From assembly GCF_013343005.1 (NCBI RefSeq), contig NZ_CP054491.1, positions 2,524,501 through 2,588,500 of the forward strand: a stretch of DNA of 64,000 nucleotides, given 5' to 3'. The translations under genes were made by a program, and so were the position numbers. Numbering within the stretch: position 1 is the stretch's first letter; the number at the start of each line of letters is the position of its first letter. The notes beneath the pieces were generated by a model. That model ran no database searches. It was given only the letters and a program-made list of their open reading frames with translations, and had not been told where the DNA came from. Below are positions 1 to 64,000 of the stretch, in pieces. The stretch is from Candidatus Reidiella endopervernicosa (GTDB lineage Bacteria; Pseudomonadota; Gammaproteobacteria; GCF-013343005).

Positions 1-629
1 GTGGTGCCGGGCATGTCGTAGGCGAGTACCCGCTCCTCGCCGAGAATACGATTGACCAGCGTCGACTTACCGACGTTGGGGCGTCCAACTACGGCGATGC
101 GTATCCCCTTCTGCTCGGCACTGTCGCCCTCCTCCTCGGGTGGCAAGGCGTCAAATACCATCTCGATCAGATCGGCAACGCCGCTTCCGTGCGCCGATGC
201 AACGGGCAGAGGCTCTCCGATACCGAGTGCAAAGAATTCGGCCGAGACGACATCGATATTCAGACCTTCACTCTTGTTGAGCGCCAGGTAGATTGGTTTG
301 TTACAGCGACGCAGCATATTGGCAATGGCCTGATCGGCCGAGGTCATGCCATCTCGAGCATCGACCAGAAACAGCACTGCATCGGCCTCATCAATCGCCT
401 GCATTGCCTGCTGCTCCATCAGCGCATCAACACCCTCGGCATTACCGCTTAGACCGCCGGTATCGACGACCAGATAGGGACGCTCGCCAACACGACCGGC
501 ACCATAGAGACGATCACGGGTGACACCAGGCATATCGGCGACCAGTGCATTACGTGTACGGGTGAGGAAATTAAACAGGGTCGACTTGCCCACATTGGGG
601 CGGCCGACCAGTGCGATTACAGGGAGCAT
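1..629 (-). CDS. der: GTPase Der (EngA), N-terminal part, cut by window edge
   Basis: Ribosome-assembly GTPase with two tandem G domains. The reading frame on the minus strand starts at the ATG at 629 ([20 protein letters not shown]) and runs off the left edge. The first G1 motif GRPNVGKS is at about residues 8-15, followed by DMPGVTRDR, the G3 motif DTGG and the G4-type NKSE. A second G1 motif (GRPNVGKS) lies near residue 180, so the tandem G-domain arrangement that defines Der is visible. The C-terminal KH-like domain lies outside the window. It follows bamB with a 27-base gap, the usual gammaproteobacterial bamB-der order, so co-transcription is likely. Confidence 0.95.
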
Positions 630-656
630 GGGGTTCTACTTAATTCCGAAGGACGA

Positions 657-1811
657 CTACTCGGCAATCTTGTAGGCAGCGAGATCGCCACCACGGCCGA
701 GTACAAACAACATCTCATTTTCAACAATCGGCGCTGCAGAGATACCACTGCTACCGACACGGGTGCGTGCGACCAGGTGACCATCGGTACGATCCATCCA
801 GTGCAGGTAACCCTCGTAATCACCGACCACGACGTAGTTACCGACCACCGCTGGGGTACTGACCGAGCGGTTGGTCAACTTGTCCTGCTTCCAGATGGAA
901 CGACCGTTGGCCCGCTCCAGTGCCCAGACGTGGCCACTGTCATCGGTCACATAGATCTGACCATAGTCACCACCGAGACCGGCGCGAGAGGGTAGCTCAC
1001 GCACCCAGCGCAGCTTTCCGCTGAGCAGATCGACCGCAGCGACACGACCTTGATAGGTGGAGACGTAGATCTCGTTGCCCATTACCAGTGGATCGGCATC
1101 GATATCGACCATGCGTTCCAGCTCTGAACGACCGCTCGGTACGCTGATACGACGCTCCCAGAGTGGCTTGCCGTCCTTGAGGCTAATGGCGGTCAGCTTG
1201 CCGCTGGCAAAGCCACTGATCACCAGACCGGGTGCGAGTACCGGTGAGCTGGTACCACGCAGGGTCAGGGTCGGTACAGTACGATCGTAGATCCAGAGAC
1301 GCTTACCATCTTTGGCATCGAGGCCAAACATCTTGCCGTCGATGGTCTGGGTAACAACCACGCCTTCGGCTGCGCGCGGTACCGAGAGAACCTCGCTGCT
1401 CACCTTGGAGCGCCACAGTTCATCACCGTTCTCGACTGAGAGTGCTACCACCTCGGCATCGCTCGTGCCAACCAGCACCAACCCCTCTCCTACACCGACG
1501 CCACCACCGATGGTGCTATCGGTATCGTGGATCCAGACTCGATCACCATTGTTGGCGTCAAACGCCATCACGTCACCATCGAACTCTGCTGCGTAGACAC
1601 GCTCACCACTCAGTGCCACAACCAGGTTGGCACGATCACCACGACTACCGGAACCGGCACTGCGTTCCCAGATTTCATCGACCTTAACGGTGGTATCAAA
1701 ATCGGTCAGTTCTGCAGCAGGTGCGGTGTTGTCTTCACCCAGAAACATACTGCCGCAGCCCTGCAGCAGCAGAACGCTCAGCAACAGGGGTGCGAATCGG
1801 AACTTACTCAT
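657..1811 (-). CDS. bamB: Outer membrane assembly lipoprotein BamB
   Basis: Lipoprotein of the BAM complex that helps insert beta-barrel proteins into the outer membrane. The 384-residue product opens with a lipoprotein signal ending in the lipobox LLQGC (Cys near residue 19). The rest is a run of PQQ-type beta-propeller blades, with repeats such as VYAAEFDGDVMAFDANNGDRVW and LWIYDRTV. Length matches the family. The start overlaps the end of the upstream yfgM-like gene by four bases (1808-1811), so translational coupling is likely. It lies between yfgM and der, the canonical position. Confidence 0.95.
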   Translation of the reverse strand: MSKFRFAPLLLSVLLLQGCGSMFLGEDNTAPAAELTDFDTTVKVDEIWERSAGSGSRGDRANLVVALSGERVYAAEFDGDVMAFDANNGDRVWIHDTDSTIGGGVGVGEGLVLVGTSDAEVVALSVENGDELWRSKVSSEVLSVPRAAEGVVVTQTIDGKMFGLDAKDGKRLWIYDRTVPTLTLRGTSSPVLAPGLVISGFASGKLTAISLKDGKPLWERRISVPSGRSELERMVDIDADPLVMGNEIYVSTYQGRVAAVDLLSGKLRWVRELPSRAGLGGDYGQIYVTDDSGHVWALERANGRSIWKQDKLTNRSVSTPAVVGNYVVVGDYEGYLHWMDRTDGHLVARTRVGSSGISAAPIVENEMLFVLGRGGDLAAYKIAE

Positions 1812-2437
1812 TTCGCATCTCCTGCGGCGAGATCATCATGCTTCATCTGCAGGAAGGAGCTAGTACCATTGGTCGCCAGTGCGATGGAGTACGCTGCTCG
1901 CGCCTTATCTGCTTCACCCTTGGCAGCGTAGATATCACCCTTCAGCTCAGAGTAGGCCGAGGCGAAACCCTCAGAGGGTACGGTTTCAAGCTTGGCCAGC
2001 GCAGCGTCGCTGTCGCCCTGCATATAGAGCAGTCGTGCCAAGCGCAGGGTTGCCACTGAGCTGAGTCCGGTGAGTGAGGCGTTATCGTTAACCCACTGCA
2101 AGTGGGCCTGCGCCTTCTCCAGTGCTCCGCGCTCAACCTCGATACGCGCCAGCATCAGCGAGGCCATCGCGGCATACTCACCGCTGTTACCATCGGCCAG
2201 CAGTGCGGTGCCGAGCTGTACCGCTTCATCCTGTTTACCAACCTCTACCGCCTGAAGCATCAGGCTGTAGGTCATTGATGAGTTCTCGGCCTGGACCTGT
2301 TTATAGTCAAACCAGGCGCGACCACCAAAGAGAATACCGAGTCCGAGCACCACGCCGCTGACAACTGCCACGCCGTTCTCTTTCCACCACTTCTTGATCG
2401 CCTCTACCTGCTGCTCTTCGCTTACGTAGCCTTCCAC
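1808..2437 (-). CDS. yfgM: YfgM-family ancillary periplasmic chaperone protein (TPR)
   Basis: A 209-residue inner-membrane anchored protein. The N-terminus is cytoplasmic and charged (MEGYVSEEQQVEAIKKWWKENG), followed by one membrane segment (about residues 23-42, VAVVSGVVLGLGILFGGRAW) and TPR-like helices facing the periplasm. In E. coli YfgM associates with PpiD at the SecYEG translocon. Gene order (hisS-yfgM-bamB-der) and the characteristic WWKENG motif support the call. It follows hisS after 19 bases and overlaps bamB by four. Confidence 0.9.
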   Translation of the reverse strand: MEGYVSEEQQVEAIKKWWKENGVAVVSGVVLGLGILFGGRAWFDYKQVQAENSSMTYSLMLQAVEVGKQDEAVQLGTALLADGNSGEYAAMASLMLARIEVERGALEKAQAHLQWVNDNASLTGLSSVATLRLARLLYMQGDSDAALAKLETVPSEGFASAYSELKGDIYAAKGEADKARAAYSIALATNGTSSFLQMKHDDLAAGDAK

Positions 2438-2456
2438 AGTGACTCTCCGTTCCCAG

Positions 2457-3731
2457 TTATAGGTTTATCAAATTTGAAATATGTTGTGCCAGATCGTTGT
2501 GCGCAACGGTCTGCTGCTCGCCATTACCGCGTAGTGGTTTGACGCCGATCTCACCCCTTGCCAGCTCATCGTCACCCAGAATCAGGGCGAATTGGGCGCC
2601 GCTTTTATCGGCGCGTTTGAACTGACTTTTAAAACTTCCACCACCGCTATTACAGAGCAGTGAGAGGTTTGGTAATTCATCGCGTAGTGTCTCTGCCATC
2701 ACCAGCCCCGCCCGCTGTGACTGCTCACCGACCATGATCATGTAGCCATCGGGGGCACCGCTCACCTCGAGATTCTGCTGCTCCTCGAGCATCGCGACCA
2801 GACGCTCAACGCCCATCGCAAAACCGGCCGCCTGTGTCGGCTTGCCGCCGAGCTGCTCGACCAGTCCATCGTAACGACCGCCAGCACAGATGGTGCCCTG
2901 TGCACCCAGGCTCTGCGTTACCCATTCAAAAACAGTCTTGCTGTAGTAGTCGAGACCCCGCACCAGACGGGTGTTGATGCGGTATGGAATTCCCGCAGCA
3001 TCGAGTAGCGCCAGCAGCTGTTCGAAGTGCTCACGTGACTCCTCATCGAGGTGCTCCTGCAGCTTCGGTGCCTCCTCAATCATCGCCTGCATCTCGGGAT
3101 TCTTACTATCGAGAATACGCAGTGGATTGGAGTGCAGACGGCGTTTGCTCTCCTCATCGAGCAGCGCTTCATGGGTGGTGAGGTAGTCGATCAGAACTGT
3201 TCGGTAGGCGTTACGCGCCTCGTTGGTGCCAAGTGAGTTGATCTGCAGTTCAACATCGTCGAGACCGAGCACCTTCCACAGCCGTGCAGTAATAAAAATC
3301 AGCTCTGCATCGATATCGGGGCCGTTCATACCAAACGCTTCAACGCCGATCTGCTGGAACTGACGATAGCGCCCCTTCTGTGGGCGTTCGTGTCGGAACA
3401 TCGGGCCGGTGTACCAGAGACGACGGATCTGGTTATAGAGCAGACCGTGTTCGATACCGGCACGCACACAGCTGGCGGTACCCTCAGGACGAAGCGTCAG
3501 ACTGTCGCCGTTGCGATCTTCGAAGGTGTACATCTCCTTCTCGACGATATCGGTCACCTCACCGATAGAGCGCTTGAACAGATCGGTCTTCTCGACCAGC
3601 GGCATACGGATCTCTTCATAACCGTAACCGCGTAATACGCTCGCCACGCTACGCTCCAGATGCTGCCACAACGGGGTTTGATCCGGCAGGATGTCGTGCA
3701 TGCCGCGAATTGCCTGAATACTTTTTGCCAC
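2457..3731 (-). CDS. hisS: Histidyl-tRNA synthetase
   Basis: Class II aminoacyl-tRNA synthetase that charges tRNA-His. The 424-residue protein starts [18 protein letters not shown], contains the class II motif 2 region ([14 protein letters not shown]) and the histidine-specific [15 protein letters not shown] and [14 protein letters not shown] motifs, and ends with an anticodon-binding domain. Length equals the E. coli enzyme. It sits between ispG and yfgM in one apparent operon. Confidence 0.97.
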
Positions 3732-3810
3732 TTTTTACCTTTTTCTACTGATGCAGCCGGTTACCCCAGAAGAGACCGATAACGGCCGCTCAGGTTCCCG
3801 ACGGATTAAA

Positions 3811-4902
3811 CTATTCTGTCTCTGCGTTACGTCGTGCGATCTCGTCGCGAATGCTCTGCTCCAGCTCATCGACCAGCTGTTCGTTGCCCACCTTGTGGTC
3901 GGGCTTGCCGCCAATATAGAGCAGATTGGGCTCACCACCGGTAACTCCGATCTGTGCCTCGCGCGCCTCACCCGGACCATTGACCACGCAACCGATCACT
4001 GCCACATCCATCGGCTCGAGAACATCCTCTAGGCGTGACTCCAGTTCGTTGACCGTACTGATCACATCGAACTCCTGACGTGAGCAGGAGGGACAGGCGA
4101 TCAGGTTGATCCCCTTGTTGCGAATACGCAGGCTCTTGAGGATGTCGAAACCGACCTTGATCTCCTCAACCGGATCGGCCGCCAGCGAAACACGCAGCGT
4201 ATCGCCAATGCCTTCACTGAGCAGCATACCGAGACCGATCGCCGACTTGACGCTACCGGCGCGCAGACCACCCGCCTCGGTAATACCGAGATGCAGCGGC
4301 TGCTCGATCTGGCTGGCCAGTTCCCGATAGGCGGTGACGGTGGTAAAGACATCGGAGGCCTTAATGCTGACCTTAAAATCGGGGAAATCGAAACGGTTCA
4401 GGTAGTCGATATGGCGCATCGCCGACTCGACCAGTGCCGCCGGGGTCGGCTCGCCATACTTCTTCTGGATATCCTTCTCTAGCGAACCGGCGTTCACACC
4501 GATGCGAATCGGGATATTGTGATCGCGCGCCGAGTCGACGACTGCACGTACGCGATCCTCCTTACCGATGTTGCCCGGATTGATACGTAGACAGTCGACA
4601 CCCAGCTCGGCCACGCGCAGCGCGATCTTGTGGTCGAAGTGGATATCGGCGATCAGCGGTAGCTCGATTCGTTTACGAATTTCACCAAACGCCTCGGCGG
4701 CTTCCATGCTTGGAATAGAGATTCGCGCCATATCGGCACCGGCACGATCGAGTGCCTCGACCTGACCGACGGTCGCATCGACATCACAGGTCTCGGTGTT
4801 GGTCATGCTCTGCACCGAGATCGGTGCATCGCCACCCACCTTTACCGAGCCGACGCTGATCTGTCGTGAAACACGACGCTGTATTGAATTCTCTGTATGC
4901 AT
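3811..4902 (-). CDS. ispG: (E)-4-hydroxy-3-methylbut-2-enyl-diphosphate synthase (IspG/GcpE)
   Basis: Fe-S enzyme of the MEP isoprenoid pathway that converts MEcPP to HMBPP. The 363-residue protein has the TIM-barrel N-terminal half ([30 protein letters not shown]) and a C-terminal cluster-binding half with [10 protein letters not shown] and CVVNGPGEA, which hold the [4Fe-4S] cysteines. It depends on the Fe-S machinery encoded a few kb away. It is placed between rodZ and hisS as in many Gammaproteobacteria. Confidence 0.97.
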
Positions 4903-4917
4903 TACTTACCAGTACAG

Positions 4918-5850
4918 TTAACTGCCCACTTCAAAACGTGCCAGATCACCTTCAATAAAGGGGCGGTGATCAAATGACTCCCCATCAATCTCTACTGCAA
5001 CCACGTCGGCCTTTCCAAGGAAAACCCTGAACGGTGCCGGGCCGTTAATCTCTCTTGCACGTTTCGAGGTGCCCATGTCATACATGCGTCGCTTGCCGGA
5101 GGCATCATGCACAACCACCCAGCTATCTCCGCTGAAGCTGAGCTTGAGCACTGCCCCTGTAGGCGCTGGCGCAATCACCTCTGCCACCTTTTCGGTAACA
5201 ACCGGTGGACTCTCAATCAATGCGGCTACAACCACAGGCTCACTAACGGCCGGGGCGACTGGCTCTGGTTCAGCAACTTCAGGAGCCTCAACAACCAGGG
5301 CTTTCTCAGCGACTATCGGTTCGACAGGCTCAACCTCAGCCGCCTCAGCCTGTTCAATGATCATCGCCACCGGTTGAAAGGTCTCGCTAAGCTGCGACAC
5401 AGGCTCCTCTTCAACCTTTGCCGTCACCTCATCGTTCTCTTCACCCTCAAGCATGTTGCTACCGACTATTGCCAGTAACACCACCACGATACCGACTACC
5501 GCGAAGGTCGCATATCTTTTCCAGCGCAGTAGCTGCTCCGCACCCGCCTTGTGAAACGAGAGCTCGGGCGCCTCGCCACAGGTGGCGTTATAGGCCGTTA
5601 CAATCCGCTCCTCGTCGATCGACAGCAGTCGTGCGTAACTGCGTAGATAACCTCGAACAAAGGCCGGTGCAGGCAACACCTCACAGCTACCCGCTTCAAG
5701 CGCCTCGACCACATCACGCGTAAGTCGTAGGTGGCTTGCGGCATCCGCGATGCTCATCTCCTGTGCTTCGCGTGCCTGTTGCAGCTGACGCCCTACATCG
5801 GCACCACCTGCTGTCGCGTTATCTTTCTCCAACCCCTCTTCTGTACTCAT
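4918..5850 (-). CDS. rodZ: Cytoskeletal protein RodZ-like (HTH-TM-DUF4115)
   Basis: Cell-shape protein linking MreB to the membrane. From the chosen ATG at 5850 ([11 protein letters not shown]) the protein has about 310 residues: a Xre-type helix-turn-helix domain (VGRQLQQAREAQEMSIADAA, about residues 20-85), a single membrane span (YATFAVVGIVVVLLAIVGSNM), an acidic Pro/Glu/Val-rich periplasmic linker and a C-terminal DUF4115 domain (FSGDSWVVVHDASG). A longer reading frame to 6030 exists, but its extension looks non-coding and would overlap pilW deeply. The chosen start overlaps pilW by only 32 bases. Confidence 0.88.
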   Translation of the reverse strand: MSTEEGLEKDNATAGGADVGRQLQQAREAQEMSIADAASHLRLTRDVVEALEAGSCEVLPAPAFVRGYLRSYARLLSIDEERIVTAYNATCGEAPELSFHKAGAEQLLRWKRYATFAVVGIVVVLLAIVGSNMLEGEENDEVTAKVEEEPVSQLSETFQPVAMIIEQAEAAEVEPVEPIVAEKALVVEAPEVAEPEPVAPAVSEPVVVAALIESPPVVTEKVAEVIAPAPTGAVLKLSFSGDSWVVVHDASGKRRMYDMGTSKRAREINGPAPFRVFLGKADVVAVEIDGESFDHRPFIEGDLARFEVGS

Positions 5851-6607
5851 CATCCTCCCCCTGCAGTTTTCTGGCCTCTTCTGACCCAGGGTATCGCTTG
5901 AAGAGCTCCCCCCGGTATCTGCGGGCCATTTCTTTATCGCCAAGACTGTTTTCAGCATGGAATCCGATATAGAGCGCACGCTCACCGAGCTGTGCCGGTG
6001 CACCGAGGCGCTGTAGATAAGCGCGCGCACTCAAATATTTCTTGCTCTTGAAGGTCAGCTCTGCCATCTGCATCAGCGCCAGCGGATAGCGTTTATTGAT
6101 CTCAAGTGCCTTACGCAGGTACTGCTCTGCTCGCACTTTATCGCCACTACTGCTGAGACAGATACCAGCAGAGGCATAAGCAACCTCAGGTTGGCGGTTG
6201 GCTGGATTGCTCCAGGCGCGCTGATACTGCTCGACCGCTTTACGATAACTCCCACGGCTGCAGAGGAAACTACCGAAATTGGCACGAGTCATCGCATCAT
6301 CTGGATTCAACGCGATCGAGCGCTGATAGTGGTGTTCTGCCTTAGGGTTATCACGCAGGCGGCTATAGAGCAGCGCGATGGTCGAGTGGGTCACAGCGTT
6401 ACTCTGATCATGTGCCAGTGAGCGCTGCAGTTTCTCCATTGCCTGACCATTGTCACCACTGCGCATGTAGTTAATACCAAGCTGCAGATTGAGCTGTGCA
6501 ACCTGCTGGTCACGCCCCTGCTCCGGCGCCTCGCTCTTGCTTGAATCAGAAGCACAACCAACCAATAGTGCACTCACCATTACCAGAACCACTGCGACTC
6601 TGCTCAT
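5819..6607 (-). CDS. pilW: Type IV pilus biogenesis lipoprotein PilW/PilF
   Basis: Pilotin-type TPR lipoprotein needed for type IV pilus secretin assembly. The 262-residue product begins with a lipoprotein signal ([15 protein letters not shown], lipobox Cys near residue 18) and continues with TPR repeats ([61 protein letters not shown]). The start overlaps the rlmN stop by four bases. The rlmN-pilW-rodZ order is standard in Gammaproteobacteria. Confidence 0.92.
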
Positions 6608-7704
6608 GCCGAACGCTCCAGCTTCAGCTTCTGCGTACGGCGGGTACGATCCTGCACCCGACCCGCCAGCTGTCCACAGGCGGCATCGATATCGTCACCG
6701 CGGGTTCTGCGTGTCACGGTAATGTGACCGGCATCGATCAGGATCTCCTGGAAACGTCTTACCGTCCGATCTGAAGAGCTACGGTAGTCACTACCTGGAA
6801 AGGGGTTGAAGGGAATCAGATTAACCTTGGAGGGGACATCCTTGAGCAACTTTGCCAGCTCACGCGCCTCTGCCTCCGAGTCATTCACTCCATCGATCAT
6901 TACGTACTCCATCGTAATCTTTCCGTGTGGCGCTCCAACCGCATAACGGCGGCACGCTTCCATCAATTCTGCAATCGGATACTTCTTGTTGATCGGTACC
7001 AGCTCATCACGCAGCTCATCATTGGTGGCGTGCAGCGAGACGGCAAGACTGACATCAATGGTCTCGCTCAGCTGATCCATTGCTGGCACTAGCCCCGAAG
7101 TACTGAGGGTGACACGACGTTTGGAGAGGCCAAAGGCATTGTCTTCCATCATCAGGCGCATTGCAGGGACGACGTTATCGACGTTAAGCAGCGGCTCACC
7201 CATTCCCATCAACACCACATTGGTGATGGCGCGTTCACCGCGATTTTCCGAGATGCCGATGGCGATGCTGGCGGCGAGCACCTGACCGATGATCTCGCCA
7301 GTGGTGAGGTTGCGGTTAAAACCCTGCTGCGCCGTGGAGCAGAAGCTGCAGTTGAGGCTACACCCGACCTGAGAGGAGACACACAGGGTTCCACGCCCAT
7401 CCACGGGAATAAAGACGGTTTCGATGCAGTTTCCATCTTCGAGACGGAACAGCCATTTGCGAGAGTGATCCTGAGAGAGATGGTCGGAGGCGATCTCTGG
7501 CAGACGCACTTCGGCCTCCACCTTAAGTCGCTCACGCAGCACCTTACTCAGGTTGCTCATCTCATCGAAGTCGGTGATACCGAAGTGGTAGATCCACTTC
7601 ATCACCTGGGTAGCACGAAAAGGCTTCTCACCTAGCGCGGCGAAGTACTCCCTCATACCCTGAAGGTCGAAGTCGAGGAGGTTAATTTTGGTTTCGCTGT
7701 TCAA
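6604..7704 (-). CDS. rlmN: Dual-specificity 23S rRNA/tRNA adenine-C2 methyltransferase RlmN
   Basis: Radical SAM enzyme that methylates A2503 of 23S rRNA and A37 of some tRNAs. The 366-residue protein contains the cluster motif [20 protein letters not shown] (CxxxCxxC) and GMGEPLLN, plus the C-terminal [17 protein letters not shown] segment whose Cys takes part in catalysis. It begins [21 protein letters not shown]. It heads the pilW-rodZ-ispG-hisS-yfgM-bamB-der series. Confidence 0.97.
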
Positions 7705-7772
7705 CTGGCTTTAAAGACTTCTCAGGGTATCGACGACTGGGATACGACTCATTTCTGGTCGCCCTAAATAGC

Positions 7773-7798
7773 GTAAACCCGCGAAAACGCGGGTTTAC
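7773..7798. terminator. Perfect 11-bp stem-loop between iscX and rlmN
   Basis: The arm GTAAACCCGCG (7773-7783) and its exact complement (7788-7798) flank an AAAA loop. It lies in the 186-base gap after the isc operon. On the minus strand it would end isc transcription, but no U-tract follows (GCTATTT), so it may be a weak or RNA-stabilising terminator. The call rests on position and symmetry alone. Confidence 0.5.
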
Positions 7799-7890
7799 TA
7801 AAAATCACCTTATATATTCTACTCTTACGCGTCATTTCAGGCAATCACCGTCAACACGGAGGCGTCACCATTTCAAGGCACGGAAGAGGG

Positions 7891-8091
7891 TCAATCTCGC
7901 TCTTCTATCCATGTCATCTGGATCGCTTCGAGTACCTTCTCACCACCGTGATCGTGATCGTCATCGAACTCTTCGAGATCAACAACCCAGTTATGCAGGT
8001 CGACAAAACGGACCGTCTTCGGATCGACATCGGGATGCTTCTCATCAAGTTGAATCGCGATCTCCAGAACATCCAGCCATTTCAGACTCAT
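7891..8091 (-). CDS. iscX: Fe-S assembly protein IscX
   Basis: Small acidic protein (66 residues) that binds IscS and is thought to modulate Fe-S assembly. The sequence (MSLKWLDVLEIAIQLDEKHP, DPKTVRFVDLHNWVVDLEEF, EAIQMTWIEERD) is a full-length match to the IscX family including the C-terminal EAIQ.W..E. It is the last gene of the isc operon, 30 bases after fdx. Confidence 0.95.
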   Translation of the reverse strand: MSLKWLDVLEIAIQLDEKHPDVDPKTVRFVDLHNWVVDLEEFDDDHDHGGEKVLEAIQMTWIEERD

Positions 8092-8121
8092 ACTCTCACC
8101 TTGTTAATTGCCAACCGGCCT

Positions 8122-8457
8122 TTAGTGTGTCTCTGAGACCATGTTGATGGTGTATTTGGGAATTTCGATGACCAGATCTTCACTACCAATCACCGTCTGA
8201 CAGCTGAGGCGCGAGTCAGGATCGAGTCCCCACGCCTTATCGAGCAGGTCATCCTCATCATCGGTCGCCTCATTGAGATCACCACCTTCGCGAATATGGA
8301 CGTGACAGGTGGTGCAGGCGCATGACTTTTCACAGGCGTGCTCGATATCAATGCCATTAGCAAGTGCCGCATCACAGATCGTAATGCCCGATTCCGCTTC
8401 AAAGGCAGCACCATCGGGGCAGAGCTCTTCATGGGGTAAAAACATCAGTTGCGGCAT
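8122..8457 (-). CDS. fdx: ISC-type [2Fe-2S] ferredoxin
   Basis: Electron donor in Fe-S cluster assembly. The 111-residue protein has the adrenodoxin-like cluster motif ACEKSCACTTCHV (Cx5Cx2C) with the fourth Cys in RLSCQTVIG. Start MPQLMFLPHEELCPDGA is typical. It follows hscA by 35 bases inside the isc operon. Confidence 0.96.
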   Translation of the reverse strand: MPQLMFLPHEELCPDGAAFEAESGITICDAALANGIDIEHACEKSCACTTCHVHIREGGDLNEATDDEDDLLDKAWGLDPDSRLSCQTVIGSEDLVIEIPKYTINMVSETH

Positions 8458-8492
8458 GATCTTCTTCCTAATCCTTTCAATTCAGCCAGGCA

Positions 8493-10379
8493 CTAACTGC
8501 CCGCTTCAAACTCATCGACACTGTGTCCGGCCATCGCCTTCTGAATATTACTATTCATGCGGCGCTCGACATACTCAGAGCAGCTCTTCTCCAGCGACTC
8601 GATCGAACGTTTGATCTTACGCTGGTCACTGCTCTCTTCGGTCAGACTGATCAGCTCAGCAAGAGATGCATCGATTACGGCACGCTCCTCGCTGTTGAGT
8701 AACTGGTCACCATCCTTTGCCAGCGCAGCCTGCAGCGCCTCAACCACACGGCCCGCCTCGACCTGCTGCTCACGTAGTTTACGCGCCTCCATATCGTCAC
8801 TGGCGTGATCGTAGGAGTCTTTCAACATCTGCGCGACTTCGTTATCGCTCAGGCCATAGGAGGGTTTGACCTGCACGCTCGACTCAACCCCACTGACCTG
8901 CTCCTGTGCCGAGACACTCAGTAGTCCATCGGCATCTACCTGGAAGGTAACGCGAATGCGTGCCGCACCGGCTGCCACAGGTGGGATACCGCGCAGCTCA
9001 AAACGGGCCAACGAACGGTTGTCGACCACCAGTTCGCGTTCACCCTGTAGTACATGCACTGCCATTGCCGTCTGACCATCTTTGTAGGTGGTGAACTCCT
9101 GAGCACGGGCTACAGGGATGGTGGTGTTACGAGGAATAATCTTCTCGACCAGCCCACCCATCATCTCAATACCGAGCGAGAGTGGAATGACGTCGAGCAG
9201 CAACATCTCATCGTTGGGTTTGTTACCAGCCAGCACATCAGCCTGCAGCGCCGCACCGATGGCGACTACCTGATCGGGATCGATGTCGACATGCGGTTCG
9301 CGGCCAAACAACTCTCCCACCTGCTCGCGTACACGCGGCACACGGGTCGAACCACCGACCATCACCACCTCGACGATCTCATCAAAGGCGATACCGGCAT
9401 CACGCACCGTTCTACGGCAGGTGCTGAGGGTTTTCTTAATCAGTGGATCAACCAGTGAATTAAATAGTTCGACGGTGAGCGTACCCTGCCAATGTTTACC
9501 ATCCTTCAGCTCGACATCAATCTCAGCCGTATCCCGGTCGGTTAGCTGCTCCTTGGCGGCACAGGCAGCATTGAGCATACGACGTGAGAGTGAACGATCT
9601 TCACCTACCTCAATCTCCGCCATATCGCGAATCCACTCGGCAATCGCATGATCGAGATCGTCACCACCGAGTGCGGTATCGCCACCGGTTGAGAGCACCT
9701 CAAAGACACCTCGATTGAGACGTAGTATCGAAATATCGAAGGTTCCGCCACCCAGATCGTAGACGGCAATAACGCCATCACCACTCTGGTCGAGTCCATA
9801 GGCAACAGCGGCGGCAGTCGGCTCATTGAGCAGACGCAGTACATTCAAACCGGCGATCTGTGCCGCATCCTTGGTCGCCTGGCGCTGTGCATCATCAAAA
9901 TAGGCCGGCACAGTGATCACCACGCCAGTAAGGTCACCACCGAGCGAATCGATGGCGCGTTTTTTGAGCTGTTTAAGAATTTCTGCCGAGACCTCTACTG
10001 GTGTCACATCACCACCAACGGTGCGGATTCTCGGTACGGTCGAATCGACCTCAATAAAATCATAGGGAAGATGGGTACAGTGACGACAGGCATCTGCAAG
10101 CGGCCGTCCAAGATAACGTTTGATCGATGAGATGGTATTCATCGGGTCGGTACTGGCTGCGGCACGCGCTGTCTCACCGACAACGATCTCGCCCTCGCCA
10201 AGATAGCGAACTACAGAAGGAAGAATGGCGTGATCCTGCTCATCGGTCAGGGTGACCGCCTCACCACTACGTACCGAGGCCACCAGCGAGTTGGTGGTAC
10301 CCAGATCGATGCCTACCGCTAACCGGTGTTGGTGGGGGGCCGTTGACTCGCCCGGTTCTGCAATTTGCAACAGTGCCAT
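8493..10379 (-). CDS. hscA: Fe-S cluster assembly chaperone HscA (Hsp70 family)
   Basis: Hsp70-class ATPase that recognises the LPPVK motif of IscU and promotes cluster transfer. The 628-residue protein has the actin-like ATPase domain ([27 protein letters not shown]-type [44 protein letters not shown]) and a C-terminal substrate domain. Length is close to E. coli HscA (616). It is followed by fdx and preceded by its co-chaperone gene hscB. Confidence 0.96.
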
Positions 10380-10432
10380 ATTGTTTCCAGTAGATTATTT
10401 GCGCGGCGTATCATAACCGACAAGCGAGGATC

Positions 10433-10978
10433 TCAGTAGAGCTCATCCTCGAGATCGGCCTCGAGTGCCCCAGTCTCGTCCTCAAGACGACGTAGAAACT
10501 GCATCTTGCGCAGCGTGTCGCGAATCACCAGCAGATCATGCTCTCCACCAGAGGCAAAACGACCACTGATCTCACTGCTCATCTCAGCGACTTGCTTGTT
10601 CAGGTGAGTCAGAATCTCGCCCACCTCCCCCATTGGGTCGCTGCTGGCGCGCACCTCGGCGAGCCGTTCACGCAGCTCCATCTGCTCCATCAGGAACATC
10701 GGATCCATGACGGTATTGCTCTCATCCTCCAGCTCAACACCAGAGAGACCGAGGAGATATTCTGCGCGACTCATTGGGCGTTTGAGCGCCTCAAAGGCCT
10801 CATTGATCAGTGTTGCCTGCTGCATTGATAGCAGCCGTTCCTGATCGGAGCCAGTGGCGAAACGGTCGGGGTGAGCCGCGTTCTGCAGCTCGCGGTAGCG
10901 GGCTGAGAGTGCGGTGCTATCGAGGTCGAAGCTGATCGGTAGCCCGAAGAGTTCGAAGTAGTTTTGTGCGAGATCCAT
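10433..10978 (-). CDS. hscB: Fe-S assembly co-chaperone HscB (J-domain)
   Basis: J-protein that stimulates HscA and delivers IscU. The 181-residue protein has an N-terminal J domain with the HPD motif (NAAHPDRFATGSDQERL) and a C-terminal helical IscU-binding domain. Start MDLAQNYFELFGLPISFDLD matches the family. It is located between iscA and hscA. Confidence 0.95.
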   Translation of the reverse strand: MDLAQNYFELFGLPISFDLDSTALSARYRELQNAAHPDRFATGSDQERLLSMQQATLINEAFEALKRPMSRAEYLLGLSGVELEDESNTVMDPMFLMEQMELRERLAEVRASSDPMGEVGEILTHLNKQVAEMSSEISGRFASGGEHDLLVIRDTLRKMQFLRRLEDETGALEADLEDELY

Positions 10979-10998
10979 GGCGCAGCCTTCTCCGCGGG

Positions 10999-11322
10999 TT
11001 AGACGGTAAAGCTCTCACCACAGCCGCAGCTGTCTTTGACATTGGGATTGTTGAACTGGAAGCCTTCATTCAACCCCTCCTTACCGTAGTCAAGCTCGGT
11101 TCCTTCCAGGTAGACGAGACTCTTCGGATCGATGATGACCTTGATACCGTGCTGCTCAAAGACGCTATCCTCTTCCTCAATCGAATCGACAAACTCTAGT
11201 ACGTAGGCCATTCCCGAACAGCCGGAGGTCTTCACTCCGAGTCGAACACCTTCGCCCGAACCGCGATTATCGAGAAATTTGCGTACCCGCTCTGCAGCGG
11301 CCTCTGTCACCGTAATACCCAT
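10999..11322 (-). CDS. iscA: Iron-sulfur cluster assembly protein IscA
   Basis: A-type carrier of Fe-S clusters. From the ATG at 11322 ([19 protein letters not shown]) the protein has 107 residues, matching the family. The three conserved cysteines are in [10 protein letters not shown] and [10 protein letters not shown]. An upstream in-frame Met at 11355 would add eleven residues not found in the family. Located between iscU and hscB. Confidence 0.95.
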
Positions 11323-11372
11323 CGTCTTACATCCACCTCTACCAGTTTGTTCCAACCAGTCGATTTAACAGA

Positions 11373-11756
11373 CTAATCGTCCTGCTTAACCATGTAGTCG
11401 TCAATCGCTGCCTTGATTGCATCTTCAGCCAGGACCGAGCAGTGAACCTTAACGGGGGGCAGTGCCAGCTCTTCAGCAATATCGGTGTTCTTTATCTCTT
11501 TGGCCTGATCGAGGGTCTTACCCTTGACCCACTCGGTCAGTAGCGAGCTTGACGCAATGGCTGAACCGCAACCGTAGGTCTTAAAGCGGGCATCTTCGAT
11601 CACCCCCTCCTCATTGACCTTGATCTGCAGCTTCATAACATCACCACAGGCAGGCGCTCCGACCATACCGGTACCAACATCACTGTCATCCTTCTCGAAG
11701 GAGCCGACGTTGCGGGGGTTCTCGTAGTGATCCAAAACCTTTTCGCTATAAGACAT
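11373..11756 (-). CDS. iscU: Fe-S cluster scaffold protein IscU
   Basis: Scaffold on which new clusters are built. The 127-residue protein carries the three conserved cysteines (GAPACGDVMKLQIKV, KTYGCGSAIASSS, VKVHCSVLAEDAIKAA) and the HscA-binding LPPVK motif. Start MSYSEKVLDHYENPRNVGS is diagnostic. Directly downstream of iscS. Confidence 0.97.
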   Translation of the reverse strand: MSYSEKVLDHYENPRNVGSFEKDDSDVGTGMVGAPACGDVMKLQIKVNEEGVIEDARFKTYGCGSAIASSSLLTEWVKGKTLDQAKEIKNTDIAEELALPPVKVHCSVLAEDAIKAAIDDYMVKQDD

Positions 11757-11782
11757 GACTATTCTCCTCTAAACCGGGCGCC

Positions 11783-13006
11783 CTAGTGGGCAGCCCACTG
11801 TACTTTTGAAAGATCGACACCATCTTTGAACATCTCCCACAGTGGAGAGAGTTCGCGCAGCTTGTTCACCTGCTCGCGAACCAGATCGATGGTGTACTCA
11901 ACATCTTCACTGGTGGTAAAGCGACCCAGCGTGAAACGAATCGAGCTGTGTGCCAGTTCATCATTACGCCCCAGTGCGCGCAGCACATAGGAGGGCTCGA
12001 GGCTTGCGGAGGTGCAGGCCGAACCGGATGAGACGGCGAGATCCTTCAGCGCCATCATCAGTGACTCACCCTCAACGAAGTTGAAACTGACATTCAGATT
12101 GCCGGCAATACGATGCGTCTCATCACCGTTGAGGTAGACCTCTTCCATATCTTTGAAGCCGTCCCAGAGTCGATTACGCAGCGTCATCAGGCGCTCATTC
12201 TCAGAGGCCATCTCTTCCTTGGCGATACGGAACGCCTCACCCATGCCGACGATCTGGTGTGTCGCCAGGGTGCCAGAGCGCATGCCACGCTCATGGCCAC
12301 CACCGTGAATCTGAGCCTCAAGACGGATGCGTGGTTTACGACGCACATAGAGCGCACCGATACCCTTGGGTCCGTAGATTTTGTGTGCAGAGAAGGACAT
12401 CAGGTCGACCTTGAGCTTCTCCATATCGATCGGCACCTTGCCAGCGCTCTGCGCGGCATCGACGTGGAAGATGATCCCACGCTCACGGGTCAGTTCACCG
12501 ATCGCCTCGATATCCTGGATAACGCCGATCTCGTTATTAACATGCATCAGTGAGACCAGAATGGTTTCATCACGCATGGCCGCCTTGAGCTTCTCAAGAT
12601 CGACCAGACCATTCTCCTCTGGATCGAGATAGGTGATTTCACACCCTTCACGCTCAAGCTGACGACAGGTATCGAGTACCGCCTTATGTTCGGTCTTGCA
12701 GGTAATGATGTGGTTGCCCTTCTTTTTGTAGAAGTTGGCCACGCCTTTGATCGCGAGGTTATTTGACTCGGTTGCACCCGAGGTCCAGACGATCTCCTTC
12801 GGATTGGCATTGATCAGCGCTGCCACATCAGCACGCGCCTTGGTCACCCCCTCATCAGCCTTCCAGCCGAATGTGTGAGAGCGCGATGCGGGGTTACCAA
12901 AGATGCCGTCGGGCTTTAGGTAGCTACACATTAAATCAGCAACACGCGGGTCGACCGGCGTGGTTGCGCTGTAATCCAGATAGATAGGCAGTTTCAATTC
13001 GCTCAT
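11783..13006 (-). CDS. iscS: Cysteine desulfurase IscS
   Basis: PLP enzyme that mobilises sulfur from cysteine for Fe-S clusters and tRNA thiolation. From the ATG at 13006 ([20 protein letters not shown]) it is about 407 residues. Visible motifs are the PLP-lysine region [17 protein letters not shown] and the mobile-loop catalytic cysteine in [21 protein letters not shown]. The C-terminal tail [22 protein letters not shown], which docks IscU, is intact. An ORF start five codons upstream (13021) is possible but less family-like. Confidence 0.97.
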
Positions 13007-13049
13007 CACTTCACCTTGCAATAGCTCGTTTAATCGTTAGCACTGCGCA

Positions 13050-14204
13050 TTAGCCGTTGGCCATCATCGCGCCCATCTGTGCCATCTCGTCCGTTACCTT
13101 CGCCAGGAGCCGACAGAAACTATCGACATCCTCACGACTACTATTCTTTCCGAGGCTGATACGAACTGCGCCACGCGCAAGTCCCTTATCAACCCCCATT
13201 GCCACCAGTACATGGCTCGGTTCGGTCTTACCACTGGCGCAGGCCGAACCACTCGAAATCGCTGTATCGTGACGATCCATCTGCATCAGCAGCATCTCGC
13301 CATCGACCCCAGCCACGCTCATGAAGAGCGTATTGGGTAGTCGCTCCGCCTGCTGAGCAAAGCAGACAACTCCACTCATCTCAGCCAGCTTCGACTCCAG
13401 ATAGTTTCTCAGCTCCAGCATGTGAGTGCTGTTGGCCTGAAGCTCACTGAGAGCCAGCTCTGCTGCTCGGCCGAAACCGACAATTGCAGCCACATTCTCT
13501 GTGCCGGCGCGCAGCCCTCGTTCCTGGCCACCGCCATCCATCTGTGCCTCAAGCCCCACTGAGCGATCGGCGATCAACGCACCCGCCCCTTTGGGACCGT
13601 AGATCTTGTGCGATGAGAGCGTCATCAAATCAACGCCCAGTCGACGGAAATCGACCTCCATCTTGCCCACTGCTTGCACAGCATCGCTATGCAGTAGTGC
13701 GCCGCACTCCGCCATCGTCTCCTTGATGGAATTGAGATCCTGAATTGTACCGGTCTCGTTGTTAGCCAACATGATCGAGATCAGTTTCAGATCGGCCTGA
13801 TGCAATAGACGTTCTAGCGCTTCCAATCTGAGCCGACCATCACTATCAACACCGATGCTGTCGATCTGCCAGTCGTGCCGCGCTAACCGCTCAGCCGGTT
13901 CCAGCACCGAGGGATGCTCGACTGCGCTGACTGCAATCCTGCCCGGCGAGCATCTCTCCGCCATACCCTTGAACGCGAGGTTATTCGCCTCGGTCCCACC
14001 GGAGGTGAAGATCACCTGCCCCGGATGGGCATTAACCAGTGCAGCTACCTGCTCGCGCGCCTGATCGATTGCACTTCGAGCCAACCGTCCTTGAAGGTGA
14101 CGGCTCGACGGGTTGCCACAACTCCCCCGTAGGTAGGGGAGCATCGCTTCAAGCACCCGCTCATCGAGCGGCGTGGTTGCGTTATGGTCCAGATAGAGTG
14201 TCAT
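13050..14204 (-). CDS. Second cysteine desulfurase (NifS/IscS-like) within the isc operon
   Basis: A second class V aminotransferase-fold desulfurase of 384 residues. It has LYLDHNATTPLDERVLEAM, TSGGTEANNLAFKG, the PLP-lysine motif [15 protein letters not shown] and a catalytic-loop cysteine in SSGSACASGKTEPSHVLVAMG, so it should be active. It lacks the long IscU-docking C-terminal tail of the neighbouring IscS and resembles NifS-type enzymes. It lies between iscR and iscS in the same direction, 33 bases after iscR and 43 bases before iscS, so it should fall under IscR control. Its sulfur acceptor is unknown. Confidence 0.9.
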   Translation of the reverse strand: MTLYLDHNATTPLDERVLEAMLPYLRGSCGNPSSRHLQGRLARSAIDQAREQVAALVNAHPGQVIFTSGGTEANNLAFKGMAERCSPGRIAVSAVEHPSVLEPAERLARHDWQIDSIGVDSDGRLRLEALERLLHQADLKLISIMLANNETGTIQDLNSIKETMAECGALLHSDAVQAVGKMEVDFRRLGVDLMTLSSHKIYGPKGAGALIADRSVGLEAQMDGGGQERGLRAGTENVAAIVGFGRAAELALSELQANSTHMLELRNYLESKLAEMSGVVCFAQQAERLPNTLFMSVAGVDGEMLLMQMDRHDTAISSGSACASGKTEPSHVLVAMGVDKGLARGAVRISLGKNSSREDVDSFCRLLAKVTDEMAQMGAMMANG

Positions 14205-14237
14205 CAGCTACTCCAACTGCGACCGAAGTCGCCCCGC

Positions 14238-14693
14238 TCAACCGTTAAATGCGACTCGCTGCTCGCCCTGATCAGCAGTCTCAGAGCTGTTATTACAACG
14301 CTCAACCAGCTGCCCAAGAGAGATGTTGCTCAGGAAGTCGTGAATCTGGTTACTCAGATCGGTCCAGAGATCGTGGGTCAGGCAAGGCTCATTGTCCTTA
14401 CAGTTACCCAGACCACCACACTTGGTGGTATCAACCGTTTCATCAACCGCACTGATAACCGATGCTACAGCGATCTCTGCCGCAGGACGGCTGAGTCGAT
14501 AACCGCCACCCGGTCCACGAGTACTATCTACCAGGCCATTCTTACGCAGGCGTGAGAAGAGCTGCTCCAGATAGGAGAGTGAAATACCCTGCCGAGATGA
14601 GATATCGGCGAGCGTGATCGGGCCATCTTTATAATGGAGGGCCAGATCGAGCATTGCCGTCACCGCATAACGACCTTTAGTAGTCAGCCTCAT
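14238..14693 (-). CDS. iscR: Fe-S responsive transcriptional regulator IscR
   Basis: Rrf2-family [2Fe-2S] regulator that represses isc when loaded with a cluster. The 151-residue protein starts [20 protein letters not shown], has the winged HTH ([30 protein letters not shown]) and the three ligand cysteines in a Cx5Cx5C arrangement ([13 protein letters not shown]). A strong ribosome site (AAGGAAGGA) precedes the ATG. It heads the isc operon behind an IscR box. Confidence 0.97.
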
Positions 14694-14738
14694 TGCAATA
14701 TCCTTCCTTTAGTTACTTATATCTATATGTAGAAGACC

Positions 14739-14763
14739 ATACCCGAGAGTTTTAGTCAACTAT
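14739..14763 (-). promoter_or_regulatory. Type 1 IscR-binding site upstream of iscR, overlapping the cysE end
   Basis: Read on the minus strand, the 25 bases start ATAGTTGACTAAAACT and end CTCGGGTAT. They agree at 23 of 25 positions with the known type 1 IscR consensus (ATASYYGACTRWWWYAGTCRRSTAT). TTGACT inside it can serve as the -35 hexamer, so a bound repressor would block polymerase. It sits about 45-70 bases upstream of the iscR ATG and shares bases with the last codons of cysE. Confidence 0.8.
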
Positions 14764-15573
14764 TTTACTCTCGTCTATCTTCTCGATTGGAGCCTCACCA
14801 TCATCCCCTTCTGATCGTTCAGCAGCGCTGCTTATTTCACACGAGTCGATCTCGGGCAAATCCATCTCAGAGAGCTCTGCACCCAGGCTCTTCATCGATT
14901 TACACATCCCTTCAAGACGGTCATCCATCGCATGCATATGATCGAGCATACAGTTGATCGCATGAGCGACCGGATCAGGCATGTCGTGTGGCATACCGTA
15001 GGCATCGAAGCCCATCTTCTCGGCTATGGCCTGACGCTTTTCATCCTTAATGATTGCTTCTTTCTTCGTCACGATGCGTCCCGGAACACCAACGACCGTG
15101 GCATCGGCTGGGACCGCCTTAAGCGCTACCGCGTTTGAACCGATACGGGCCCCATCACCAATCTCAATGGGACCAAGAATCTTTGCACCTGCACCTACAA
15201 CCACGTTATTACCCAGGGTCGGGTGGCGCTTACCCTTCTGCCAGCTGGTTCCGCCTAGTGTAACGCCGTGGTAGAGGGTGCAGTCGTTACCGATTTCTGC
15301 AGTCTCACCGATTACGACGCCCATACCGTGGTCAATAAAGAAACGTTGTCCGATCTGTGCGCCGGGATGGATCTCGATACCGGTGAACCAACGCGCAACG
15401 CCGGAGAGGAAACGCGCCAACCACTTCAGGCCAAGATTCCATAGACCGTGACTAATGCGATGAAAAATGATGGCGTGGAGACCGGGATAGGTGGTCAGTA
15501 TTTCAAAGATATTGCGCGCAGCTGGATCGCGTTCAAATATGCATCGGATATCTTCGCTAATACGAGAGAACAT
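14752..15573 (-). CDS. cysE: Serine O-acetyltransferase (CysE)
   Basis: Makes O-acetylserine, the carbon acceptor for sulfide in cysteine synthesis. The 273-residue protein has the short N-terminal type ([19 protein letters not shown]) and a left-handed beta-helix ([41 protein letters not shown]). The catalytic His are in IDHGMG and LYHGVTLGG. An unusual acidic tail of about 70 residues ([14 protein letters not shown] to [10 protein letters not shown]) follows the helix. It precedes iscR, linking cysteine supply to the desulfurases. Confidence 0.93.
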
Positions 15574-15737
15574 TCAGCTACCTAGAACCACCAAAATAGA
15601 CTTCAAACCAGCCAATATGCAGACTCGCGAGAAAGGCACTCGTCCATTCCTGAGCTGCTATGTTGGGTATAGTACACCAAATCCCTATACTCCACTAGGT
15701 TTCATGGTTATTAACCGCATAGTTTCTAGGGACGCAG

Positions 15738-16460
15738 CTAGAGTTTTTTCTCTATCGAGGTGAGGAGACCGCGCAGAATCTGCACCTCGTCCTGCTCTAA
15801 CCGAGCTCTATTGAAGAGCCTGCGTACTCGACGCATCAGCAATCGAGGATTATCTGGATTGAGAAATTCGGTCTTTATCATGATGTTTTCGAGATGCGCA
15901 TAGAGGCGTTCTACCGCGTCTGAATCGGCATAGCTCGGCAGCTCAACCTCACTACCCTGATTATCCACAGCCTCGAGAAAGGCCATGCGCAGCTCATAAC
16001 TCACCACCTGAACAGCAGCAGCGACATTAAGTGAGCTGAAATCGGGATTGGTGGGGATATGGACCAGGTAGTGACAGAGGTCGAGCTCCTCGTTCAGCAG
16101 CCCGGTCCGTTCACGACCAAAAACGAAGGCCGTCTGCCCACTGGTAGCAATCTCGACTGTTTTTGCCGCAGATTCACGCAGCGAGAGCTGCTCACAGCTA
16201 AGATTACGAGGGCGCGCACTCAGCCCAACTACCAGATTGGTTCCGACCAATGCCTCTTCAAGTGAGCGACAGACAACGGCATCTGCAAGCAAATTATCAG
16301 CCCCTGACGCACGCGCCGTTGCCTCAGCATGGGGATAGCTCTCGGGCGACACCAGATAGAGTTGGGCCAACCCCATATTCTTCATTGCCCGTGCCGCCGC
16401 TCCGATATTTCCGGGATGGGAGGTATTGACCAGTACTATGCGAACCGACTCCATCTGCAC
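15738..16460 (-). CDS. trmJ: tRNA (cytidine/uridine-2'-O-)-methyltransferase TrmJ
   Basis: SPOUT-family enzyme that methylates ribose 32 of tRNA. The 240-residue protein has NTSHPGNIGAAARAMKNMG near the N-terminus and the knot motifs FGRERTGLLNEELDLCH and IPTNPDFSSLNVAAAVQ. It is divergent from suhB and upstream of cysE, an order common in gammaproteobacterial genomes. Confidence 0.95.
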   Translation of the reverse strand: MQMESVRIVLVNTSHPGNIGAAARAMKNMGLAQLYLVSPESYPHAEATARASGADNLLADAVVCRSLEEALVGTNLVVGLSARPRNLSCEQLSLRESAAKTVEIATSGQTAFVFGRERTGLLNEELDLCHYLVHIPTNPDFSSLNVAAAVQVVSYELRMAFLEAVDNQGSEVELPSYADSDAVERLYAHLENIMIKTEFLNPDNPRLLMRRVRRLFNRARLEQDEVQILRGLLTSIEKKL

Positions 16461-16568
16461 TTACGCCCCTCTTTTCACGCGTTTTTTTTCGGGCAAACAC
16501 TCTAACACCGCCCCCGGTTCTTTGGTATGCTTGGCGCCGCTCCGAACTACCCTAAGTGGAAATCTTTC

Positions 16569-17366
16569 ATGCATCCGATGCTCAATATCGCTGTTAACGC
16601 GGCTCGCGCTGGTGGCAACACCATTCTTCGCTATATCGATCGCATCGACGATCTCTCGATTGAGAATAAGCAGCGCAACGACTTTGTCACTGAGGTCGAT
16701 CGTCAGACTGAAGAGGAGATCATCAAGGTTCTGCGCAAGGCCTATCCAGAACACTCGATCCTTGCTGAGGAGTCTGGTCTTACTGAGGGTAATGAGTATC
16801 AGTGGATTATCGACCCCCTCGATGGCACCACCAATTACCTGCACGGCTTCCCACAGTTCGCCGTCTCTATCGCACTGCGCTACAACGACAAGATCGAGCA
16901 GGCCGTGGTATTTGACCCTATGCGCCAGGAGATCTTCTCTGCCAGCCGTGGCAAAGGGGCGCAGCTGAATAATCGTCGTATTCGCGTTACACCTCGTCGT
17001 AGCCTGGAGGGTTCTCTGATCGGCACCGGGTTCCCATTCCGTCACCCACAGCACCTCGATAACTACCTTGCGATGTTCAAAGCGCTATCGGGTCAGGTTG
17101 CTGACATGCGCCGCCCCGGCTCCGCCGCACTCGACCTCGCCTACGTGGCAGCAGGTCGTCTTGATGGTTTCTGGGAGATCGGTCTCAACAACTGGGACAT
17201 GGCTGCAGGAGCACTGCTAATCCAGGAGGCAGGCGGTCTAGTTGGTGATTTCAGCGGTGGAAAAACCTATCTGGAGAGCGGCAATATCGTTGCCGGAACC
17301 CCCAAGGTCTACAGCGCACTGCTGCGCAACATCGACCCTCATCGTGGCGAATACCTACAAAGATAA
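16569..17366 (+). CDS. suhB: Inositol-1-monophosphatase family protein SuhB
   Basis: Mg-dependent phosphatase fold; in E. coli SuhB also joins the rRNA antitermination complex. From the ATG at 16569 (MHPMLNIAVNAARAGGNTIL) it has 265 residues, the family length. Metal-binding motifs are HSILAEESG, WIIDPLDGTTNYLHGFPQFAVS and NNWDMAAGALLIQEAGG. The longer frame from 16527 adds 14 residues without homology. It is divergent from trmJ. Confidence 0.95.
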   Translation: MHPMLNIAVNAARAGGNTILRYIDRIDDLSIENKQRNDFVTEVDRQTEEEIIKVLRKAYPEHSILAEESGLTEGNEYQWIIDPLDGTTNYLHGFPQFAVSIALRYNDKIEQAVVFDPMRQEIFSASRGKGAQLNNRRIRVTPRRSLEGSLIGTGFPFRHPQHLDNYLAMFKALSGQVADMRRPGSAALDLAYVAAGRLDGFWEIGLNNWDMAAGALLIQEAGGLVGDFSGGKTYLESGNIVAGTPKVYSALLRNIDPHRGEYLQR

Positions 17367-17458
17367 AGCGGGAATTAAGGCTCAAGTTTTCTGCCGCCAT
17401 GACGACAATATAGGGGAGTGTGAATTACTTCATTATTGAGAGCGTCCAGGAAACATCA

Positions 17459-17755
17459 ATGGCTTCAAGATCTGCCTATCAAATCAAATTCAGTGACATG
17501 GCGCTGGAGACGATGATGCGTGACGTGCTGGATGGGCTTGAGGACTTCTCAACCATGGTCGGCTTTGAGGCCAATACGCAGGGCTTTGAGGTTCTGTCGA
17601 TCACTCCACCTGAACAGTGGGATAGTCATAATCACAGAACCCATGACGTGCAGGGCCTGAAGGGCACGGTAAAGACTGATTCGAACGAGTCAGTTCAGGC
17701 TAGCAATCAACGCAGCAGCTACGCTCCTATCACCTACCTACGACCACCTCGATAA
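17459..17755 (+). CDS. Hypothetical protein, 98 residues
   Basis: Small soluble protein starting MASRSAYQIKFSDMALETMM at 17459. The first half is helical and acidic (MMRDVLDGLEDFSTMVGFEANTQ). The second half is polar and probably disordered, ending YAPITYLRPPR. A further in-frame ATG at 17420 exists, but the downstream start gives the more protein-like N-terminus. It lies between suhB and the convergent secF. No family is recognised and no function is proposed. Confidence 0.6.
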   Translation: MASRSAYQIKFSDMALETMMRDVLDGLEDFSTMVGFEANTQGFEVLSITPPEQWDSHNHRTHDVQGLKGTVKTDSNESVQASNQRSSYAPITYLRPPR

Positions 17756-17803
17756 CAAACAATCTGTTCGGCACCTCCCTGTGCCATCAAGCTAACAGAC
17801 CTG

Positions 17804-18736
17804 CTAAGGCAGATCGTCGAGTTCCACACCCTCTTTCTTTACCTGCATCAGATCCTCTTTACTGACACCGAGCATCAGCACCGATGCACTGGCGATGTAG
17901 ATCGACGAGTAGGTACCAACGACCACACCGATGATCAGCGCCAGGGCGAAGGAGTGGATCACCTCGCCACCGAGGAAGAAGAGCGCCAGCAGTACCAGCA
18001 TGGTGGTCAGAGAGGTCATCAATGTACGAGCCAGCGTTTCGTTGATTGATGTGTTAACCACATCGACCGGCTCACCCTTACGAATTCTTCGAAAGTTCTC
18101 ACGTACGCGGTCGAAGACCACAATGGTGTCATTGAGCGAATAACCAATAACGGCGAGAATTGCCGCCAATACGGTGAGATCGAATTCAATACCCAGTAAT
18201 GAGAAGATGCCAAGGGTGATCATTACATCGTGCACCAGGGCAAATACAGAACCGAAGGCGAAGCGATACTCAAAGCGCAGCGCTACGTAGATCAGGATAC
18301 CGATCAGGGCAAACAACATCGCCAGACCGCCCTGCTCCGTCAGCTCATCGCCAACCTGTGGGCCGACAAACTCGACGCGACGCATATCAAGCTTTACGCC
18401 CGCCTCCTTATCGAGTCTTTCGAGAACGCGGTTGCTGATCTCTGAACTCCCTTCGGTGTCACTGGCAGCGATGCGTATTAGCAAATCCTTTGAGGTACCG
18501 AAGTGCTGAGCGGTGGCATCCTTAAAGCCCGCCTCGGCGAGTGTGCTACGAACCGACTTGAGGTCGACCGACTCGGGATAGGCCACTTCAATCAGGGTAC
18601 CGCCGGTAAAATCGATACCGAAGTTAAGACCACGCGTCGCAAGTGAAAAGATCGCAACCAGAATGAGCGTCGCCGAGATCACCACGGCGAACTTGCGTTT
18701 GCTCATAAAGTCGATAGCAAAAGGCTTCTTGGCCAT
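17804..18736 (-). CDS. secF: Protein translocase subunit SecF
   Basis: RND-type membrane partner of SecD that uses the proton gradient to assist Sec export. The 310-residue protein has an N-terminal span (FAVVISATLILVAIFSLATRG), the signature NFGIDFTGGTLIEV, a periplasmic domain, then five spans with VIGYSLNDTIVVFDRVRENFR and NETLARTLMTSLTTMLVLLALF. Follows secD by 36 bases. Confidence 0.97.
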   Translation of the reverse strand: MAKKPFAIDFMSKRKFAVVISATLILVAIFSLATRGLNFGIDFTGGTLIEVAYPESVDLKSVRSTLAEAGFKDATAQHFGTSKDLLIRIAASDTEGSSEISNRVLERLDKEAGVKLDMRRVEFVGPQVGDELTEQGGLAMLFALIGILIYVALRFEYRFAFGSVFALVHDVMITLGIFSLLGIEFDLTVLAAILAVIGYSLNDTIVVFDRVRENFRRIRKGEPVDVVNTSINETLARTLMTSLTTMLVLLALFFLGGEVIHSFALALIIGVVVGTYSSIYIASASVLMLGVSKEDLMQVKKEGVELDDLP

Positions 18737-18772
18737 GCTTATGTTTACTCCTGTAAGAGATTCAATGCCGGA

Positions 18773-20629
18773 CTAGATCGAGAGCTTCTCGACGCGGCGG
18801 CCACCGTACATCAGATTGATCACCGCACGGGTGCCGAAGATCGCAGTGAACATCGAGGTAACGATACCGATCGACAGCGTGACCGCGAAGCCCTTGATCG
18901 GGCCGGTACCAAAGCTAAACAACACGATCGCAGCAATCAGCGTGGTGATGTTGGCATCGGCGATGGTAGAAAGCGCCTTGGCATAACCAGAGTGGATACT
19001 CGCCTGCGGCGAGTTACCGAGCCGCAGCTCCTCACGGATACGTTCGAAGATCAGCACGTTGGCATCAACCGCCATACCTACGGTCAGTACGATACCGGCG
19101 ATACCCGGCAGGGTCAGGGTCGCCTGCAACATCGACAGAACCGCAACGATCAGCACCAGATTCAACGTCAGTGCCATGTTGGCTACCATGCCAAAGGCCC
19201 TGTAATAGAAGAGCATCAGCACCAGAACCATGGCAAAACCAATGACCACCGAGGCGAAGCCCTGGTCGATATTGTCCTTACCAAGGCTTGGTCCAACGGT
19301 ACGCTCTTCAACGATCTCAATTGGGGCTGCCAGTGCACCAGCGCGCAGCAGTAGCGCTAGATCGCGTGCCTCTGTGGTGCTATCGAGACCGGTGATCTGA
19401 AAGCGTTTGCTGAGCTGATCTCGAATACGCGCCACGTTGATGACCTTGGCATCACGTACTTTCTTCTTGACGGTCTCGCCATTGATCTTCTTCGATTCGG
19501 AGCGGCTCTCGATGAAGACCACTGCCATCAGCTTGCCAATATTATCCTTGGTCGCCTCACTGAAGCGTCCAGCGCCTTTGCCATCGAGGGTGATATAGAC
19601 GGCCGGGCTACCCGACTGCTGTTCGATACCCGATGCCGCATCGGTAATGTAGTCACCGGTAAGCATCACACGGCGTTTGAGCAGAATTGGGTTGCCGTTA
19701 CGCTCTGAGTAGAGACGCGCTCCGGCGGGGATACGACCGGTGCGCTTCGCCTCATAGGCGTCACTACCCTCTTCAACCAGGCGGAATTCGAGGGTTGCGG
19801 TGGCACCAAGGATCTCCTTGGCACGCGTCGTATCCTGCACACCCGGTAGCTGAACCACGATGCGCTCTTCACCCTGCTGCTGAATGACCGGCTCGGCCAC
19901 ACCCAGTTCGTTGACGCGATTTCGCAGCGTGGTGATATTCTGCTTCAGCGCCTGCTTGCGAATATCACGAATCTTCTGCTCTTTGAGCGAGAGTCGTAGG
20001 AAAACACCTTTATCGCTATCCAACTCAGCCTGATCAAGACCTTCAAACGTACTTTTAATGATCGAAAGTGACTTCTCGCGCTCCTCTTCATTTCGGTACT
20101 TGATCTTGAGGTTATCCGGTTCCTTCTGAATGGTCAGATAACCAATCTTTTCACCGCGCAGCAGGGTACGAAGCTCACCGACATATCCCTCAAGCGCCTG
20201 ATTGACTGCGGCCTCCATGTCGACCTCCATCAGGAAGTGGACACCACCTCGTAGATCGAGACCGAGATACATCGGTTCTGCATCGACCGCACGCAGCCAG
20301 TCAGGCGTCGCGGGTGCGAGGTTGAGCGCAGTAATGTAGTTCCCACCCATGCGCTCACGCACCACCTCAGCCGCCTTCAGCTGAATATCGGTATTGGCAA
20401 AGCGAATCAGCAGTCGATTCCCCTCCAGGCGGCTCGACATCATTTCGATGCCGGCTCCCTTGAGTGCCTGTACCACCAGTTCCTGGCCAGCCAGGTCGAT
20501 ATCACCTGAACGGGCAGAGACCTGAATGGCAGGGTCCTCACCATAGAGATTAGGGAGTGCGTAGAGCCCACCGACCAGCACTACGGCGATAAGGATCAGA
20601 TATTTCCAGATTGGATAACGGTTCATCAT
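18773..20629 (-). CDS. secD: Protein translocase subunit SecD
   Basis: Large subunit of SecDF. The 618-residue protein has an N-terminal membrane span (WKYLILIAVVLVGGLYALPNLYG), a large periplasmic region with the signature LGLDLRGGVHFLMEVD, and a C-terminal membrane domain with IVLTVGMAVDANVLIFERIREELR. Length is close to E. coli SecD (615). Lies between yajC and secF. Confidence 0.97.
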   Translation of the reverse strand: MMNRYPIWKYLILIAVVLVGGLYALPNLYGEDPAIQVSARSGDIDLAGQELVVQALKGAGIEMMSSRLEGNRLLIRFANTDIQLKAAEVVRERMGGNYITALNLAPATPDWLRAVDAEPMYLGLDLRGGVHFLMEVDMEAAVNQALEGYVGELRTLLRGEKIGYLTIQKEPDNLKIKYRNEEEREKSLSIIKSTFEGLDQAELDSDKGVFLRLSLKEQKIRDIRKQALKQNITTLRNRVNELGVAEPVIQQQGEERIVVQLPGVQDTTRAKEILGATATLEFRLVEEGSDAYEAKRTGRIPAGARLYSERNGNPILLKRRVMLTGDYITDAASGIEQQSGSPAVYITLDGKGAGRFSEATKDNIGKLMAVVFIESRSESKKINGETVKKKVRDAKVINVARIRDQLSKRFQITGLDSTTEARDLALLLRAGALAAPIEIVEERTVGPSLGKDNIDQGFASVVIGFAMVLVLMLFYYRAFGMVANMALTLNLVLIVAVLSMLQATLTLPGIAGIVLTVGMAVDANVLIFERIREELRLGNSPQASIHSGYAKALSTIADANITTLIAAIVLFSFGTGPIKGFAVTLSIGIVTSMFTAIFGTRAVINLMYGGRRVEKLSI

Positions 20630-20656
20630 GTTGAGAGCTTGGCCCCAGAGTCCGTG

Positions 20657-20989
20657 TTAAAGATTTTTGATTGTTCCCTTGGGCATCAGCGTACCGACTG
20701 CACCACGCTGAACATGTACCTCAATACCCTTCGCTATCTCGATCTTGGCAAAGGTATCGCCAACCTCGGTGATCTTGCCTAGCACGCCACCATTGGTTAC
20801 GACCTCATCACCCTTGGTGAGGGCCTCAACCATCGCCTTGTGCTCCTTGGCACGCTTCGACTGCGGACGAATCAGCAGGAAGTAGAAAACGACAAAGATC
20901 AGAACCAGCGGAAGGATTCCCATGAGGGAATCGCCCGCCTGTGCTGCTGGCGCCGCTTCGGCCATTGCGTCAGAGATAAAGAAACTCAT
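20657..20989 (-). CDS. yajC: Sec translocon accessory protein YajC
   Basis: Small single-span membrane protein found with SecDF. The 110-residue product has a hydrophobic segment (MGILPLVLIFVVFYFLLIRPQSKRAKEHKAM is the region around residues 23-54) and a basic cytoplasmic domain (GDEVVTNGGVLGKITEVGD). Located between tgt and secD as in E. coli. Confidence 0.95.
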   Translation of the reverse strand: MSFFISDAMAEAAPAAQAGDSLMGILPLVLIFVVFYFLLIRPQSKRAKEHKAMVEALTKGDEVVTNGGVLGKITEVGDTFAKIEIAKGIEVHVQRGAVGTLMPKGTIKNL

Positions 20990-21058
20990 AGTTACTCCTG
21001 AATAATCAGTTAGTTATTTAATAAATCAGTGGCGGCACAACCGCACAAAACGCACGTA

Positions 21059-23220
<2,162 letters not shown>

Positions 23221-23266
23221 AGGCGCGCGATGTTAACAACTTCACCCAGGGCTTGCGAGTCACCAG

Positions 23267-23294
23267 TTGCCGAAACAGAACATTTCCGTATACT
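23267..23294 (+). promoter_or_regulatory. Sigma-70 type promoter of tRNA-Leu
   Basis: A TTGCCG -35 box (23267-23272), 16-base spacer and TATACT -10 box (23289-23294) sit 11 bases before the tRNA 5' end. A GC-rich stretch lies between the -10 box and the tRNA, as in stringently controlled stable-RNA promoters. The call is by inspection. Confidence 0.6.
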
Positions 23295-23305
23295 AGGTCG
23301 CCGCT

Positions 23306-23392
23306 GCCGGGGTGGCGAAATTGGTATACGCAGCGGATTCAAAATCCGCCGGTGGAAACACCTTGACGGTTCGAGTCCGTCCCTCGGCACCA
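23306..23392 (+). tRNA. tRNA-Leu (anticodon CAA)
   Basis: An 87-base class II tRNA with an encoded CCA end. The acceptor stem pairs GCCGGGG with CCTCGGC, the D-arm region is GGCGAAATTGGTATACGCA, the anticodon arm CGGATTCAAAATCCG places CAA in the loop, a long variable arm follows (CGGTGGAAACACCTTG), and the T arm carries GGTTCGAGTCC. Sequence closely resembles E. coli leuX. The accessory sugar genes begin about 120 bases downstream, so this tRNA may mark an island junction. Confidence 0.96.
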
Positions 23393-23512
23393 AATAACTA
23401 TAGCGTCATCACACAAGACGCTTGGCGCTCTACACGAGAGAGTCGAGACAAGGCTTCATCTACTCGCTGGCAGTGCCTCATAGCAGCACCTCTCAACCCT
23501 ATTGAGTGCACG

Positions 23513-24556
23513 ATGAGTCCAGATGACTGTGTCACCATAATTATCTCCGCCTATGGCCGTCCAATGGCACTCAGCTTGGCGCTTGAGAGCATCTACCAGC
23601 AAACACACCGCAACTGGCAGACCCTCATTATCTGTGACCACTGCCCTGCCGAATTCAAGACCAAGTTAAACATTAAAGACAAGCGTGTTGAGTGGATCAA
23701 TCTTCCTCAGCGCTTTGGCAATCAGTACGGACCCAACTCCATTGGCATTTCACTCGCCGAAAGTGCCTTCATCGCTTTTATGAATCATGATGACATCTGG
23801 CTTTCTGACCATCTCGAAACAGCTTTAAAGACCCTACACGATGAGGAGAGTCAGTTTTATCTAGGAAAAACGGCATTTTCACACGCCTTCGATGACGACA
23901 AAGATGCTCTCACTCTTGGTCGCTGGACATTTTCAGAACTCAATCACCCAGAGGCTATATGGCGATGCCTGCACGGCCCTAACAGCTTGTACGAACCAGT
24001 CAGCGCATGGGTCATCGAGACCGCGACAGCAAAATTCATTGGGCATTTTAGTCCACCTGACACCACCAACTACACACCAGTTATGGAGTGGCTTCAGCGT
24101 GCACTTCAAAAAGGGACGAAACTCAGCTTTGGGAAAAAAGTGACATCGCTAAAATTTGATTTACGCACAAAAAAACCGACTACCGAAAGCGGTCTCTATG
24201 AATACGACCACAGCCTAAGCAGCCTATTCGATTTCTTTTATAACACTCCGGTAGAGATCATCAGGAATTCGATTGACGAGGACTTGATAAAGAGTGAATT
24301 GAGCGGAAACAGGGTAAGACGGCACATGGGCAGACACCTAAATGTATCGCTATTCGATAAGTTACTATTGGTGCATCACAAGCTATGGTTAGCATCGGGA
24401 ATCAGGCTATTCCCAAGCAAACAGACACTTCGCCCAGGTAAAGAGCAAAGAAATGCTCTTAGAACCTTATCAAGGAGAACGGGAGAGAAGATGAGCGCAT
24501 TTCCTAACGCTGAGAGAATTAATCGTGTAATCAAAACAATAATAAACAGACGATGA
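23513..24556 (+). CDS. Family 2 glycosyltransferase
   Basis: GT-A fold transferase, probably cytoplasmic, acting on a surface polysaccharide. From the ATG at 23513 (MSPDDCVTIIISAYGRPMAL) it has 347 residues. The N-terminal domain shows the GT2 pattern: TIIISAYGRPMALSLALESI, QTHRNWQTLIICD, then the metal-binding region FIAFMNHDDIWLSDHLE. The C-terminal half is more AT-rich and unplaced. The longer frame from 23312 reads through the tRNA and is rejected. It overlaps the next gene by four bases, so the two are coupled. Sugar donor and acceptor are not predictable. Confidence 0.85.
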   Translation: MSPDDCVTIIISAYGRPMALSLALESIYQQTHRNWQTLIICDHCPAEFKTKLNIKDKRVEWINLPQRFGNQYGPNSIGISLAESAFIAFMNHDDIWLSDHLETALKTLHDEESQFYLGKTAFSHAFDDDKDALTLGRWTFSELNHPEAIWRCLHGPNSLYEPVSAWVIETATAKFIGHFSPPDTTNYTPVMEWLQRALQKGTKLSFGKKVTSLKFDLRTKKPTTESGLYEYDHSLSSLFDFFYNTPVEIIRNSIDEDLIKSELSGNRVRRHMGRHLNVSLFDKLLLVHHKLWLASGIRLFPSKQTLRPGKEQRNALRTLSRRTGEKMSAFPNAERINRVIKTIINRR

Positions 24557-25815
24557 CCAACTTAACCCGACGTATTAATTTTTCTGATTGTGATAATTGG
24601 CAACTAGACCGAGGTGTCATTAGACACGACACCGGTAGATTTTTCTCCATAGCCTGCATTCAAGACGGCAATGAAGAGCACGTCATGATTGATCAACCCG
24701 AAATAGGTTTACTCGGCTACCTTCTAAAAGAGGAGAGCGGCGAACTGTATTGGTTGGTTCAACACAAGGAGGAGCCAGGCAACGCTCCAATTTCTCAACT
24801 ATCGCCAACTGTCCAGGCGACTCGCTCCAATTATGAACAGGTTCATAAAGGAAAGTCGACTCCCTTTCTCGAATATTTTACTGGCAAAGATAAGTTAGCA
24901 GCCGTTTCCGCATCTGAACAAGGCTCTAAGTTCCTCAACAAGTTCAATCGTAACGAAAAGGTACTGCTCTCAGAACAGGAGCTCTCAGAGCACAGCTATC
25001 GGTCGTCCAATCATGAATGGCTATCAACGAGCCAGATTAAAGCGGCTCTCCGTGAGAGTTACTCAATTAATACAGATGCGCGATCTGTCATTGCAACTAG
25101 CTGTTGGGATCTACTCTTTAAAGATCGTGCACAGCCGTTTAGTAATCCACTACTCCCCTCATCGCTTAACCACGCTCTCGCTCGCTCTTACCAGACAGTA
25201 GACAGCAACCGAATCGAGAAGGCATTCAACCTACTCAAGACCTTTAATAGCACCCACAGATCCAGTTACTCACCTAAGGGGCTTGAAGCGATGGAGCATC
25301 ACACTCTTTCAGAATTGGGCATTGAGACAGAGCAAGGAGAGTCTGTCGTTAACTATTTCGATGTGCAGATCCCTAGCCGCGAGGTCACCCATTGGCAACA
25401 ACCACTACTAATGCGCAACGAAATTGAAGAGTGCCTGCTCTACATCGCATTAATCGATGGCACCGCCATGGTCTCCATCACCGCATATCCGGAACCTGGT
25501 TTTAATAACAGGGTAGAGTTTGGCCCCTCAATGCAGTCTGGTAAGGGGGGGCATAAATACACACCTAACGAGCTCAGTTTAGCTCTATTGAATGCAGACT
25601 TGATATGTTCTCTGGAACAGACCGATGAGGGGGGACGCTTCTACCAGAACAGATGTCGATATGGCATTGCCGTAGGAGAAGCACAGACTGTTCTCCTGAA
25701 ACATGAGAACAGCTGCTGGGTCACACTCGGGGAACTCGAGAAGATGACCGGCACGGGTGGTGTACTGACCAATGAACTCAGAACTAATCTGTCGCTACTA
25801 CTTGCCTATAGCTAA
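24553..25815 (+). CDS. NDP-hexose 2,3-dehydratase family protein
   Basis: The 420-residue protein resembles enzymes that remove water from NDP-4-keto-6-deoxyhexoses when making deoxysugars. The signature region QPEIGLLGYLLKEESGELYW followed by QLSPTVQATRSNYEQVHKGK and TPFLEYF (about residues 48-116) is characteristic. A second, related half begins near residue 150 (SSNHEWLSTSQIKAALRES) and ends with PSREVTHWQQPLLM and EFGPSMQSG, matching the two-repeat build of the family. Its best-known relatives make deoxysugars for antibiotics, so its presence in a surface-sugar block is of interest. Confidence 0.8.
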   Translation: MTNLTRRINFSDCDNWQLDRGVIRHDTGRFFSIACIQDGNEEHVMIDQPEIGLLGYLLKEESGELYWLVQHKEEPGNAPISQLSPTVQATRSNYEQVHKGKSTPFLEYFTGKDKLAAVSASEQGSKFLNKFNRNEKVLLSEQELSEHSYRSSNHEWLSTSQIKAALRESYSINTDARSVIATSCWDLLFKDRAQPFSNPLLPSSLNHALARSYQTVDSNRIEKAFNLLKTFNSTHRSSYSPKGLEAMEHHTLSELGIETEQGESVVNYFDVQIPSREVTHWQQPLLMRNEIEECLLYIALIDGTAMVSITAYPEPGFNNRVEFGPSMQSGKGGHKYTPNELSLALLNADLICSLEQTDEGGRFYQNRCRYGIAVGEAQTVLLKHENSCWVTLGELEKMTGTGGVLTNELRTNLSLLLAYS

Positions 25816-26026
25816 AGAGGCTTTCATATCGACTCTATTGCCATCGTGGACTTCCCCCAACGCCGTTGATAATCTATGGTTTCATCGACTTACAGATGAA
25901 CTTTTGAGAGTCCGCCCCTCGTCACCATATCTCTCTGTCTACTCATGGACCCGATTATTAGCGGATAGAAAAGAGGGGCTAACTCCCTCTCGATCAGGGT
26001 ATATATCTTCGACGTTACGGGGCTAG
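25772..26026 (+). CDS. Possible small protein or gene remnant (84 residues)
   Basis: A frame between the dehydratase and formyltransferase genes (MNSELICRYYLPIAKEAFIS to GYISSTLRG). It overlaps the dehydratase end by 44 bases. The composition is plausible for a protein, but no family is recognised and no clear ribosome site is seen. It could be a remnant of a gene between the two neighbours, or spurious. It is listed so that the 215 bases between the two genes are accounted for. Confidence 0.3.
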   Translation: MNSELICRYYLPIAKEAFISTLLPSWTSPNAVDNLWFHRLTDELLRVRPSSPYLSVYSWTRLLADRKEGLTPSRSGYISSTLRG

Positions 26027-26030
26027 ACCC

Positions 26031-27069
26031 ATGTCTCACCAGCGTGAATCGACGCATAACAGCAACCAACATGCAATGCATTCTAAGATCGACCAACACT
26101 CCAGAAACATCCTCTTTTTTGGCGACCCACAGCTCGGTAGTCACCGAGGCTGGCAACGCTTCTTAACCTATTTTCCCAATGCAGAGCATTTAATCTGGAA
26201 CAAAGGCACACCCAAAGCACCACTTCACCAAGCACTACGTCAGAAGCACTGGGACATAACCATATCCTTCTATAATGACTTCATCTTCGAACATGATGAT
26301 TTTCCCTTTCTCGGACTCCCGCTCAATCTACATCCCGCGTTGCCGACCATCCGCGGTGTTGGTCACGACCACATACCATTGATAGAGGGCCATCCGGAGC
26401 ACGGCGGCACACTGCATTATCTTCAGCAACCCCCACGACTTTGGCAAAATGCCGCCGATGTGATCGATAACGGCAGGGTCATTCGCACTCGAAAGCGAGA
26501 GCTATCACCGCTCACGAACGCTGACCGCCATGGAGAGCGAAGTGAGGGCGGTTAGTCCCCGATAGTCGACGCCGTCTGCCTATTCGTAGTTGAGAGCGCG
26601 AGCGAACGACGGAGAAGATGCAGCAGCGGCTTTATGTCGGCGTAGAGTCACTGAGGGAGTTGTGTAGAGCCGCGAAGAGGTGATTACGCAACGAACGCAG
26701 GACGGTCGGGGCGCCGCAGGCATAAACGGTCGCGTGAAGTTTTGCTGTTTGCTTGGGCTTGGATGCCCAAAACAAACTTTCGCAAAATAGCGACTCCCCG
26801 GCTACGCTGAGATCCGAAGTGCCAACCAGGAGATCATGCTCGAGATGCTGAGTGAGCTGTGCGAGCAGCTGTTGTCGTGGGGATCGGTCGAATCTGTCCA
26901 ACAGGCGTTAGATGTAGAAGCGACGGAGAACGGGCACAGCTGGGGAAAACGTTATATCGGTCACTCTGAAAGAGACATTATCCTGAACACCCTCAGGTTG
27001 TCAGACCCGAATCACCGCGCCCTTGCTATCGGCAATCAAACAGAGCTTCCGCTACTTTCCAATGCCTGA
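26031..27069 (+). pseudogene. Formyltransferase-like gene interrupted by a 283-bp element
   Basis: The 5' part (26031-26518) encodes a formyltransferase-type N-terminal domain: ILFFGDPQLGSHRGWQRFL, then LPLNLHPALPTIRGVGHDHI and GGTLHYLQQ, the pattern Asn-x-His...Gly...His of the catalytic core seen in methionyl-tRNA and sugar N-formyltransferases. The 3' part (26802-27069) supplies YAEIRSANQEIMLEMLSEL and the C-terminus. Joining 26518 to 26802 gives one uninterrupted 251-residue protein (junction ELSPLTN-YAEIRSANQ). With the insert, translation stops 14 codons into the element. The 3' end overlaps the convergent ATP-grasp gene by 34 bases. A role in formylating an amino sugar is inferred from neighbours only. 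Confidence 0.75.
26519..26801 (-). mobile_element. Copy 1 of a 283-284 bp repeated element, in the formyltransferase gene
   Basis: Reads on the minus strand from CCGGGGAGTCGC to GGCGGTCAGCG, the same as four other copies in the window. No ORF of note, no terminal inverted repeat. The flanks show no target duplication: joining them restores the host frame exactly. Relative to the host gene the element lies in reverse. The two ends each fold: an outer GTCGC/GCGAC stem enclosing a TGGGC/GCCCA hairpin at one end, and CTAACCGCC/GGCGGTCAG at the other. Confidence 0.9.
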
Positions 27070-27920
27070 GCGAAAATCCGATCATATTTTTCAGGATTGA
27101 ATTTGCTCAATCCATTTAGCGGTGTGAAGGTTAACTCTCCGAAATAGACCTGGCCAGCAACGCTATAGAGATCGACTCTCACATAGTCGAACTCTTGTGA
27201 AAGCTTTTGCGCCAGACCAACCATCTCATCCAGAGTCTCCGGTCTCTTCTCTTTCGGACCCATCTCATAGCGACCCCATTCAATGAAAAGATAGTTCCAC
27301 TGCGGGTCATAGAACGAAACTGACGCCTTGTGTTCACGATCGTGCACAACCGCGATGTATCGAACAACACCATTAAAACAGTGTAATTTATAGTCTTTGG
27401 GTAGCTCTCCACCCTCACTCAAAAGGGCCTCAACCACGACCATCGGTTGAATGTTTTTATACTGCCACTCACGGGTATTGAGATAGTGACTATTACGCAT
27501 CCAACCCTTTAATTGTCGTTTGGCTGACAACCAATCAACTTCCGATTTTTCGCGCACGATCATATTCTGGCCACAGCCGTGATTAACTTTAATCACAAAT
27601 GGTTCCGGCAACGACGCATAATTGATCTCATCAACATCGTCGGACACTGCTAGCAGCGGTACCAAACAATCCTCTCCGGCGACTTTTTCAACCCAGCTTC
27701 TAACCCGATACTTATCGGAGCACTCTGTATAGCGGGGATTTCTATCGTAGAGTTTCCTCTGCAAGATAAACTCATTGATAGTTTCAGGCGGGTTTAATTG
27801 CGCCACTTTGCTGAAGGTCTTTTTATACTGATGTTTCAGATAGAGACTATCTGGGATAAGTAAGGCCTTTAGCCTTAACCTTATATTTTTGAATGAGAAT
27901 TTTGGGGAGTGACGCGACAT
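27036..27920 (-). CDS. TupA-like ATP-grasp protein
   Basis: A 294-residue protein of the TupA-like ATP-grasp group, found in polysaccharide and teichuronopeptide-like loci where such enzymes are thought to link an amino acid or similar group to a glycan. Visible features are LPEPFVIKVNHGCGQNMIV (ATP-binding lysine region), MVVVEALLSEGGELPKDYKL with the following HCFNG, DYVRVDLYSVAGQVYFGELTF (metal-binding acidic residues) and the closing PLNGLSKFNPEKYD. The N-terminus is basic. It is convergent with the formyltransferase gene. Substrate unknown. Confidence 0.8.
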   Translation of the reverse strand: MSRHSPKFSFKNIRLRLKALLIPDSLYLKHQYKKTFSKVAQLNPPETINEFILQRKLYDRNPRYTECSDKYRVRSWVEKVAGEDCLVPLLAVSDDVDEINYASLPEPFVIKVNHGCGQNMIVREKSEVDWLSAKRQLKGWMRNSHYLNTREWQYKNIQPMVVVEALLSEGGELPKDYKLHCFNGVVRYIAVVHDREHKASVSFYDPQWNYLFIEWGRYEMGPKEKRPETLDEMVGLAQKLSQEFDYVRVDLYSVAGQVYFGELTFTPLNGLSKFNPEKYDRIFAQALESSGSSV

Positions 27921-28000
27921 ATCCCGGCAGCGTTAGCAACTATCAGCACCGAAGAGTAGCACGCAATCCTTACGTTAACAGCGCACTGCACGTTCGATAA

Positions 28001-29782
28001 CTAGACCGACTGAACATGTCCAGGAATAGTGACACTGAAGAGCGCACCATCCTGATCCTGACTATTGCTGGCTATTACCTTTCCACCAAAACCCTCTTCA
28101 ATAAGCTTTTTAGCGATATATAGTCCCACACCAGACTCATCATTCTTCTTGTCACTCACCCCCAGATCGAAGACCCGTTCGACAGGTTTAACGGTAATAC
28201 CACCACCGTTATCGGAGATCACGAGCCGATAGTGACCATTGGCCGTCATTCGTGATCTCACAGCGATCCGTGGAGAGTCGGTGCCGCGTTCGATAAATAC
28301 GTCGCGGGCATTATTGAGAATCACCAGCACGGCATGGGCAAACTCAGCAGGATTGCCGTTAAGCTGCACACCATCATCAAAACTTGACGTAATCACAATG
28401 CCGTCGAGTTCGAAGGCATCACTTACGAAACTCAGCGCCTTGCGCACGATAGAATCTGGATAGAAGTCGATGCTCTCTCCACCCATTTTCATCAAACCGC
28501 TAAACACATCGACCGTACCGGCCATAAACTCGAGGAGATCGTGGCTCTTCGCTGTCGCCCTTCTCACGATTTTTTTACTATCTTCAGAGATAGGTTCATT
28601 GAACAACGTCTGCTCAAGCAGCATTACCTGCAGCCCCAGATCATTAAGCGGCTGTTTCCACTGGTGTGAGATGTGATTGACCGATTCACCGATATTGGCA
28701 AATTTCGACTTTACGTGAAGCAGTCGTAGTAGTTTTTTATTGAGTGATGAAAATCTCAGACTCAATATAATGGTCACCAGAAGAACCGAGAAAGCGACCG
28801 CCGCCACCCTGTAGGCGAGCTGATAATCCTGGCCGCCATTTTCTCTGTAGAGAAAACCATCCAGATCCACTTCACCACCCAACATTCCAAGCGTGGCATA
28901 GGTTTCAGCAATATGTTGCCAGCGACCATCCAGCATATAACCGAGTTCAATCAGCTCGGGGTGGATGAGTTTCTGCATCGACTCCATCTCGTAGACCAGC
29001 TCCTCCCTGCTCCTCGTGCTTGAGTACTCATTCAGAATCAGATCAATAATCTCTTCTGGGTGGTCCATTGCGTAACGCCATCCCTTGAGGCTGGCGTTAC
29101 GAAAACGCGCAGCGCGATCTGGATGGTTCAACAACTCATCATCGGTAGTGAAAAAGTTATCGCCATAAAAGTCGATACCGGCAGAACGAGGTGAATAGAT
29201 ATTAATATCCACCCCTCTTTGTCTGAGCGCATAGGGTTCGCTAGTGACATAGGCGGAGATGGCATCAACCTCACCGGCAATAAAACTTTCGAGATTGTGT
29301 TCACCTTCTCGAATGTCTGCCAGACCTCGATCAAGGCCTTCAATTTTAAGATAGGCGATCAATTCATCGGCCAGAGGTTCGATCATTAAACGTTTATTGA
29401 CCAGATCGTGAAGGCTCTGCAAAGCGCTATCACGCCGTGAGATAAGCACATATGGGGAGTGTTGAAAGAGAACCCCGAGCACCACAAGCGGTTTCCCCGC
29501 TTCACGCAGCAGAAGCAGACTGCTGCTCCCAACTCCATATTCGGCATCCCCCTTGAGGACCACCTCGGCCGTATTTATATCGGGACTCCCCTCTATAATT
29601 TCGACCTCCAGATTGGCATCACGGTAGTAGCCGAGCGCCTCGGCCGCGTAATAACCGGCGAATTGAAACTGGTGTGTCCACTTGAGCTGAAGCCTGACAC
29701 TGTCAGCAGCTGTTAGAGGGGTGACTATCAGTAAAGAGAGCAGTGCTACGAGTGAACGAGCTGTGAAGCCGATAGATTTCAC
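28001..29782 (-). CDS. Sensor histidine kinase with NMT1/THI5-like sensor domain
   Basis: A 593-residue two-component sensor. After a signal-like N-terminus (ARSLVALLSLLIVTPLTAAD) comes a periplasmic binding-protein domain of the SsuA/THI5 type (VRLQLKWTHQFQFAGYYAAEALGYYRD, about residues 30-310). A membrane span follows (AAVAFSVLLVTIILSLRF, about residue 330), then a kinase core with the H box SHQWKQPLNDLG and ATP-binding motifs VLNNARDVF, VISDNGGGI and GVGLYIAKKLIEEG. THI5-like domains usually bind pyrimidine- or sulfonate-like ligands; the ligand here is unknown. It overlaps the response regulator end by four bases. Confidence 0.9.
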   Translation of the reverse strand: MKSIGFTARSLVALLSLLIVTPLTAADSVRLQLKWTHQFQFAGYYAAEALGYYRDANLEVEIIEGSPDINTAEVVLKGDAEYGVGSSSLLLLREAGKPLVVLGVLFQHSPYVLISRRDSALQSLHDLVNKRLMIEPLADELIAYLKIEGLDRGLADIREGEHNLESFIAGEVDAISAYVTSEPYALRQRGVDINIYSPRSAGIDFYGDNFFTTDDELLNHPDRAARFRNASLKGWRYAMDHPEEIIDLILNEYSSTRSREELVYEMESMQKLIHPELIELGYMLDGRWQHIAETYATLGMLGGEVDLDGFLYRENGGQDYQLAYRVAAVAFSVLLVTIILSLRFSSLNKKLLRLLHVKSKFANIGESVNHISHQWKQPLNDLGLQVMLLEQTLFNEPISEDSKKIVRRATAKSHDLLEFMAGTVDVFSGLMKMGGESIDFYPDSIVRKALSFVSDAFELDGIVITSSFDDGVQLNGNPAEFAHAVLVILNNARDVFIERGTDSPRIAVRSRMTANGHYRLVISDNGGGITVKPVERVFDLGVSDKKNDESGVGLYIAKKLIEEGFGGKVIASNSQDQDGALFSVTIPGHVQSV

Positions 29783-30468
29783 GCCGACTTGGTCATCAAC
29801 ACCCAGCCTCGACCTGGATGGTTACAGATGACACTGTACTTCAGCTTCTTCCTCAACTCACCGAGCAGGTTCTTCAATGCAGACTCGGTCACCAGCTCAT
29901 TCGGCCAGATAGTTTTACTGATCTCCGGCTTGCCTATAACTCGATGGGTATTGGACAACAACAGCTCAAGCAGCTGGCACTCTTTACCACCGAGGCTAAC
30001 CTCTTCGCCATCGACGAAGAGCAGTTTGAAAAGTGGTTGGTAGGTGATCTCATCGGAGATTGCGATCTCTTTTATGAGTCGCTCCAAACGGGCGGCAACG
30101 CGTTTTAATACCGGCTCAAGCTTCTTAAAACTGAGGGGCTTAGTGATATAGCCATCAATCTGTAGATTGGCCGCCCGAAACAGATACTCTTTATCGGTAT
30201 AGGCACTGAGCACGATGACCGGAATCTCACAATTTCTGGCGCGGATTTTCTCAATCAATGACAGACCATCAATACCGGGCATCTCAATATCAGTAATGAC
30301 GACATCGAATGAATCAGTAGCAAACATCTCCAATGCCGATTCGGCATCGTAGGCGAGTGAGATCGATTTAAAGATGGTGGAGAAGAGCGCGTTCAGCTCT
30401 GCATGGATGTGGCGATTGTCATCTACCAGCAGCAGATTGAGATGTTTAAGAATTATGTTTTCGTTCAT
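29779..30468 (-). CDS. Response regulator with winged-helix output domain
   Basis: A 229-residue DNA-binding regulator. The receiver domain (residues 10-125) shows LLLVDDN (acidic pocket), VVITDIEMPGIDGLSLIEKI with the phospho-acceptor Asp, VLSAYTDK and ITKPLSF (conserved Lys). The C-terminal OmpR-like winged helix has LGGKECQLLELLLSNTHRVIG and LVTESALKNLLGELRKKL. It is the first gene of the pair and lies downstream of the giant autotransporter; whether it controls that gene is only a contextual guess. Confidence 0.9.
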   Translation of the reverse strand: MNENIILKHLNLLLVDDNRHIHAELNALFSTIFKSISLAYDAESALEMFATDSFDVVITDIEMPGIDGLSLIEKIRARNCEIPVIVLSAYTDKEYLFRAANLQIDGYITKPLSFKKLEPVLKRVAARLERLIKEIAISDEITYQPLFKLLFVDGEEVSLGGKECQLLELLLSNTHRVIGKPEISKTIWPNELVTESALKNLLGELRKKLKYSVICNHPGRGWVLMTKSA

Positions 30469-30809
30469 GATCAGCGACTACTCTACCGCCCCCGGTATTT
30501 CTCCCTGTATTCCAGAGGCAACATTCATGTTTTGAACAAGTCTAAGAACCAACAATACACCAACTGAACCAAACCTTTAATCACCGCCGGCAGCAGAACT
30601 CATTTCTCGGACCCGTTTGAGACCGGGCTTCCGTTAAAATTCAGCCCAATTGTTAGAACAGCGATTCATTCGTAGTACGCCAATCGGCCCGCTTCAAGAT
30701 CGATAGACCTCCAATCCCTGGAGGTCATGCCTAGAGTTAGTAGCTCGTATCTCCGAGCATTTTTGTGGCGACACCCGTCGCCACCTTTTTAATTCCCTGT
30801 TCACTGAAT
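30469..30809. other. 341-base intergenic region with three stem-loops
   Basis: No gene is seen. It separates the autotransporter stop from the response-regulator start and should hold the promoter for the two-component pair. Three short hairpins lie close together: GACCTCCA/TGGAGGTC (30706-30726, 8 bp), GCTCG/CGAGC (30743-30758) and GTGGCGAC/GTCGCCAC (30765-30784, 8 bp). The last has T runs on both sides on the plus strand. One of them probably ends autotransporter transcription. Confidence 0.55.
30765..30790 (+). terminator. Stem-loop with T-tract, oriented to the plus strand
   Basis: GTGGCGAC and GTCGCCAC pair around an ACCC loop and are followed by CTTTTT. The T-tract is on the plus strand although flanking genes run minus. 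On the minus strand the stem is flanked by A runs, so it may act as a poor terminator or 3'-end stabiliser there. Confidence 0.4.
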
Positions 30810-33800
30810 CTAGAAAGGCAGACTCAGCTTGATCATGCCACGTCTGGCATCGATTCGATCCGACCGAATCATGCCGTACTGAAGCTGTACGGTGTAGTTT
30901 TCGCGCGTCAGATAGTCGAGGCTCAGTGAGCTGTGGTAGGTGGTATCACCCAGATTAATCGCCACAATCATCGGATCAATTCCATCTGGCGCCCCCTCTA
31001 GACCCGCCCAGACCGATGTGGTTGGCTCATCGATATAGAACTGCGCCCCCAGATTGGCCGACAGGCGTAGTCTGTCGCCCGAGTTAAACTCCACCTCGTG
31101 ACCGAAATCGACCGCTGGCCTCACCCAACCGAGCGTCTCATCGTGCTCATAGAAGGTCAGACTAAGCGGACCCGCCCCTGTCTCATTGGCGGTCTCAGAT
31201 GTAACACGGGTCAGACCAATATCGAATTGGGGCCTGAAGTAGCTGCGCTCACTCTCAAAGTCGTAGGAGAGGCGCAGTAACGCACCCAGGGCATCGGTCT
31301 CACGCTCTACCACGGTGGCAAAGGGATCGACTACCACACCGGTACGCTCAGTATCGCTGCTGTTCCAGCCGTAGGAGAGTGCGGCGGCCAGCTTGGTCGG
31401 GCCATAACTGCGCTTCAGTGCCAGACCAAGATGTCGTGACACCCCTTCAGAGACCCACTGACCGTTGAAGCCCTTGGAGTGAATGCCTTCGTTTGAGAAG
31501 CCAACACCGACCGACCACTCATTCTCCAGTCGCTGCTGTGCACCCACGGCAACACGTTGGCTGGTGTGATCGATCTGCTTGTAGTCACCGTAGGCGCTGT
31601 GTACCGCCTCGCCCTTCTCAACCACACCCCAGCTGCAGCTCCCTTCACGATTGAAGCGATAGGCGCCATCCGTCTGTTTGCAGCTCATCATGCGCTGGCC
31701 AAACTCCTGGCTACCACTAATCAGTCCCACCTGCTGTGCACCGTAGAAGTCTGGCGACATCTGCGAGAGGGTATTGCGGTAGGTTTCCATGTTATCGGTA
31801 TAGAGCAGATTGACCACGGTATCGGCCAGTGCCTCAGTGCTGCCCGCCGCCTGTACCCGGTTAAAGTAGTCGCCTACCTCATTGAGATTGTCGCTCATGC
31901 CGCTTGGCGAGAAGTCGACCTCATAGTCGAGCACCGCACTATTGGCCGTTGGGTAGTTCACCTCATAGGTGATGACCATCGATGGCGCGGTAGTCAGGAA
32001 CATACCGCTGTCTGTCACGCCCTCTTCACCGGTAAAGATATCCTTCTGGAACACTCCACTCGGCACCAGCTGTGGGTTAAGCAGCCTCACATCGATCTCA
32101 CCCGCCAGATCGGCTGCACCACTCATCGCGATGTTGTCGATCAAATCGGTACCAAAATCGAGTTCCGCATAGGTGATTCCCGTTGCAGACTGGGTGAAGC
32201 TGCCACTCAGCGTGGTCGGCTGTGCCAATCCAGTATCACCGATATAGAGCAGACCATCATTGAGCATCAGGTTCTCCCAACCACCCAGCGAAAGGGTTGG
32301 CCCTGAGACAAAGATCGCATCCTCATGGTTATTGAAGCTGTTTGCACCACCACCCAGATCGAACTGACCGTAGATGAGTCCGTAGTTATCGATTCGGTCA
32401 TCACCCGTTGAGCCAAGCAACGTAGAAGCTGCCAGCTCATCGAAGGTCATCATCGAACCGTAGTTCGTTACCCGATTGGTAGCACCTCCGGAGAGCCAGA
32501 CACCCGCGCCATCCTCACCGGCATAGAGCAGCGACTCGGCTGCCAGGGTGATTTCGATATTACCGTTACCGTCGTTTGCCTCAGACTGGGCAAAGATCGC
32601 CACACCTTCACTACCACTGGCAATTACATTGCCGGTGAGATCGAGCGAGATTGCACCGGCCATACCACTACCACCAGCGCTGCCGGCATAGAGACGATCG
32701 ACCATCCCGCCACCACCGCCGAGACTCTGAGCCACAACCGCGATAGAGCGATCACCCGAGACATTGATCTCACCCGTTTGGGTGAAGGTAATATCGCCAC
32801 CATTGCCACTGTTATCGCTGTTGAACCGATAGACGATGTCGGCCTCATCCTGGTCAGTCAGCACCAGGCCGCCACCGCCGCCAATCGATTGCAGAACAAT
32901 GCCGTGTGAAAGCTCACCCTCGGTCCCGATTACACCACTATTGACCAGTGTGATAGCGCCGCCATTTCCGACCGAACTACCCGTGGCACCAAAGACAACC
33001 TCCAGATCTTCCACTCCAGTGGAACGGATGTCACCACCACCTGCACCGATGCTCTGCAGCACAATAGCTGGCGAGCGAATACCGGCCGTCACAACATCAC
33101 CGCTGTAGGTCAGGTCGATCACACCTCCATGATCACCTACACTGCCGTCGCCACCGAGTGTGATGGTGTTGTAGACAGGTGCTGCTGCCGGCGCTGCGCC
33201 CTGTGCCTTGTAACGTTTTGCGCGCGCTGGTGCTGCTGTCGTAGTCGTTGCGGGCAGATTGGCGACCACTGAGACCTGCCCACCTCCTCCTCCAATGCTT
33301 TGCACATTGATGCCATCGGAGAGATCACCGAGCGTGTAGACGTTACCTGTTCTGGTGGCAGAGACATTGCCACCGCCACTGTTACTGGAGTTACTGCTAC
33401 CGAGATTAATCGTCACATTGGCCTGAGCATCACCATCAGCACCCAATTCGATGGTGCCACTTCCGCCACCACCACCGATCGATTGCGTAATGCTGGCCGA
33501 GGCGTTCTCACCCCAGGAGATCAGATCACCGACATGACTCGCCTCAATGGCGCTGCCAATCGCATCCTCCACCCACTCGGTACCCAGGGTAATGGGAGTG
33601 GTGATAAAGGCTATCACCTCATCGACAAAACCGTCGTTGGGATCAAGCACGACGCTATCGTCACCATGCTCAGCAGCGTTCTGGCTTAGATCGAGGAACA
33701 GTTCAACATCACCACCGCCGCCGTTGACCGACTGGGCAAAGATCGCCTGACTGTTATCGCCCGTAACGGCGATAGTGCCGGATGAGTTAACCGTGACACT

Positions 33801-36800
33801 ACCCGCAACGCCGTTACTGCCATCTTTACTACCCAGCAGCAGAGGCAGCACATAGTCTGCAGCCGTCCAGAGTGAACGGGAGATGGCGATACCGGCAGAG
33901 CCGCCACCACCGCTAACCGTCTGGGCAAAGATACCGTAGCCATTATCACCATCAACGACGATCGAACCGGTGTGATCAATGGTGATATCGCCACTGTCAG
34001 CACCATCACCGCCCCAGCCTCCGATCGCACCATCAAGCAGCATCTGTTCCTGATTGAAACCGGAGCTGGCCGTTGCATAGGCACCACTACCGCCGCCGCC
34101 CCCCACACTCTGCGCAAAGATACCGTAGGAGCCCTCACCGGTGACCTCGATCGAGCCACTGTTATCGACCGAGACACTTCCAGCAGCATTACCGTCACCA
34201 CCGCTACCGCCGATGGCGAAAGCGATCTCATTGCTCTGCTCTTTAACAGCCCCCAGCACCGTATTAATCGAGGTTGCTGAGCCGCCATTGCCACCGCCAC
34301 CGCCGATGCTCTGCGCCACGATGCCATGCGCCGCTGCACCCGAGGTGAATATACCCCCTTCGTTTATCACACCGACATCGGTGCCGATGCCACCTGTACC
34401 ACCTGCACCACCCATGCTGAAACTGAGCGAACGGTTGATTGCCGATGCCGATGTGCCAGAGGTGTGGCTAAAGGTTGTTGTGGTACTACCGTTACCGCCA
34501 CCTCCTCCAACACTCATCGCCATAATGCCGTGCGAACCATCACCCGCCGTGATTATCAGCCCGGAGTTCTCCTCACCCTCTTCGACCAGATTAGAGACAT
34601 CAACACGACCGGCAGCAGCACCCGTGCCACCGCTGCCACCAATCGTCAAACCGATCTTGTTCGAGTTTTGATCACTGGTGCCGTTAGCCGTACGAACACT
34701 GCTAATGACATGGCTCGCATTACCACCACCGCCACCGCCACCGATGCTCTGAGCAAAGATCGCCACCGATTGATCATCGATGGTCTGGATCGCGCCACTA
34801 TTGGTCACCTCAACAGCACCAGAGACTGCGCCATCGCCACCATCTCCACCCATCGCCAATGAGAGCGAGTACTGGGTACTATCTGCCTTATCTGCGGTGG
34901 CCGTCAGCAGATTTGCGGTGATTCCGGCTATACCACCACCACCACCAAGACTCTGTGCCAGGATGCCGTGTGAGAGGGTGCCATCGGTCACCACGATACC
35001 GTTGTTATCAACCGTCACCTCACTGCTCGATGCGCCGGTACCACCCGCTCCACCCATGGTAATGTAGAGACTATTGGCCTGCGGCTGGGGACCACCCGCA
35101 CGGCCCATGCCACCGGTACCGCCACCACCGCCGATACTCTGACCCAGAATACCGATCGCCGCTTCACCGCTGGTCTGTACACCCGCCTCACTAACAATCG
35201 AGATCACCCCACCGATGCCGCCCTCGCCGCCCTCACCACCGAGCGAGAGTGCTGCCTTGGTCGACTTGAATGTCGCACCAGTCGCATTACCACCGTTACC
35301 ACCGCCACCACCAACACTCTGAGCAAAAACTGCGTGCGAACCATCGCCTTCAGTCACAACAGCACCTGAGGCATCAACATCGACGCGACCCGCTGCACCA
35401 CCAACACCACCCTCAAGGCCGATAGCGACACCGAAGCCGTGAATCGGTGCGTCGGACGATTTCGGTAGACTGCCCGAGACACTGGTCGATGAACTATTGC
35501 CACCACCGTTACCGACACTCTGTGCGAGGATGCCAAAGGCATCATCACCAAAGGTATGGACCGTACCGTCTGAGCTAACTGCCACATCAGAGCCAAAACC
35601 ACCTGTACCACCCATGCGACCGATCGAGATGCCGACCTTACCGCCACTCTGTTTCGAATAGGCGATATCCATACCGGTGTTGCCACCGCCACCACCGATG
35701 CTCTGCGCCAGGATGCCGGTCGAACCGACACCGTAGGTCTCGATGATGCCGACGTGATCGACCGTAACCTCCTCGCCGTTACCACCATCTCCCGTGGCTC
35801 CACCGATGGCGACGTTGAGACCGAGGTTCTCCTCACTCTTATCCGCATAGGCCAGCGCCAGATTGAAATTGGCGTTACCGCCACCACCGCCGATGCTCTG
35901 TGCCAGCACACCCTGACTAAAATCGGCCTGGGTCAGAATATTGCCGTAGTTATCGACATCGACACGCTCTCCATGACCCGCCTCGCCACCGGCACCGCCG
36001 ATTGCCAGCTGTATCGCATAGGCGGGTTTATCGGCTGAATCAGGCGTATCGGGATCGGGATCGGGATCTGGATCGGTGTGACCGTTGCGTCTGTTTAGCT
36101 CGTCGATCACGCTGTCGAAGTTTGAGAAGACGCTCTCATCGATACCGGGATAGGTCGGATGGGTGCGAGTGGAGCCACTATCAGGCGCAGGGTCCAGATC
36201 GGGGGCTCCCCCGCCACTGCCATCGGCAAAGGTTGCTGAGAGCATCAGGTTGATACCGGCATCACCACCGCCACCGCCGATACTGGAGGCCTCAATACCG
36301 ATACTGCCCTTACCGTTGGTTGAGATAAGACCAGCATCACTCTCAGCTGTACCACGTCTTACATCAACGGCATTAGCGTCACCACCACCGGCACCAAAGC
36401 CACCGACACCGATGCTAATCGGGGAACTCTTCTGCGCAACATTGGCGCTAATGTTAATTCCACCGGTACCGCCACCACCACCGAGACTCTGGGCGTAGAT
36501 ACCCCGGGCATACTCACCCACGGTAGTAATTGCACCGGTTGTCACTACTGTTACAAGACCGGCATCTGCGCCATCACCACCATGCCCGCCGAGACCGGCA
36601 ACCAGGGTGAAATCACTCGTATCTCCAGAGTTGGCCGAATCGGCCAAAGCGCCACCTGCGGCGACATTAATGCCACCATTACCACCGCCACCAGCGATAC
36701 TCTGGGCGAACAGACCGTGAGCCCAGTCACCCTCGGTGACTACCGTGCCCTCATGCCCAATCAGGACATCGCCACTCACCGCACCAATACCGCCAAAACC

Positions 36801-39800
36801 GCCGATGCCAACTGTCACGGCAGGTGTTGTACTCTCCTTGCTGATCGACATCGATCCGCTGATATTAAGCGCACCGTTACCACCGCCACCGCCGATACTC
36901 TGGGCGACAATCGCTGAAGAGCCACGCCCCCAGGATGAGGTATCAGCCACGGCATCGAGCGTCACGTCACCACCCGTGCCACCATCGCCACCCAGACCAC
37001 CCAGACCACCCAGACCAAAGACGATCGGTGCATCTGAGGTCATCCCTCCACTGATATTGATGCCACCATTACCGCCACCGCCACCAACGCTCTGTGCCAG
37101 CAGTGCCGAGTGTTCATCACCAAAGGAGTCGATCGTTTCACCACCAGTCACCGTCAGGTCGACACCACCTCCCGATCCACCATCACCACCAAAGCCACCA
37201 ACACCGACCACCAGTGCGTGGCCATCACCACCCTTGCTGTAGGAGACACCACCGCTGATGTTGATCGCACCGTTACCTCCACCACCACCGATACTCTGCG
37301 CGACGACACCGTGTGAGCCGCCAGCCGCTTTGGTGACGTAATGCGCAGGGATAACCTCTTCGGTCTCGGGATCGATCGACTCTGCCACCAGTTCTCGCGC
37401 TAGTGCCGAGACGGTTCCATCAAAGTCGAGATCAACACTGCCCGCATCACCACCACCCGCGCCGAAGCCGCCGATACCGATCGCAGCCGAACCACCGGTT
37501 CCAGTATTACTGAGCGAGAGTGCGCCACTGATATTGGTACCGCCGTTACCACCACCGCCACCGAGCGACTGCGCCATCACCCCGTGTGAATTGGCACCAC
37601 TGGTATTCACTACACCACTACTGTCGAGGGTGACATCACCAGCATCGCCACCACCACCACCAAAACCACCGATACCGACGGCGATTGAGGCACCGCTATT
37701 ACCCGTTATATTGGCCGTGCCTGAGATATTGGTGCCACCATTACCACCACCGCCACCGATGCTCTGTGCCACTACGGCACTGGCATCATCACCCGCAGTT
37801 GCGATAACGGGCCGCGCCTCGGTTGCCGTAACACGGCTGATGACACTGCCGGCATTACCACCATCACCACCAAATCCACCGATACCGACGCCGACGCCGA
37901 CCACGCCACCATTACTCTTGCTGAACGACGCCGCACCTGTGACGCTATTACCACCGGCACCACCACCGCCACCAACACTCTGCGCCAGGATTGCGCTTGC
38001 ACGATCACCGCTGGTGACAACACCGCCGGTCACAGTGCTATCAACAGCACCCGCCTGACCACCACCGCCACCAAAACCACCGATACCTACAGCAACCGCA
38101 CCGCTACCGGTACTGACCGCTGATATCGAAGCGGAGACAGTATTACCACCGCTACCGCCACCACCGCCGATGCTCTGCACCAGCACGCCCATGGCATCAT
38201 CACCTCCGGTTTGAACATATCCGGTCACACTACTGAGCAGATCACCCGAGAGCCCACCCGAGCCGCCCGAGCCGCCGATACCAACCGTGATGGCACCACT
38301 GCCGCTGCTTGCTCCGGAGAGCGCACCAGCCACCGACATACCGCCGTTACCACCGCCACCACCGATACTCTGCGCAACCACGCCCGAGGCGCTATTACCC
38401 TGAGTCGTCACGCTACCCTCAACCGTTGAGGTCACACTATTTGATGCACCACCACTACCACCGCTGCCGCCCAGACCTACCGATACCGATCCACTACCGG
38501 TACTCGTACCAGAGATAGTGCCGCTTACAGAGAGACCACCATTACCGCCTCCGCCACCCACTGACTGTGAGAGCACCGCAACGGAGTTATCACCTGAAGT
38601 CGCGATAGTGCCGGTGACGCTGGTATCGACGATACCGCCCACTCCACCCGTTCCACCCGAACCACCAATTGAGACGGCGACACTGCCGCTACCGGTTGCC
38701 GCGCCCGAGAGTCCGGCTGAGATGTCATAACCACCGTTACCGCCACCACCGCCGATGCTCTGCGCGATCACGGCACCAGAGTTGTCACCCTCAGTGGTGA
38801 CATCATTAGTCACGCTGACGGTCACCGTTGAACCATCACCCCCCGATCCACCGCTACCTCCCAGACCGACACTGACGGTGCCACTACCGGTACCCGCACC
38901 AGAGCCCGAACCGGAGATGTTGTAACCACCACTACCGCCACCACCACCGACCGACTGTGCCAGCAGGCCGACGGACATCTCGCCGAGGGTATGGATATTC
39001 CCACTGGTGGTTACATCGACAGTTCCGGCCGAACTACCCGAGCCACCTGAGCCACCCAGACCAACGCTGACCGAACCACTGCCGACACCGGCGGCCGCCG
39101 CACTACCAGAGATGTTGTAACCTCCGCTACCGCCGCCACCACCGATGCTCTGTGCGATCAGCGCTGCGGAGCGATCGCCCTCGGTATAGAGCGTACCCTC
39201 AGTCACTACCGAGACATCACCTCCTGCACCGCCGGATGATCCCTGGCCACCAAGCCCTACCGATACGGCACCACTGCCGGTACCTGAGAATGCAGAGCTG
39301 CCGGAGATGTTGTAACCACCACTACCGCCACCGACGCTCTGTACCAGCACCGCTACCGAATCGTCTCCATAGGTGGAGAGATCGGCCAGGATATCGAGTG
39401 CGTTGACCTCACCACCGTCACCGCCGCCACTGCCACTGCCACCCAGTCCGACACTCACCGCGCCACTACCAGTACCAGCAGCTGCACCACTGGCGGTGAT
39501 TGAATAACCACCGTTACCACCGCCACCACCAACACTCTGCGCAACAAAGGCGTTCGAGTTACTGCCACTGGTAGAGATACCGTTACCATCATCATCAACG
39601 CCGCTGACATTGACGCTGACATTGACGCTGCCACCGTCACCGGCCGCACCACCGCTACCACCCAGCCCTACCGATACGGCACCACTACCAGAGCCAGAAC
39701 CCGACAGCGTGACGGTAATTGAACCGCCGCCGTTACCGCCACCACCGCCGACGCTCTGTACCAAAATGCCGGTAGCGTTAGAACCTGAGGTTGAGAGGTC

Positions 39801-42800
39801 GCCACTGTAGTCGGCAGTAACACTATTGCCATCACCACCCGTGCCACCCGAACCACCCACACCCACGGAGACCGAACCACTGCCGACACCGGCACCTGCC
39901 GCTCCGGCAGAGATGGTCAGGCCAGCGTTACCGCCACTGCCGCCGACCGACTGAATAACCGCACCATCCGAACCGTCACCCTCGGTCTGAATATCGACCG
40001 TGAGCTGCGCATTGACCGTGCCACCGCTATCGCCATCACCGGCACTACCTCCAACCCCGGCCGCAACCGCACCACTACCCGCACCGGCACCCGCTGCCGC
40101 ACCGCTTACGGTCATACCACCGTTGCCGCCACTGCCACCGACACTCTGAATCACTATCGCATCAGACTGATCGCCACGGGTGTGTGACTGCCCATCAAGC
40201 GTTACATCGACGTTGCCACCGACACCCCCGGTACCCGCATCACCACCGACCGCAACTGAGACAGCACCACTACCCGCCGCCGCAAGGCTGGCAGAGGCAG
40301 AGACCGTGGTTCCACCATTGCCACCGCCACCACCGACGCTCTGTGCAACAAAACCGTGTAGAGATCTCCTCCGGGAGTCGCTATTTTTGCGAAAGTTTGT
40401 TTTGGGCATCCAAGCCCAAGCAAACAGCAAAACTTCACGCGACCGTTTATGCCTGCGGCGCCCCGACGATCCTGCGTTCGTTGCGTAATCACCTCTTCGC
40501 GGCTCTACACAACTCCCTCAGTGACTCTACGCCGACATAAAGCCGCTGCTGCATCTTCTCCGTCGTTCGCTCGCGCTCTCAACTACGAATATACAGACGG
40601 CGTCGACTATCGGGGACTAACCGCCCTCACTTCGCTCTCCATGGCGGTCAGCGGAGGTGTTGATATTCAGGGTGCTATCAACATCGACTATGCCGCCGTC
40701 ACCACCACTACCACCCTCTCCACCCAGCGCCACCGACACGGAACCACCCGAGACACCTAACTGAGTCGCCGATGAGACGGTCAGCCCTGCATTACCACCA
40801 CCGCCACCAACACTCTGCAGCAATACACCCGTCGCACTATCACCACTGGTGGTGACTGCTCCGCCGGTACCATCGAGTTCAACTCGACCGCCATCACCAC
40901 CACTACCGCCATCACCACCCAGTGCGACTGAGACCGCTGCGAAGGTACCAACGGTTGCCTGAACCGTGGTGCCGCCATTACCACCGCCACCACCAACACT
41001 CTGTGCCAACACACCCACTGAACGGTCGCCGAGTGTGGTCAAAATTGAGGGAATCTGACTACCGCCTGAGTCAAAGCTATCCATGGTGACGGTAACCTCG
41101 GCACCGTCACCACCCGAGGCACCTGAACCACCGATTGCCAGTCCACCGATAACGGAACCGGAGTAGCTCGATCCACCGTTACCGCCACCGCCACCGATTG
41201 CTTGAGCAACGATGCCAAAGGCGTCGTTGCCCGCCGTTGAGATGATGCCACCGTGACTCACCGTGACATGGTCGGCATCACCACCCGAACCACCACTACC
41301 ACCAATCGTGATCAGGCCGCCGCTGCTACCACCATCACCACCGCCACCACCAATACTCTGGGCGAAAATTGCGGTCGATTTATTGCCGAGGGTTGAGATC
41401 GATCCATCATTATCGATGGTGACCGCATTGGCGTTGCTGGTTGAACCACCGGAGCCACCGATCGCCACCAGTCCACCTGAACTACCACCGGCACCACCAC
41501 CACCGCCGATGCTCTGGGCAAAGATGCCACGCGCCAAGTCACCTTCAGTACTCAATGAACCACTATTGCTCACCGAGACCACACCGCCCGTGCCACCGGC
41601 AGTGCTGCCGCCACCCAGTGCAACCAGTCCACCCGATGACCCACCACTACCACCACCACCACCGATACTCTGGGCAAAGATGGCATCGGCACCACTCCCT
41701 TCAGTGGTGATCGAACCCGTTGCGGTGTTGGTCACCGTCACCGTGCCACCATTACCACCACTGGAACCGCCACCACCCAGCGCAACCAGACCACCCGAAC
41801 CACCGCCCGAGCCACCGCCGCCGCCGATACTCTGCGCAAAGATGCCGCGTGCATCGACGCCTGCGATTGAGAGCACACCGCTGTTGGTGACGGTCACGGC
41901 CGCACCGTTACCACCGGAGCTTCCACTACCGCCCAGTGAGACCAATCCACCACCGGCATTGGCCGAACCGCCACCACCACCGATGCTCTGTGCCTGAACC
42001 GCGTGTGCACTAATACCCAGGGTTGTCACCAGGCTACCGGCATCATTGGTTATCTCGACACTACCGGCGTTATCACCCGTTCCGGCCGAGGCACCGAATG
42101 AAGCGATACCACCCGCACCACCACCATCACCACCGCCGCCACCGATGCTCTGAGCAAACACACCGACTGAGTAATCCCCATCGGTATAGATCTTCGCCGT
42201 TGAGGTATTTGTTATAGAAACTGCACCACCGGTTCCACCGGTCGTGGCATCACCACCAAAAGCGACGATGCCGCCTGCATCACCACCGTCACCACCAGTG
42301 CCACCGATGCTCTGACCAAAGACGCCGTGTGCACCCTCGCCACGCGTGTGAACCGTACCGAGGTTGGTAATCGTTACCGAACCACCATTACCGCCATCGG
42401 CACCACTACCACCAGCCCCGACGATGCCCCAACTATCACCACCACTTCCCGCGGCACCACCAACACTCAGGCCGTAGATTCCGTGTGAACCCTCGCCAAA
42501 GGTATTGATATCGGCCTCATTACGGATATTTACACTACCGCCATCACGCGCCTCACCACCTGAACCACCACCAGCGAAGATATAGCCGTTACCACCATCA
42601 CCCGCGATGCCACTCTGGCTATAGGCAAAGATTCCCTCAGCATGATCGGCCGTGGTTGACACGTCGGTCTTATTTGTCAGCGAAACGCTTCCGCCATTGC
42701 CGGCATTGCCACCTGAATAACCATCAAAGACACCATAGGCGTCACCACCGTCACCACCATCACCACCGACGCTGGCAACAGTAATTCCGGGGGTCTCCGC

Positions 42801-43511
42801 AGATGTGGAATTGATCGTGCCATGCGTCGTCTCCACGACGCGATTGATGGCCGGACCGGTCGCTCCATCGTCACCATCCGAACCCGCCTTACCGATCGTG
42901 AAGCAGCCAAAAAAACAGATCTCAATGCCGTAGGCGTTACCACCATCATCACCGTCTCTGCCGGTTGAAACCTCATCGATGACACCCGAGGTGGCCACCG
43001 GCGCAACAAACTCCCCAGCACCCGCTCCGCCGCCACCGCCACCGTCGACGACATAGCTGGTGTACACGTCCTTAGACGTTGCGACCTCATCGACATCAGC
43101 CGGATCGAGTTTTAAGAAGACGCTAACAACATGACCCGCACCGTTCGTACCCGTAGAAACAATCGTGTAGATATTACTGCCGCCAATCTCCTGAACGGTT
43201 TCTCCAACTGTTGTCTTGGTCAGAAGAAAACCACCATCACTGGTCACCACATACTGAATCTCGCCGGAGCTGGCAGGAATCAGTTCGACAACGGTGGTAT
43301 CGAGTCCGGTCACTGGATTGAGAACGGTGTCACCTACGTTACTCGCAGGTGTGGGTGGAACAGCCGCTGATGCAGAAACACTAAAAAGCAGCAGAAACAG
43401 CACAACCGCTGTTAACAGCAGGTATCGAATAGAAGAGGTATTGGGATGATTAATTCGAGAATATGCTGAGCGAGCGCAACCACTAGACGCAGGGTTCGTC
43501 GTGTTATTCAC
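30810..43511 (-). pseudogene. Giant glycine-rich autotransporter adhesin, interrupted by a 283-bp element
   Basis: The 5' part (43511-40654, GTG start, ribosome site AAGGA) has an extended signal peptide (YLLLTAVVLFLLLFSVSASAAV). Dozens of repeats of about 50-70 residues follow, built around (V/I)xAQS(V/I)GGGGGxGG with intervening SGxGSVSVGLGGxGGxGG and T-GD motifs; such repeats form beta-solenoid stalks. The 3' part (40370-30810) continues the repeats and ends in an autotransporter beta-barrel of about 300 residues, terminating in Phe (IKLSLPF). The two parts together would be about 4,140 codons. The element at 40371-40653 truncates the product after residue 953, so the truncated protein would lack its barrel. 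A further one-base lesion is needed to restore frame after excision. It is probably inactive at present; function as a surface adhesin is inferred. Confidence 0.85.
40371..40653 (+). mobile_element. Copy 2 of the repeated element, in the giant autotransporter gene
   Basis: 283 bp, nearly identical to the other copies but with one fewer G in the first G-run (CCGGGAG instead of CCGGGGAG). It lies in reverse relative to the host gene. The flanks join at codons for NINTS-GD, which rebuilds the T-x-GD motif of the host repeats, so insertion took place without target duplication. A one-base deletion some ten bases into the 3' flank shifts the frame before GFVAQSVGG. Confidence 0.9.
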
Positions 43512-43738
43512 TTCAATGTTCCTTATTTAAAGCGAATCGACTACCGAATTAGTAGATCAGAGAGGCAGTGATTCGTTGCATTCAAAAAACTACAAAACAG
43601 CTCATCAATAAACCAATTTCGTTGCCGGTTATCGAATATCTTCAAAACCCATAAAATATAAGGTTTTTTGGATGGAGGTAAAAATACAGCAATCGATCGA
43701 TTCTGTCATTAAAACAAGGTTATTTATTAAATAATAAA

Positions 43739-43757
43739 GTAAAAGATTATCATTCCC
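43739..43757 (-). promoter_or_regulatory. Candidate Fur box upstream of the autotransporter
   Basis: Read on the minus strand the 19 bases GGGAATGATAATCTTTTAC match the E. coli Fur consensus GATAATGATAATCATTATC at 14 positions. It lies in the AT-rich 257-base gap (43512-43768) between the outer-membrane protein gene and the autotransporter start, about 230 bases upstream of that start. A weak match found by eye. Confidence 0.3.
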
Positions 43758-43768
43758 ATTCTAAAACA

Positions 43769-45331
43769 TTATTGAACCAGTGATGTACGATCCCAGTTCA
43801 GCTGAAGCTGTAATAGATCAGCTTTAAATGCACCACCAAAGCTCATCATCTTGCCACCCATGAATGCCAGGGAGAGTGATTCGTTCAGCTGAACGATGAG
43901 ACCTAGCTGGGCCTGATGGATAAATCCATCATCGACATCCATATCCCCTCCTCCACTGACACCGACATCGTAACCCGCACTCAATCCAATACGATCAAGC
44001 AGCTTATAGTCGGACTCGTAAACAACACCAAACAGCCCCTCTGCAAATGAGCCAACATTTCCGCCATAGGCCCACTGTGTACTACCACGTAATCTTAGCG
44101 ACTGGCTAACCGGCATACTCAATTCAAGCCCGATGAGATGCAGCGCATCGTCATAGGCAGCTCCCTCATCGTTGAGAGAGTGATCGTCCGGTAGATAGGT
44201 TTTTTGCGTCAAGGCCGCACGCCAGTCGATTCGACTGAACTGATCAGCATCAAATAGTGCTGCATATTCTGCTGCAGTTACTGGTATTGCCGCCTGTCAA
44301 CCAATTCCGATCTCATAGGCATCCGCCTTAATTTCACCCTCGAGTGCAGCCATGCGACCTGCCATCGCTTTCACGTACCAGTGTTCGGAGAGTTCGAGAC
44401 TTAGCCCCGTCATCAGGTGTACCGTCAATCCACCACCAGTATCGATACGACCATCGCCAGCCAATCCCAGCAGTGCCTTACTCTCCCAATTGAGCCCAGC
44501 AAACAACGGAACCCTGGCACCGAGTCCTGCGGAGATGGAGGCATAACCATCTGAGCCGCCGCCCCCGGCACCGTAGAGCTCAACGCTGTTATAGAAAAAA
44601 TGCGAGAACTGGTGATCAAACTGGATACCGAGCAGATTGAAGTCGGTATTCTCCCCTGCACCACCGGTGTAGATACCACTACGGTGCATTGGGTGATCAT
44701 CATCGGTCGCGTAGTGCATCAGGCTCGGCATGATGCGATAGCGTTCCAGCTCACCCTGATAGGGAGTGACCGATTCACTGTTATCGAAGATCTGTCGCCA
44801 ACTGAACGAGTCGAGTCGCAGCCCTGCGACCAGATGTGTATCTGACGACTCATTTGCTGTGGTGTTGGGAAAATCGGTGTGGGCCACACCCATACGCCAG
44901 TAGGGACCACCCAGTTGAAACTCAAGCATGGCGTGCGCTCGGGTGATCATGCCACCACCAGGAAAGGTCAGTCCGGAACCGCCGCCGCCACCAAAGTGAT
45001 AACCGAGATCGAGCTTGAGTCGACGGCTTAATTCAAAGCGATTGCCGAGCGTCGCGCCCATGGTAAAGAAGCCCCCCTCCTCACCCACGGCACCACCGTA
45101 GCCACCAAATCCGAGGTAGCTGCTGGGCAGTGATTTGAACGGCATCAGGTCGTAGTGGAACCCGACCACCCCCATCTCATCGCCAGCCGGTAGTGGGATC
45201 ACCTCATAGGAGCTGCGCCAGGAGATCGGCATCGACTTATAACTGAGCATTTCTGCCAACGCACTACATGTTGTGAACAACAGAGGCAATGCGCTCAAGC
45301 AGAGCACCACCTTGGTAATATTTAATCTCAT
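43769..45331 (-). pseudogene. Two-repeat outer-membrane beta-barrel protein split by an in-frame TGA
   Basis: The 5' frame (45331-44297, 344 residues) has a signal peptide (VVLCLSALPLLFTTCSALAE) and many alternating beta strands. It ends in TGA at 44297-44299. Translation continues in the same frame without further stop for 175 codons to 43769. The second half repeats the first: the end of repeat 1, FKAD-like IKADAYEIGIG then TGA, aligns with FKADLLQLQLNW at the end of repeat 2. The stop therefore sits exactly where Trp (TGG) is expected. The intact protein would be about 520 residues. A real nonsense mutation, a readthrough stop or a sequencing error are all possible. Possible partner of the neighbouring autotransporter. 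Confidence 0.7.
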
Positions 45332-45367
45332 GGTCCCGTATGAAATCTGATGGGTTGAACCGTAAAA

Positions 45368-48300
45368 CTAAGGCCCAACCACCGCACGGGTGAACTGTGC
45401 AATCGAGGCTCGTGCATTGTCGTAGTCACGCAACCACTGGAAGCCGGTATAGGCCTCGGCACCGGTAGTAATCACCTTGAACCCCTTATCGACCATCTTG
45501 ACCCCTTCTGCAACACGTTCACCCGCAACGGCACCGCCCTTGATCGTGGCGATCACCACCAGTCCCTGACCGATCACATCAAAACCCAGATCGATATCGG
45601 CCTTGTAGAGTTCAAGGTCGAGCTGTTGGTTGGTCACCTGACGTTTGAATTCAGCAATCTCTGCGTAGCGATTCCTGATCAACAGATTCGAACCACCACT
45701 TTCGGATATCTTTCCGTTGCCCCATGCATTTGCCGCTGCCGTGATCGCAGTTTGTGCCTGCTTGCGATCCTCACCCATCAAGCCGGTCACAAGCTGACCC
45801 TTCCACGGTTTTCCGGCGATATCGACAACACCCTTCATCAGGATCTTCTTCAACCAGTACCAGGCAACATGTTTATGGTGGGCGACGGTGCCACGCATCA
45901 CCGACACGAAGTTCTTCTTCAGCTGTGCCATCACGAACTGTGCAACACGACCCTTAATCGCCTTGCCACCCATCAATGCAAAGTTCCCCGCCTTGAAGCC
46001 GGCCGACTTAGACATCTCATCAATCTTGAGTTTTTTATCATCGAACAGATCAATATTGGCCAGGTTGGCGAGGCCATCCATCACGTTAACCAGCGAATCG
46101 GCGAACTGTTCGGCCGCATGGTTGGCAAGATCATCACCTTCTCGCAGGGCTGCCATCAGCAGGCCGACGCGGACCAACTGATTGCGATGCAGCTCCACCT
46201 CCGCATTATTGGCGGCCGCTGCAATCTTCATCGGGAAGTAGGTAGAGAGTAGCTGTCTGATCGCACCAGCCTGATAGCCGTAGTGTTTTTTCTCCATCTC
46301 ACGTACCGCGGCACGGGCATTGGTGACGAAGTAATCGGTATCCTTGTCGTATGCGCTCACTTTGAGCGGTTCGGAGAGCACAAACTCGGCAGGACCAACA
46401 CTCTTGGCAGGATCACCATAGATCAGTTCAAACTGACCATCCGCGTTACTCTGCGCCTCCACCAACACCCGTTTCTCTTTATCGACAAGGCGAATAAAGA
46501 GACCATTGATCGGCAGCACCTCCGGCATCACCACTGTCCCGTATACGCCCTTCCCGACGGGATAGACCACCTGCCCCTTCACAACGCCATTGTTGATATC
46601 GGCCAGCGCGATGGGAATCGATTGTTGTGGGGCGTAGCCATTACGTTCAAGCTGCAGTTCAAGCTCGGCAAGGCCGAGCAGACCCGCCTTCACCTGCACC
46701 ACAAGCTCTTGCTTCTTGAGCTTGGCACGTGCGGTAAAGCGCACCTGTGGCGCCCACTTGCCCGCCTGCATCACCTCCTGTGTTATTCGTGGTGGAAGAT
46801 ACTCCACCAGCATACGACCCTCACCATCAGTAACCTGACCATTGGGGAAACGCAGCTCACCCTTTTGCGGCAACCGCTCCCAGAACGAGAGATCGACCCT
46901 CTCTCCGACAACCGCTTCACCCTCGCCATCGCTGAAACGCACTTCCATTGAGACAGCCGTCGCACCGTCGAGCACGATACCCTGCTCAAACGTGGCACCG
47001 CTACGCACCAGCTCAAAGCTTGGTGATAGCTCCTGTTTTTTGACATGGATCGTCTCCGGTGCTGGTGCACCTCCACCGCCACCGCGCAGTGAGAAGCGCG
47101 CAATACGCATATCCATGTAGCTGACGTAGATCGAACCGCGGTGGAACCAGAAATTTTTCGACCAGGCCTTGTCACGTGAACTTGTAATCGCCTTTCCCGT
47201 CAGCAGATCGATCTCTTTGAGTTTACGGCCCGCCCTGGGGCGACTGTAACGGAAATGCTGCGATTCGAGGCCCAGCGAGGCGACATAACTGAAGTCACGC
47301 AGTACCCGTTTCGCGTGGAAGTAGTAACCACGCCGATCCCCAGCCAATAACGATCGTCGGGTACCACTGGCGAGCGTCTTGTCATCCATTGAAGTCAGTT
47401 TGTTACCGGCAGGCAGCTTTCTGAGCAGCGTAACCTTGCCATCACCCGGTGCAACACTGATAACGGCCTTGAGCCAGTTCTTTCCGGTTACCTTCACGTG
47501 CAGTGTGCCGTCGGAAGCCTGAACCATCCCCTCTGCATGGGTATAGTCACTACCGACACCAGCCACCTGCGCCACGATCTCGAGTTTGCTCTCTGTAGGG
47601 GAGAACCTCGCTACTACCAGTCGGCTGCCCGATACACCCTTGGGTGGCCGCGCCTCGGCGATGAAGTAGACCCAGTCACGGATCACGATGGGCGGGTTGT
47701 GGTAGATCCACTTGTTGATCTCCTGCCAGACGGGGGGTTGATCGCGATCCATCTCCGGTTTGGCATCGGCATTGAGATCAGCAGCCGTTCTGAAGCGGCG
47801 GCTATAGCTGAACGCACCATGCGACTGGATAAACGCTCCGCTCTTGTTGTACTCGATAATATTGCCGAGCCAGATGGCGTAGAGATGGCCCTGACTATCA
47901 ACAAAGAGCGGGCGAGGATAGCCACGAGAACCATGTTTTGGATCGTCCTTGCCCAGATCGTACTTCGCCGAGAGCCGTCCACTGGGCGAGAAGCGAGCCA
48001 GCACCTTCTTCCTGTCGTGGCTGAGCTGTCCATAGATATTGCCCTGCCGATCGGTCATAAAGGCGATAAAATTCTGCTTGGGATCCTTGATCGGTGACTG
48101 TAGACGCCCTGCCGGCTCAATATCGTAGACAAAGGCGTAGAAGGAGAGGCGCTTGGAGAAGGAACCAACCTGCGGGAAGTTGGCATCCTGAAAGGTGACG
48201 GTCACCTCATTCATACCGCTTTTGACCGGGATTACTGCCTTTTTCCTACTCAATCCTCCCACATCACGACTCAGCTGGCCGGTGGCACTCATGCGTATAT

Positions 48301-48583
48301 CGTAATGTTTTCCCTCAGGCAGTTTACCGAAATACTCATGGACCGCACCGATATCGCATCGCACCACCACCTCCGGTGTTGTACCCTCGGAAACGGCAAC
48401 CACCACCGCCTCACGATACTCGATCAGTTCCGGTTTTCGATTGAAAACCCGCACCATGCCTGTCTCATCGACATCCTGGATAATGCAGTCGCGGAAGAAA
48501 TCCTCCTTGGCGTAAACGGAACTGCTCGAAACAACGATCAGTAAGGGAACTAGCAACAGATATCGAGATAGATTAATTATCAT
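45368..48583 (-). CDS. Large secreted protein with beta-propeller-like N-terminal part, function unknown
   Basis: A 1,071-residue exported protein (signal YLLLVPLLIVVSSSSVYAKE). Residues about 140-510 contain repeated units like ITDRQGNIYGQLSHD, ARFSPSGRL, FVDSQGHLYAIWLGN and RFSPTESKLEIVAQV, which suggest a beta-propeller. The middle has Ig or carboxypeptidase-regulatory-like strands (NGLFIRLVDKEKRVLVEAQSNADGQFEL). The C-terminal 300 residues are helical with hydrophobic stretches (GFDVIGQGLVVIATIKGGAVAGERV). I do not recognise a family. It begins four bases inside the preceding gene's stop (ATGA overlap), so it belongs to the same operon as the upstream exported proteins. Confidence 0.8.
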   Translation of the reverse strand: MIINLSRYLLLVPLLIVVSSSSVYAKEDFFRDCIIQDVDETGMVRVFNRKPELIEYREAVVVAVSEGTTPEVVVRCDIGAVHEYFGKLPEGKHYDIRMSATGQLSRDVGGLSRKKAVIPVKSGMNEVTVTFQDANFPQVGSFSKRLSFYAFVYDIEPAGRLQSPIKDPKQNFIAFMTDRQGNIYGQLSHDRKKVLARFSPSGRLSAKYDLGKDDPKHGSRGYPRPLFVDSQGHLYAIWLGNIIEYNKSGAFIQSHGAFSYSRRFRTAADLNADAKPEMDRDQPPVWQEINKWIYHNPPIVIRDWVYFIAEARPPKGVSGSRLVVARFSPTESKLEIVAQVAGVGSDYTHAEGMVQASDGTLHVKVTGKNWLKAVISVAPGDGKVTLLRKLPAGNKLTSMDDKTLASGTRRSLLAGDRRGYYFHAKRVLRDFSYVASLGLESQHFRYSRPRAGRKLKEIDLLTGKAITSSRDKAWSKNFWFHRGSIYVSYMDMRIARFSLRGGGGGAPAPETIHVKKQELSPSFELVRSGATFEQGIVLDGATAVSMEVRFSDGEGEAVVGERVDLSFWERLPQKGELRFPNGQVTDGEGRMLVEYLPPRITQEVMQAGKWAPQVRFTARAKLKKQELVVQVKAGLLGLAELELQLERNGYAPQQSIPIALADINNGVVKGQVVYPVGKGVYGTVVMPEVLPINGLFIRLVDKEKRVLVEAQSNADGQFELIYGDPAKSVGPAEFVLSEPLKVSAYDKDTDYFVTNARAAVREMEKKHYGYQAGAIRQLLSTYFPMKIAAAANNAEVELHRNQLVRVGLLMAALREGDDLANHAAEQFADSLVNVMDGLANLANIDLFDDKKLKIDEMSKSAGFKAGNFALMGGKAIKGRVAQFVMAQLKKNFVSVMRGTVAHHKHVAWYWLKKILMKGVVDIAGKPWKGQLVTGLMGEDRKQAQTAITAAANAWGNGKISESGGSNLLIRNRYAEIAEFKRQVTNQQLDLELYKADIDLGFDVIGQGLVVIATIKGGAVAGERVAEGVKMVDKGFKVITTGAEAYTGFQWLRDYDNARASIAQFTRAVVGP

Positions 48584-48915
48584 TTCTTATCGATCTCCTC
48601 AATTATCTGTTCCAGCTCATCGCCTGCCTGCTCCAGCGTATCGCCGAGCGATTCAAACAGTCCCGCCTGACGGATCTTGAATTTCACCCGCTTGAGCCGT
48701 TTTTTACCCACTGAGAGATCGACCCACGCCTTACCGACTGGCAGCGTCTCCTCAGCCGTTTTCAGTTTGAGCCAGAATGCCACTTCAGAGCGCCCCGATT
48801 TCAACTTCAGCGTGGTGCGTTTCACCGCTCCCTTACGTCCGGGCAGATACCAGTGGGCAATGATCTCTCCACCCTCAGGCGCCTCAATTTTGCCCACAGC
48901 ACCAATCGGCGCCAT
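48580..48915 (-). CDS. Small protein or displaced C-terminal domain of the preceding gene
   Basis: From the ATG at 48915 (MAPIGAVGKIEAPEGGE) the frame gives 111 residues, without a signal peptide. The content (GGEIIAHWYLPGRKGAVKRTTLKLKSGRSEVAFWLKLK) is of the same kind as the domain in the upstream protein (GEKLTAKWYRLD...FSFTPDKAGWRQGLYRVVIEG). The two frames overlap by 32 bases and are offset by one base. I therefore think this is the second domain of one protein, separated by a frameshift near 48900-48920, where ATGCATG occurs. A separate translationally coupled gene is the alternative. Ends ELEQIIEEIDKK. Confidence 0.55.
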   Translation of the reverse strand: MAPIGAVGKIEAPEGGEIIAHWYLPGRKGAVKRTTLKLKSGRSEVAFWLKLKTAEETLPVGKAWVDLSVGKKRLKRVKFKIRQAGLFESLGDTLEQAGDELEQIIEEIDKK

Positions 48916-49954
48916 GCATTGAGAACTTCTTGCTCTTACCCTTCGGCCCCTTCTTGCCAAGTTTTTTGGCGAGGTAGGCATCAACTATTTTAATCGCCGG
49001 CACGGGGGGTGACTTCACACTCTTTTTAGGCGTTGTAGTCGCAGCAGAGACCTTGGGACGTTTCACCTCGGGTGCAACGCCCACCTCCTGTGGAGGTCGA
49101 CTGGTGGCCACACGAGGACGTGGTGCCGCCTCCACCTCGACCAGTTTTGGTGCATTCTCTTCAACACTAAAATCGATCGATGCCACTTCAACCTGTACAG
49201 GCAAGGGAGTAATGAGCTGCTCAGGCAATTTAGCTGGTTGTGGTAAGCCGATGACAAAATCGACCTCGGTGAGTGATCTGCCCCGCCCCTCAATGACAAC
49301 TCGGTAGAGCCCCTGTCGCCAGCCGGCTTTATCGGGTGTGAACGAGAATTGCCCCTTGTCGCTACGTTTTTGTAGTTTTGCCGATGCAGAGGCAAATGGT
49401 TTCTTTGATGCGGTATCGAGGCGATACCATTTGGCGGTCAGCTTCTCTCCGGGAATGCCGTGTTCATATTCATACCGAAGGTGGATCGTTGAGGTGGTAA
49501 GGGGAAACTGATTGGAGGCCTTGGCTAACTCTCCATCACGACCGATACCAGCAGTGAAGAGTTGAATGAACCTGATATCGGCTTGCGGTGCCTGACGACG
49601 CTGTTTGGCTACCGCTTGCTCTATCGTTGAGCGGGACTTGGTGCTACTAGCCAGACGTTTAAGCAGATCCTGACGAGTCGACTCATTACCGCTCTTCACC
49701 CAGGCGAATGTCAGTGCTTCGATGACGGCTTCATCCGCAAAGAGCTGAGTAGTTTGTTGTTCAAGACTATCCTCAACCGCACGACCGGAGAGCGTTTCCA
49801 GAGGGTCACCGCTCTCACGAGTGCTTCTGCTCAGCCAAGCCTCGGCACCACGTTGATCACGCTTCTCCACCATCTGCAGAAGCGTTTCAAACTCACCTGC
49901 CCCCGCGAGGAGCGGCAGCAGCAGTAACGATATGAACAGTGCGATCACTCTCAC
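48884..49954 (-). CDS. Exported protein of unknown function, probably truncated by a frameshift
   Basis: A 356-residue frame with a clear signal peptide (VIALFISLLLLPLLAGAG). The helical N-terminal half (EFETLLQMVEKRDQRGAEAW) is followed by a beta domain (LRYEYEHGIPGEKLTAKWYRL to GLYRVVIEGRGRSLTEVDFVIGLP) and a Pro/Lys-rich linker (PRVATSRPPQEVGVAPEVKR). The last residues after KGKSKKFSM (HGADWCCGQN) do not look native, while the next frame continues with a matching domain. Start overlaps the upstream gene by four bases. Confidence 0.7.
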   Translation of the reverse strand: MRVIALFISLLLLPLLAGAGEFETLLQMVEKRDQRGAEAWLSRSTRESGDPLETLSGRAVEDSLEQQTTQLFADEAVIEALTFAWVKSGNESTRQDLLKRLASSTKSRSTIEQAVAKQRRQAPQADIRFIQLFTAGIGRDGELAKASNQFPLTTSTIHLRYEYEHGIPGEKLTAKWYRLDTASKKPFASASAKLQKRSDKGQFSFTPDKAGWRQGLYRVVIEGRGRSLTEVDFVIGLPQPAKLPEQLITPLPVQVEVASIDFSVEENAPKLVEVEAAPRPRVATSRPPQEVGVAPEVKRPKVSAATTTPKKSVKSPPVPAIKIVDAYLAKKLGKKGPKGKSKKFSMHGADWCCGQN

Positions 49955-50178
49955 TGCTGCGATCCCTTGTCCGCTTTTGTCGATGATTTCTTTTTATCAG
50001 AGCTCTTGGCTGGCTTGATCGGGACCGTCTTGATGATTACAGCACCCGCCTCATAGTCCTTGCTATCGATCGAGGCCGCGGAGATGGGGGTTGAGAATAT
50101 GAGCGTAAACAACAGCGTACTGAAGAGCATTGCCGAGTTTCGCTGCACACAGACAGGTGCGGCGCTGGAGAGCAGCAT
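49951..50178 (-). CDS. Small exported lysine-rich protein
   Basis: A 75-residue frame with a hydrophobic signal-like segment (SAMLFSTLLFTLIFSTPISAAS) and a charged Lys/Ser tail (PIKPAKSSDKKKSSTKADKG). The TGA stop overlaps the ATG of the next gene, suggesting it is the first gene of the envelope operon. An alternative start at the Met of MLFSTLLF (about residue 17) would give a more compact signal peptide. No family recognised. Confidence 0.5.
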   Translation of the reverse strand: MLLSSAAPVCVQRNSAMLFSTLLFTLIFSTPISAASIDSKDYEAGAVIIKTVPIKPAKSSDKKKSSTKADKGSQQ

Positions 50179-50435
50179 GGATGAGCCTCTTTTTTATCTT
50201 TGTTAGGGAACCGCCGTCACGCTCTACCCCGCAAATATGGCGAAAAGTGAACTGACAGAGGTTGCCGGAGTCTTAGTCAAAAGCTACGCCGCCCCCCTGG
50301 CATGTCAACGCGGATAACGTTTTAAAACTATCAGGTAAAGATCGACCAAATGGTGCCGATTTCTATACTAGAAATGGTGTTAATCGACATTAATCAATCC
50401 CCCTCGACAGAGGTGGATAAGGAAACGAAAGATCG

Positions 50436-50906
50436 ATGAAAAAGATAGGGTGGCAACTACTGATATTACTGCTCATTACAGGTGGTGCAGAGGCGGGACG
50501 TGAGACCTACCTGATGAACAGCACACCAGACTCACTCAAGGTGTTTGTCGACTCAAATAACGTCACCCTTGTAAAAGAGGCGCTAGAGAAAATCGTCTAC
50601 AAACGGTTACGTGCGTGGAATATTACACCCGTGGCTGGCTTCGCATCGGCCGATAACAAAGAGGTCGACCTCAACATCATTGTCGATGGCAAGATGTTCA
50701 ACAAAGCCGATAGCAGTGCCTTTCTGGTCAACGTCTATTTCGGCACCAAGGTTGAACGCTACGGTTTTGTCAGTACCGAAACGGCCTGTCACAAGTTTGG
50801 CTATGCACGGGAGAAAGCGGTACTGGAAGCGGTCAATCAATGTCTCGATGAGATACTACCCAGCTACATCAAGGCGAATCAGATCACCCCGGCTGTAGAG
50901 CAGTAA
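50436..50906 (+). CDS. Small periplasmic protein, function unknown
   Basis: A 156-residue protein with signal peptide (IGWQLLILLLITGGAEAG) and a mature domain of mixed alpha/beta character (TPDSLKVFVDSNNVTLVKEAL, VDLNIIVDGKMFNKADSSAFL, VNVYFGTKVERYGFVSTETACHKFG). The start (ATGAAAAAGATA) follows the ribosome site AAGGAAA. It stands alone on the plus strand, divergent from the envelope operon across a 257-base gap and convergent with the PilZ gene. No family recognised. Confidence 0.75.
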   Translation: MKKIGWQLLILLLITGGAEAGRETYLMNSTPDSLKVFVDSNNVTLVKEALEKIVYKRLRAWNITPVAGFASADNKEVDLNIIVDGKMFNKADSSAFLVNVYFGTKVERYGFVSTETACHKFGYAREKAVLEAVNQCLDEILPSYIKANQITPAVEQ

Positions 50907-50909
50907 CAA

Positions 50910-51518
50910 CTAGACTTCGTCAGGAAAACGCTGCTCGTGCAGCTCAACGGTCTGCTTGTGCAGCAGATGTTTAACTAGCAGATCCCGATCACTATCACGA
51001 ATAGTATCCATCTCAACCGAGATGTAATAGGGCTGCTCCCCCTCATCCTTCAGGTCGGTCGTCGAACTGACGACTCGACCGATAAAACGAATACCAATCT
51101 GGGTTGGGAAAAGCACCAGTCGCACCTCCAACATGTCATCACGATTGAAGGGATTCGCCGAGAAGAAGGCGACTCCACCGGCACTCAAATTGACCGGTCG
51201 TGATGGGCAGTCGATTCCGGTCAACTCCTCGACCGCCATCAGTCCCGCCAGGATGTTCATCTTCTTATCGACCTCTTTGAGGAAGGCAGCAATCGTTGGA
51301 GAACTTTTACTGATCGTTCTCAGCTGCATATCCATTGTTCTGCTGGAGGTCGCGAATTTTGCCGCCACTGAGAAGCGGTCGGGTTGATCGGAGTGGATAC
51401 GCGCCCTGACCGTCTCCAGCTCATCGCTCTGGAGCTGACGGAAATCGATGGCAACACTGTCGTTAAGCCTGAAGAATTCCCTGCGGTCGGCGCTGCTCTT
51501 GTTTTCACTATCCTGCAT
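50910..51518 (-). CDS. PilZ-domain protein
   Basis: From the ATG at 51518 (MQDSENKSSADRREFFRLND) the protein has 202 residues. The RREFFRLNDSVAIDF segment has the Arg pair of c-di-GMP-binding PilZ domains in an N-terminal flanking position; a later PilZ-like part reads DCPSRPVNLSAGGVAFFSANPF and VRLVLFPTQIGIRFIGRVVSS. It starts just after the motB stop, so it is the third gene of the motor operon. It may tune motor output to c-di-GMP, as YcgR does, but that is inference. Confidence 0.8.
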   Translation of the reverse strand: MQDSENKSSADRREFFRLNDSVAIDFRQLQSDELETVRARIHSDQPDRFSVAAKFATSSRTMDMQLRTISKSSPTIAAFLKEVDKKMNILAGLMAVEELTGIDCPSRPVNLSAGGVAFFSANPFNRDDMLEVRLVLFPTQIGIRFIGRVVSSTTDLKDEGEQPYYISVEMDTIRDSDRDLLVKHLLHKQTVELHEQRFPDEV

Positions 51519-51534
51519 ATCGAATCCGTTACTC

Positions 51535-52941
51535 CTACTCCGAGGGCGGTAGCACCAGCGGTCGCTCAATTCCCAGGCTGGGTAACTCAATAATAGCACC
51601 ATCAAATGAGCCCTCGATTGCAGACTCTTCAAGGCCACCCGTCGGATCCAGGCTTACACCTGAAGGTGTGGGTCGCTCCGGTGTGGCTGGCGCAGGCCCC
51701 TCCGCATCTGTTTTGTCTGGCTGAGGCGCTATCGGTGCTGGCTTGCGACCTGCTCTGATCGCCGCCTCATCGGCGAGTCTCTGTGCCTCAAGCCGTGCTG
51801 CCTCCTTGGCCTGCAGTTCTGCCTCTGCTTTAGCTTTCGCAGCAGCCTCGGCCTTGGCCTTCGCCTCGGACTCAGCCGCTAGTTCTGCCTCAGCACGTGC
51901 CTTGCGATCCCCCTTTTCAAAAGAGGTCGTCTTCTCTACCACGCTATCGCTACGTCCTTTTTTCAGACCACGACGCTGGTCCCCCACAAGCTCTGCCTTC
52001 TTCTCGCTGACCTCTGAGAGTGCGCTGTCATCGACCATCTCATTCTCATCGACAGCGGCATCATCAGGGTTCTGCAGCAGCGTGATCTCTACACGGCGGT
52101 TCTTCTGGCGATTCTCAGCATTGATATTGGGTACCAGGGGGCGAGTGTATCCATGCCCCTCGATCATTAGACGCTCGGGGACGATATGTGAGGTCCAGTT
52201 GAGCTCACCCACAACCGTCGCTGCGCGTGATGAAGAGAGCTCCCAGTTGGATCGGAACTGCGCGGTATCAATCTGAATATCGTCGGTGTGACCCGCCACA
52301 ATGATGCGTCCGGTCGCCTCACGCAGCACATTACCGAGCTTTTCGAGAATGGGAATTGCCTGCCTTTTCAGGAAGGCACTACCGGGACGGAACGAGACCT
52401 TCTCATTGAGACGGATAATGATGCGATCACTCTCCTTCTCGAAATCGACCGCACCCGCCTTGGTCTCTTTCTCGAGTGCAGCGCGAATCTTGTCTGCAAT
52501 GCTCTCCTTGCGTCCATCAGACTTACCCGATTTCTTCTGCTCACTCTGGCGACTGACACCCTGCATTGAGGCTGACTTGATTGGAGTAATGACGCTCTTT
52601 TTATCCTGCGATGTCTGTCCCTTGTCGAGATCGAGGTAGTGCTTCATCTGGTTAGTGGTGTGCTGTTGAACGACTTTCAGCGGGGTAGGGTCGGGGCGTC
52701 CCGGACTGAACTCACGGGCGATGACACTAACACCACGCGGCGTCTCCTTGGATGAGATCTGGCGCTGGACACCAAAGGCGTCCTTCATCGAACCGGCCAC
52801 CTGTTTGTAGTAGTTGACGTCCATCTCTGAGAAGGAGAGCAGCAGTACGAAGAAGCACATCAGCAGTGACATCAAGTCGGCAAAGGTCATGACCCAGCCT
52901 GGCATCCCCGCTTCGCATTTTTTGCACTCTTCCCCTTCCAC
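51535..52941 (-). CDS. motB: Flagellar motor protein MotB with long C-terminal extension
   Basis: Stator subunit with GTG start (MEGEECKKCEAGMPGWVMTF). The membrane span carries the ion-conducting Asp in MTFADLMSLLMCFFVLLLSFSEMD. A periplasmic OmpA-like peptidoglycan-binding domain follows (about residues 190-295; IIVAGHTDDIQIDTAQFRSN and NWELSSSRAATVV, NRRVEITLL). After it, some 170 residues form an Ala/Glu/Lys-rich coiled-coil-like stretch (ARAEAELAAESEAKAKAEAA) and a Pro-rich tail. Normal MotB/PomB proteins end soon after the OmpA domain. Lies 30 bases after motA. Confidence 0.85.
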   Translation of the reverse strand: MEGEECKKCEAGMPGWVMTFADLMSLLMCFFVLLLSFSEMDVNYYKQVAGSMKDAFGVQRQISSKETPRGVSVIAREFSPGRPDPTPLKVVQQHTTNQMKHYLDLDKGQTSQDKKSVITPIKSASMQGVSRQSEQKKSGKSDGRKESIADKIRAALEKETKAGAVDFEKESDRIIIRLNEKVSFRPGSAFLKRQAIPILEKLGNVLREATGRIIVAGHTDDIQIDTAQFRSNWELSSSRAATVVGELNWTSHIVPERLMIEGHGYTRPLVPNINAENRQKNRRVEITLLQNPDDAAVDENEMVDDSALSEVSEKKAELVGDQRRGLKKGRSDSVVEKTTSFEKGDRKARAEAELAAESEAKAKAEAAAKAKAEAELQAKEAARLEAQRLADEAAIRAGRKPAPIAPQPDKTDAEGPAPATPERPTPSGVSLDPTGGLEESAIEGSFDGAIIELPSLGIERPLVLPPSE

Positions 52942-52971
52942 GCGTTAATTCGCCAGACGCACCCGGTGCGA

Positions 52972-54023
52972 TCAGGCGGCCTCGTCGTCGGCGGAGGTGC
53001 GAGCACTTCCTGGTAGATAGGTCATGAGCAGATCGCGCATGACGCGAGGGTTCATCCCCTCCTGGATACCCTGAATCGCCTCCAGGATCAGTGTCTTGTT
53101 TAGTTTCTCCTCATCACTGCGATGAGCCAGCTTGTCGGCGATTGGTAGTGCAAAGGCGGTAGCGATAATAGCGCCGTAGAGGGTAGTGAGTAGCGCAACT
53201 GCCATCGCCGGGCCGATCTTCTTCGGGTCATCCATGTTGGCCAGCATCTGTACCAGACCGATCAGGGTACCGATCATGCCCATCGCGGGTGCCACATCGC
53301 CAAGTGCCTTGAAGATCGCCTGCCCCTTTTCATGGCGTTCGATGGTGCGGTTGATATCGGTGATCAGCATCGCGCGGACAAACTCGGGTTCATGACCATC
53401 GACGCAGAGCTGTACCCCCTTATTGAGGAATGGATTGGTCACCTCCTGGCTCTCCAGTCCCAGTAGGCCCTCTTTACGTGCCACCTCAGCCAGTTGCACA
53501 CCCTGCTCAACCAGATCCTCCGGGGAGTCGCTATTTTTGCGAAAGTTTGTTTTGGGCATCCAAGCCCAAGCAAACAGCAAAACTTCACGCGACCGTTTAT
53601 GCCTGCGGCGCCCCGACCGTCCTGCGTTCGTTGCGTAATCACCTCTTCGCTGCTCTACACAACTCCCTCAGTGACTCTACGCCGACATAAAGCCGCTGCT
53701 GCATCTTCTCCGTCGTTCGCTCGCGCTCTCAACTACGAATAGGCAGACGGCGTCGACTATCGGGGACTAACCGCCTCACTTCGCTCTCCATGGCGGTCAG
53801 CGTTGGCGCTTTCCGATTTATGCAGAAAGGCCTTCAGCGCAATCTTGAAGGCCGCCAGGAAATGGCCCAGGGGAAACTTCATCAGTACGACCAACAGCGA
53901 TCCACCGCCCACGATCAACAGGGAGGGAATATTGATGAAGAGCAGTGCGCTGCCGCCGAGGATAATGGCGGCGGTGATGATGCCGAAGGCACCCAATAAT
54001 CCAATTAGCGTCGCTAAATCCAT
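52972..54023 (-). pseudogene. motA: Flagellar motor protein MotA interrupted by a 283-bp element
   Basis: The 5' part (54023-53803) encodes MDLATLIGLLGAFGIITAAIILG and the first two spans through KAFLHKSESA. The 3' part (53519-52972) continues EDLVEQGVQLAEVARKEGLLGLE, the loop with charged residues, PAMGMIGTLIGLVQMLANMDDP, and the last spans (AVALLTTLYGAIIATAFALPIADKL). Joined with removal of one duplicated base at the junction, the parts give 255 residues, the PomA/MotA length. As it stands the protein ends shortly into the element, so the stator should not work unless another copy exists elsewhere. Confidence 0.88.
53520..53802 (+). mobile_element. Copy 3 of the repeated element, in motA
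   Basis: 283 bp, same ends (CCGGGGAG / GGTCAGCG) as the other copies; one C is missing from the CCGCCC run near its end. It is in reverse relative to motA. Here the flanks total one base too many for the reading frame, consistent with a one-base (T) duplication, the only hint of target duplication among the five copies. The left flank AGATCCT resembles that of copy 2 (AGATCTCCT). Confidence 0.9.
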
Positions 54024-54290
54024 GAATCAGTCCTGAGAGTGAACAAAAAACGTATCGCTGCGATAGAGAGATCGGCCATGACGCACAATTCTTGAGTCTG
54101 ATTTCAGAAATGGCCGTGTCTTTTCAGGCAGATAGCAGATGCAGTTAACGAGCTGCCCGAAGTTATTATTGAGACTGGCCATATCGATAGGACCGCGCGC
54201 AGCCGCAAAATGTTGCATCAATGCTGCAAAGCTTATCCCTAGCCACCGATAGACTCAATCCGAAAAGCGACCCTCTGTTGGGGTAGATAA

Positions 54291-55775
54291 TCAACGACCG
54301 TAGCGAATCACTAGCTCGTTGAGTCGCTCAGCGGTCCCCTCTTTGAGCTCAGACCACTGGAATCGCCAGCCCCAGTTCCCTTCGGTGGTACCGGGCGTAT
54401 TCATCCTTTGGGACGCATCGAGCGCCATCAGATCCTGCATTGGCACAATAGCCAGCCGTGAAACGGAGGCAAGTGCCGCGCGAATCAGTAGCCACGGCAT
54501 CGACTCGCTCTGATCTGCAAGATAGTAACCGATATGTGCCTGCAGTTCGGGTGAAAGCTCATCGAACCAGCCTAGCGTGGTGTTGTTGTCGTGGGTACCA
54601 GTGTAGACAACGCTGTTGCGCTGTAGATTGTGTGGCAGATAGGGATTGTCAGCGCCACTATCAAAGGCAAACTGCAGGATCTTCATTCCCGGCAGCCCAT
54701 ACTTAAGTCTCAGCGCCTCAACCTCCTCGGTAATGATACCGAGATCCTCGGCAATCACCGGCAGTGGATCGAACTCTTCGTGCAGTCGATCAAAAAGCTG
54801 GTCACCAGGCGCTTTGACCCAACGACCGTTGATCGCGGTCTCCTCATCAGCGGGCACTTCCCAGTAGGCCTCAAAGCCACGGAAGTGATCGATACGAATC
54901 AGATCGAAGAGTTTAAGCTGATAACGCATCCGCTCCAGCCACCAGGAGAATCCATCCTGCTCCATCTGTGCCCAGTCGTAATGAGGATTACCCCAGCGCT
55001 GCCCCGTCTCGGAGAAGTAGTCGGGCGGCACCCCGGCAACCACCGTCGGCCGACCATCGGCATCGAGTGCGAAGCCGTCGCGATGGGCCCAGACATCGGC
55101 GCTGTCGTAGGCGACAAAGATCGGCACATCACCAAAGATGCTAATGCCCCTCTCGTTGGCATAGTGTTTCAGCTCAAACCATTGACGCTGAAAGAGAAAC
55201 TGTTCGAAGCGAATCTCTGCCAACGCCTCGGCGTTGTTGTGGCGAACCTCTTTGAGCGCCGATTCTGACCGGTCACGTAGTGGCGTTGGCCAATCGAACC
55301 AACCCTTGCCCTGATGATTATTTTTAAGCAGACGATAGAGGGCATAGTCCTCCAGCCACTCACTATTGTTTGCGACAAACACCTCAAACTCGTTGCGCAC
55401 CTCGCCATGCTCAGCGTGCATGATCGCCGCAAAGGCCTTGGCTATCAGCGGTGGTTTCTTCTGTTTACCCGGTTTCTTTATCTGCTCTGCGGCGAGCCAG
55501 CCCCACTCAACCAGCTTTTCAATACTGATCAGCTCAGGATTGCCTGCATAGGCGGAGAGGCTCTGATAGGGAGAGAGATCGTTGTGGGTCGGACCCAGCG
55601 GTAGGATCTGCCACACCTTCTGTCCAGCAGCGGCGAGGAAATTGACGAAGTTGAATGCCTCACTGCCCAGATCACCGCAGTCCCATGCACCTGGTAGCGA
55701 TGTAGGGTGGAGCAGCACCCCCGCCTGTCGTGAGCGCAGCGCACCCTGCTCTCCAGACTGAGTCGTGATGCTCAT
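54291..55775 (-). CDS. malQ: 4-alpha-glucanotransferase (amylomaltase, MalQ)
   Basis: GH77 enzyme that rearranges maltodextrins. The 494-residue protein has RQAGVLLHPTSLPG at the start, FGDVPIFVAYDSADVWAHRD, the nucleophile region LIRIDHFRGFEAYWEVPADE, the acid/base region PVIAEDLGIITEEVEALR and VYTGTHDNNTTLGWFDEL. Length matches plant/bacterial DPE1-type enzymes. Stop of the GH57 gene and start of malQ share a base (55775), so they are coupled. Confidence 0.95.
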   Translation of the reverse strand: MSITTQSGEQGALRSRQAGVLLHPTSLPGAWDCGDLGSEAFNFVNFLAAAGQKVWQILPLGPTHNDLSPYQSLSAYAGNPELISIEKLVEWGWLAAEQIKKPGKQKKPPLIAKAFAAIMHAEHGEVRNEFEVFVANNSEWLEDYALYRLLKNNHQGKGWFDWPTPLRDRSESALKEVRHNNAEALAEIRFEQFLFQRQWFELKHYANERGISIFGDVPIFVAYDSADVWAHRDGFALDADGRPTVVAGVPPDYFSETGQRWGNPHYDWAQMEQDGFSWWLERMRYQLKLFDLIRIDHFRGFEAYWEVPADEETAINGRWVKAPGDQLFDRLHEEFDPLPVIAEDLGIITEEVEALRLKYGLPGMKILQFAFDSGADNPYLPHNLQRNSVVYTGTHDNNTTLGWFDELSPELQAHIGYYLADQSESMPWLLIRAALASVSRLAIVPMQDLMALDASQRMNTPGTTEGNWGWRFQWSELKEGTAERLNELVIRYGR

Positions 55776-57472
55776 CAGTGCTCGCTACCACGGCGCATCA
55801 CGCCACCCGTAGCGGGCTGTCCGGTACCGTGAGAGATCACCTGCGTCAGCTGTTCAGGCGCAGTAGCACCGACGATGCGGTAGAGCTCAGCAAGCTGCAA
55901 TCGGAACAGGCGGTCAAAATCTCGGACCGAATCGGCCGGATTGTAGTCACCAAACCACCAGAACCAGTCGGAACCCTCACAGACCGCCATCTGTCGCTCG
56001 GCCTGATAGAGTTCATCGCCAGCCAATCGGCCCGACGAGACCGCCTCATCAAAGGCCTTTTTGGCATCACAGAGCAGATCCCAGCCTCGATTTTTATCCG
56101 CCTCACCGATCCAGGTGGAGAAGCTGCCGTAGACCCAGCTACCGGCCACCATTTGGGGTAGTGGTTCCGATTTAACACCACTCGCCAGTACATCACTGAA
56201 GGTAGTCAGCTCAAGCGATTCGTGTTCGGCCAACTTCGCATAGAGTGCGGTAAGGAAATGGTAGCCATTTTCTGGGTAGTACTCCCAGGCGTTCTCACCA
56301 TCGAGGATGATCGAGACGACCCGGTTCTCATTCTCCTTACACGCCTCGGCGATGTTCTCCAGATGGTGAACCATGTTGTTAACCGCATCGTCACCGTGCC
56401 AGTCGGCATAGGTGAAACCGATCATGTCGGAGAGTCCGTCATCACGGAAGAAGCAGGCGATATCGCTCTCAGCCACATTGAAAGGGTGATGGTGGCAGGC
56501 ACCGGGCTCAATCCCCGATTTCTGCAGACTATTACTCAATACATTTTCACCCGTGGCGGCCCATTTGAAGCCAGCCTTTGCAATCTGTTCGAGTGTGGCG
56601 CTGCTAACCGCCCCCTCAGAGGGCCAACAGCCCGCCGGTTCGTGGCCAAAACAGCGTTTAAAGACCTCGACACCCTCGCGCAGGTGCCACTGCACGCGCT
56701 GCTCTCCACCGGGATAACTGCTGCAGACCGGTAGATGGGCCGCAGGCATCGCATCGTGGGTTGAATTGATATCGAGCAGTAGCGGAATGATGGGGTGCGC
56801 ATAGGGGGTGACTGATAGCTCGATCTTCCCCGCCTCGGCCAATGCACGGTAGCGTGGGATCACGCCCTCAATCAGCTCACCGATGATCTCCAACAGCTGT
56901 AGGCGTTCCTGGTGACTATAGCCGCGCTCACGATCCATCAACACTTTTACTCGTTTATCGCTGCGGCGCACCGTTTCGCCGAGCCAGGCGAGGTGGTACC
57001 AGACCAACAGATCGGTTAGATACTGACCGCTGATATAGGGTACGGCGTGGGGCGTATCATCAAGACAGTGAGCCAGATCGGCGAGTATTTTGAAGTGAGG
57101 ATAGGGGTCGATCAGCCGTTCGGGATTGGCACGTAGACACGCCTTGATCAGCGTTACCCGCTCCTCTTCACCGCTCGGTAGCGCGGTACTGACCAGCGCT
57201 GCGAGCAGTGGGTCACGTAATGGGGTTCCAGACTTCAGGTAGGACTTGATCTGCGCGGCGTAGTCCTCGATCTGTTCCAGCAGAGTAGGTGCGAAGTTGA
57301 CCACGGCGCGCGCGCCCTCGGTCATCTCGATGATCGCCGCCATATCGACGTAATCTTTGATCGCGTGCAGATAGGTCCACGGCAGTTGGTAGTTACCACT
57401 CTCCCGATCGAGATAGTTGGGCTGGTGCATATGCCAGCAGAGTACAACCTTCAGCGGCACACTACTGGACAT
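55775..57472 (-). CDS. Glycoside hydrolase family 57 protein
   Basis: A 565-residue GH57 enzyme, a family of alpha-amylases, 4-alpha-glucanotransferases and branching enzymes. The first conserved region is [14 protein letters not shown]; later ones are [24 protein letters not shown], with the catalytic Glu expected here, and [23 protein letters not shown], with the conserved Asp. It lies between glgC and malQ, pointing to glycogen or maltodextrin turnover. The exact reaction cannot be read from sequence alone. The start overlaps the glgC end by 11 bases. Confidence 0.9.
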
Positions 57473-58736
57473 GGTGTCGGTCCTGACCCAGCATGTCGGG
57501 GGTTACCAGCACCACGCCCTTTTCGCTGACGTAGAAACGCTTGGCATCTTCCTCTGGATCCTCACCAATCACCATACCGGGCGGCACCGAACACCCCTTG
57601 TCGAGTACCGCCTTGCGAATACGACAGCGTTCACCGATCACCACATCAGGTAGCACCACTGAGTCGTAGACCTCGGCAAAGTCATTCACTGTGACATGCG
57701 AGAAGAGCAGTGAGTGTCGCACCGTAGCGCCCGAGATAATGCAACCACCCGAGACCATCGAATCAACCGCCATGCCACGTCGTCCATCATCATCGAAGAC
57801 AAACTTGGCCGGTGGTAGCTGCTCCTGATAAGTCCAGATTGGCCACTGTGAGTCGTAGAGATTCAGCTCAGGGGTAACACCGATCAGCTCCAGATTGGCC
57901 TTCCAGAAGGCATCCACCGTACCGACATCACGCCAGTAGGCCTGCTGACCGGTCTGCGGATCACGGAACGGATATGCCATTACCTTGTGCTGCTCGATGA
58001 CTGAGGGGATTACATCCTTGCCAAAGTCGTGGCTCGAATCATTTTTATTGGCATCCTGAATCAACTGCTCGTAGAGGAAGCCACTGTTAAACACATAGAT
58101 GCCCATTGAGGCGAGCGCCACATCATCGCGCCCTGGAATCGGCGCGGGACTATCGGGTTTCTCGCTGAACTCGATGACCTTGTTATTGGCATCGACGCTC
58201 ATCACGCCAAACTCCTTCGCCTGTTCAAGATCGACTTCAAGACAGCCTACCGTCATATCGGCGCCACTCTCTACATGCAGCGCGATCATCGGACCGTAGT
58301 CCATCTTGTAGACGTGGTCGCCTGCCAGCACCAGTACATAGCTCGGTTCGTGGCTGCGCAGAATGTCGAGATTCTGGAAGATCGCATCGGCGGTACCGGA
58401 GTACCAGGCGGTCTCACTGATACGCTGCTGCGCCGGTAGCATCTCGACAAACTCACCAAACTCACCTCGCAGGAAGCTCCACCCCTGCTGGATATGTTTA
58501 ATCAGTGAGTGCGCTTTGTACTGGGTCAATACTCCGATCGAGCGAATGCCGGAGTTGACGCAGTTAGAGAGCGGAAAATCGACAATACGGAATTTGCCGC
58601 CGAAGTGGACCGAAGGCTTGGCACGCCAGCGGGTCAGCTCCTTGAGTCGCGAGCCACGTCCGCCCGCTAGAATTAGTGCCAACGTATCGCGCGTCAGACG
58701 CGATACGAAACGGGGTGTCATACTGTTTGAGGCCAT
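57462..58736 (-). CDS. glgC: Glucose-1-phosphate adenylyltransferase (GlgC)
   Basis: Makes ADP-glucose, the donor for glycogen. The 424-residue protein has the nucleotidyltransferase loop [60 protein letters not shown] and a C-terminal left-handed beta-helix ([20 protein letters not shown]). It is first in the glgC-GH57-malQ operon and divergent from glgB across 144 bases. Confidence 0.96.
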
Positions 58737-58880
58737 TCCCCAGACTCCTTTTTGCCCGCCACCAGCTGACTCGGTGCAGGCCGATTTTTATAGACAGATT
58801 CGATTGGCCCGTATGCTAACATCAGTTGCATTACGGTTGGATAAAACATAGTGCCAACGTGGAAAAACAACAGGAAACTA

Positions 58881-61070
58881 ATGGAACCGATCCCTACTGC
58901 CGCCGCAAGTATCAGCGAATCACTGCAACGCCTCCTTGACGCACGTCATCACGACCCCTTCAACGTGCTGGGTCTCCACAAAGCGGGTAAAGAGAGTGTA
59001 GTCCGCGTTTATATTCCGTCAGTGGCCTCGGTAGAGCTAACCGATATCGGTGCCGAGATGACGCGAATCCCCGGCAGCGACATCTTTGAGTGGCGCGGTG
59101 ATACCACCGCCCTGCCCGAGCGCTATCAACTGAGCTGGTGTGACAGCCGTGGCGAACAGATCACACGTCATGACCCCTACTGTTTCCCCCCGCAGATCGG
59201 TGATCTCGACATGCACCTGTTTGGCGAGGGGCGTCACCGCCACGCCTACCGCATGCTTGGTGCCCACCCGCATACCGCTGATGGCATTGATGGTGTGCGC
59301 TTCTGCACCTGGGCTCCCGCTGCAGAGCGGGTCAGTATTGTTGGTGATTTCAACAGCTGGGATGGGCGAACCCATCCGATGCGGGTACGCGGCGGTAGCG
59401 GAATCTGGGAACTCTTCATCCCCGACCTGCAGCCCGGCATCAACTACAAGTTTGAGATCTGCAATCGCGATAGCGGTGAGATCCTGCTCAAGAGTGACCC
59501 CTACGGCCAGCAGTTTGAAATGCGTCCCGAAACCGCCTCAATCGTGCGTGACTACGAATCATATGGGTGGGGGGATGAGAGCTGGATTGAGACACGCGCC
59601 AAACGCGAGTGGCAACATGAACCGATGTCGACCTACGAGGTCCATCTAAGCTCCTGGCAGCTCGATGATGAGGGCAACTTCCTCAACTACCGCGAACTCG
59701 CCCATCGCCTGGTCGACTATGTTGAACAGACCGGTTTTACCCACATCGAACTGTTGCCGATTACCGAACACCCCTTCGACGGCTCCTGGGGCTATCAGAC
59801 CATCGGCTACTACGCCCCTACCAGTCGCTTCGGCACTCCCGATGACTTCCGCTACTTCGTCGACTACTGCCACCAACACGGTATTGGCGTACTGCTCGAC
59901 TGGGCACCCGGTCACTTCCCTAAGGATGCGCACGGCCTGGCCAACTTCGATGGTACCGCACTCTACGAACACGAAGACCCTCGCCTCGGTGAACACCGCG
60001 ACTGGGGCACACTGATCTTCAACTACGGTCGTAACGAGGTGAAGAACTTCCTCATCGCCAGCGCCGTCTACTGGCTGGAGGAGTTCCACATCGACGGACT
60101 ACGTGTTGATGCAGTCGCCTCGATGCTCTATCTCGACTATTCACGCGAAGAGGGGGACTGGCTGCCCAATCGCTACGGTGGTAACGAGAATCTTGAGGCG
60201 ATCGACTTCCTACGTGAACTCAACGAGGTCACCCACGGTGAGCACCCCGGTACATTAATGATCGCCGAGGAGTCGACCTCATGGCCGCAGGTCACCCGTC
60301 CCACCTGGGTCGGCGGTCTCGGCTTCTCGATGAAGTGGAACATGGGCTGGATGCACGACTCGCTCGATTACATGAGCAAGGATCCGATCCACCGCCACTT
60401 CCACCACGAGCGTCTCACCTTTGGCCTGCTCTACGCCTTCAGCGAGAACTTCGTACTCCCCTTCTCCCACGATGAGGTGGTGCACGGTAAGGGCTCCATG
60501 CTCGGCAAGATGCCGGGCGATGAGTGGCAGCGTTTTGCCAATCTGCGCCTGCTCTACACCTACTACTTCACCTATCCGGGTAAGAAGCTACTCTTCATGG
60601 GTAGTGAATTTGCACAGGGTGGTGAGTGGAACCACGACCGAGCACTCGACTGGTGGCTGCTCGACTCACCGTTACACAATGGTATGAAACAGGGCGTGGG
60701 AGATCTCAACCGGCTCTACCGTGAGCTACCGGCGCTGCACCACCACGACTTCGACCACAGCGGATTCGACTGGGTCGACTGTCACGACGCCTCGCAGTCG
60801 GTACTTGCCTATCAGCGCAGCGGTGGTGGTAAGGAGGCGGTGATTATTCTCAACTTCACGCCAGTACCCCGCGAGAACTATCGCATCGGACTGCCGTGTG
60901 GCGGCCGTTGGCGTGAGGCGTTCAACTCCGACTCGCACTTCTACGGCGGTAGCGATATTGGCAACAGTGGCACTATCGAAGCTGAGGCAACACCGTGGAT
61001 GAATCGAGAACACTCTATCGCGCTCACTCTCCCACCTCTGGCCGGTGTAGTGCTAGTACCTGAGGATTAG
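58881..61070 (+). CDS. glgB: 1,4-alpha-glucan branching enzyme (GlgB)
   Basis: GH13 enzyme that introduces alpha-1,6 branches in glycogen. From the ATG at 58881 ([20 protein letters not shown], preceded by AGGAAA) it has 729 residues. Two N-terminal carbohydrate-binding modules ([34 protein letters not shown]) precede the catalytic barrel with [33 protein letters not shown] (nucleophile Asp), [14 protein letters not shown] (acid/base Glu) and [13 protein letters not shown]. An upstream frame start at 58851 is less likely. hypF follows after 15 bases. Confidence 0.96.
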
Positions 61071-61454
61071 CTGCTAAGGAGCGTTATGGACGAACTGCGG
61101 GCCGAGAAACTCCATATCACCGGACGCGTTCAGGGCGTCGGCTTTCGCCCCTACATCTATCGACTGGCCACTCAACACGACCTGAATGGCTGGGTCTGTA
61201 ATCTCACTGGTCTGGTTGAGATCCATATTGAGGGCGAGCAGACAAGAATTGAGGCCTTCATAGCAGACCTCATCCCATCGGCACCACCACTCGCCCGACC
61301 CGAGATCAGAAGCCGCGAGAGTGTCACCACACAGCAGTGCGATGCTTTTGAGATTCACCATAGCGAAAAGGGCAAAAGTGCCTTCATCCACGTACCACCC
61401 GATCAATACGCCTGTCCCGACTGCCTCAAAGAGCTCAACGATCCCGACGACCGG

Positions 61455-61486
<32 letters not shown>

Positions 61487-62023
61487 GTGTGGGCCGCGCT
61501 ATACGATTATCGACCGCCTCCCCTATGATCGCATCAGTACCAGCATGGCCGGTTTTGAGCTCTGCCCTGCCTGTCGCGCTGAGTATGAAGACCCGCTCGA
61601 TCGGCGTTTTCACGCCCAACCGCTCGCCTGCCCCGAGTGTGGCCCTCAACTCCACTTTCGTCACCATGAGGGTTTTGACCTACGCGATAATGAAGCGGCA
61701 CTTAGCGCAACCATTGAGGGCTTACGACAGGGATTAATTATCGCCATTAAGGGGATTGGTGGTTACCACCTGGTCTGTGACGCCAGCAATGACCAGGCCG
61801 TGCGCCGATTGCGGCACAATAAAAATCGCCCACATAAACCCTTTGCGGTGATGGTCGCTGCAGCAGGTGAAGATGGTCTGGCGATGGTTAAGAACATCGC
61901 GGAACCGTGTGAAGTAGCAGCCGGGCTCGTTCTCGATCCACTACGTCCGATTGTGCTGATGTCCGCGAAGAGTGAAAGTGGTCTCGCCGAAAGTGTAGCG
62001 CCGGGTCTAAACGTACTCGGCAT

Positions 62024-62307
62024 CCGGGGAGTCGCTATTTTGCGAAAGTTTGTTTTGGGCATCCAAGCCCAAGCAAACAGCAAAACTTAACGCGACCGTT
62101 TATGCCTTCGGCGCCCCGACCGTCCTGCGTACGTTGCGTAATCACCTCTTCGCGGCTCTACACAACTCCCTCAGTGACTCTACGCCGACATAAAGCCGCT
62201 GCTGCATCTTCTTCGTCGTCCGCTCGCGCTCTCAACTACGAATATGCGAGACGGCGTCGACTATCGCGGACTAACCGCCTTCGCTTCGCTATCCATGGCG
62301 GTCAGCG
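62024..62307 (+). mobile_element. Copy 4 of the repeated element, first insertion in hypF
   Basis: 284 bp, in the same direction as the host gene, unlike copies 1-3. It is the most divergent copy, with scattered substitutions (for example GTACGTTGCG, TATCGCGGAC, four T instead of five after GTCGCTA). Flanks join as CTCGGCAT + CATGTTG, giving Leu-Gly-Ile-Met-Leu, the expected HypF sequence, with no duplicated bases. Confidence 0.9.
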
Positions 62308-62362
62308 CATGTTGCCCTACAGTCCACTACATACACTCATTACCGAATCGTTTGGCAAACCA

Positions 62363-62646
62363 CCGGGGAGTCGCTATTTTTGCGAAAGTTTGTTTTGGGC
62401 ATCCAAGCCCAAGCAAACAGCAAAACTTCACGCGACCGTTTATGCCTGCGGCGCCCCGACCGTCCTGCGTACGTTGCGTAATCACCTCTTCGCGGCTCTA
62501 CACAACTCCCTCAGTGACTCTACGCCGACATAAAGCCGCTGCTGCATCTTCTTCGTCGTTCGCTCGCGCTCTCAACTACGAATATACAGACGGCGTCGAC
62601 TATCGGGGACTAACCGCCCTCACTTCGCTCTCCATGGCGGTCAGCG
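62363..62646 (+). mobile_element. Copy 5 of the repeated element, second insertion in hypF
   Basis: 284 bp, same direction as hypF and only 55 bases after copy 4. Flanks join as GGCAAACCA + CTCGTCTTT, giving Gly-Lys-Pro-Leu-Val-Phe as in normal HypF, with no duplicated bases. It is closer in sequence to copies 1-3 than to its neighbour in several positions, so tandem duplication of copy 4 is unlikely to explain it. Confidence 0.9.
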
Positions 62647-63926
62647 CTCGTCTTTACCTCTGGCAACATCAGCGGCGAGCCGGTACTGACCGAGGCCGCC
62701 GATGTTGAAGCTCGACTTCATGATGTTGTTGATGCCTTCCTGCACCACGATCGTCCCATTCGCCGCCCAGTTGATGACGCTATTTTTCAGATCTCAGCCG
62801 GTAAAGCACGGCCGATGCGCATCGGCCGTGGCAACTCCCCACTCGAGCTAAAGCTACCTTACAGGTTTGATCGTCCGATCCTCGCTGTTGGTGCCCACAA
62901 CAAGGTGGCCGTTGCACTCGCCTGGGAAGATCGTGTCGTAGTCTCACAGCACCTCGGCAATCTCGATGCACCGAGAACAATCAACCAGTTTGAACGCACC
63001 ATTGAGGATCTACAGCGACTCTACGCCGTCGAGGCTGAGATCATCGTCTGTGATGCCCACCCCGACTACTTCAGCAGTCGTTGGGCACGCGACCAGAAAG
63101 ACAAGGAACTGATAAAGGTCTACCACCACCACGCCCACGCCTCCTCCCTCTATGGTGAGCAGCGGCTTGAGGGGACAGCACTCATATTCACCTGGGACGG
63201 TATCGGCTACGGCGAAGATGGCACGCTCTGGGGTGGTGAGGCACTACTCGGTAGACCTGGCAATTGGAAGAGAGTCGCCACCTTCCGCCCCTTCTCCCTG
63301 CCAGGCGCCATAAAGGTCGCCCATGAACCGTGGCGTAGCGCCCAGTCACTCTGCTGGGAGTGCGACCGGGAGTGGACGGGCAATCCACGCGAAAACGCAC
63401 TGCTACGTCATGCATGGGAAACAGGTATTAACAGCCCGCGCAGCAGCGCCGTCGGCAGACTCTTCGATGCTGCAGCCGCCTTTACACGAACTCTGAAACA
63501 GGCCAGTTTCGATGGTCAGGCACCGATGTGGCTGGAATCGATATCAGCGTCGAAAGGTAAAGCGATTAGCCTGCCGCAGCATACGAGATCAGATGGTGTC
63601 ATTGAAGTAGATTGGGAGCCGACTATTTTGACTCTGCTCGATGAGAGTCGTAGTTCAGCCATTCGTGCCGCCGATTTTCACGCCACCATGGCACAATCAC
63701 TCAGCGACCAGACTCAGGCTATTACCGAAAAATACGACTTTGACTCAGTTGGGATCACCGGCGGTGTATTCCAAAACCACCTATTAACTGAAGCTGTAGT
63801 TAGGATACTTGCATCACAACAGCGCCCAGCAATTATTCACGAGACCATTCCAAGCAATGATGCTGGCATCAGTTTTGGACAAATAATTGAAGCAATCAAT
63901 ACCAAACACTAACCACTTAACATCAA

Positions 63927-63967
63927 TCAACATATCCCAGTGAAGAGCATTCACTGGGATATGTTGA
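63927..63967. terminator. 18-bp perfect stem-loop after hypF
   Basis: The arms 63927-63944 and 63950-63967 are exact inverted repeats around a five-base GAGCA loop (TCAACATATCCCAGTGAA and its complement), starting 15 bases after the hypF stop. There is no T-tract directly behind it. The position suggests a transcription end or a 3'-protecting hairpin; the great length of the stem would also suit a regulator-binding palindrome. Confidence 0.5.
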
Positions 63968-64000
63968 AGTGAGCAACCTCTTTAATCAGCCTAATTAACA

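What the first reader, a model, noticed from the sequence alone, without database searches (positions are those of the whole stretch)
30810..43511. Giant, about 4,140-codon glycine-rich autotransporter with dozens of AQS(V/I)GGGGG repeats
The signal peptide, very long repeat region and C-terminal barrel make this one of the larger surface proteins expected in a bacterium. Repeat units vary in spacers while the VAQSVGGGGGNGG core is fixed, suggesting a long solenoid. It is interrupted after about 950 codons by the element and has an additional frame lesion near 40350.
Basis: partly seen in the sequence, partly recalled or inferred. Interest (0 to 1): 0.65.

Follow-up and report, generated by a model that had tools for sequence, protein, structure and literature searches.

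The report
Giant surface protein split by repeat
A bacterium carries the gene for a very large glycine-rich protein that would build a long rod on its own surface, but a short repeated mobile element that litters this genome has landed inside the gene and cut it in two.

Summary
On the minus strand, 43511..40654 (952 codons, signal peptide, 9 repeat motifs) and 40372..30813 (about 3,186 codons, 32 motifs, PF03797 barrel, terminal Phe) are the halves of one type Va autotransporter gene of about 4,140 codons. An orthologue from another gammaproteobacterium (43% identity over the last 596 residues) is one uninterrupted 5,132-residue frame with the same order of repeat spacings. The interruption is a sharp-ended 281-bp element present about 360 times in this 3.45-Mb genome. 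No frame is open through it, so the gene as sequenced should make no surface protein. The stated core is not fixed: the exact string occurs twice; the looser QS(V/I/L)GGGG occurs 36 times. AlphaFold2 predicts a beta-solenoid with extended glycine tracts; a solved polyproline-II-bundle antifreeze protein is the best structural match (Z 12.6), but only two of five models are confident. Autotransporters of this sort are known; this is a large new member, broken here. The element itself, a covarying structured family without an Rfam match, is the more surprising by-product.

The parts
40654..43511 (-). 5' part of the autotransporter gene, 952 codons, GTG start at 43511 with a purine-rich ribosome-binding-like stretch just upstream
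43362..43511 (-). signal peptide with long n-region, about 49-50 residues, cleavage expected after ...VSASA (read by eye; no predictor was run)
   Evidence: orthologue has a comparable N-terminus and conserved sequence after it
40654..42350 (-). first part of the repeat region: 52-54-residue units, then the start of the 65-residue array; 9 motifs
40373..40653 (-). inserted 281-bp repeat element (one of about 360 genomic copies); stops in all three frames
30810..40372 (-). 3' part of the autotransporter gene, about 3,186 codons plus stop; open throughout
32691..40372 (-). second part of the repeat region: 65-residue units, then longer irregular units; 32 motifs
30873..31604 (-). C-terminal autotransporter beta-barrel, PF03797; protein ends in Phe at the stop of 30810

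Best explanation
This is the gene of a giant type Va autotransporter, recently split. Intact, it would work in the usual way: Sec export through the signal peptide, insertion of the C-terminal barrel in the outer membrane, and passage of about 3,800 residues of mostly glycine-rich repeats to the surface, where they fold into a long beta-solenoid rod that most likely serves in adhesion, aggregation or as a surface coat. In the sequenced genome a copy of a 281-bp, highly repeated, structured mobile element sits early in the 65-residue array. Translation from the 5' half stops 12 codons inside the element, so the barrel is never joined to the signal peptide, and the 3' half has no signal peptide of its own. 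The gene is therefore expected to be non-functional here. Shown: gene anatomy, barrel, intact orthologue, element, its copy number, stops. Predicted: solenoid. Inferred: function, recent date, loss of function, and a further one-base slip next to the element (about 65% likely).
For: Two open frames at the stated place. PF03797 E 1.2e-16. One orthologue, 43% identical over 596 aa, E 5e-152, open as one 5,132-aa frame with the same order of motif spacings: 52-54 series, about 120, 61-62, a 65 series, 137, 185-197, 65, 128-129, 60, 62, and 55, 54 at the end. Element ends sharp in 30 aligned copies; 364 left ends and 359 right ends at up to one mismatch, controls 0 and 2. Stops in every frame of the element: 7, 3, 3. 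Both halves otherwise open over about 4,140 codons, and the scored element copies are 95-100% identical, which points to a recent insertion. Solenoid: AlphaFold2 mean pLDDT 82.4, pTM 0.74 for 291 residues with 19 rows; autotransporter passengers among the best solved matches, Vag8 Z 9.8 rmsd 1.9 over 118 residues and Fap2 Z 8.7 rmsd 3.1 over 124. Slip: in the repeat just after the element position -9 is Arg and -6 Leu, while among the 40 other repeats 37 have Gly at -9 and 39 Ser or Ala at -6.
Against: Only one orthologue was found (2 of 369 class genomes with a match, own included; 1 locus in genome contigs). No empty site from the same species exists in what was searched. Only two of the five AlphaFold2 models are confident (82, 74, 55, 43, 42), Foldseek gave no confident match (best E 8e-4, probability 0.10), and the barrel region folded badly (pLDDT 35, 2-row alignment). 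Function was not tested. If the element's footprint is taken as 282 bp rather than 281, the two outer frames are already in register, so the extra slip is not certain.
Confidence: 0.82

Rival explanations
1. A reversible on/off switch: the element leaves precisely in some cells, so that the giant protein is made by a part of the population.
For: The element has uniform sharp ends and near-identical copies, so it was recently mobile; with a 282-bp footprint the two outer frames are in register.
Against: The repeat after the junction departs from the consensus as if a base had also been lost. No empty site was seen; only this one genome of its family and order was held by the search. Excision was not tested.
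Confidence: 0.06
2. The structured element is removed from the messenger RNA, like a self-splicing intron, and the protein is whole.
For: The family has a conserved, covarying fold on the coding strand.
Against: No Rfam family, introns included, reaches its gathering score on the element or on six relatives. No splicing evidence of any kind; the fold suits a mobile element equally well.
Confidence: 0.02
3. Two genes by design: a secreted 5' protein and a separate barrel protein, as in two-partner secretion.
For: Two long frames are present.
Against: The 3' frame begins inside the element, with no signal peptide; the orthologue is a single frame; the stop of the 5' frame comes from the element.
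Confidence: 0.02
4. Assembly or sequencing artefact: the element, the slip or both are misassembled.
For: Repeats with about 360 copies are a classic cause of misassembly; the slip is one base.
Against: The element has its usual sharp ends and its usual base at -4 (C, as in 54 of 56 copies), and the flanks are two halves of one gene in the right order, as a real insertion would leave them.
Confidence: 0.06

Closest known systems
Type Va (classical) autotransporters, PF03797 barrel (e.g. Vag8, Fap2 as structural matches)
   Same: Signal peptide, repeat-built passenger predicted as beta-solenoid, C-terminal PF03797 barrel, terminal Phe, one polypeptide in the orthologue.
   Different: Glycine 24-28% over the pieces, passenger of about 3,800 residues built mostly of 52-65-residue glycine-tract units; here split by an element.
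Glycine-rich autotransporter on Sinorhizobium meliloti pSymB (WQO80285.1, CP140921.1, 2,288 aa)
   Same: 27% identical over the C-terminal 596 residues; 16 motifs of the same kind; annotated only as autotransporter outer membrane beta-barrel domain-containing protein.
   Different: About half the length, fewer and less regular units.
Springtail antifreeze protein, nine polyproline-II helices (7jjv)
   Same: GGX-rich tracts; 125 of 126 residues align to the predicted repeat block at rmsd 2.4, Z 12.6, 27% identity. Gly-Gly correlation is highest at lag 3 (1.43-1.56 times expectation) and rises again at lag 6.
   Different: No homology claimed; the repeat block also holds beta strands and is a tandem surface protein, not a small ice binder.
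MITEs such as ERIC, Correia, Chunjie (for the element only)
   Same: Short, non-coding, many copies; Chunjie-1 is reported to disrupt one copy of a phosphate uptake operon (PMC10969869, passages).
   Different: No ordinary terminal inverted repeats and no target duplication seen; conserved multi-helix fold with compensatory changes.

Membership tests
Type Va autotransporter | N-terminal Sec signal peptide | tested here: met
   Read from the sequence: hydrophobic segment and small-residue cleavage site; no predictor available
Type Va autotransporter | C-terminal beta-barrel PF03797, ending in an aromatic residue | tested here: met
   E 1.2e-16, 61.6 bits over cut-off 26, profile 12-255 of 255; last residue Phe
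Type Va autotransporter | Passenger is a right-handed beta-helix | tested here: inconclusive
   Repeat block predicted as beta-solenoid, pLDDT 82 but only 2 of 5 models confident; handedness not measured; barrel model failed
Type Va autotransporter | Signal peptide, passenger and barrel in one polypeptide | tested here: not met
   Not in this genome: split by the element. Met in the orthologue L037. So: gene of such a protein, now broken
Polyproline-II / polyglycine-II bundle proteins | GGX tracts packed as extended left-handed helices | tested here: inconclusive
   Best VIA-align row, lag-3 Gly periodicity and 16 GGX runs of three or more in the two pieces (5 + 11) against shuffle means of about 0.3 per piece; no coordinates could be measured
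MITE (the element) | Terminal inverted repeats and target-site duplication | tested here: not met
   56 copies: fixed ends, C at -4 in 54 of 56, right flank CGG in 29 of 56; no duplication seen by eye
MITE (the element) | Short, non-coding, many copies, moved in trans | tested here: inconclusive
   281 bp, about 360 copies, stops in all frames; no mobiliser identified

The most novel reading that the evidence does not exclude
The passenger is a hybrid fold not yet described for autotransporters in what I searched: each 65-residue unit combines beta-solenoid strands with polyglycine-II helices formed by the poly-Gly and GGX tracts, stacked some 40 to 57 times into a rigid rod; and the element that broke it belongs to an uncatalogued family of mobile, structured RNA-like elements spread over gammaproteobacteria and amplified to about 360 copies here.
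Probability: 0.3. Interest if true: 0.66.

Novelty: new member of a known kind. Interest (0 to 1): 0.45.

Why it matters
Glycine-tract autotransporters sit in gammaproteobacteria and on rhizobial megaplasmids under one generic name, with no Pfam or NCBIfam match for the passenger pieces tested. A defined 65-residue unit with a confident prediction makes their structure testable on a small fragment. The case also shows a very abundant short element breaking a giant gene, and gives a sharp handle on that element: exact ends, a near-fixed base four positions upstream, and a covarying fold.

Tried and rejected
Whole-protein Pfam and NCBIfam scans of the two long pieces gave nothing; the shorter C-terminal piece gave PF03797 in Pfam, so the empty result was a matter of length and composition. 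Family and order searches held only the window's own genome: four of twelve searches spent without gain. The barrel model from a two-row alignment was useless and was not searched. Sequence search of solved structures gave 0 matches for both alignments. tblastn of the repeat block against plasmids gave no match, low-complexity filter on. Looking for an autonomous form of the element: six stretches around unmatched end sites were fetched and hold ordinary, truncated or diverged copies. Rfam at a permissive threshold gave only one irrelevant weak row below its gathering score. Viral contigs: two element patterns matched 5 and 1 stretches; blastn of the element showed 17-18-base matches in the five and a 47-base match at 94% in the sixth. 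The element has no match among phage records. Paper searches; no listing named this protein family by its repeat. Of the papers I saw passages of PMC2275737, PMC13243192, PMC8409303 and PMC10969869; the rest only as search listings. Looking for other interrupted genes among 34 copies by open frames alone was not conclusive.

Full report
What is there. The window is G000:C1:2524501-2588500 of a 3.447-Mb single-contig genome. The upstream one starts with GTG at 43511 behind a purine-rich stretch and codes a signal peptide of about 49 residues (read by eye), a unique region and glycine-rich repeats. The downstream one runs to 30810 and ends in a PF03797 barrel with a terminal Phe.

Repeats. The motif Q[ST][VILM]G[GA]x[GS] occurs 9 times in the 5' piece and 32 times in the 3' piece; 500 shuffles of the pooled residues gave at most 2. 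Spacings are 52-54 residues in the first array, then 119, 62, and then mostly 65. The core varies: QS[VIL]GGGG 36 times, AQS[VI]GGGGG 24 times, the exact 13-mer of the finding twice. Units are 53-64% identical in DNA among four regular ones and no long tandem unit is reported, so the array is old rather than freshly duplicated.

Orthologue. Of 369 class genomes searched, 2 have a match to the last 596 residues, the own genome and G249. The same contig is found as WFMW01000057.1, a gammaproteobacterial MAG. Its gene is one frame of 5,132 codons with 57 motifs. Outside the two arrays the spacings correspond closely; the middle 65-residue array is longer in the orthologue. More distant relatives of the C-terminal part, under 60% identity, lie on 79 of 72,556 plasmid records, 49 of them Sinorhizobium. 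The single one that I examined has 2,288 residues and 16 motifs.

Interruption. The 281 bp at 40373..40653 have uniform ends in 30 aligned copies. Up to one mismatch, 364 left and 359 right ends occur in the genome, against 0 and 2 for the reversed patterns: about 101 kb, or 2.9% of the genome (my arithmetic). All three frames of the element contain stops. Translation from the 5' half therefore ends 12 codons into it.

The frame question. Whether the halves are in register depends on one base at the element's right end. By position the frames agree if the footprint is 282 bp. But the repeat that follows the element has Arg at -9 and Leu at -6, where 37 of the 40 other repeats have Gly and 39 have Ser or Ala, and a neighbouring frame reads Gly-Asp close after the junction. 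I take a one-base slip close to the element as somewhat more likely than not. A sequencing error cannot be excluded.

Fold. A 291-residue block of regular units with 18 other blocks from the window and the orthologue (alignment A2) gave mean pLDDT 82.4 and pTM 0.74; the five models had 82, 74, 55, 43 and 42. The poly-Gly tracts and the strands around them are the confident part; the hairpins between are weaker. Foldseek alone found nothing confident. Re-aligned, the best of 106 chains was the springtail polyproline-II antifreeze protein 7jjv (Z 12.6, rmsd 2.4, 125 residues), followed by Vag8 (9.8), a phage tail protein (9.1) and Fap2 (8.7). The tool warns that Z below about 13 for repeats may mean only a common arrangement. 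Sequence supports a threefold register: glycine correlation is highest at lag 3 in all three stretches tested, only a little above lag 1, and rises again at lag 6; GGX runs of three or more occur 5 and 11 times in the two pieces against shuffle means near 0.3, and 27 times in the orthologue against 1.0. PPII bundles of GGX tracts are reviewed in PMC8409303 and PMC13243192 (passages); neither contains the word autotransporter in its main text.

The element as a family. In the class sample 32 of 369 genomes (own included) have a match at E <= 1e-3, with at most two candidates scored per genome; 14 other genomes have matches of 130 bp or more over the left half. Eleven rows (two own copies, nine relatives from nine genomes) fold into 67 consensus pairs, 24 with changes on both sides, against 12.7 (sd 2.0) in shuffles, 0 of 500 reaching it; 95.6% of cells pair, against 34-53% when slid. 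One measure, further pair types, does not exceed shuffles (341 of 500). Two rows (L043, L044) are nearly identical, so they are not independent. No Rfam family reaches its gathering score on the window copies or in six of the nine relatives searched. A 16-base core at up to one mismatch counts 341 in the own genome and 0 to 15 in 16 others, so the burst is specific to this lineage among those looked at. ERIC with up to 711 copies (PMC10969869, passages) shows that such numbers are not unheard of.

Verdict. An ordinary kind of protein at an unusual size, confirmed and broken. The predicted hybrid fold and the element deserve more attention than the size.

Noticed in passing
window 26519-26798 (+), 40373-40653 (-), 53516-53802 (-), 62027-62307 (-), 62366-62646 (-): Five copies of the 281-bp element in 64 kb; about 360 in the genome; covarying fold, base C at -4 in 54 of 56 copies, right flank CGG in 29 of 56; no Rfam match at gathering.
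   Followed up: partly
L054 (G000:C1:781100-782050) and L055 (G000:C1:903000-903900): Head-to-tail pairs of the element 283 bp apart: a second copy begins directly at the right end of the first.
   Followed up: no
L043 and L044 (genomes G015 and G035, different families): Nearly identical copies of the element in two genomes of different families, which suggests recent horizontal spread or contamination.
   Followed up: no
CP157006.1 and NZ_CP091425.1 (Methylomonas and Methylobacter plasmids): Only the right third of the element is matched, with 8 places on one plasmid: the right end may exist with other left ends.
   Followed up: no
window 28001-30468 (-): Directly downstream of the giant gene: a sensor kinase with an NMT1/THI5-like substrate-binding domain and a response regulator.
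   Followed up: no
window 43769-49954 (-): Five successive frames upstream of the giant gene without any Pfam match at 1e-3, among them one of 1,071 residues with a signal-peptide-like start.
   Followed up: no
L004, L022, L018, L014 and others: Several other element copies have open frames of 150 codons or more on both sides on one strand; whether genes are interrupted there was not tested.
   Followed up: no
window 26031-26555 (+): A 174-residue frame runs into the element copy at 26519 and ends inside it; its end may be altered by the insertion.
   Followed up: no

Follow-up and report, generated by a model that had tools for sequence, protein, structure and literature searches.

How long polysaccharides cross the outer membrane and are retained there is only partly understood, and it is an open question which outer-membrane proteins (OMPs) accompany each class of export channels. 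Multi-barrel OMPs have reportedly been treated as a class by Solan et al. (2021). This class is also described elsewhere (PMC11494523). GfcD/YjbH, known from the group 4 capsule and yjbEFGH operons, is a predicted double barrel that closes a short operon of overlapping genes and binds periplasmic partners (PMC8592465, PMC9603273). In gfcABCD, the overlaps amount to 1-4 bases and the terminal OMP, GfcD, binds GfcB/GfcC (PMC8592465); a role in export through a lateral gate has been modelled for GfcD/YjbH (PMC11494523). Wzi, another outer-membrane beta-barrel, is encoded with Wza/Wzb/Wzc and serves capsule assembly at the cell surface (PMC3791409).

The locus analysed here lies in a window of 64,000 nucleotides (the whole stretch of DNA examined) from the genome of Candidatus Reidiella endopervernicosa. 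It encodes a divergent member of a conserved family of predicted three-barrel proteins, found beside many export channels, including those of sulfur-oxidising bacteria and Campylobacterota; such a protein would be a new candidate part of the export machinery.

Organization of the four-gene locus

Four genes for exported proteins are arranged head to tail on the minus strand between positions 43769 and 50178, and the N-terminal export signals of their products were recognised by eye (Table 1). The small gene and the two-domain gene share the bases GTGA, a 4-base overlap, and an overlap of the same length (ATGA) joins the second frame of the two-domain gene to the gene for the 1,071-aa protein, which is followed by the OMP gene after a gap of 36 bp. 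The first-pass annotation of the window had described a possible envelope operon with 4-base overlaps; the operon and the gene order are supported, as are the first two junctions, but not the junction with the OMP gene.

Table 1. Features of the four-gene locus and its neighbour (positions in the window)
Feature	Coordinates	Strand	Remarks
Lys/Ser-rich small exported protein, 75 aa	49951..50178	-	overlaps next gene
Two-domain exported protein, first frame, 356 aa	48884..49954	-	signal peptide, first domain, Pro/Lys-rich linker
Two-domain protein, second frame, 134 aa open frame	48580..48984	-	overlaps 1,071-aa gene
1,071-aa exported protein	45368..48583	-	orphan; weak mid-protein Ig-like/CarboxypepD_reg stretch
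Outer-membrane protein (OMP), 521 codons	43769..45331	-	three homologous modules; internal TGA included
Giant Gly-rich autotransporter, N-terminal piece	40617..43511	-	neighbour, outside the set
Giant autotransporter, remainder with beta-barrel end	30810..40430	-	neighbour
Dispersed repeat (~283 bp)	40371..40653		inserted in autotransporter gene

A widespread family of outer-membrane proteins

The same genome encodes an intact paralog of the OMP (512 aa, positions 747411-748949). A profile built from the two copies detects the family in 21 of the 369 class genomes searched, among them the source genome, and matches the window OMP over its full length (E = 2e-268, ~510 positions), a value that reflects the use of this very sequence in training the profile. 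The independent homolog from Sulfurimonas (locus L062) is 41% identical to the window OMP over 485 columns. A scan with four close members yielded 38 contigs with the family, many of them from Sulfurimonas, Thiobacillus, Thioglobus and Iodobacter; the family reaches Campylobacterota, and one contig each is labelled Planctomycetota, Nitrospirota and Gemmatimonadota. The full-length alignment of the family contains 23 invariant columns, mostly Gly. The Pfam search of the OMP produced nothing but a sub-threshold match to OMP_b-brl, so that the family is effectively unannotated. In the phylogenetic tree, the window OMP groups with the Sulfurimonas homolog and one from genome G220 (L041), with L046, L065, L066 and L067 forming the sister clade. 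The window OMP is a diverged second copy that is probably decaying.

Three predicted barrels in one chain

The OMP, initially described as a two-repeat protein, consists of three modules of ~160 residues each, as profile comparison of the thirds shows all of them to be homologous (E = 6e-38 for R2-R3, 2e-18 for R1-R2 and 3e-15 for R1-R3). An AlphaFold model, obtained from 21 sequences with the internal TGA read as Trp, has a mean pLDDT of 80 and a pTM of 0.71; each module contributes eight of its 24 main strands. Residues 195-347 (module 2) superpose on OprF (Z 17.0, 124 residues, 2.0 Å) and residues 366-515 (module 3) on NspA (Z 16.2, 137 residues, 2.5 Å). Module 1 (residues 28-180) is hardly covered by the fold comparison; it has eight predicted strands and is homologous to the other two modules. 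The OMP is accordingly predicted to form three tandem 8-stranded barrels. A single 24-stranded barrel was considered and rejected for the model: larger barrels in the PDB fit the whole model only at TM-scores below 0.3 and rmsd of 17-24 Å, and this holds for the larger single barrels matched by Foldseek (Occ porins, TonB receptors and the FimD usher), all with TM-scores below 0.3.

Association with polysaccharide export

Genes for SLBB/Wza or Wzz/Wzc proteins occur near the OMP gene in 21 of 54 non-redundant loci, a fraction that is not a count of independent events given the phylogenetic clustering of the loci; all 26 control stretches taken from these genomes lack such genes. Several gene orders recur: Wzb-OMP-Wza-Wzc (L046, L065, L067), OMP-Wzb-Wza-Wzc (L055) and OMP-SLBB-Wzz (L042, L045, L048, L051, L071). 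In the Thiobacillus-type loci (L068, L074, L076, L077), the OMP gene is followed by SLBB, Wzz and a DUF3485-like gene, and these loci look like exosortase-type exopolysaccharide loci. Pfam searches of representative loci identified Poly_export, SLBB, Wzz, GNVR and LMWPc domains, with DUF3485 in L076. The intact paralog closes an exopolysaccharide cluster with SLBB, glycosyltransferase, EpsG and WecA-type genes. Over half of the OMP loci contain no export gene in the stretch examined, and the link is therefore a tendency. In four Sulfurimonas loci (L069, L072, L078, L082), a dxr-like gene precedes the OMP gene and a tsaD-like gene follows it, and polysaccharide genes are absent from the stretch.

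No polysaccharide-export gene adjoins the window OMP, and none was found in the neighbourhoods of its nearest relatives, those from Sulfurimonas and G220. Polysaccharide export is thus strongly linked to the family as a whole, but only indirectly to the window copy. The operon could instead be imagined as an independent module of the envelope or surface layer that has no polysaccharide role and in which the OMP does nothing but anchor the 1,071-aa and two-domain proteins; the neighbourhoods just described would fit such a module, and so would the tight overlaps, which suggest coupled expression, but the family overall, including the sister clade of the window OMP, is enriched in Wza/Wzc operons, and this explanation appears doubtful.

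Relationship to the giant autotransporter

The four genes had originally been proposed to partner the giant autotransporter that follows them. The two are adjacent and on the same strand, with an AT-rich gap of 257 bp (~260 bp) from the end of the OMP gene to the start of the autotransporter gene, and all four products look exported, as would be expected of a dedicated set for its assembly or surface display. The comparative evidence points in the other direction. Proteins with AQSVGGGGG repeats are encoded in two of 360 genomes of the class, the source genome and G249, and in the latter none of the four genes lies beside the autotransporter gene, nor is this genome among those that matched the OMP, 1,071-aa or two-domain queries. 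None of the other OMP loci encodes an AQSVGGGGG protein. Within the genomes searched, the gene set did not recur outside the source genome, and neither did its co-occurrence with such an autotransporter, although two genomes make a small sample. Furthermore, BAM/TAM normally suffices for type V autotransporters. A separate promoter could fit into the gap, though scans that included it gave promoter-like matches at no more than the chance level; terminator scans found none. A dedicated role of the four genes in autotransporter assembly is therefore highly improbable.

The region downstream of the autotransporter gene (28001-30468) encodes a histidine kinase, whose sensor domain is of the NMT1/THI5 type, together with a response regulator. 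Response-regulator and sensor-like genes, of a different type, also adjoin the G249 autotransporter gene (L119, 4153-6519).

Orphan proteins and probable gene decay

All members of the set had been reported to lack a recognised family. This is true of the 1,071-aa and two-domain proteins, which are orphans, but the OMP belongs to a widespread, albeit unannotated, family. For the 1,071-aa protein, searches of 369 genomes and 94 families of the class, 398 genomes of the phylum, GTDB contigs, plasmids and the PDB gave only short, weak, generic matches, and for the two-domain protein, no convincing relatives were found among 360 genomes of the class; neither protein produced a match above the cutoff in Pfam or NCBIfam. 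The genome searches covered 360-398 genomes each, with the source genome as the sole representative of its order, which limits the detection of close relatives. The propeller-like character first suggested for the 1,071-aa protein is unconfirmed: no family matched it above the cutoff, and the single-sequence structure model of this protein (pLDDT 34) is uninterpretable. One weak match in the orphan searches, on a Hymenobacter plasmid, is located upstream of genes annotated as IPT/TIG and T9SS.

Two members of the set carry apparent lesions. An in-frame TGA interrupts the OMP frame at 44299-44297, and because homology to the intact paralog continues unbroken across it, this is a nonsense lesion (or a sequence error) in one gene rather than a boundary between two. 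The two-domain protein is spread over two overlapping frames (Table 1) which, judging by the similar motif pattern of both domains, were probably joined before a frameshift; they may instead be two separate overlapping genes, since no relatives were found with which to compare the frameshift. These two lesions were already recognised in the first-pass annotation, whereas the insertion it listed with them is in the autotransporter gene and not in the set. The possible decay proposed at that stage is supported by the internal TGA and, probably, by the frameshift: together, the lesions suggest that the four-gene operon is decaying and may no longer be fully functional, with assembly error as the alternative.

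The insertion in the autotransporter gene is a copy of a dispersed repeat without terminal inverted repeats. Other copies are present in the window at 26514-26801, 53523-53803, 62024-62306 and 62366-62646, as well as in loci L006 and L007, and the genome contains at least 40 copies with 97-100% identity, against 367 first-look candidates. The genes broken by this repeat are those for the autotransporter, a MotA/ExbB-like protein, a HypF-like protein (twice) and a substrate-binding protein. An Rfam search of the repeat returned nothing convincing.

Proposed role of the three-barrel protein

With a probability of roughly 55%, the OMP is an accessory multi-barrel scaffold of polysaccharide export or retention, the window copy of which has diverged, is decaying and is accompanied by lineage-specific exported partners, rather than part of an assembly set for the autotransporter. 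A scaffold appears preferable to a channel because 8-stranded barrels are too narrow for a polysaccharide; the expected channel for the polymer would be formed by the adjacent Wza/SLBB proteins. The OMP might dock a periplasmic export channel of the Wza/SLBB type or might hold the emerging polymer at the surface, comparable with the functions attributed to Wzi and GfcD in their respective systems. In the window operon, the three exported proteins without relatives would be lineage-specific periplasmic or surface partners of the OMP. The assignment of the small, two-domain and 1,071-aa proteins as putative dedicated partners of this kind comes only from gene order.

A bolder and unlikely extension of the scaffold proposal is that triple 8-stranded-barrel proteins are an unnamed component of SLBB/Wza export in several phyla, where they form a platform of three barrels around the channel or next to it, and that the window copy is one that has been co-opted, together with new exported partners, for a different surface system.

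Comparison with known systems

Single 8-stranded barrels such as OmpA/OprF, OmpW and NspA have the fold of OMP modules 2 and 3, and no sequence relationship to the OMP is detectable beyond the sub-threshold OMP_b-brl match. Wzi, compared here by description only, has one 18-stranded barrel, in contrast to the 24 strands in three modules of the OMP model, and a Pfam match to Wzi was found neither in the window OMP piece nor in the intact paralog.

The resemblance to GfcD/YjbH is closer. In both cases, a multi-barrel OMP comes last and a small exported protein first in a set of overlapping genes (PMC8592465, PMC11494523), and GfcD/YjbH is linked to polysaccharide export, as is the OMP family (PMC8592465, PMC11494523). 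The architectures differ in that GfcD has a periplasmic domain between barrels of 12 and 13 strands, whereas the 24 strands of the OMP model fall into three similar modules, with no central globular domain; the Pfam search for YjbH was negative for both the window OMP piece and the intact paralog. Although the gene order and the 1-4 base overlaps are those of gfcABCD, it is most improbable that the window set is an operon of the GfcABCD/YjbEFGH type (a small exported protein, two periplasmic proteins and a terminal multi-barrel OMP), given a third protein of 1,071 aa, three 8-stranded modules instead of 12 + 13 strands, and the lack of Pfam matches to the YjbH, GfcC and GfcB families. Judged by its sequence, the OMP belongs neither to the Wzi family nor to the GfcD/YjbH family, the latter being its nearest known analogue. 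Like the described multi-barrel class, the OMP is predicted to combine several barrels in one chain, and with this three-barrel architecture it joins the few multi-barrel proteins that are linked to polysaccharide export.
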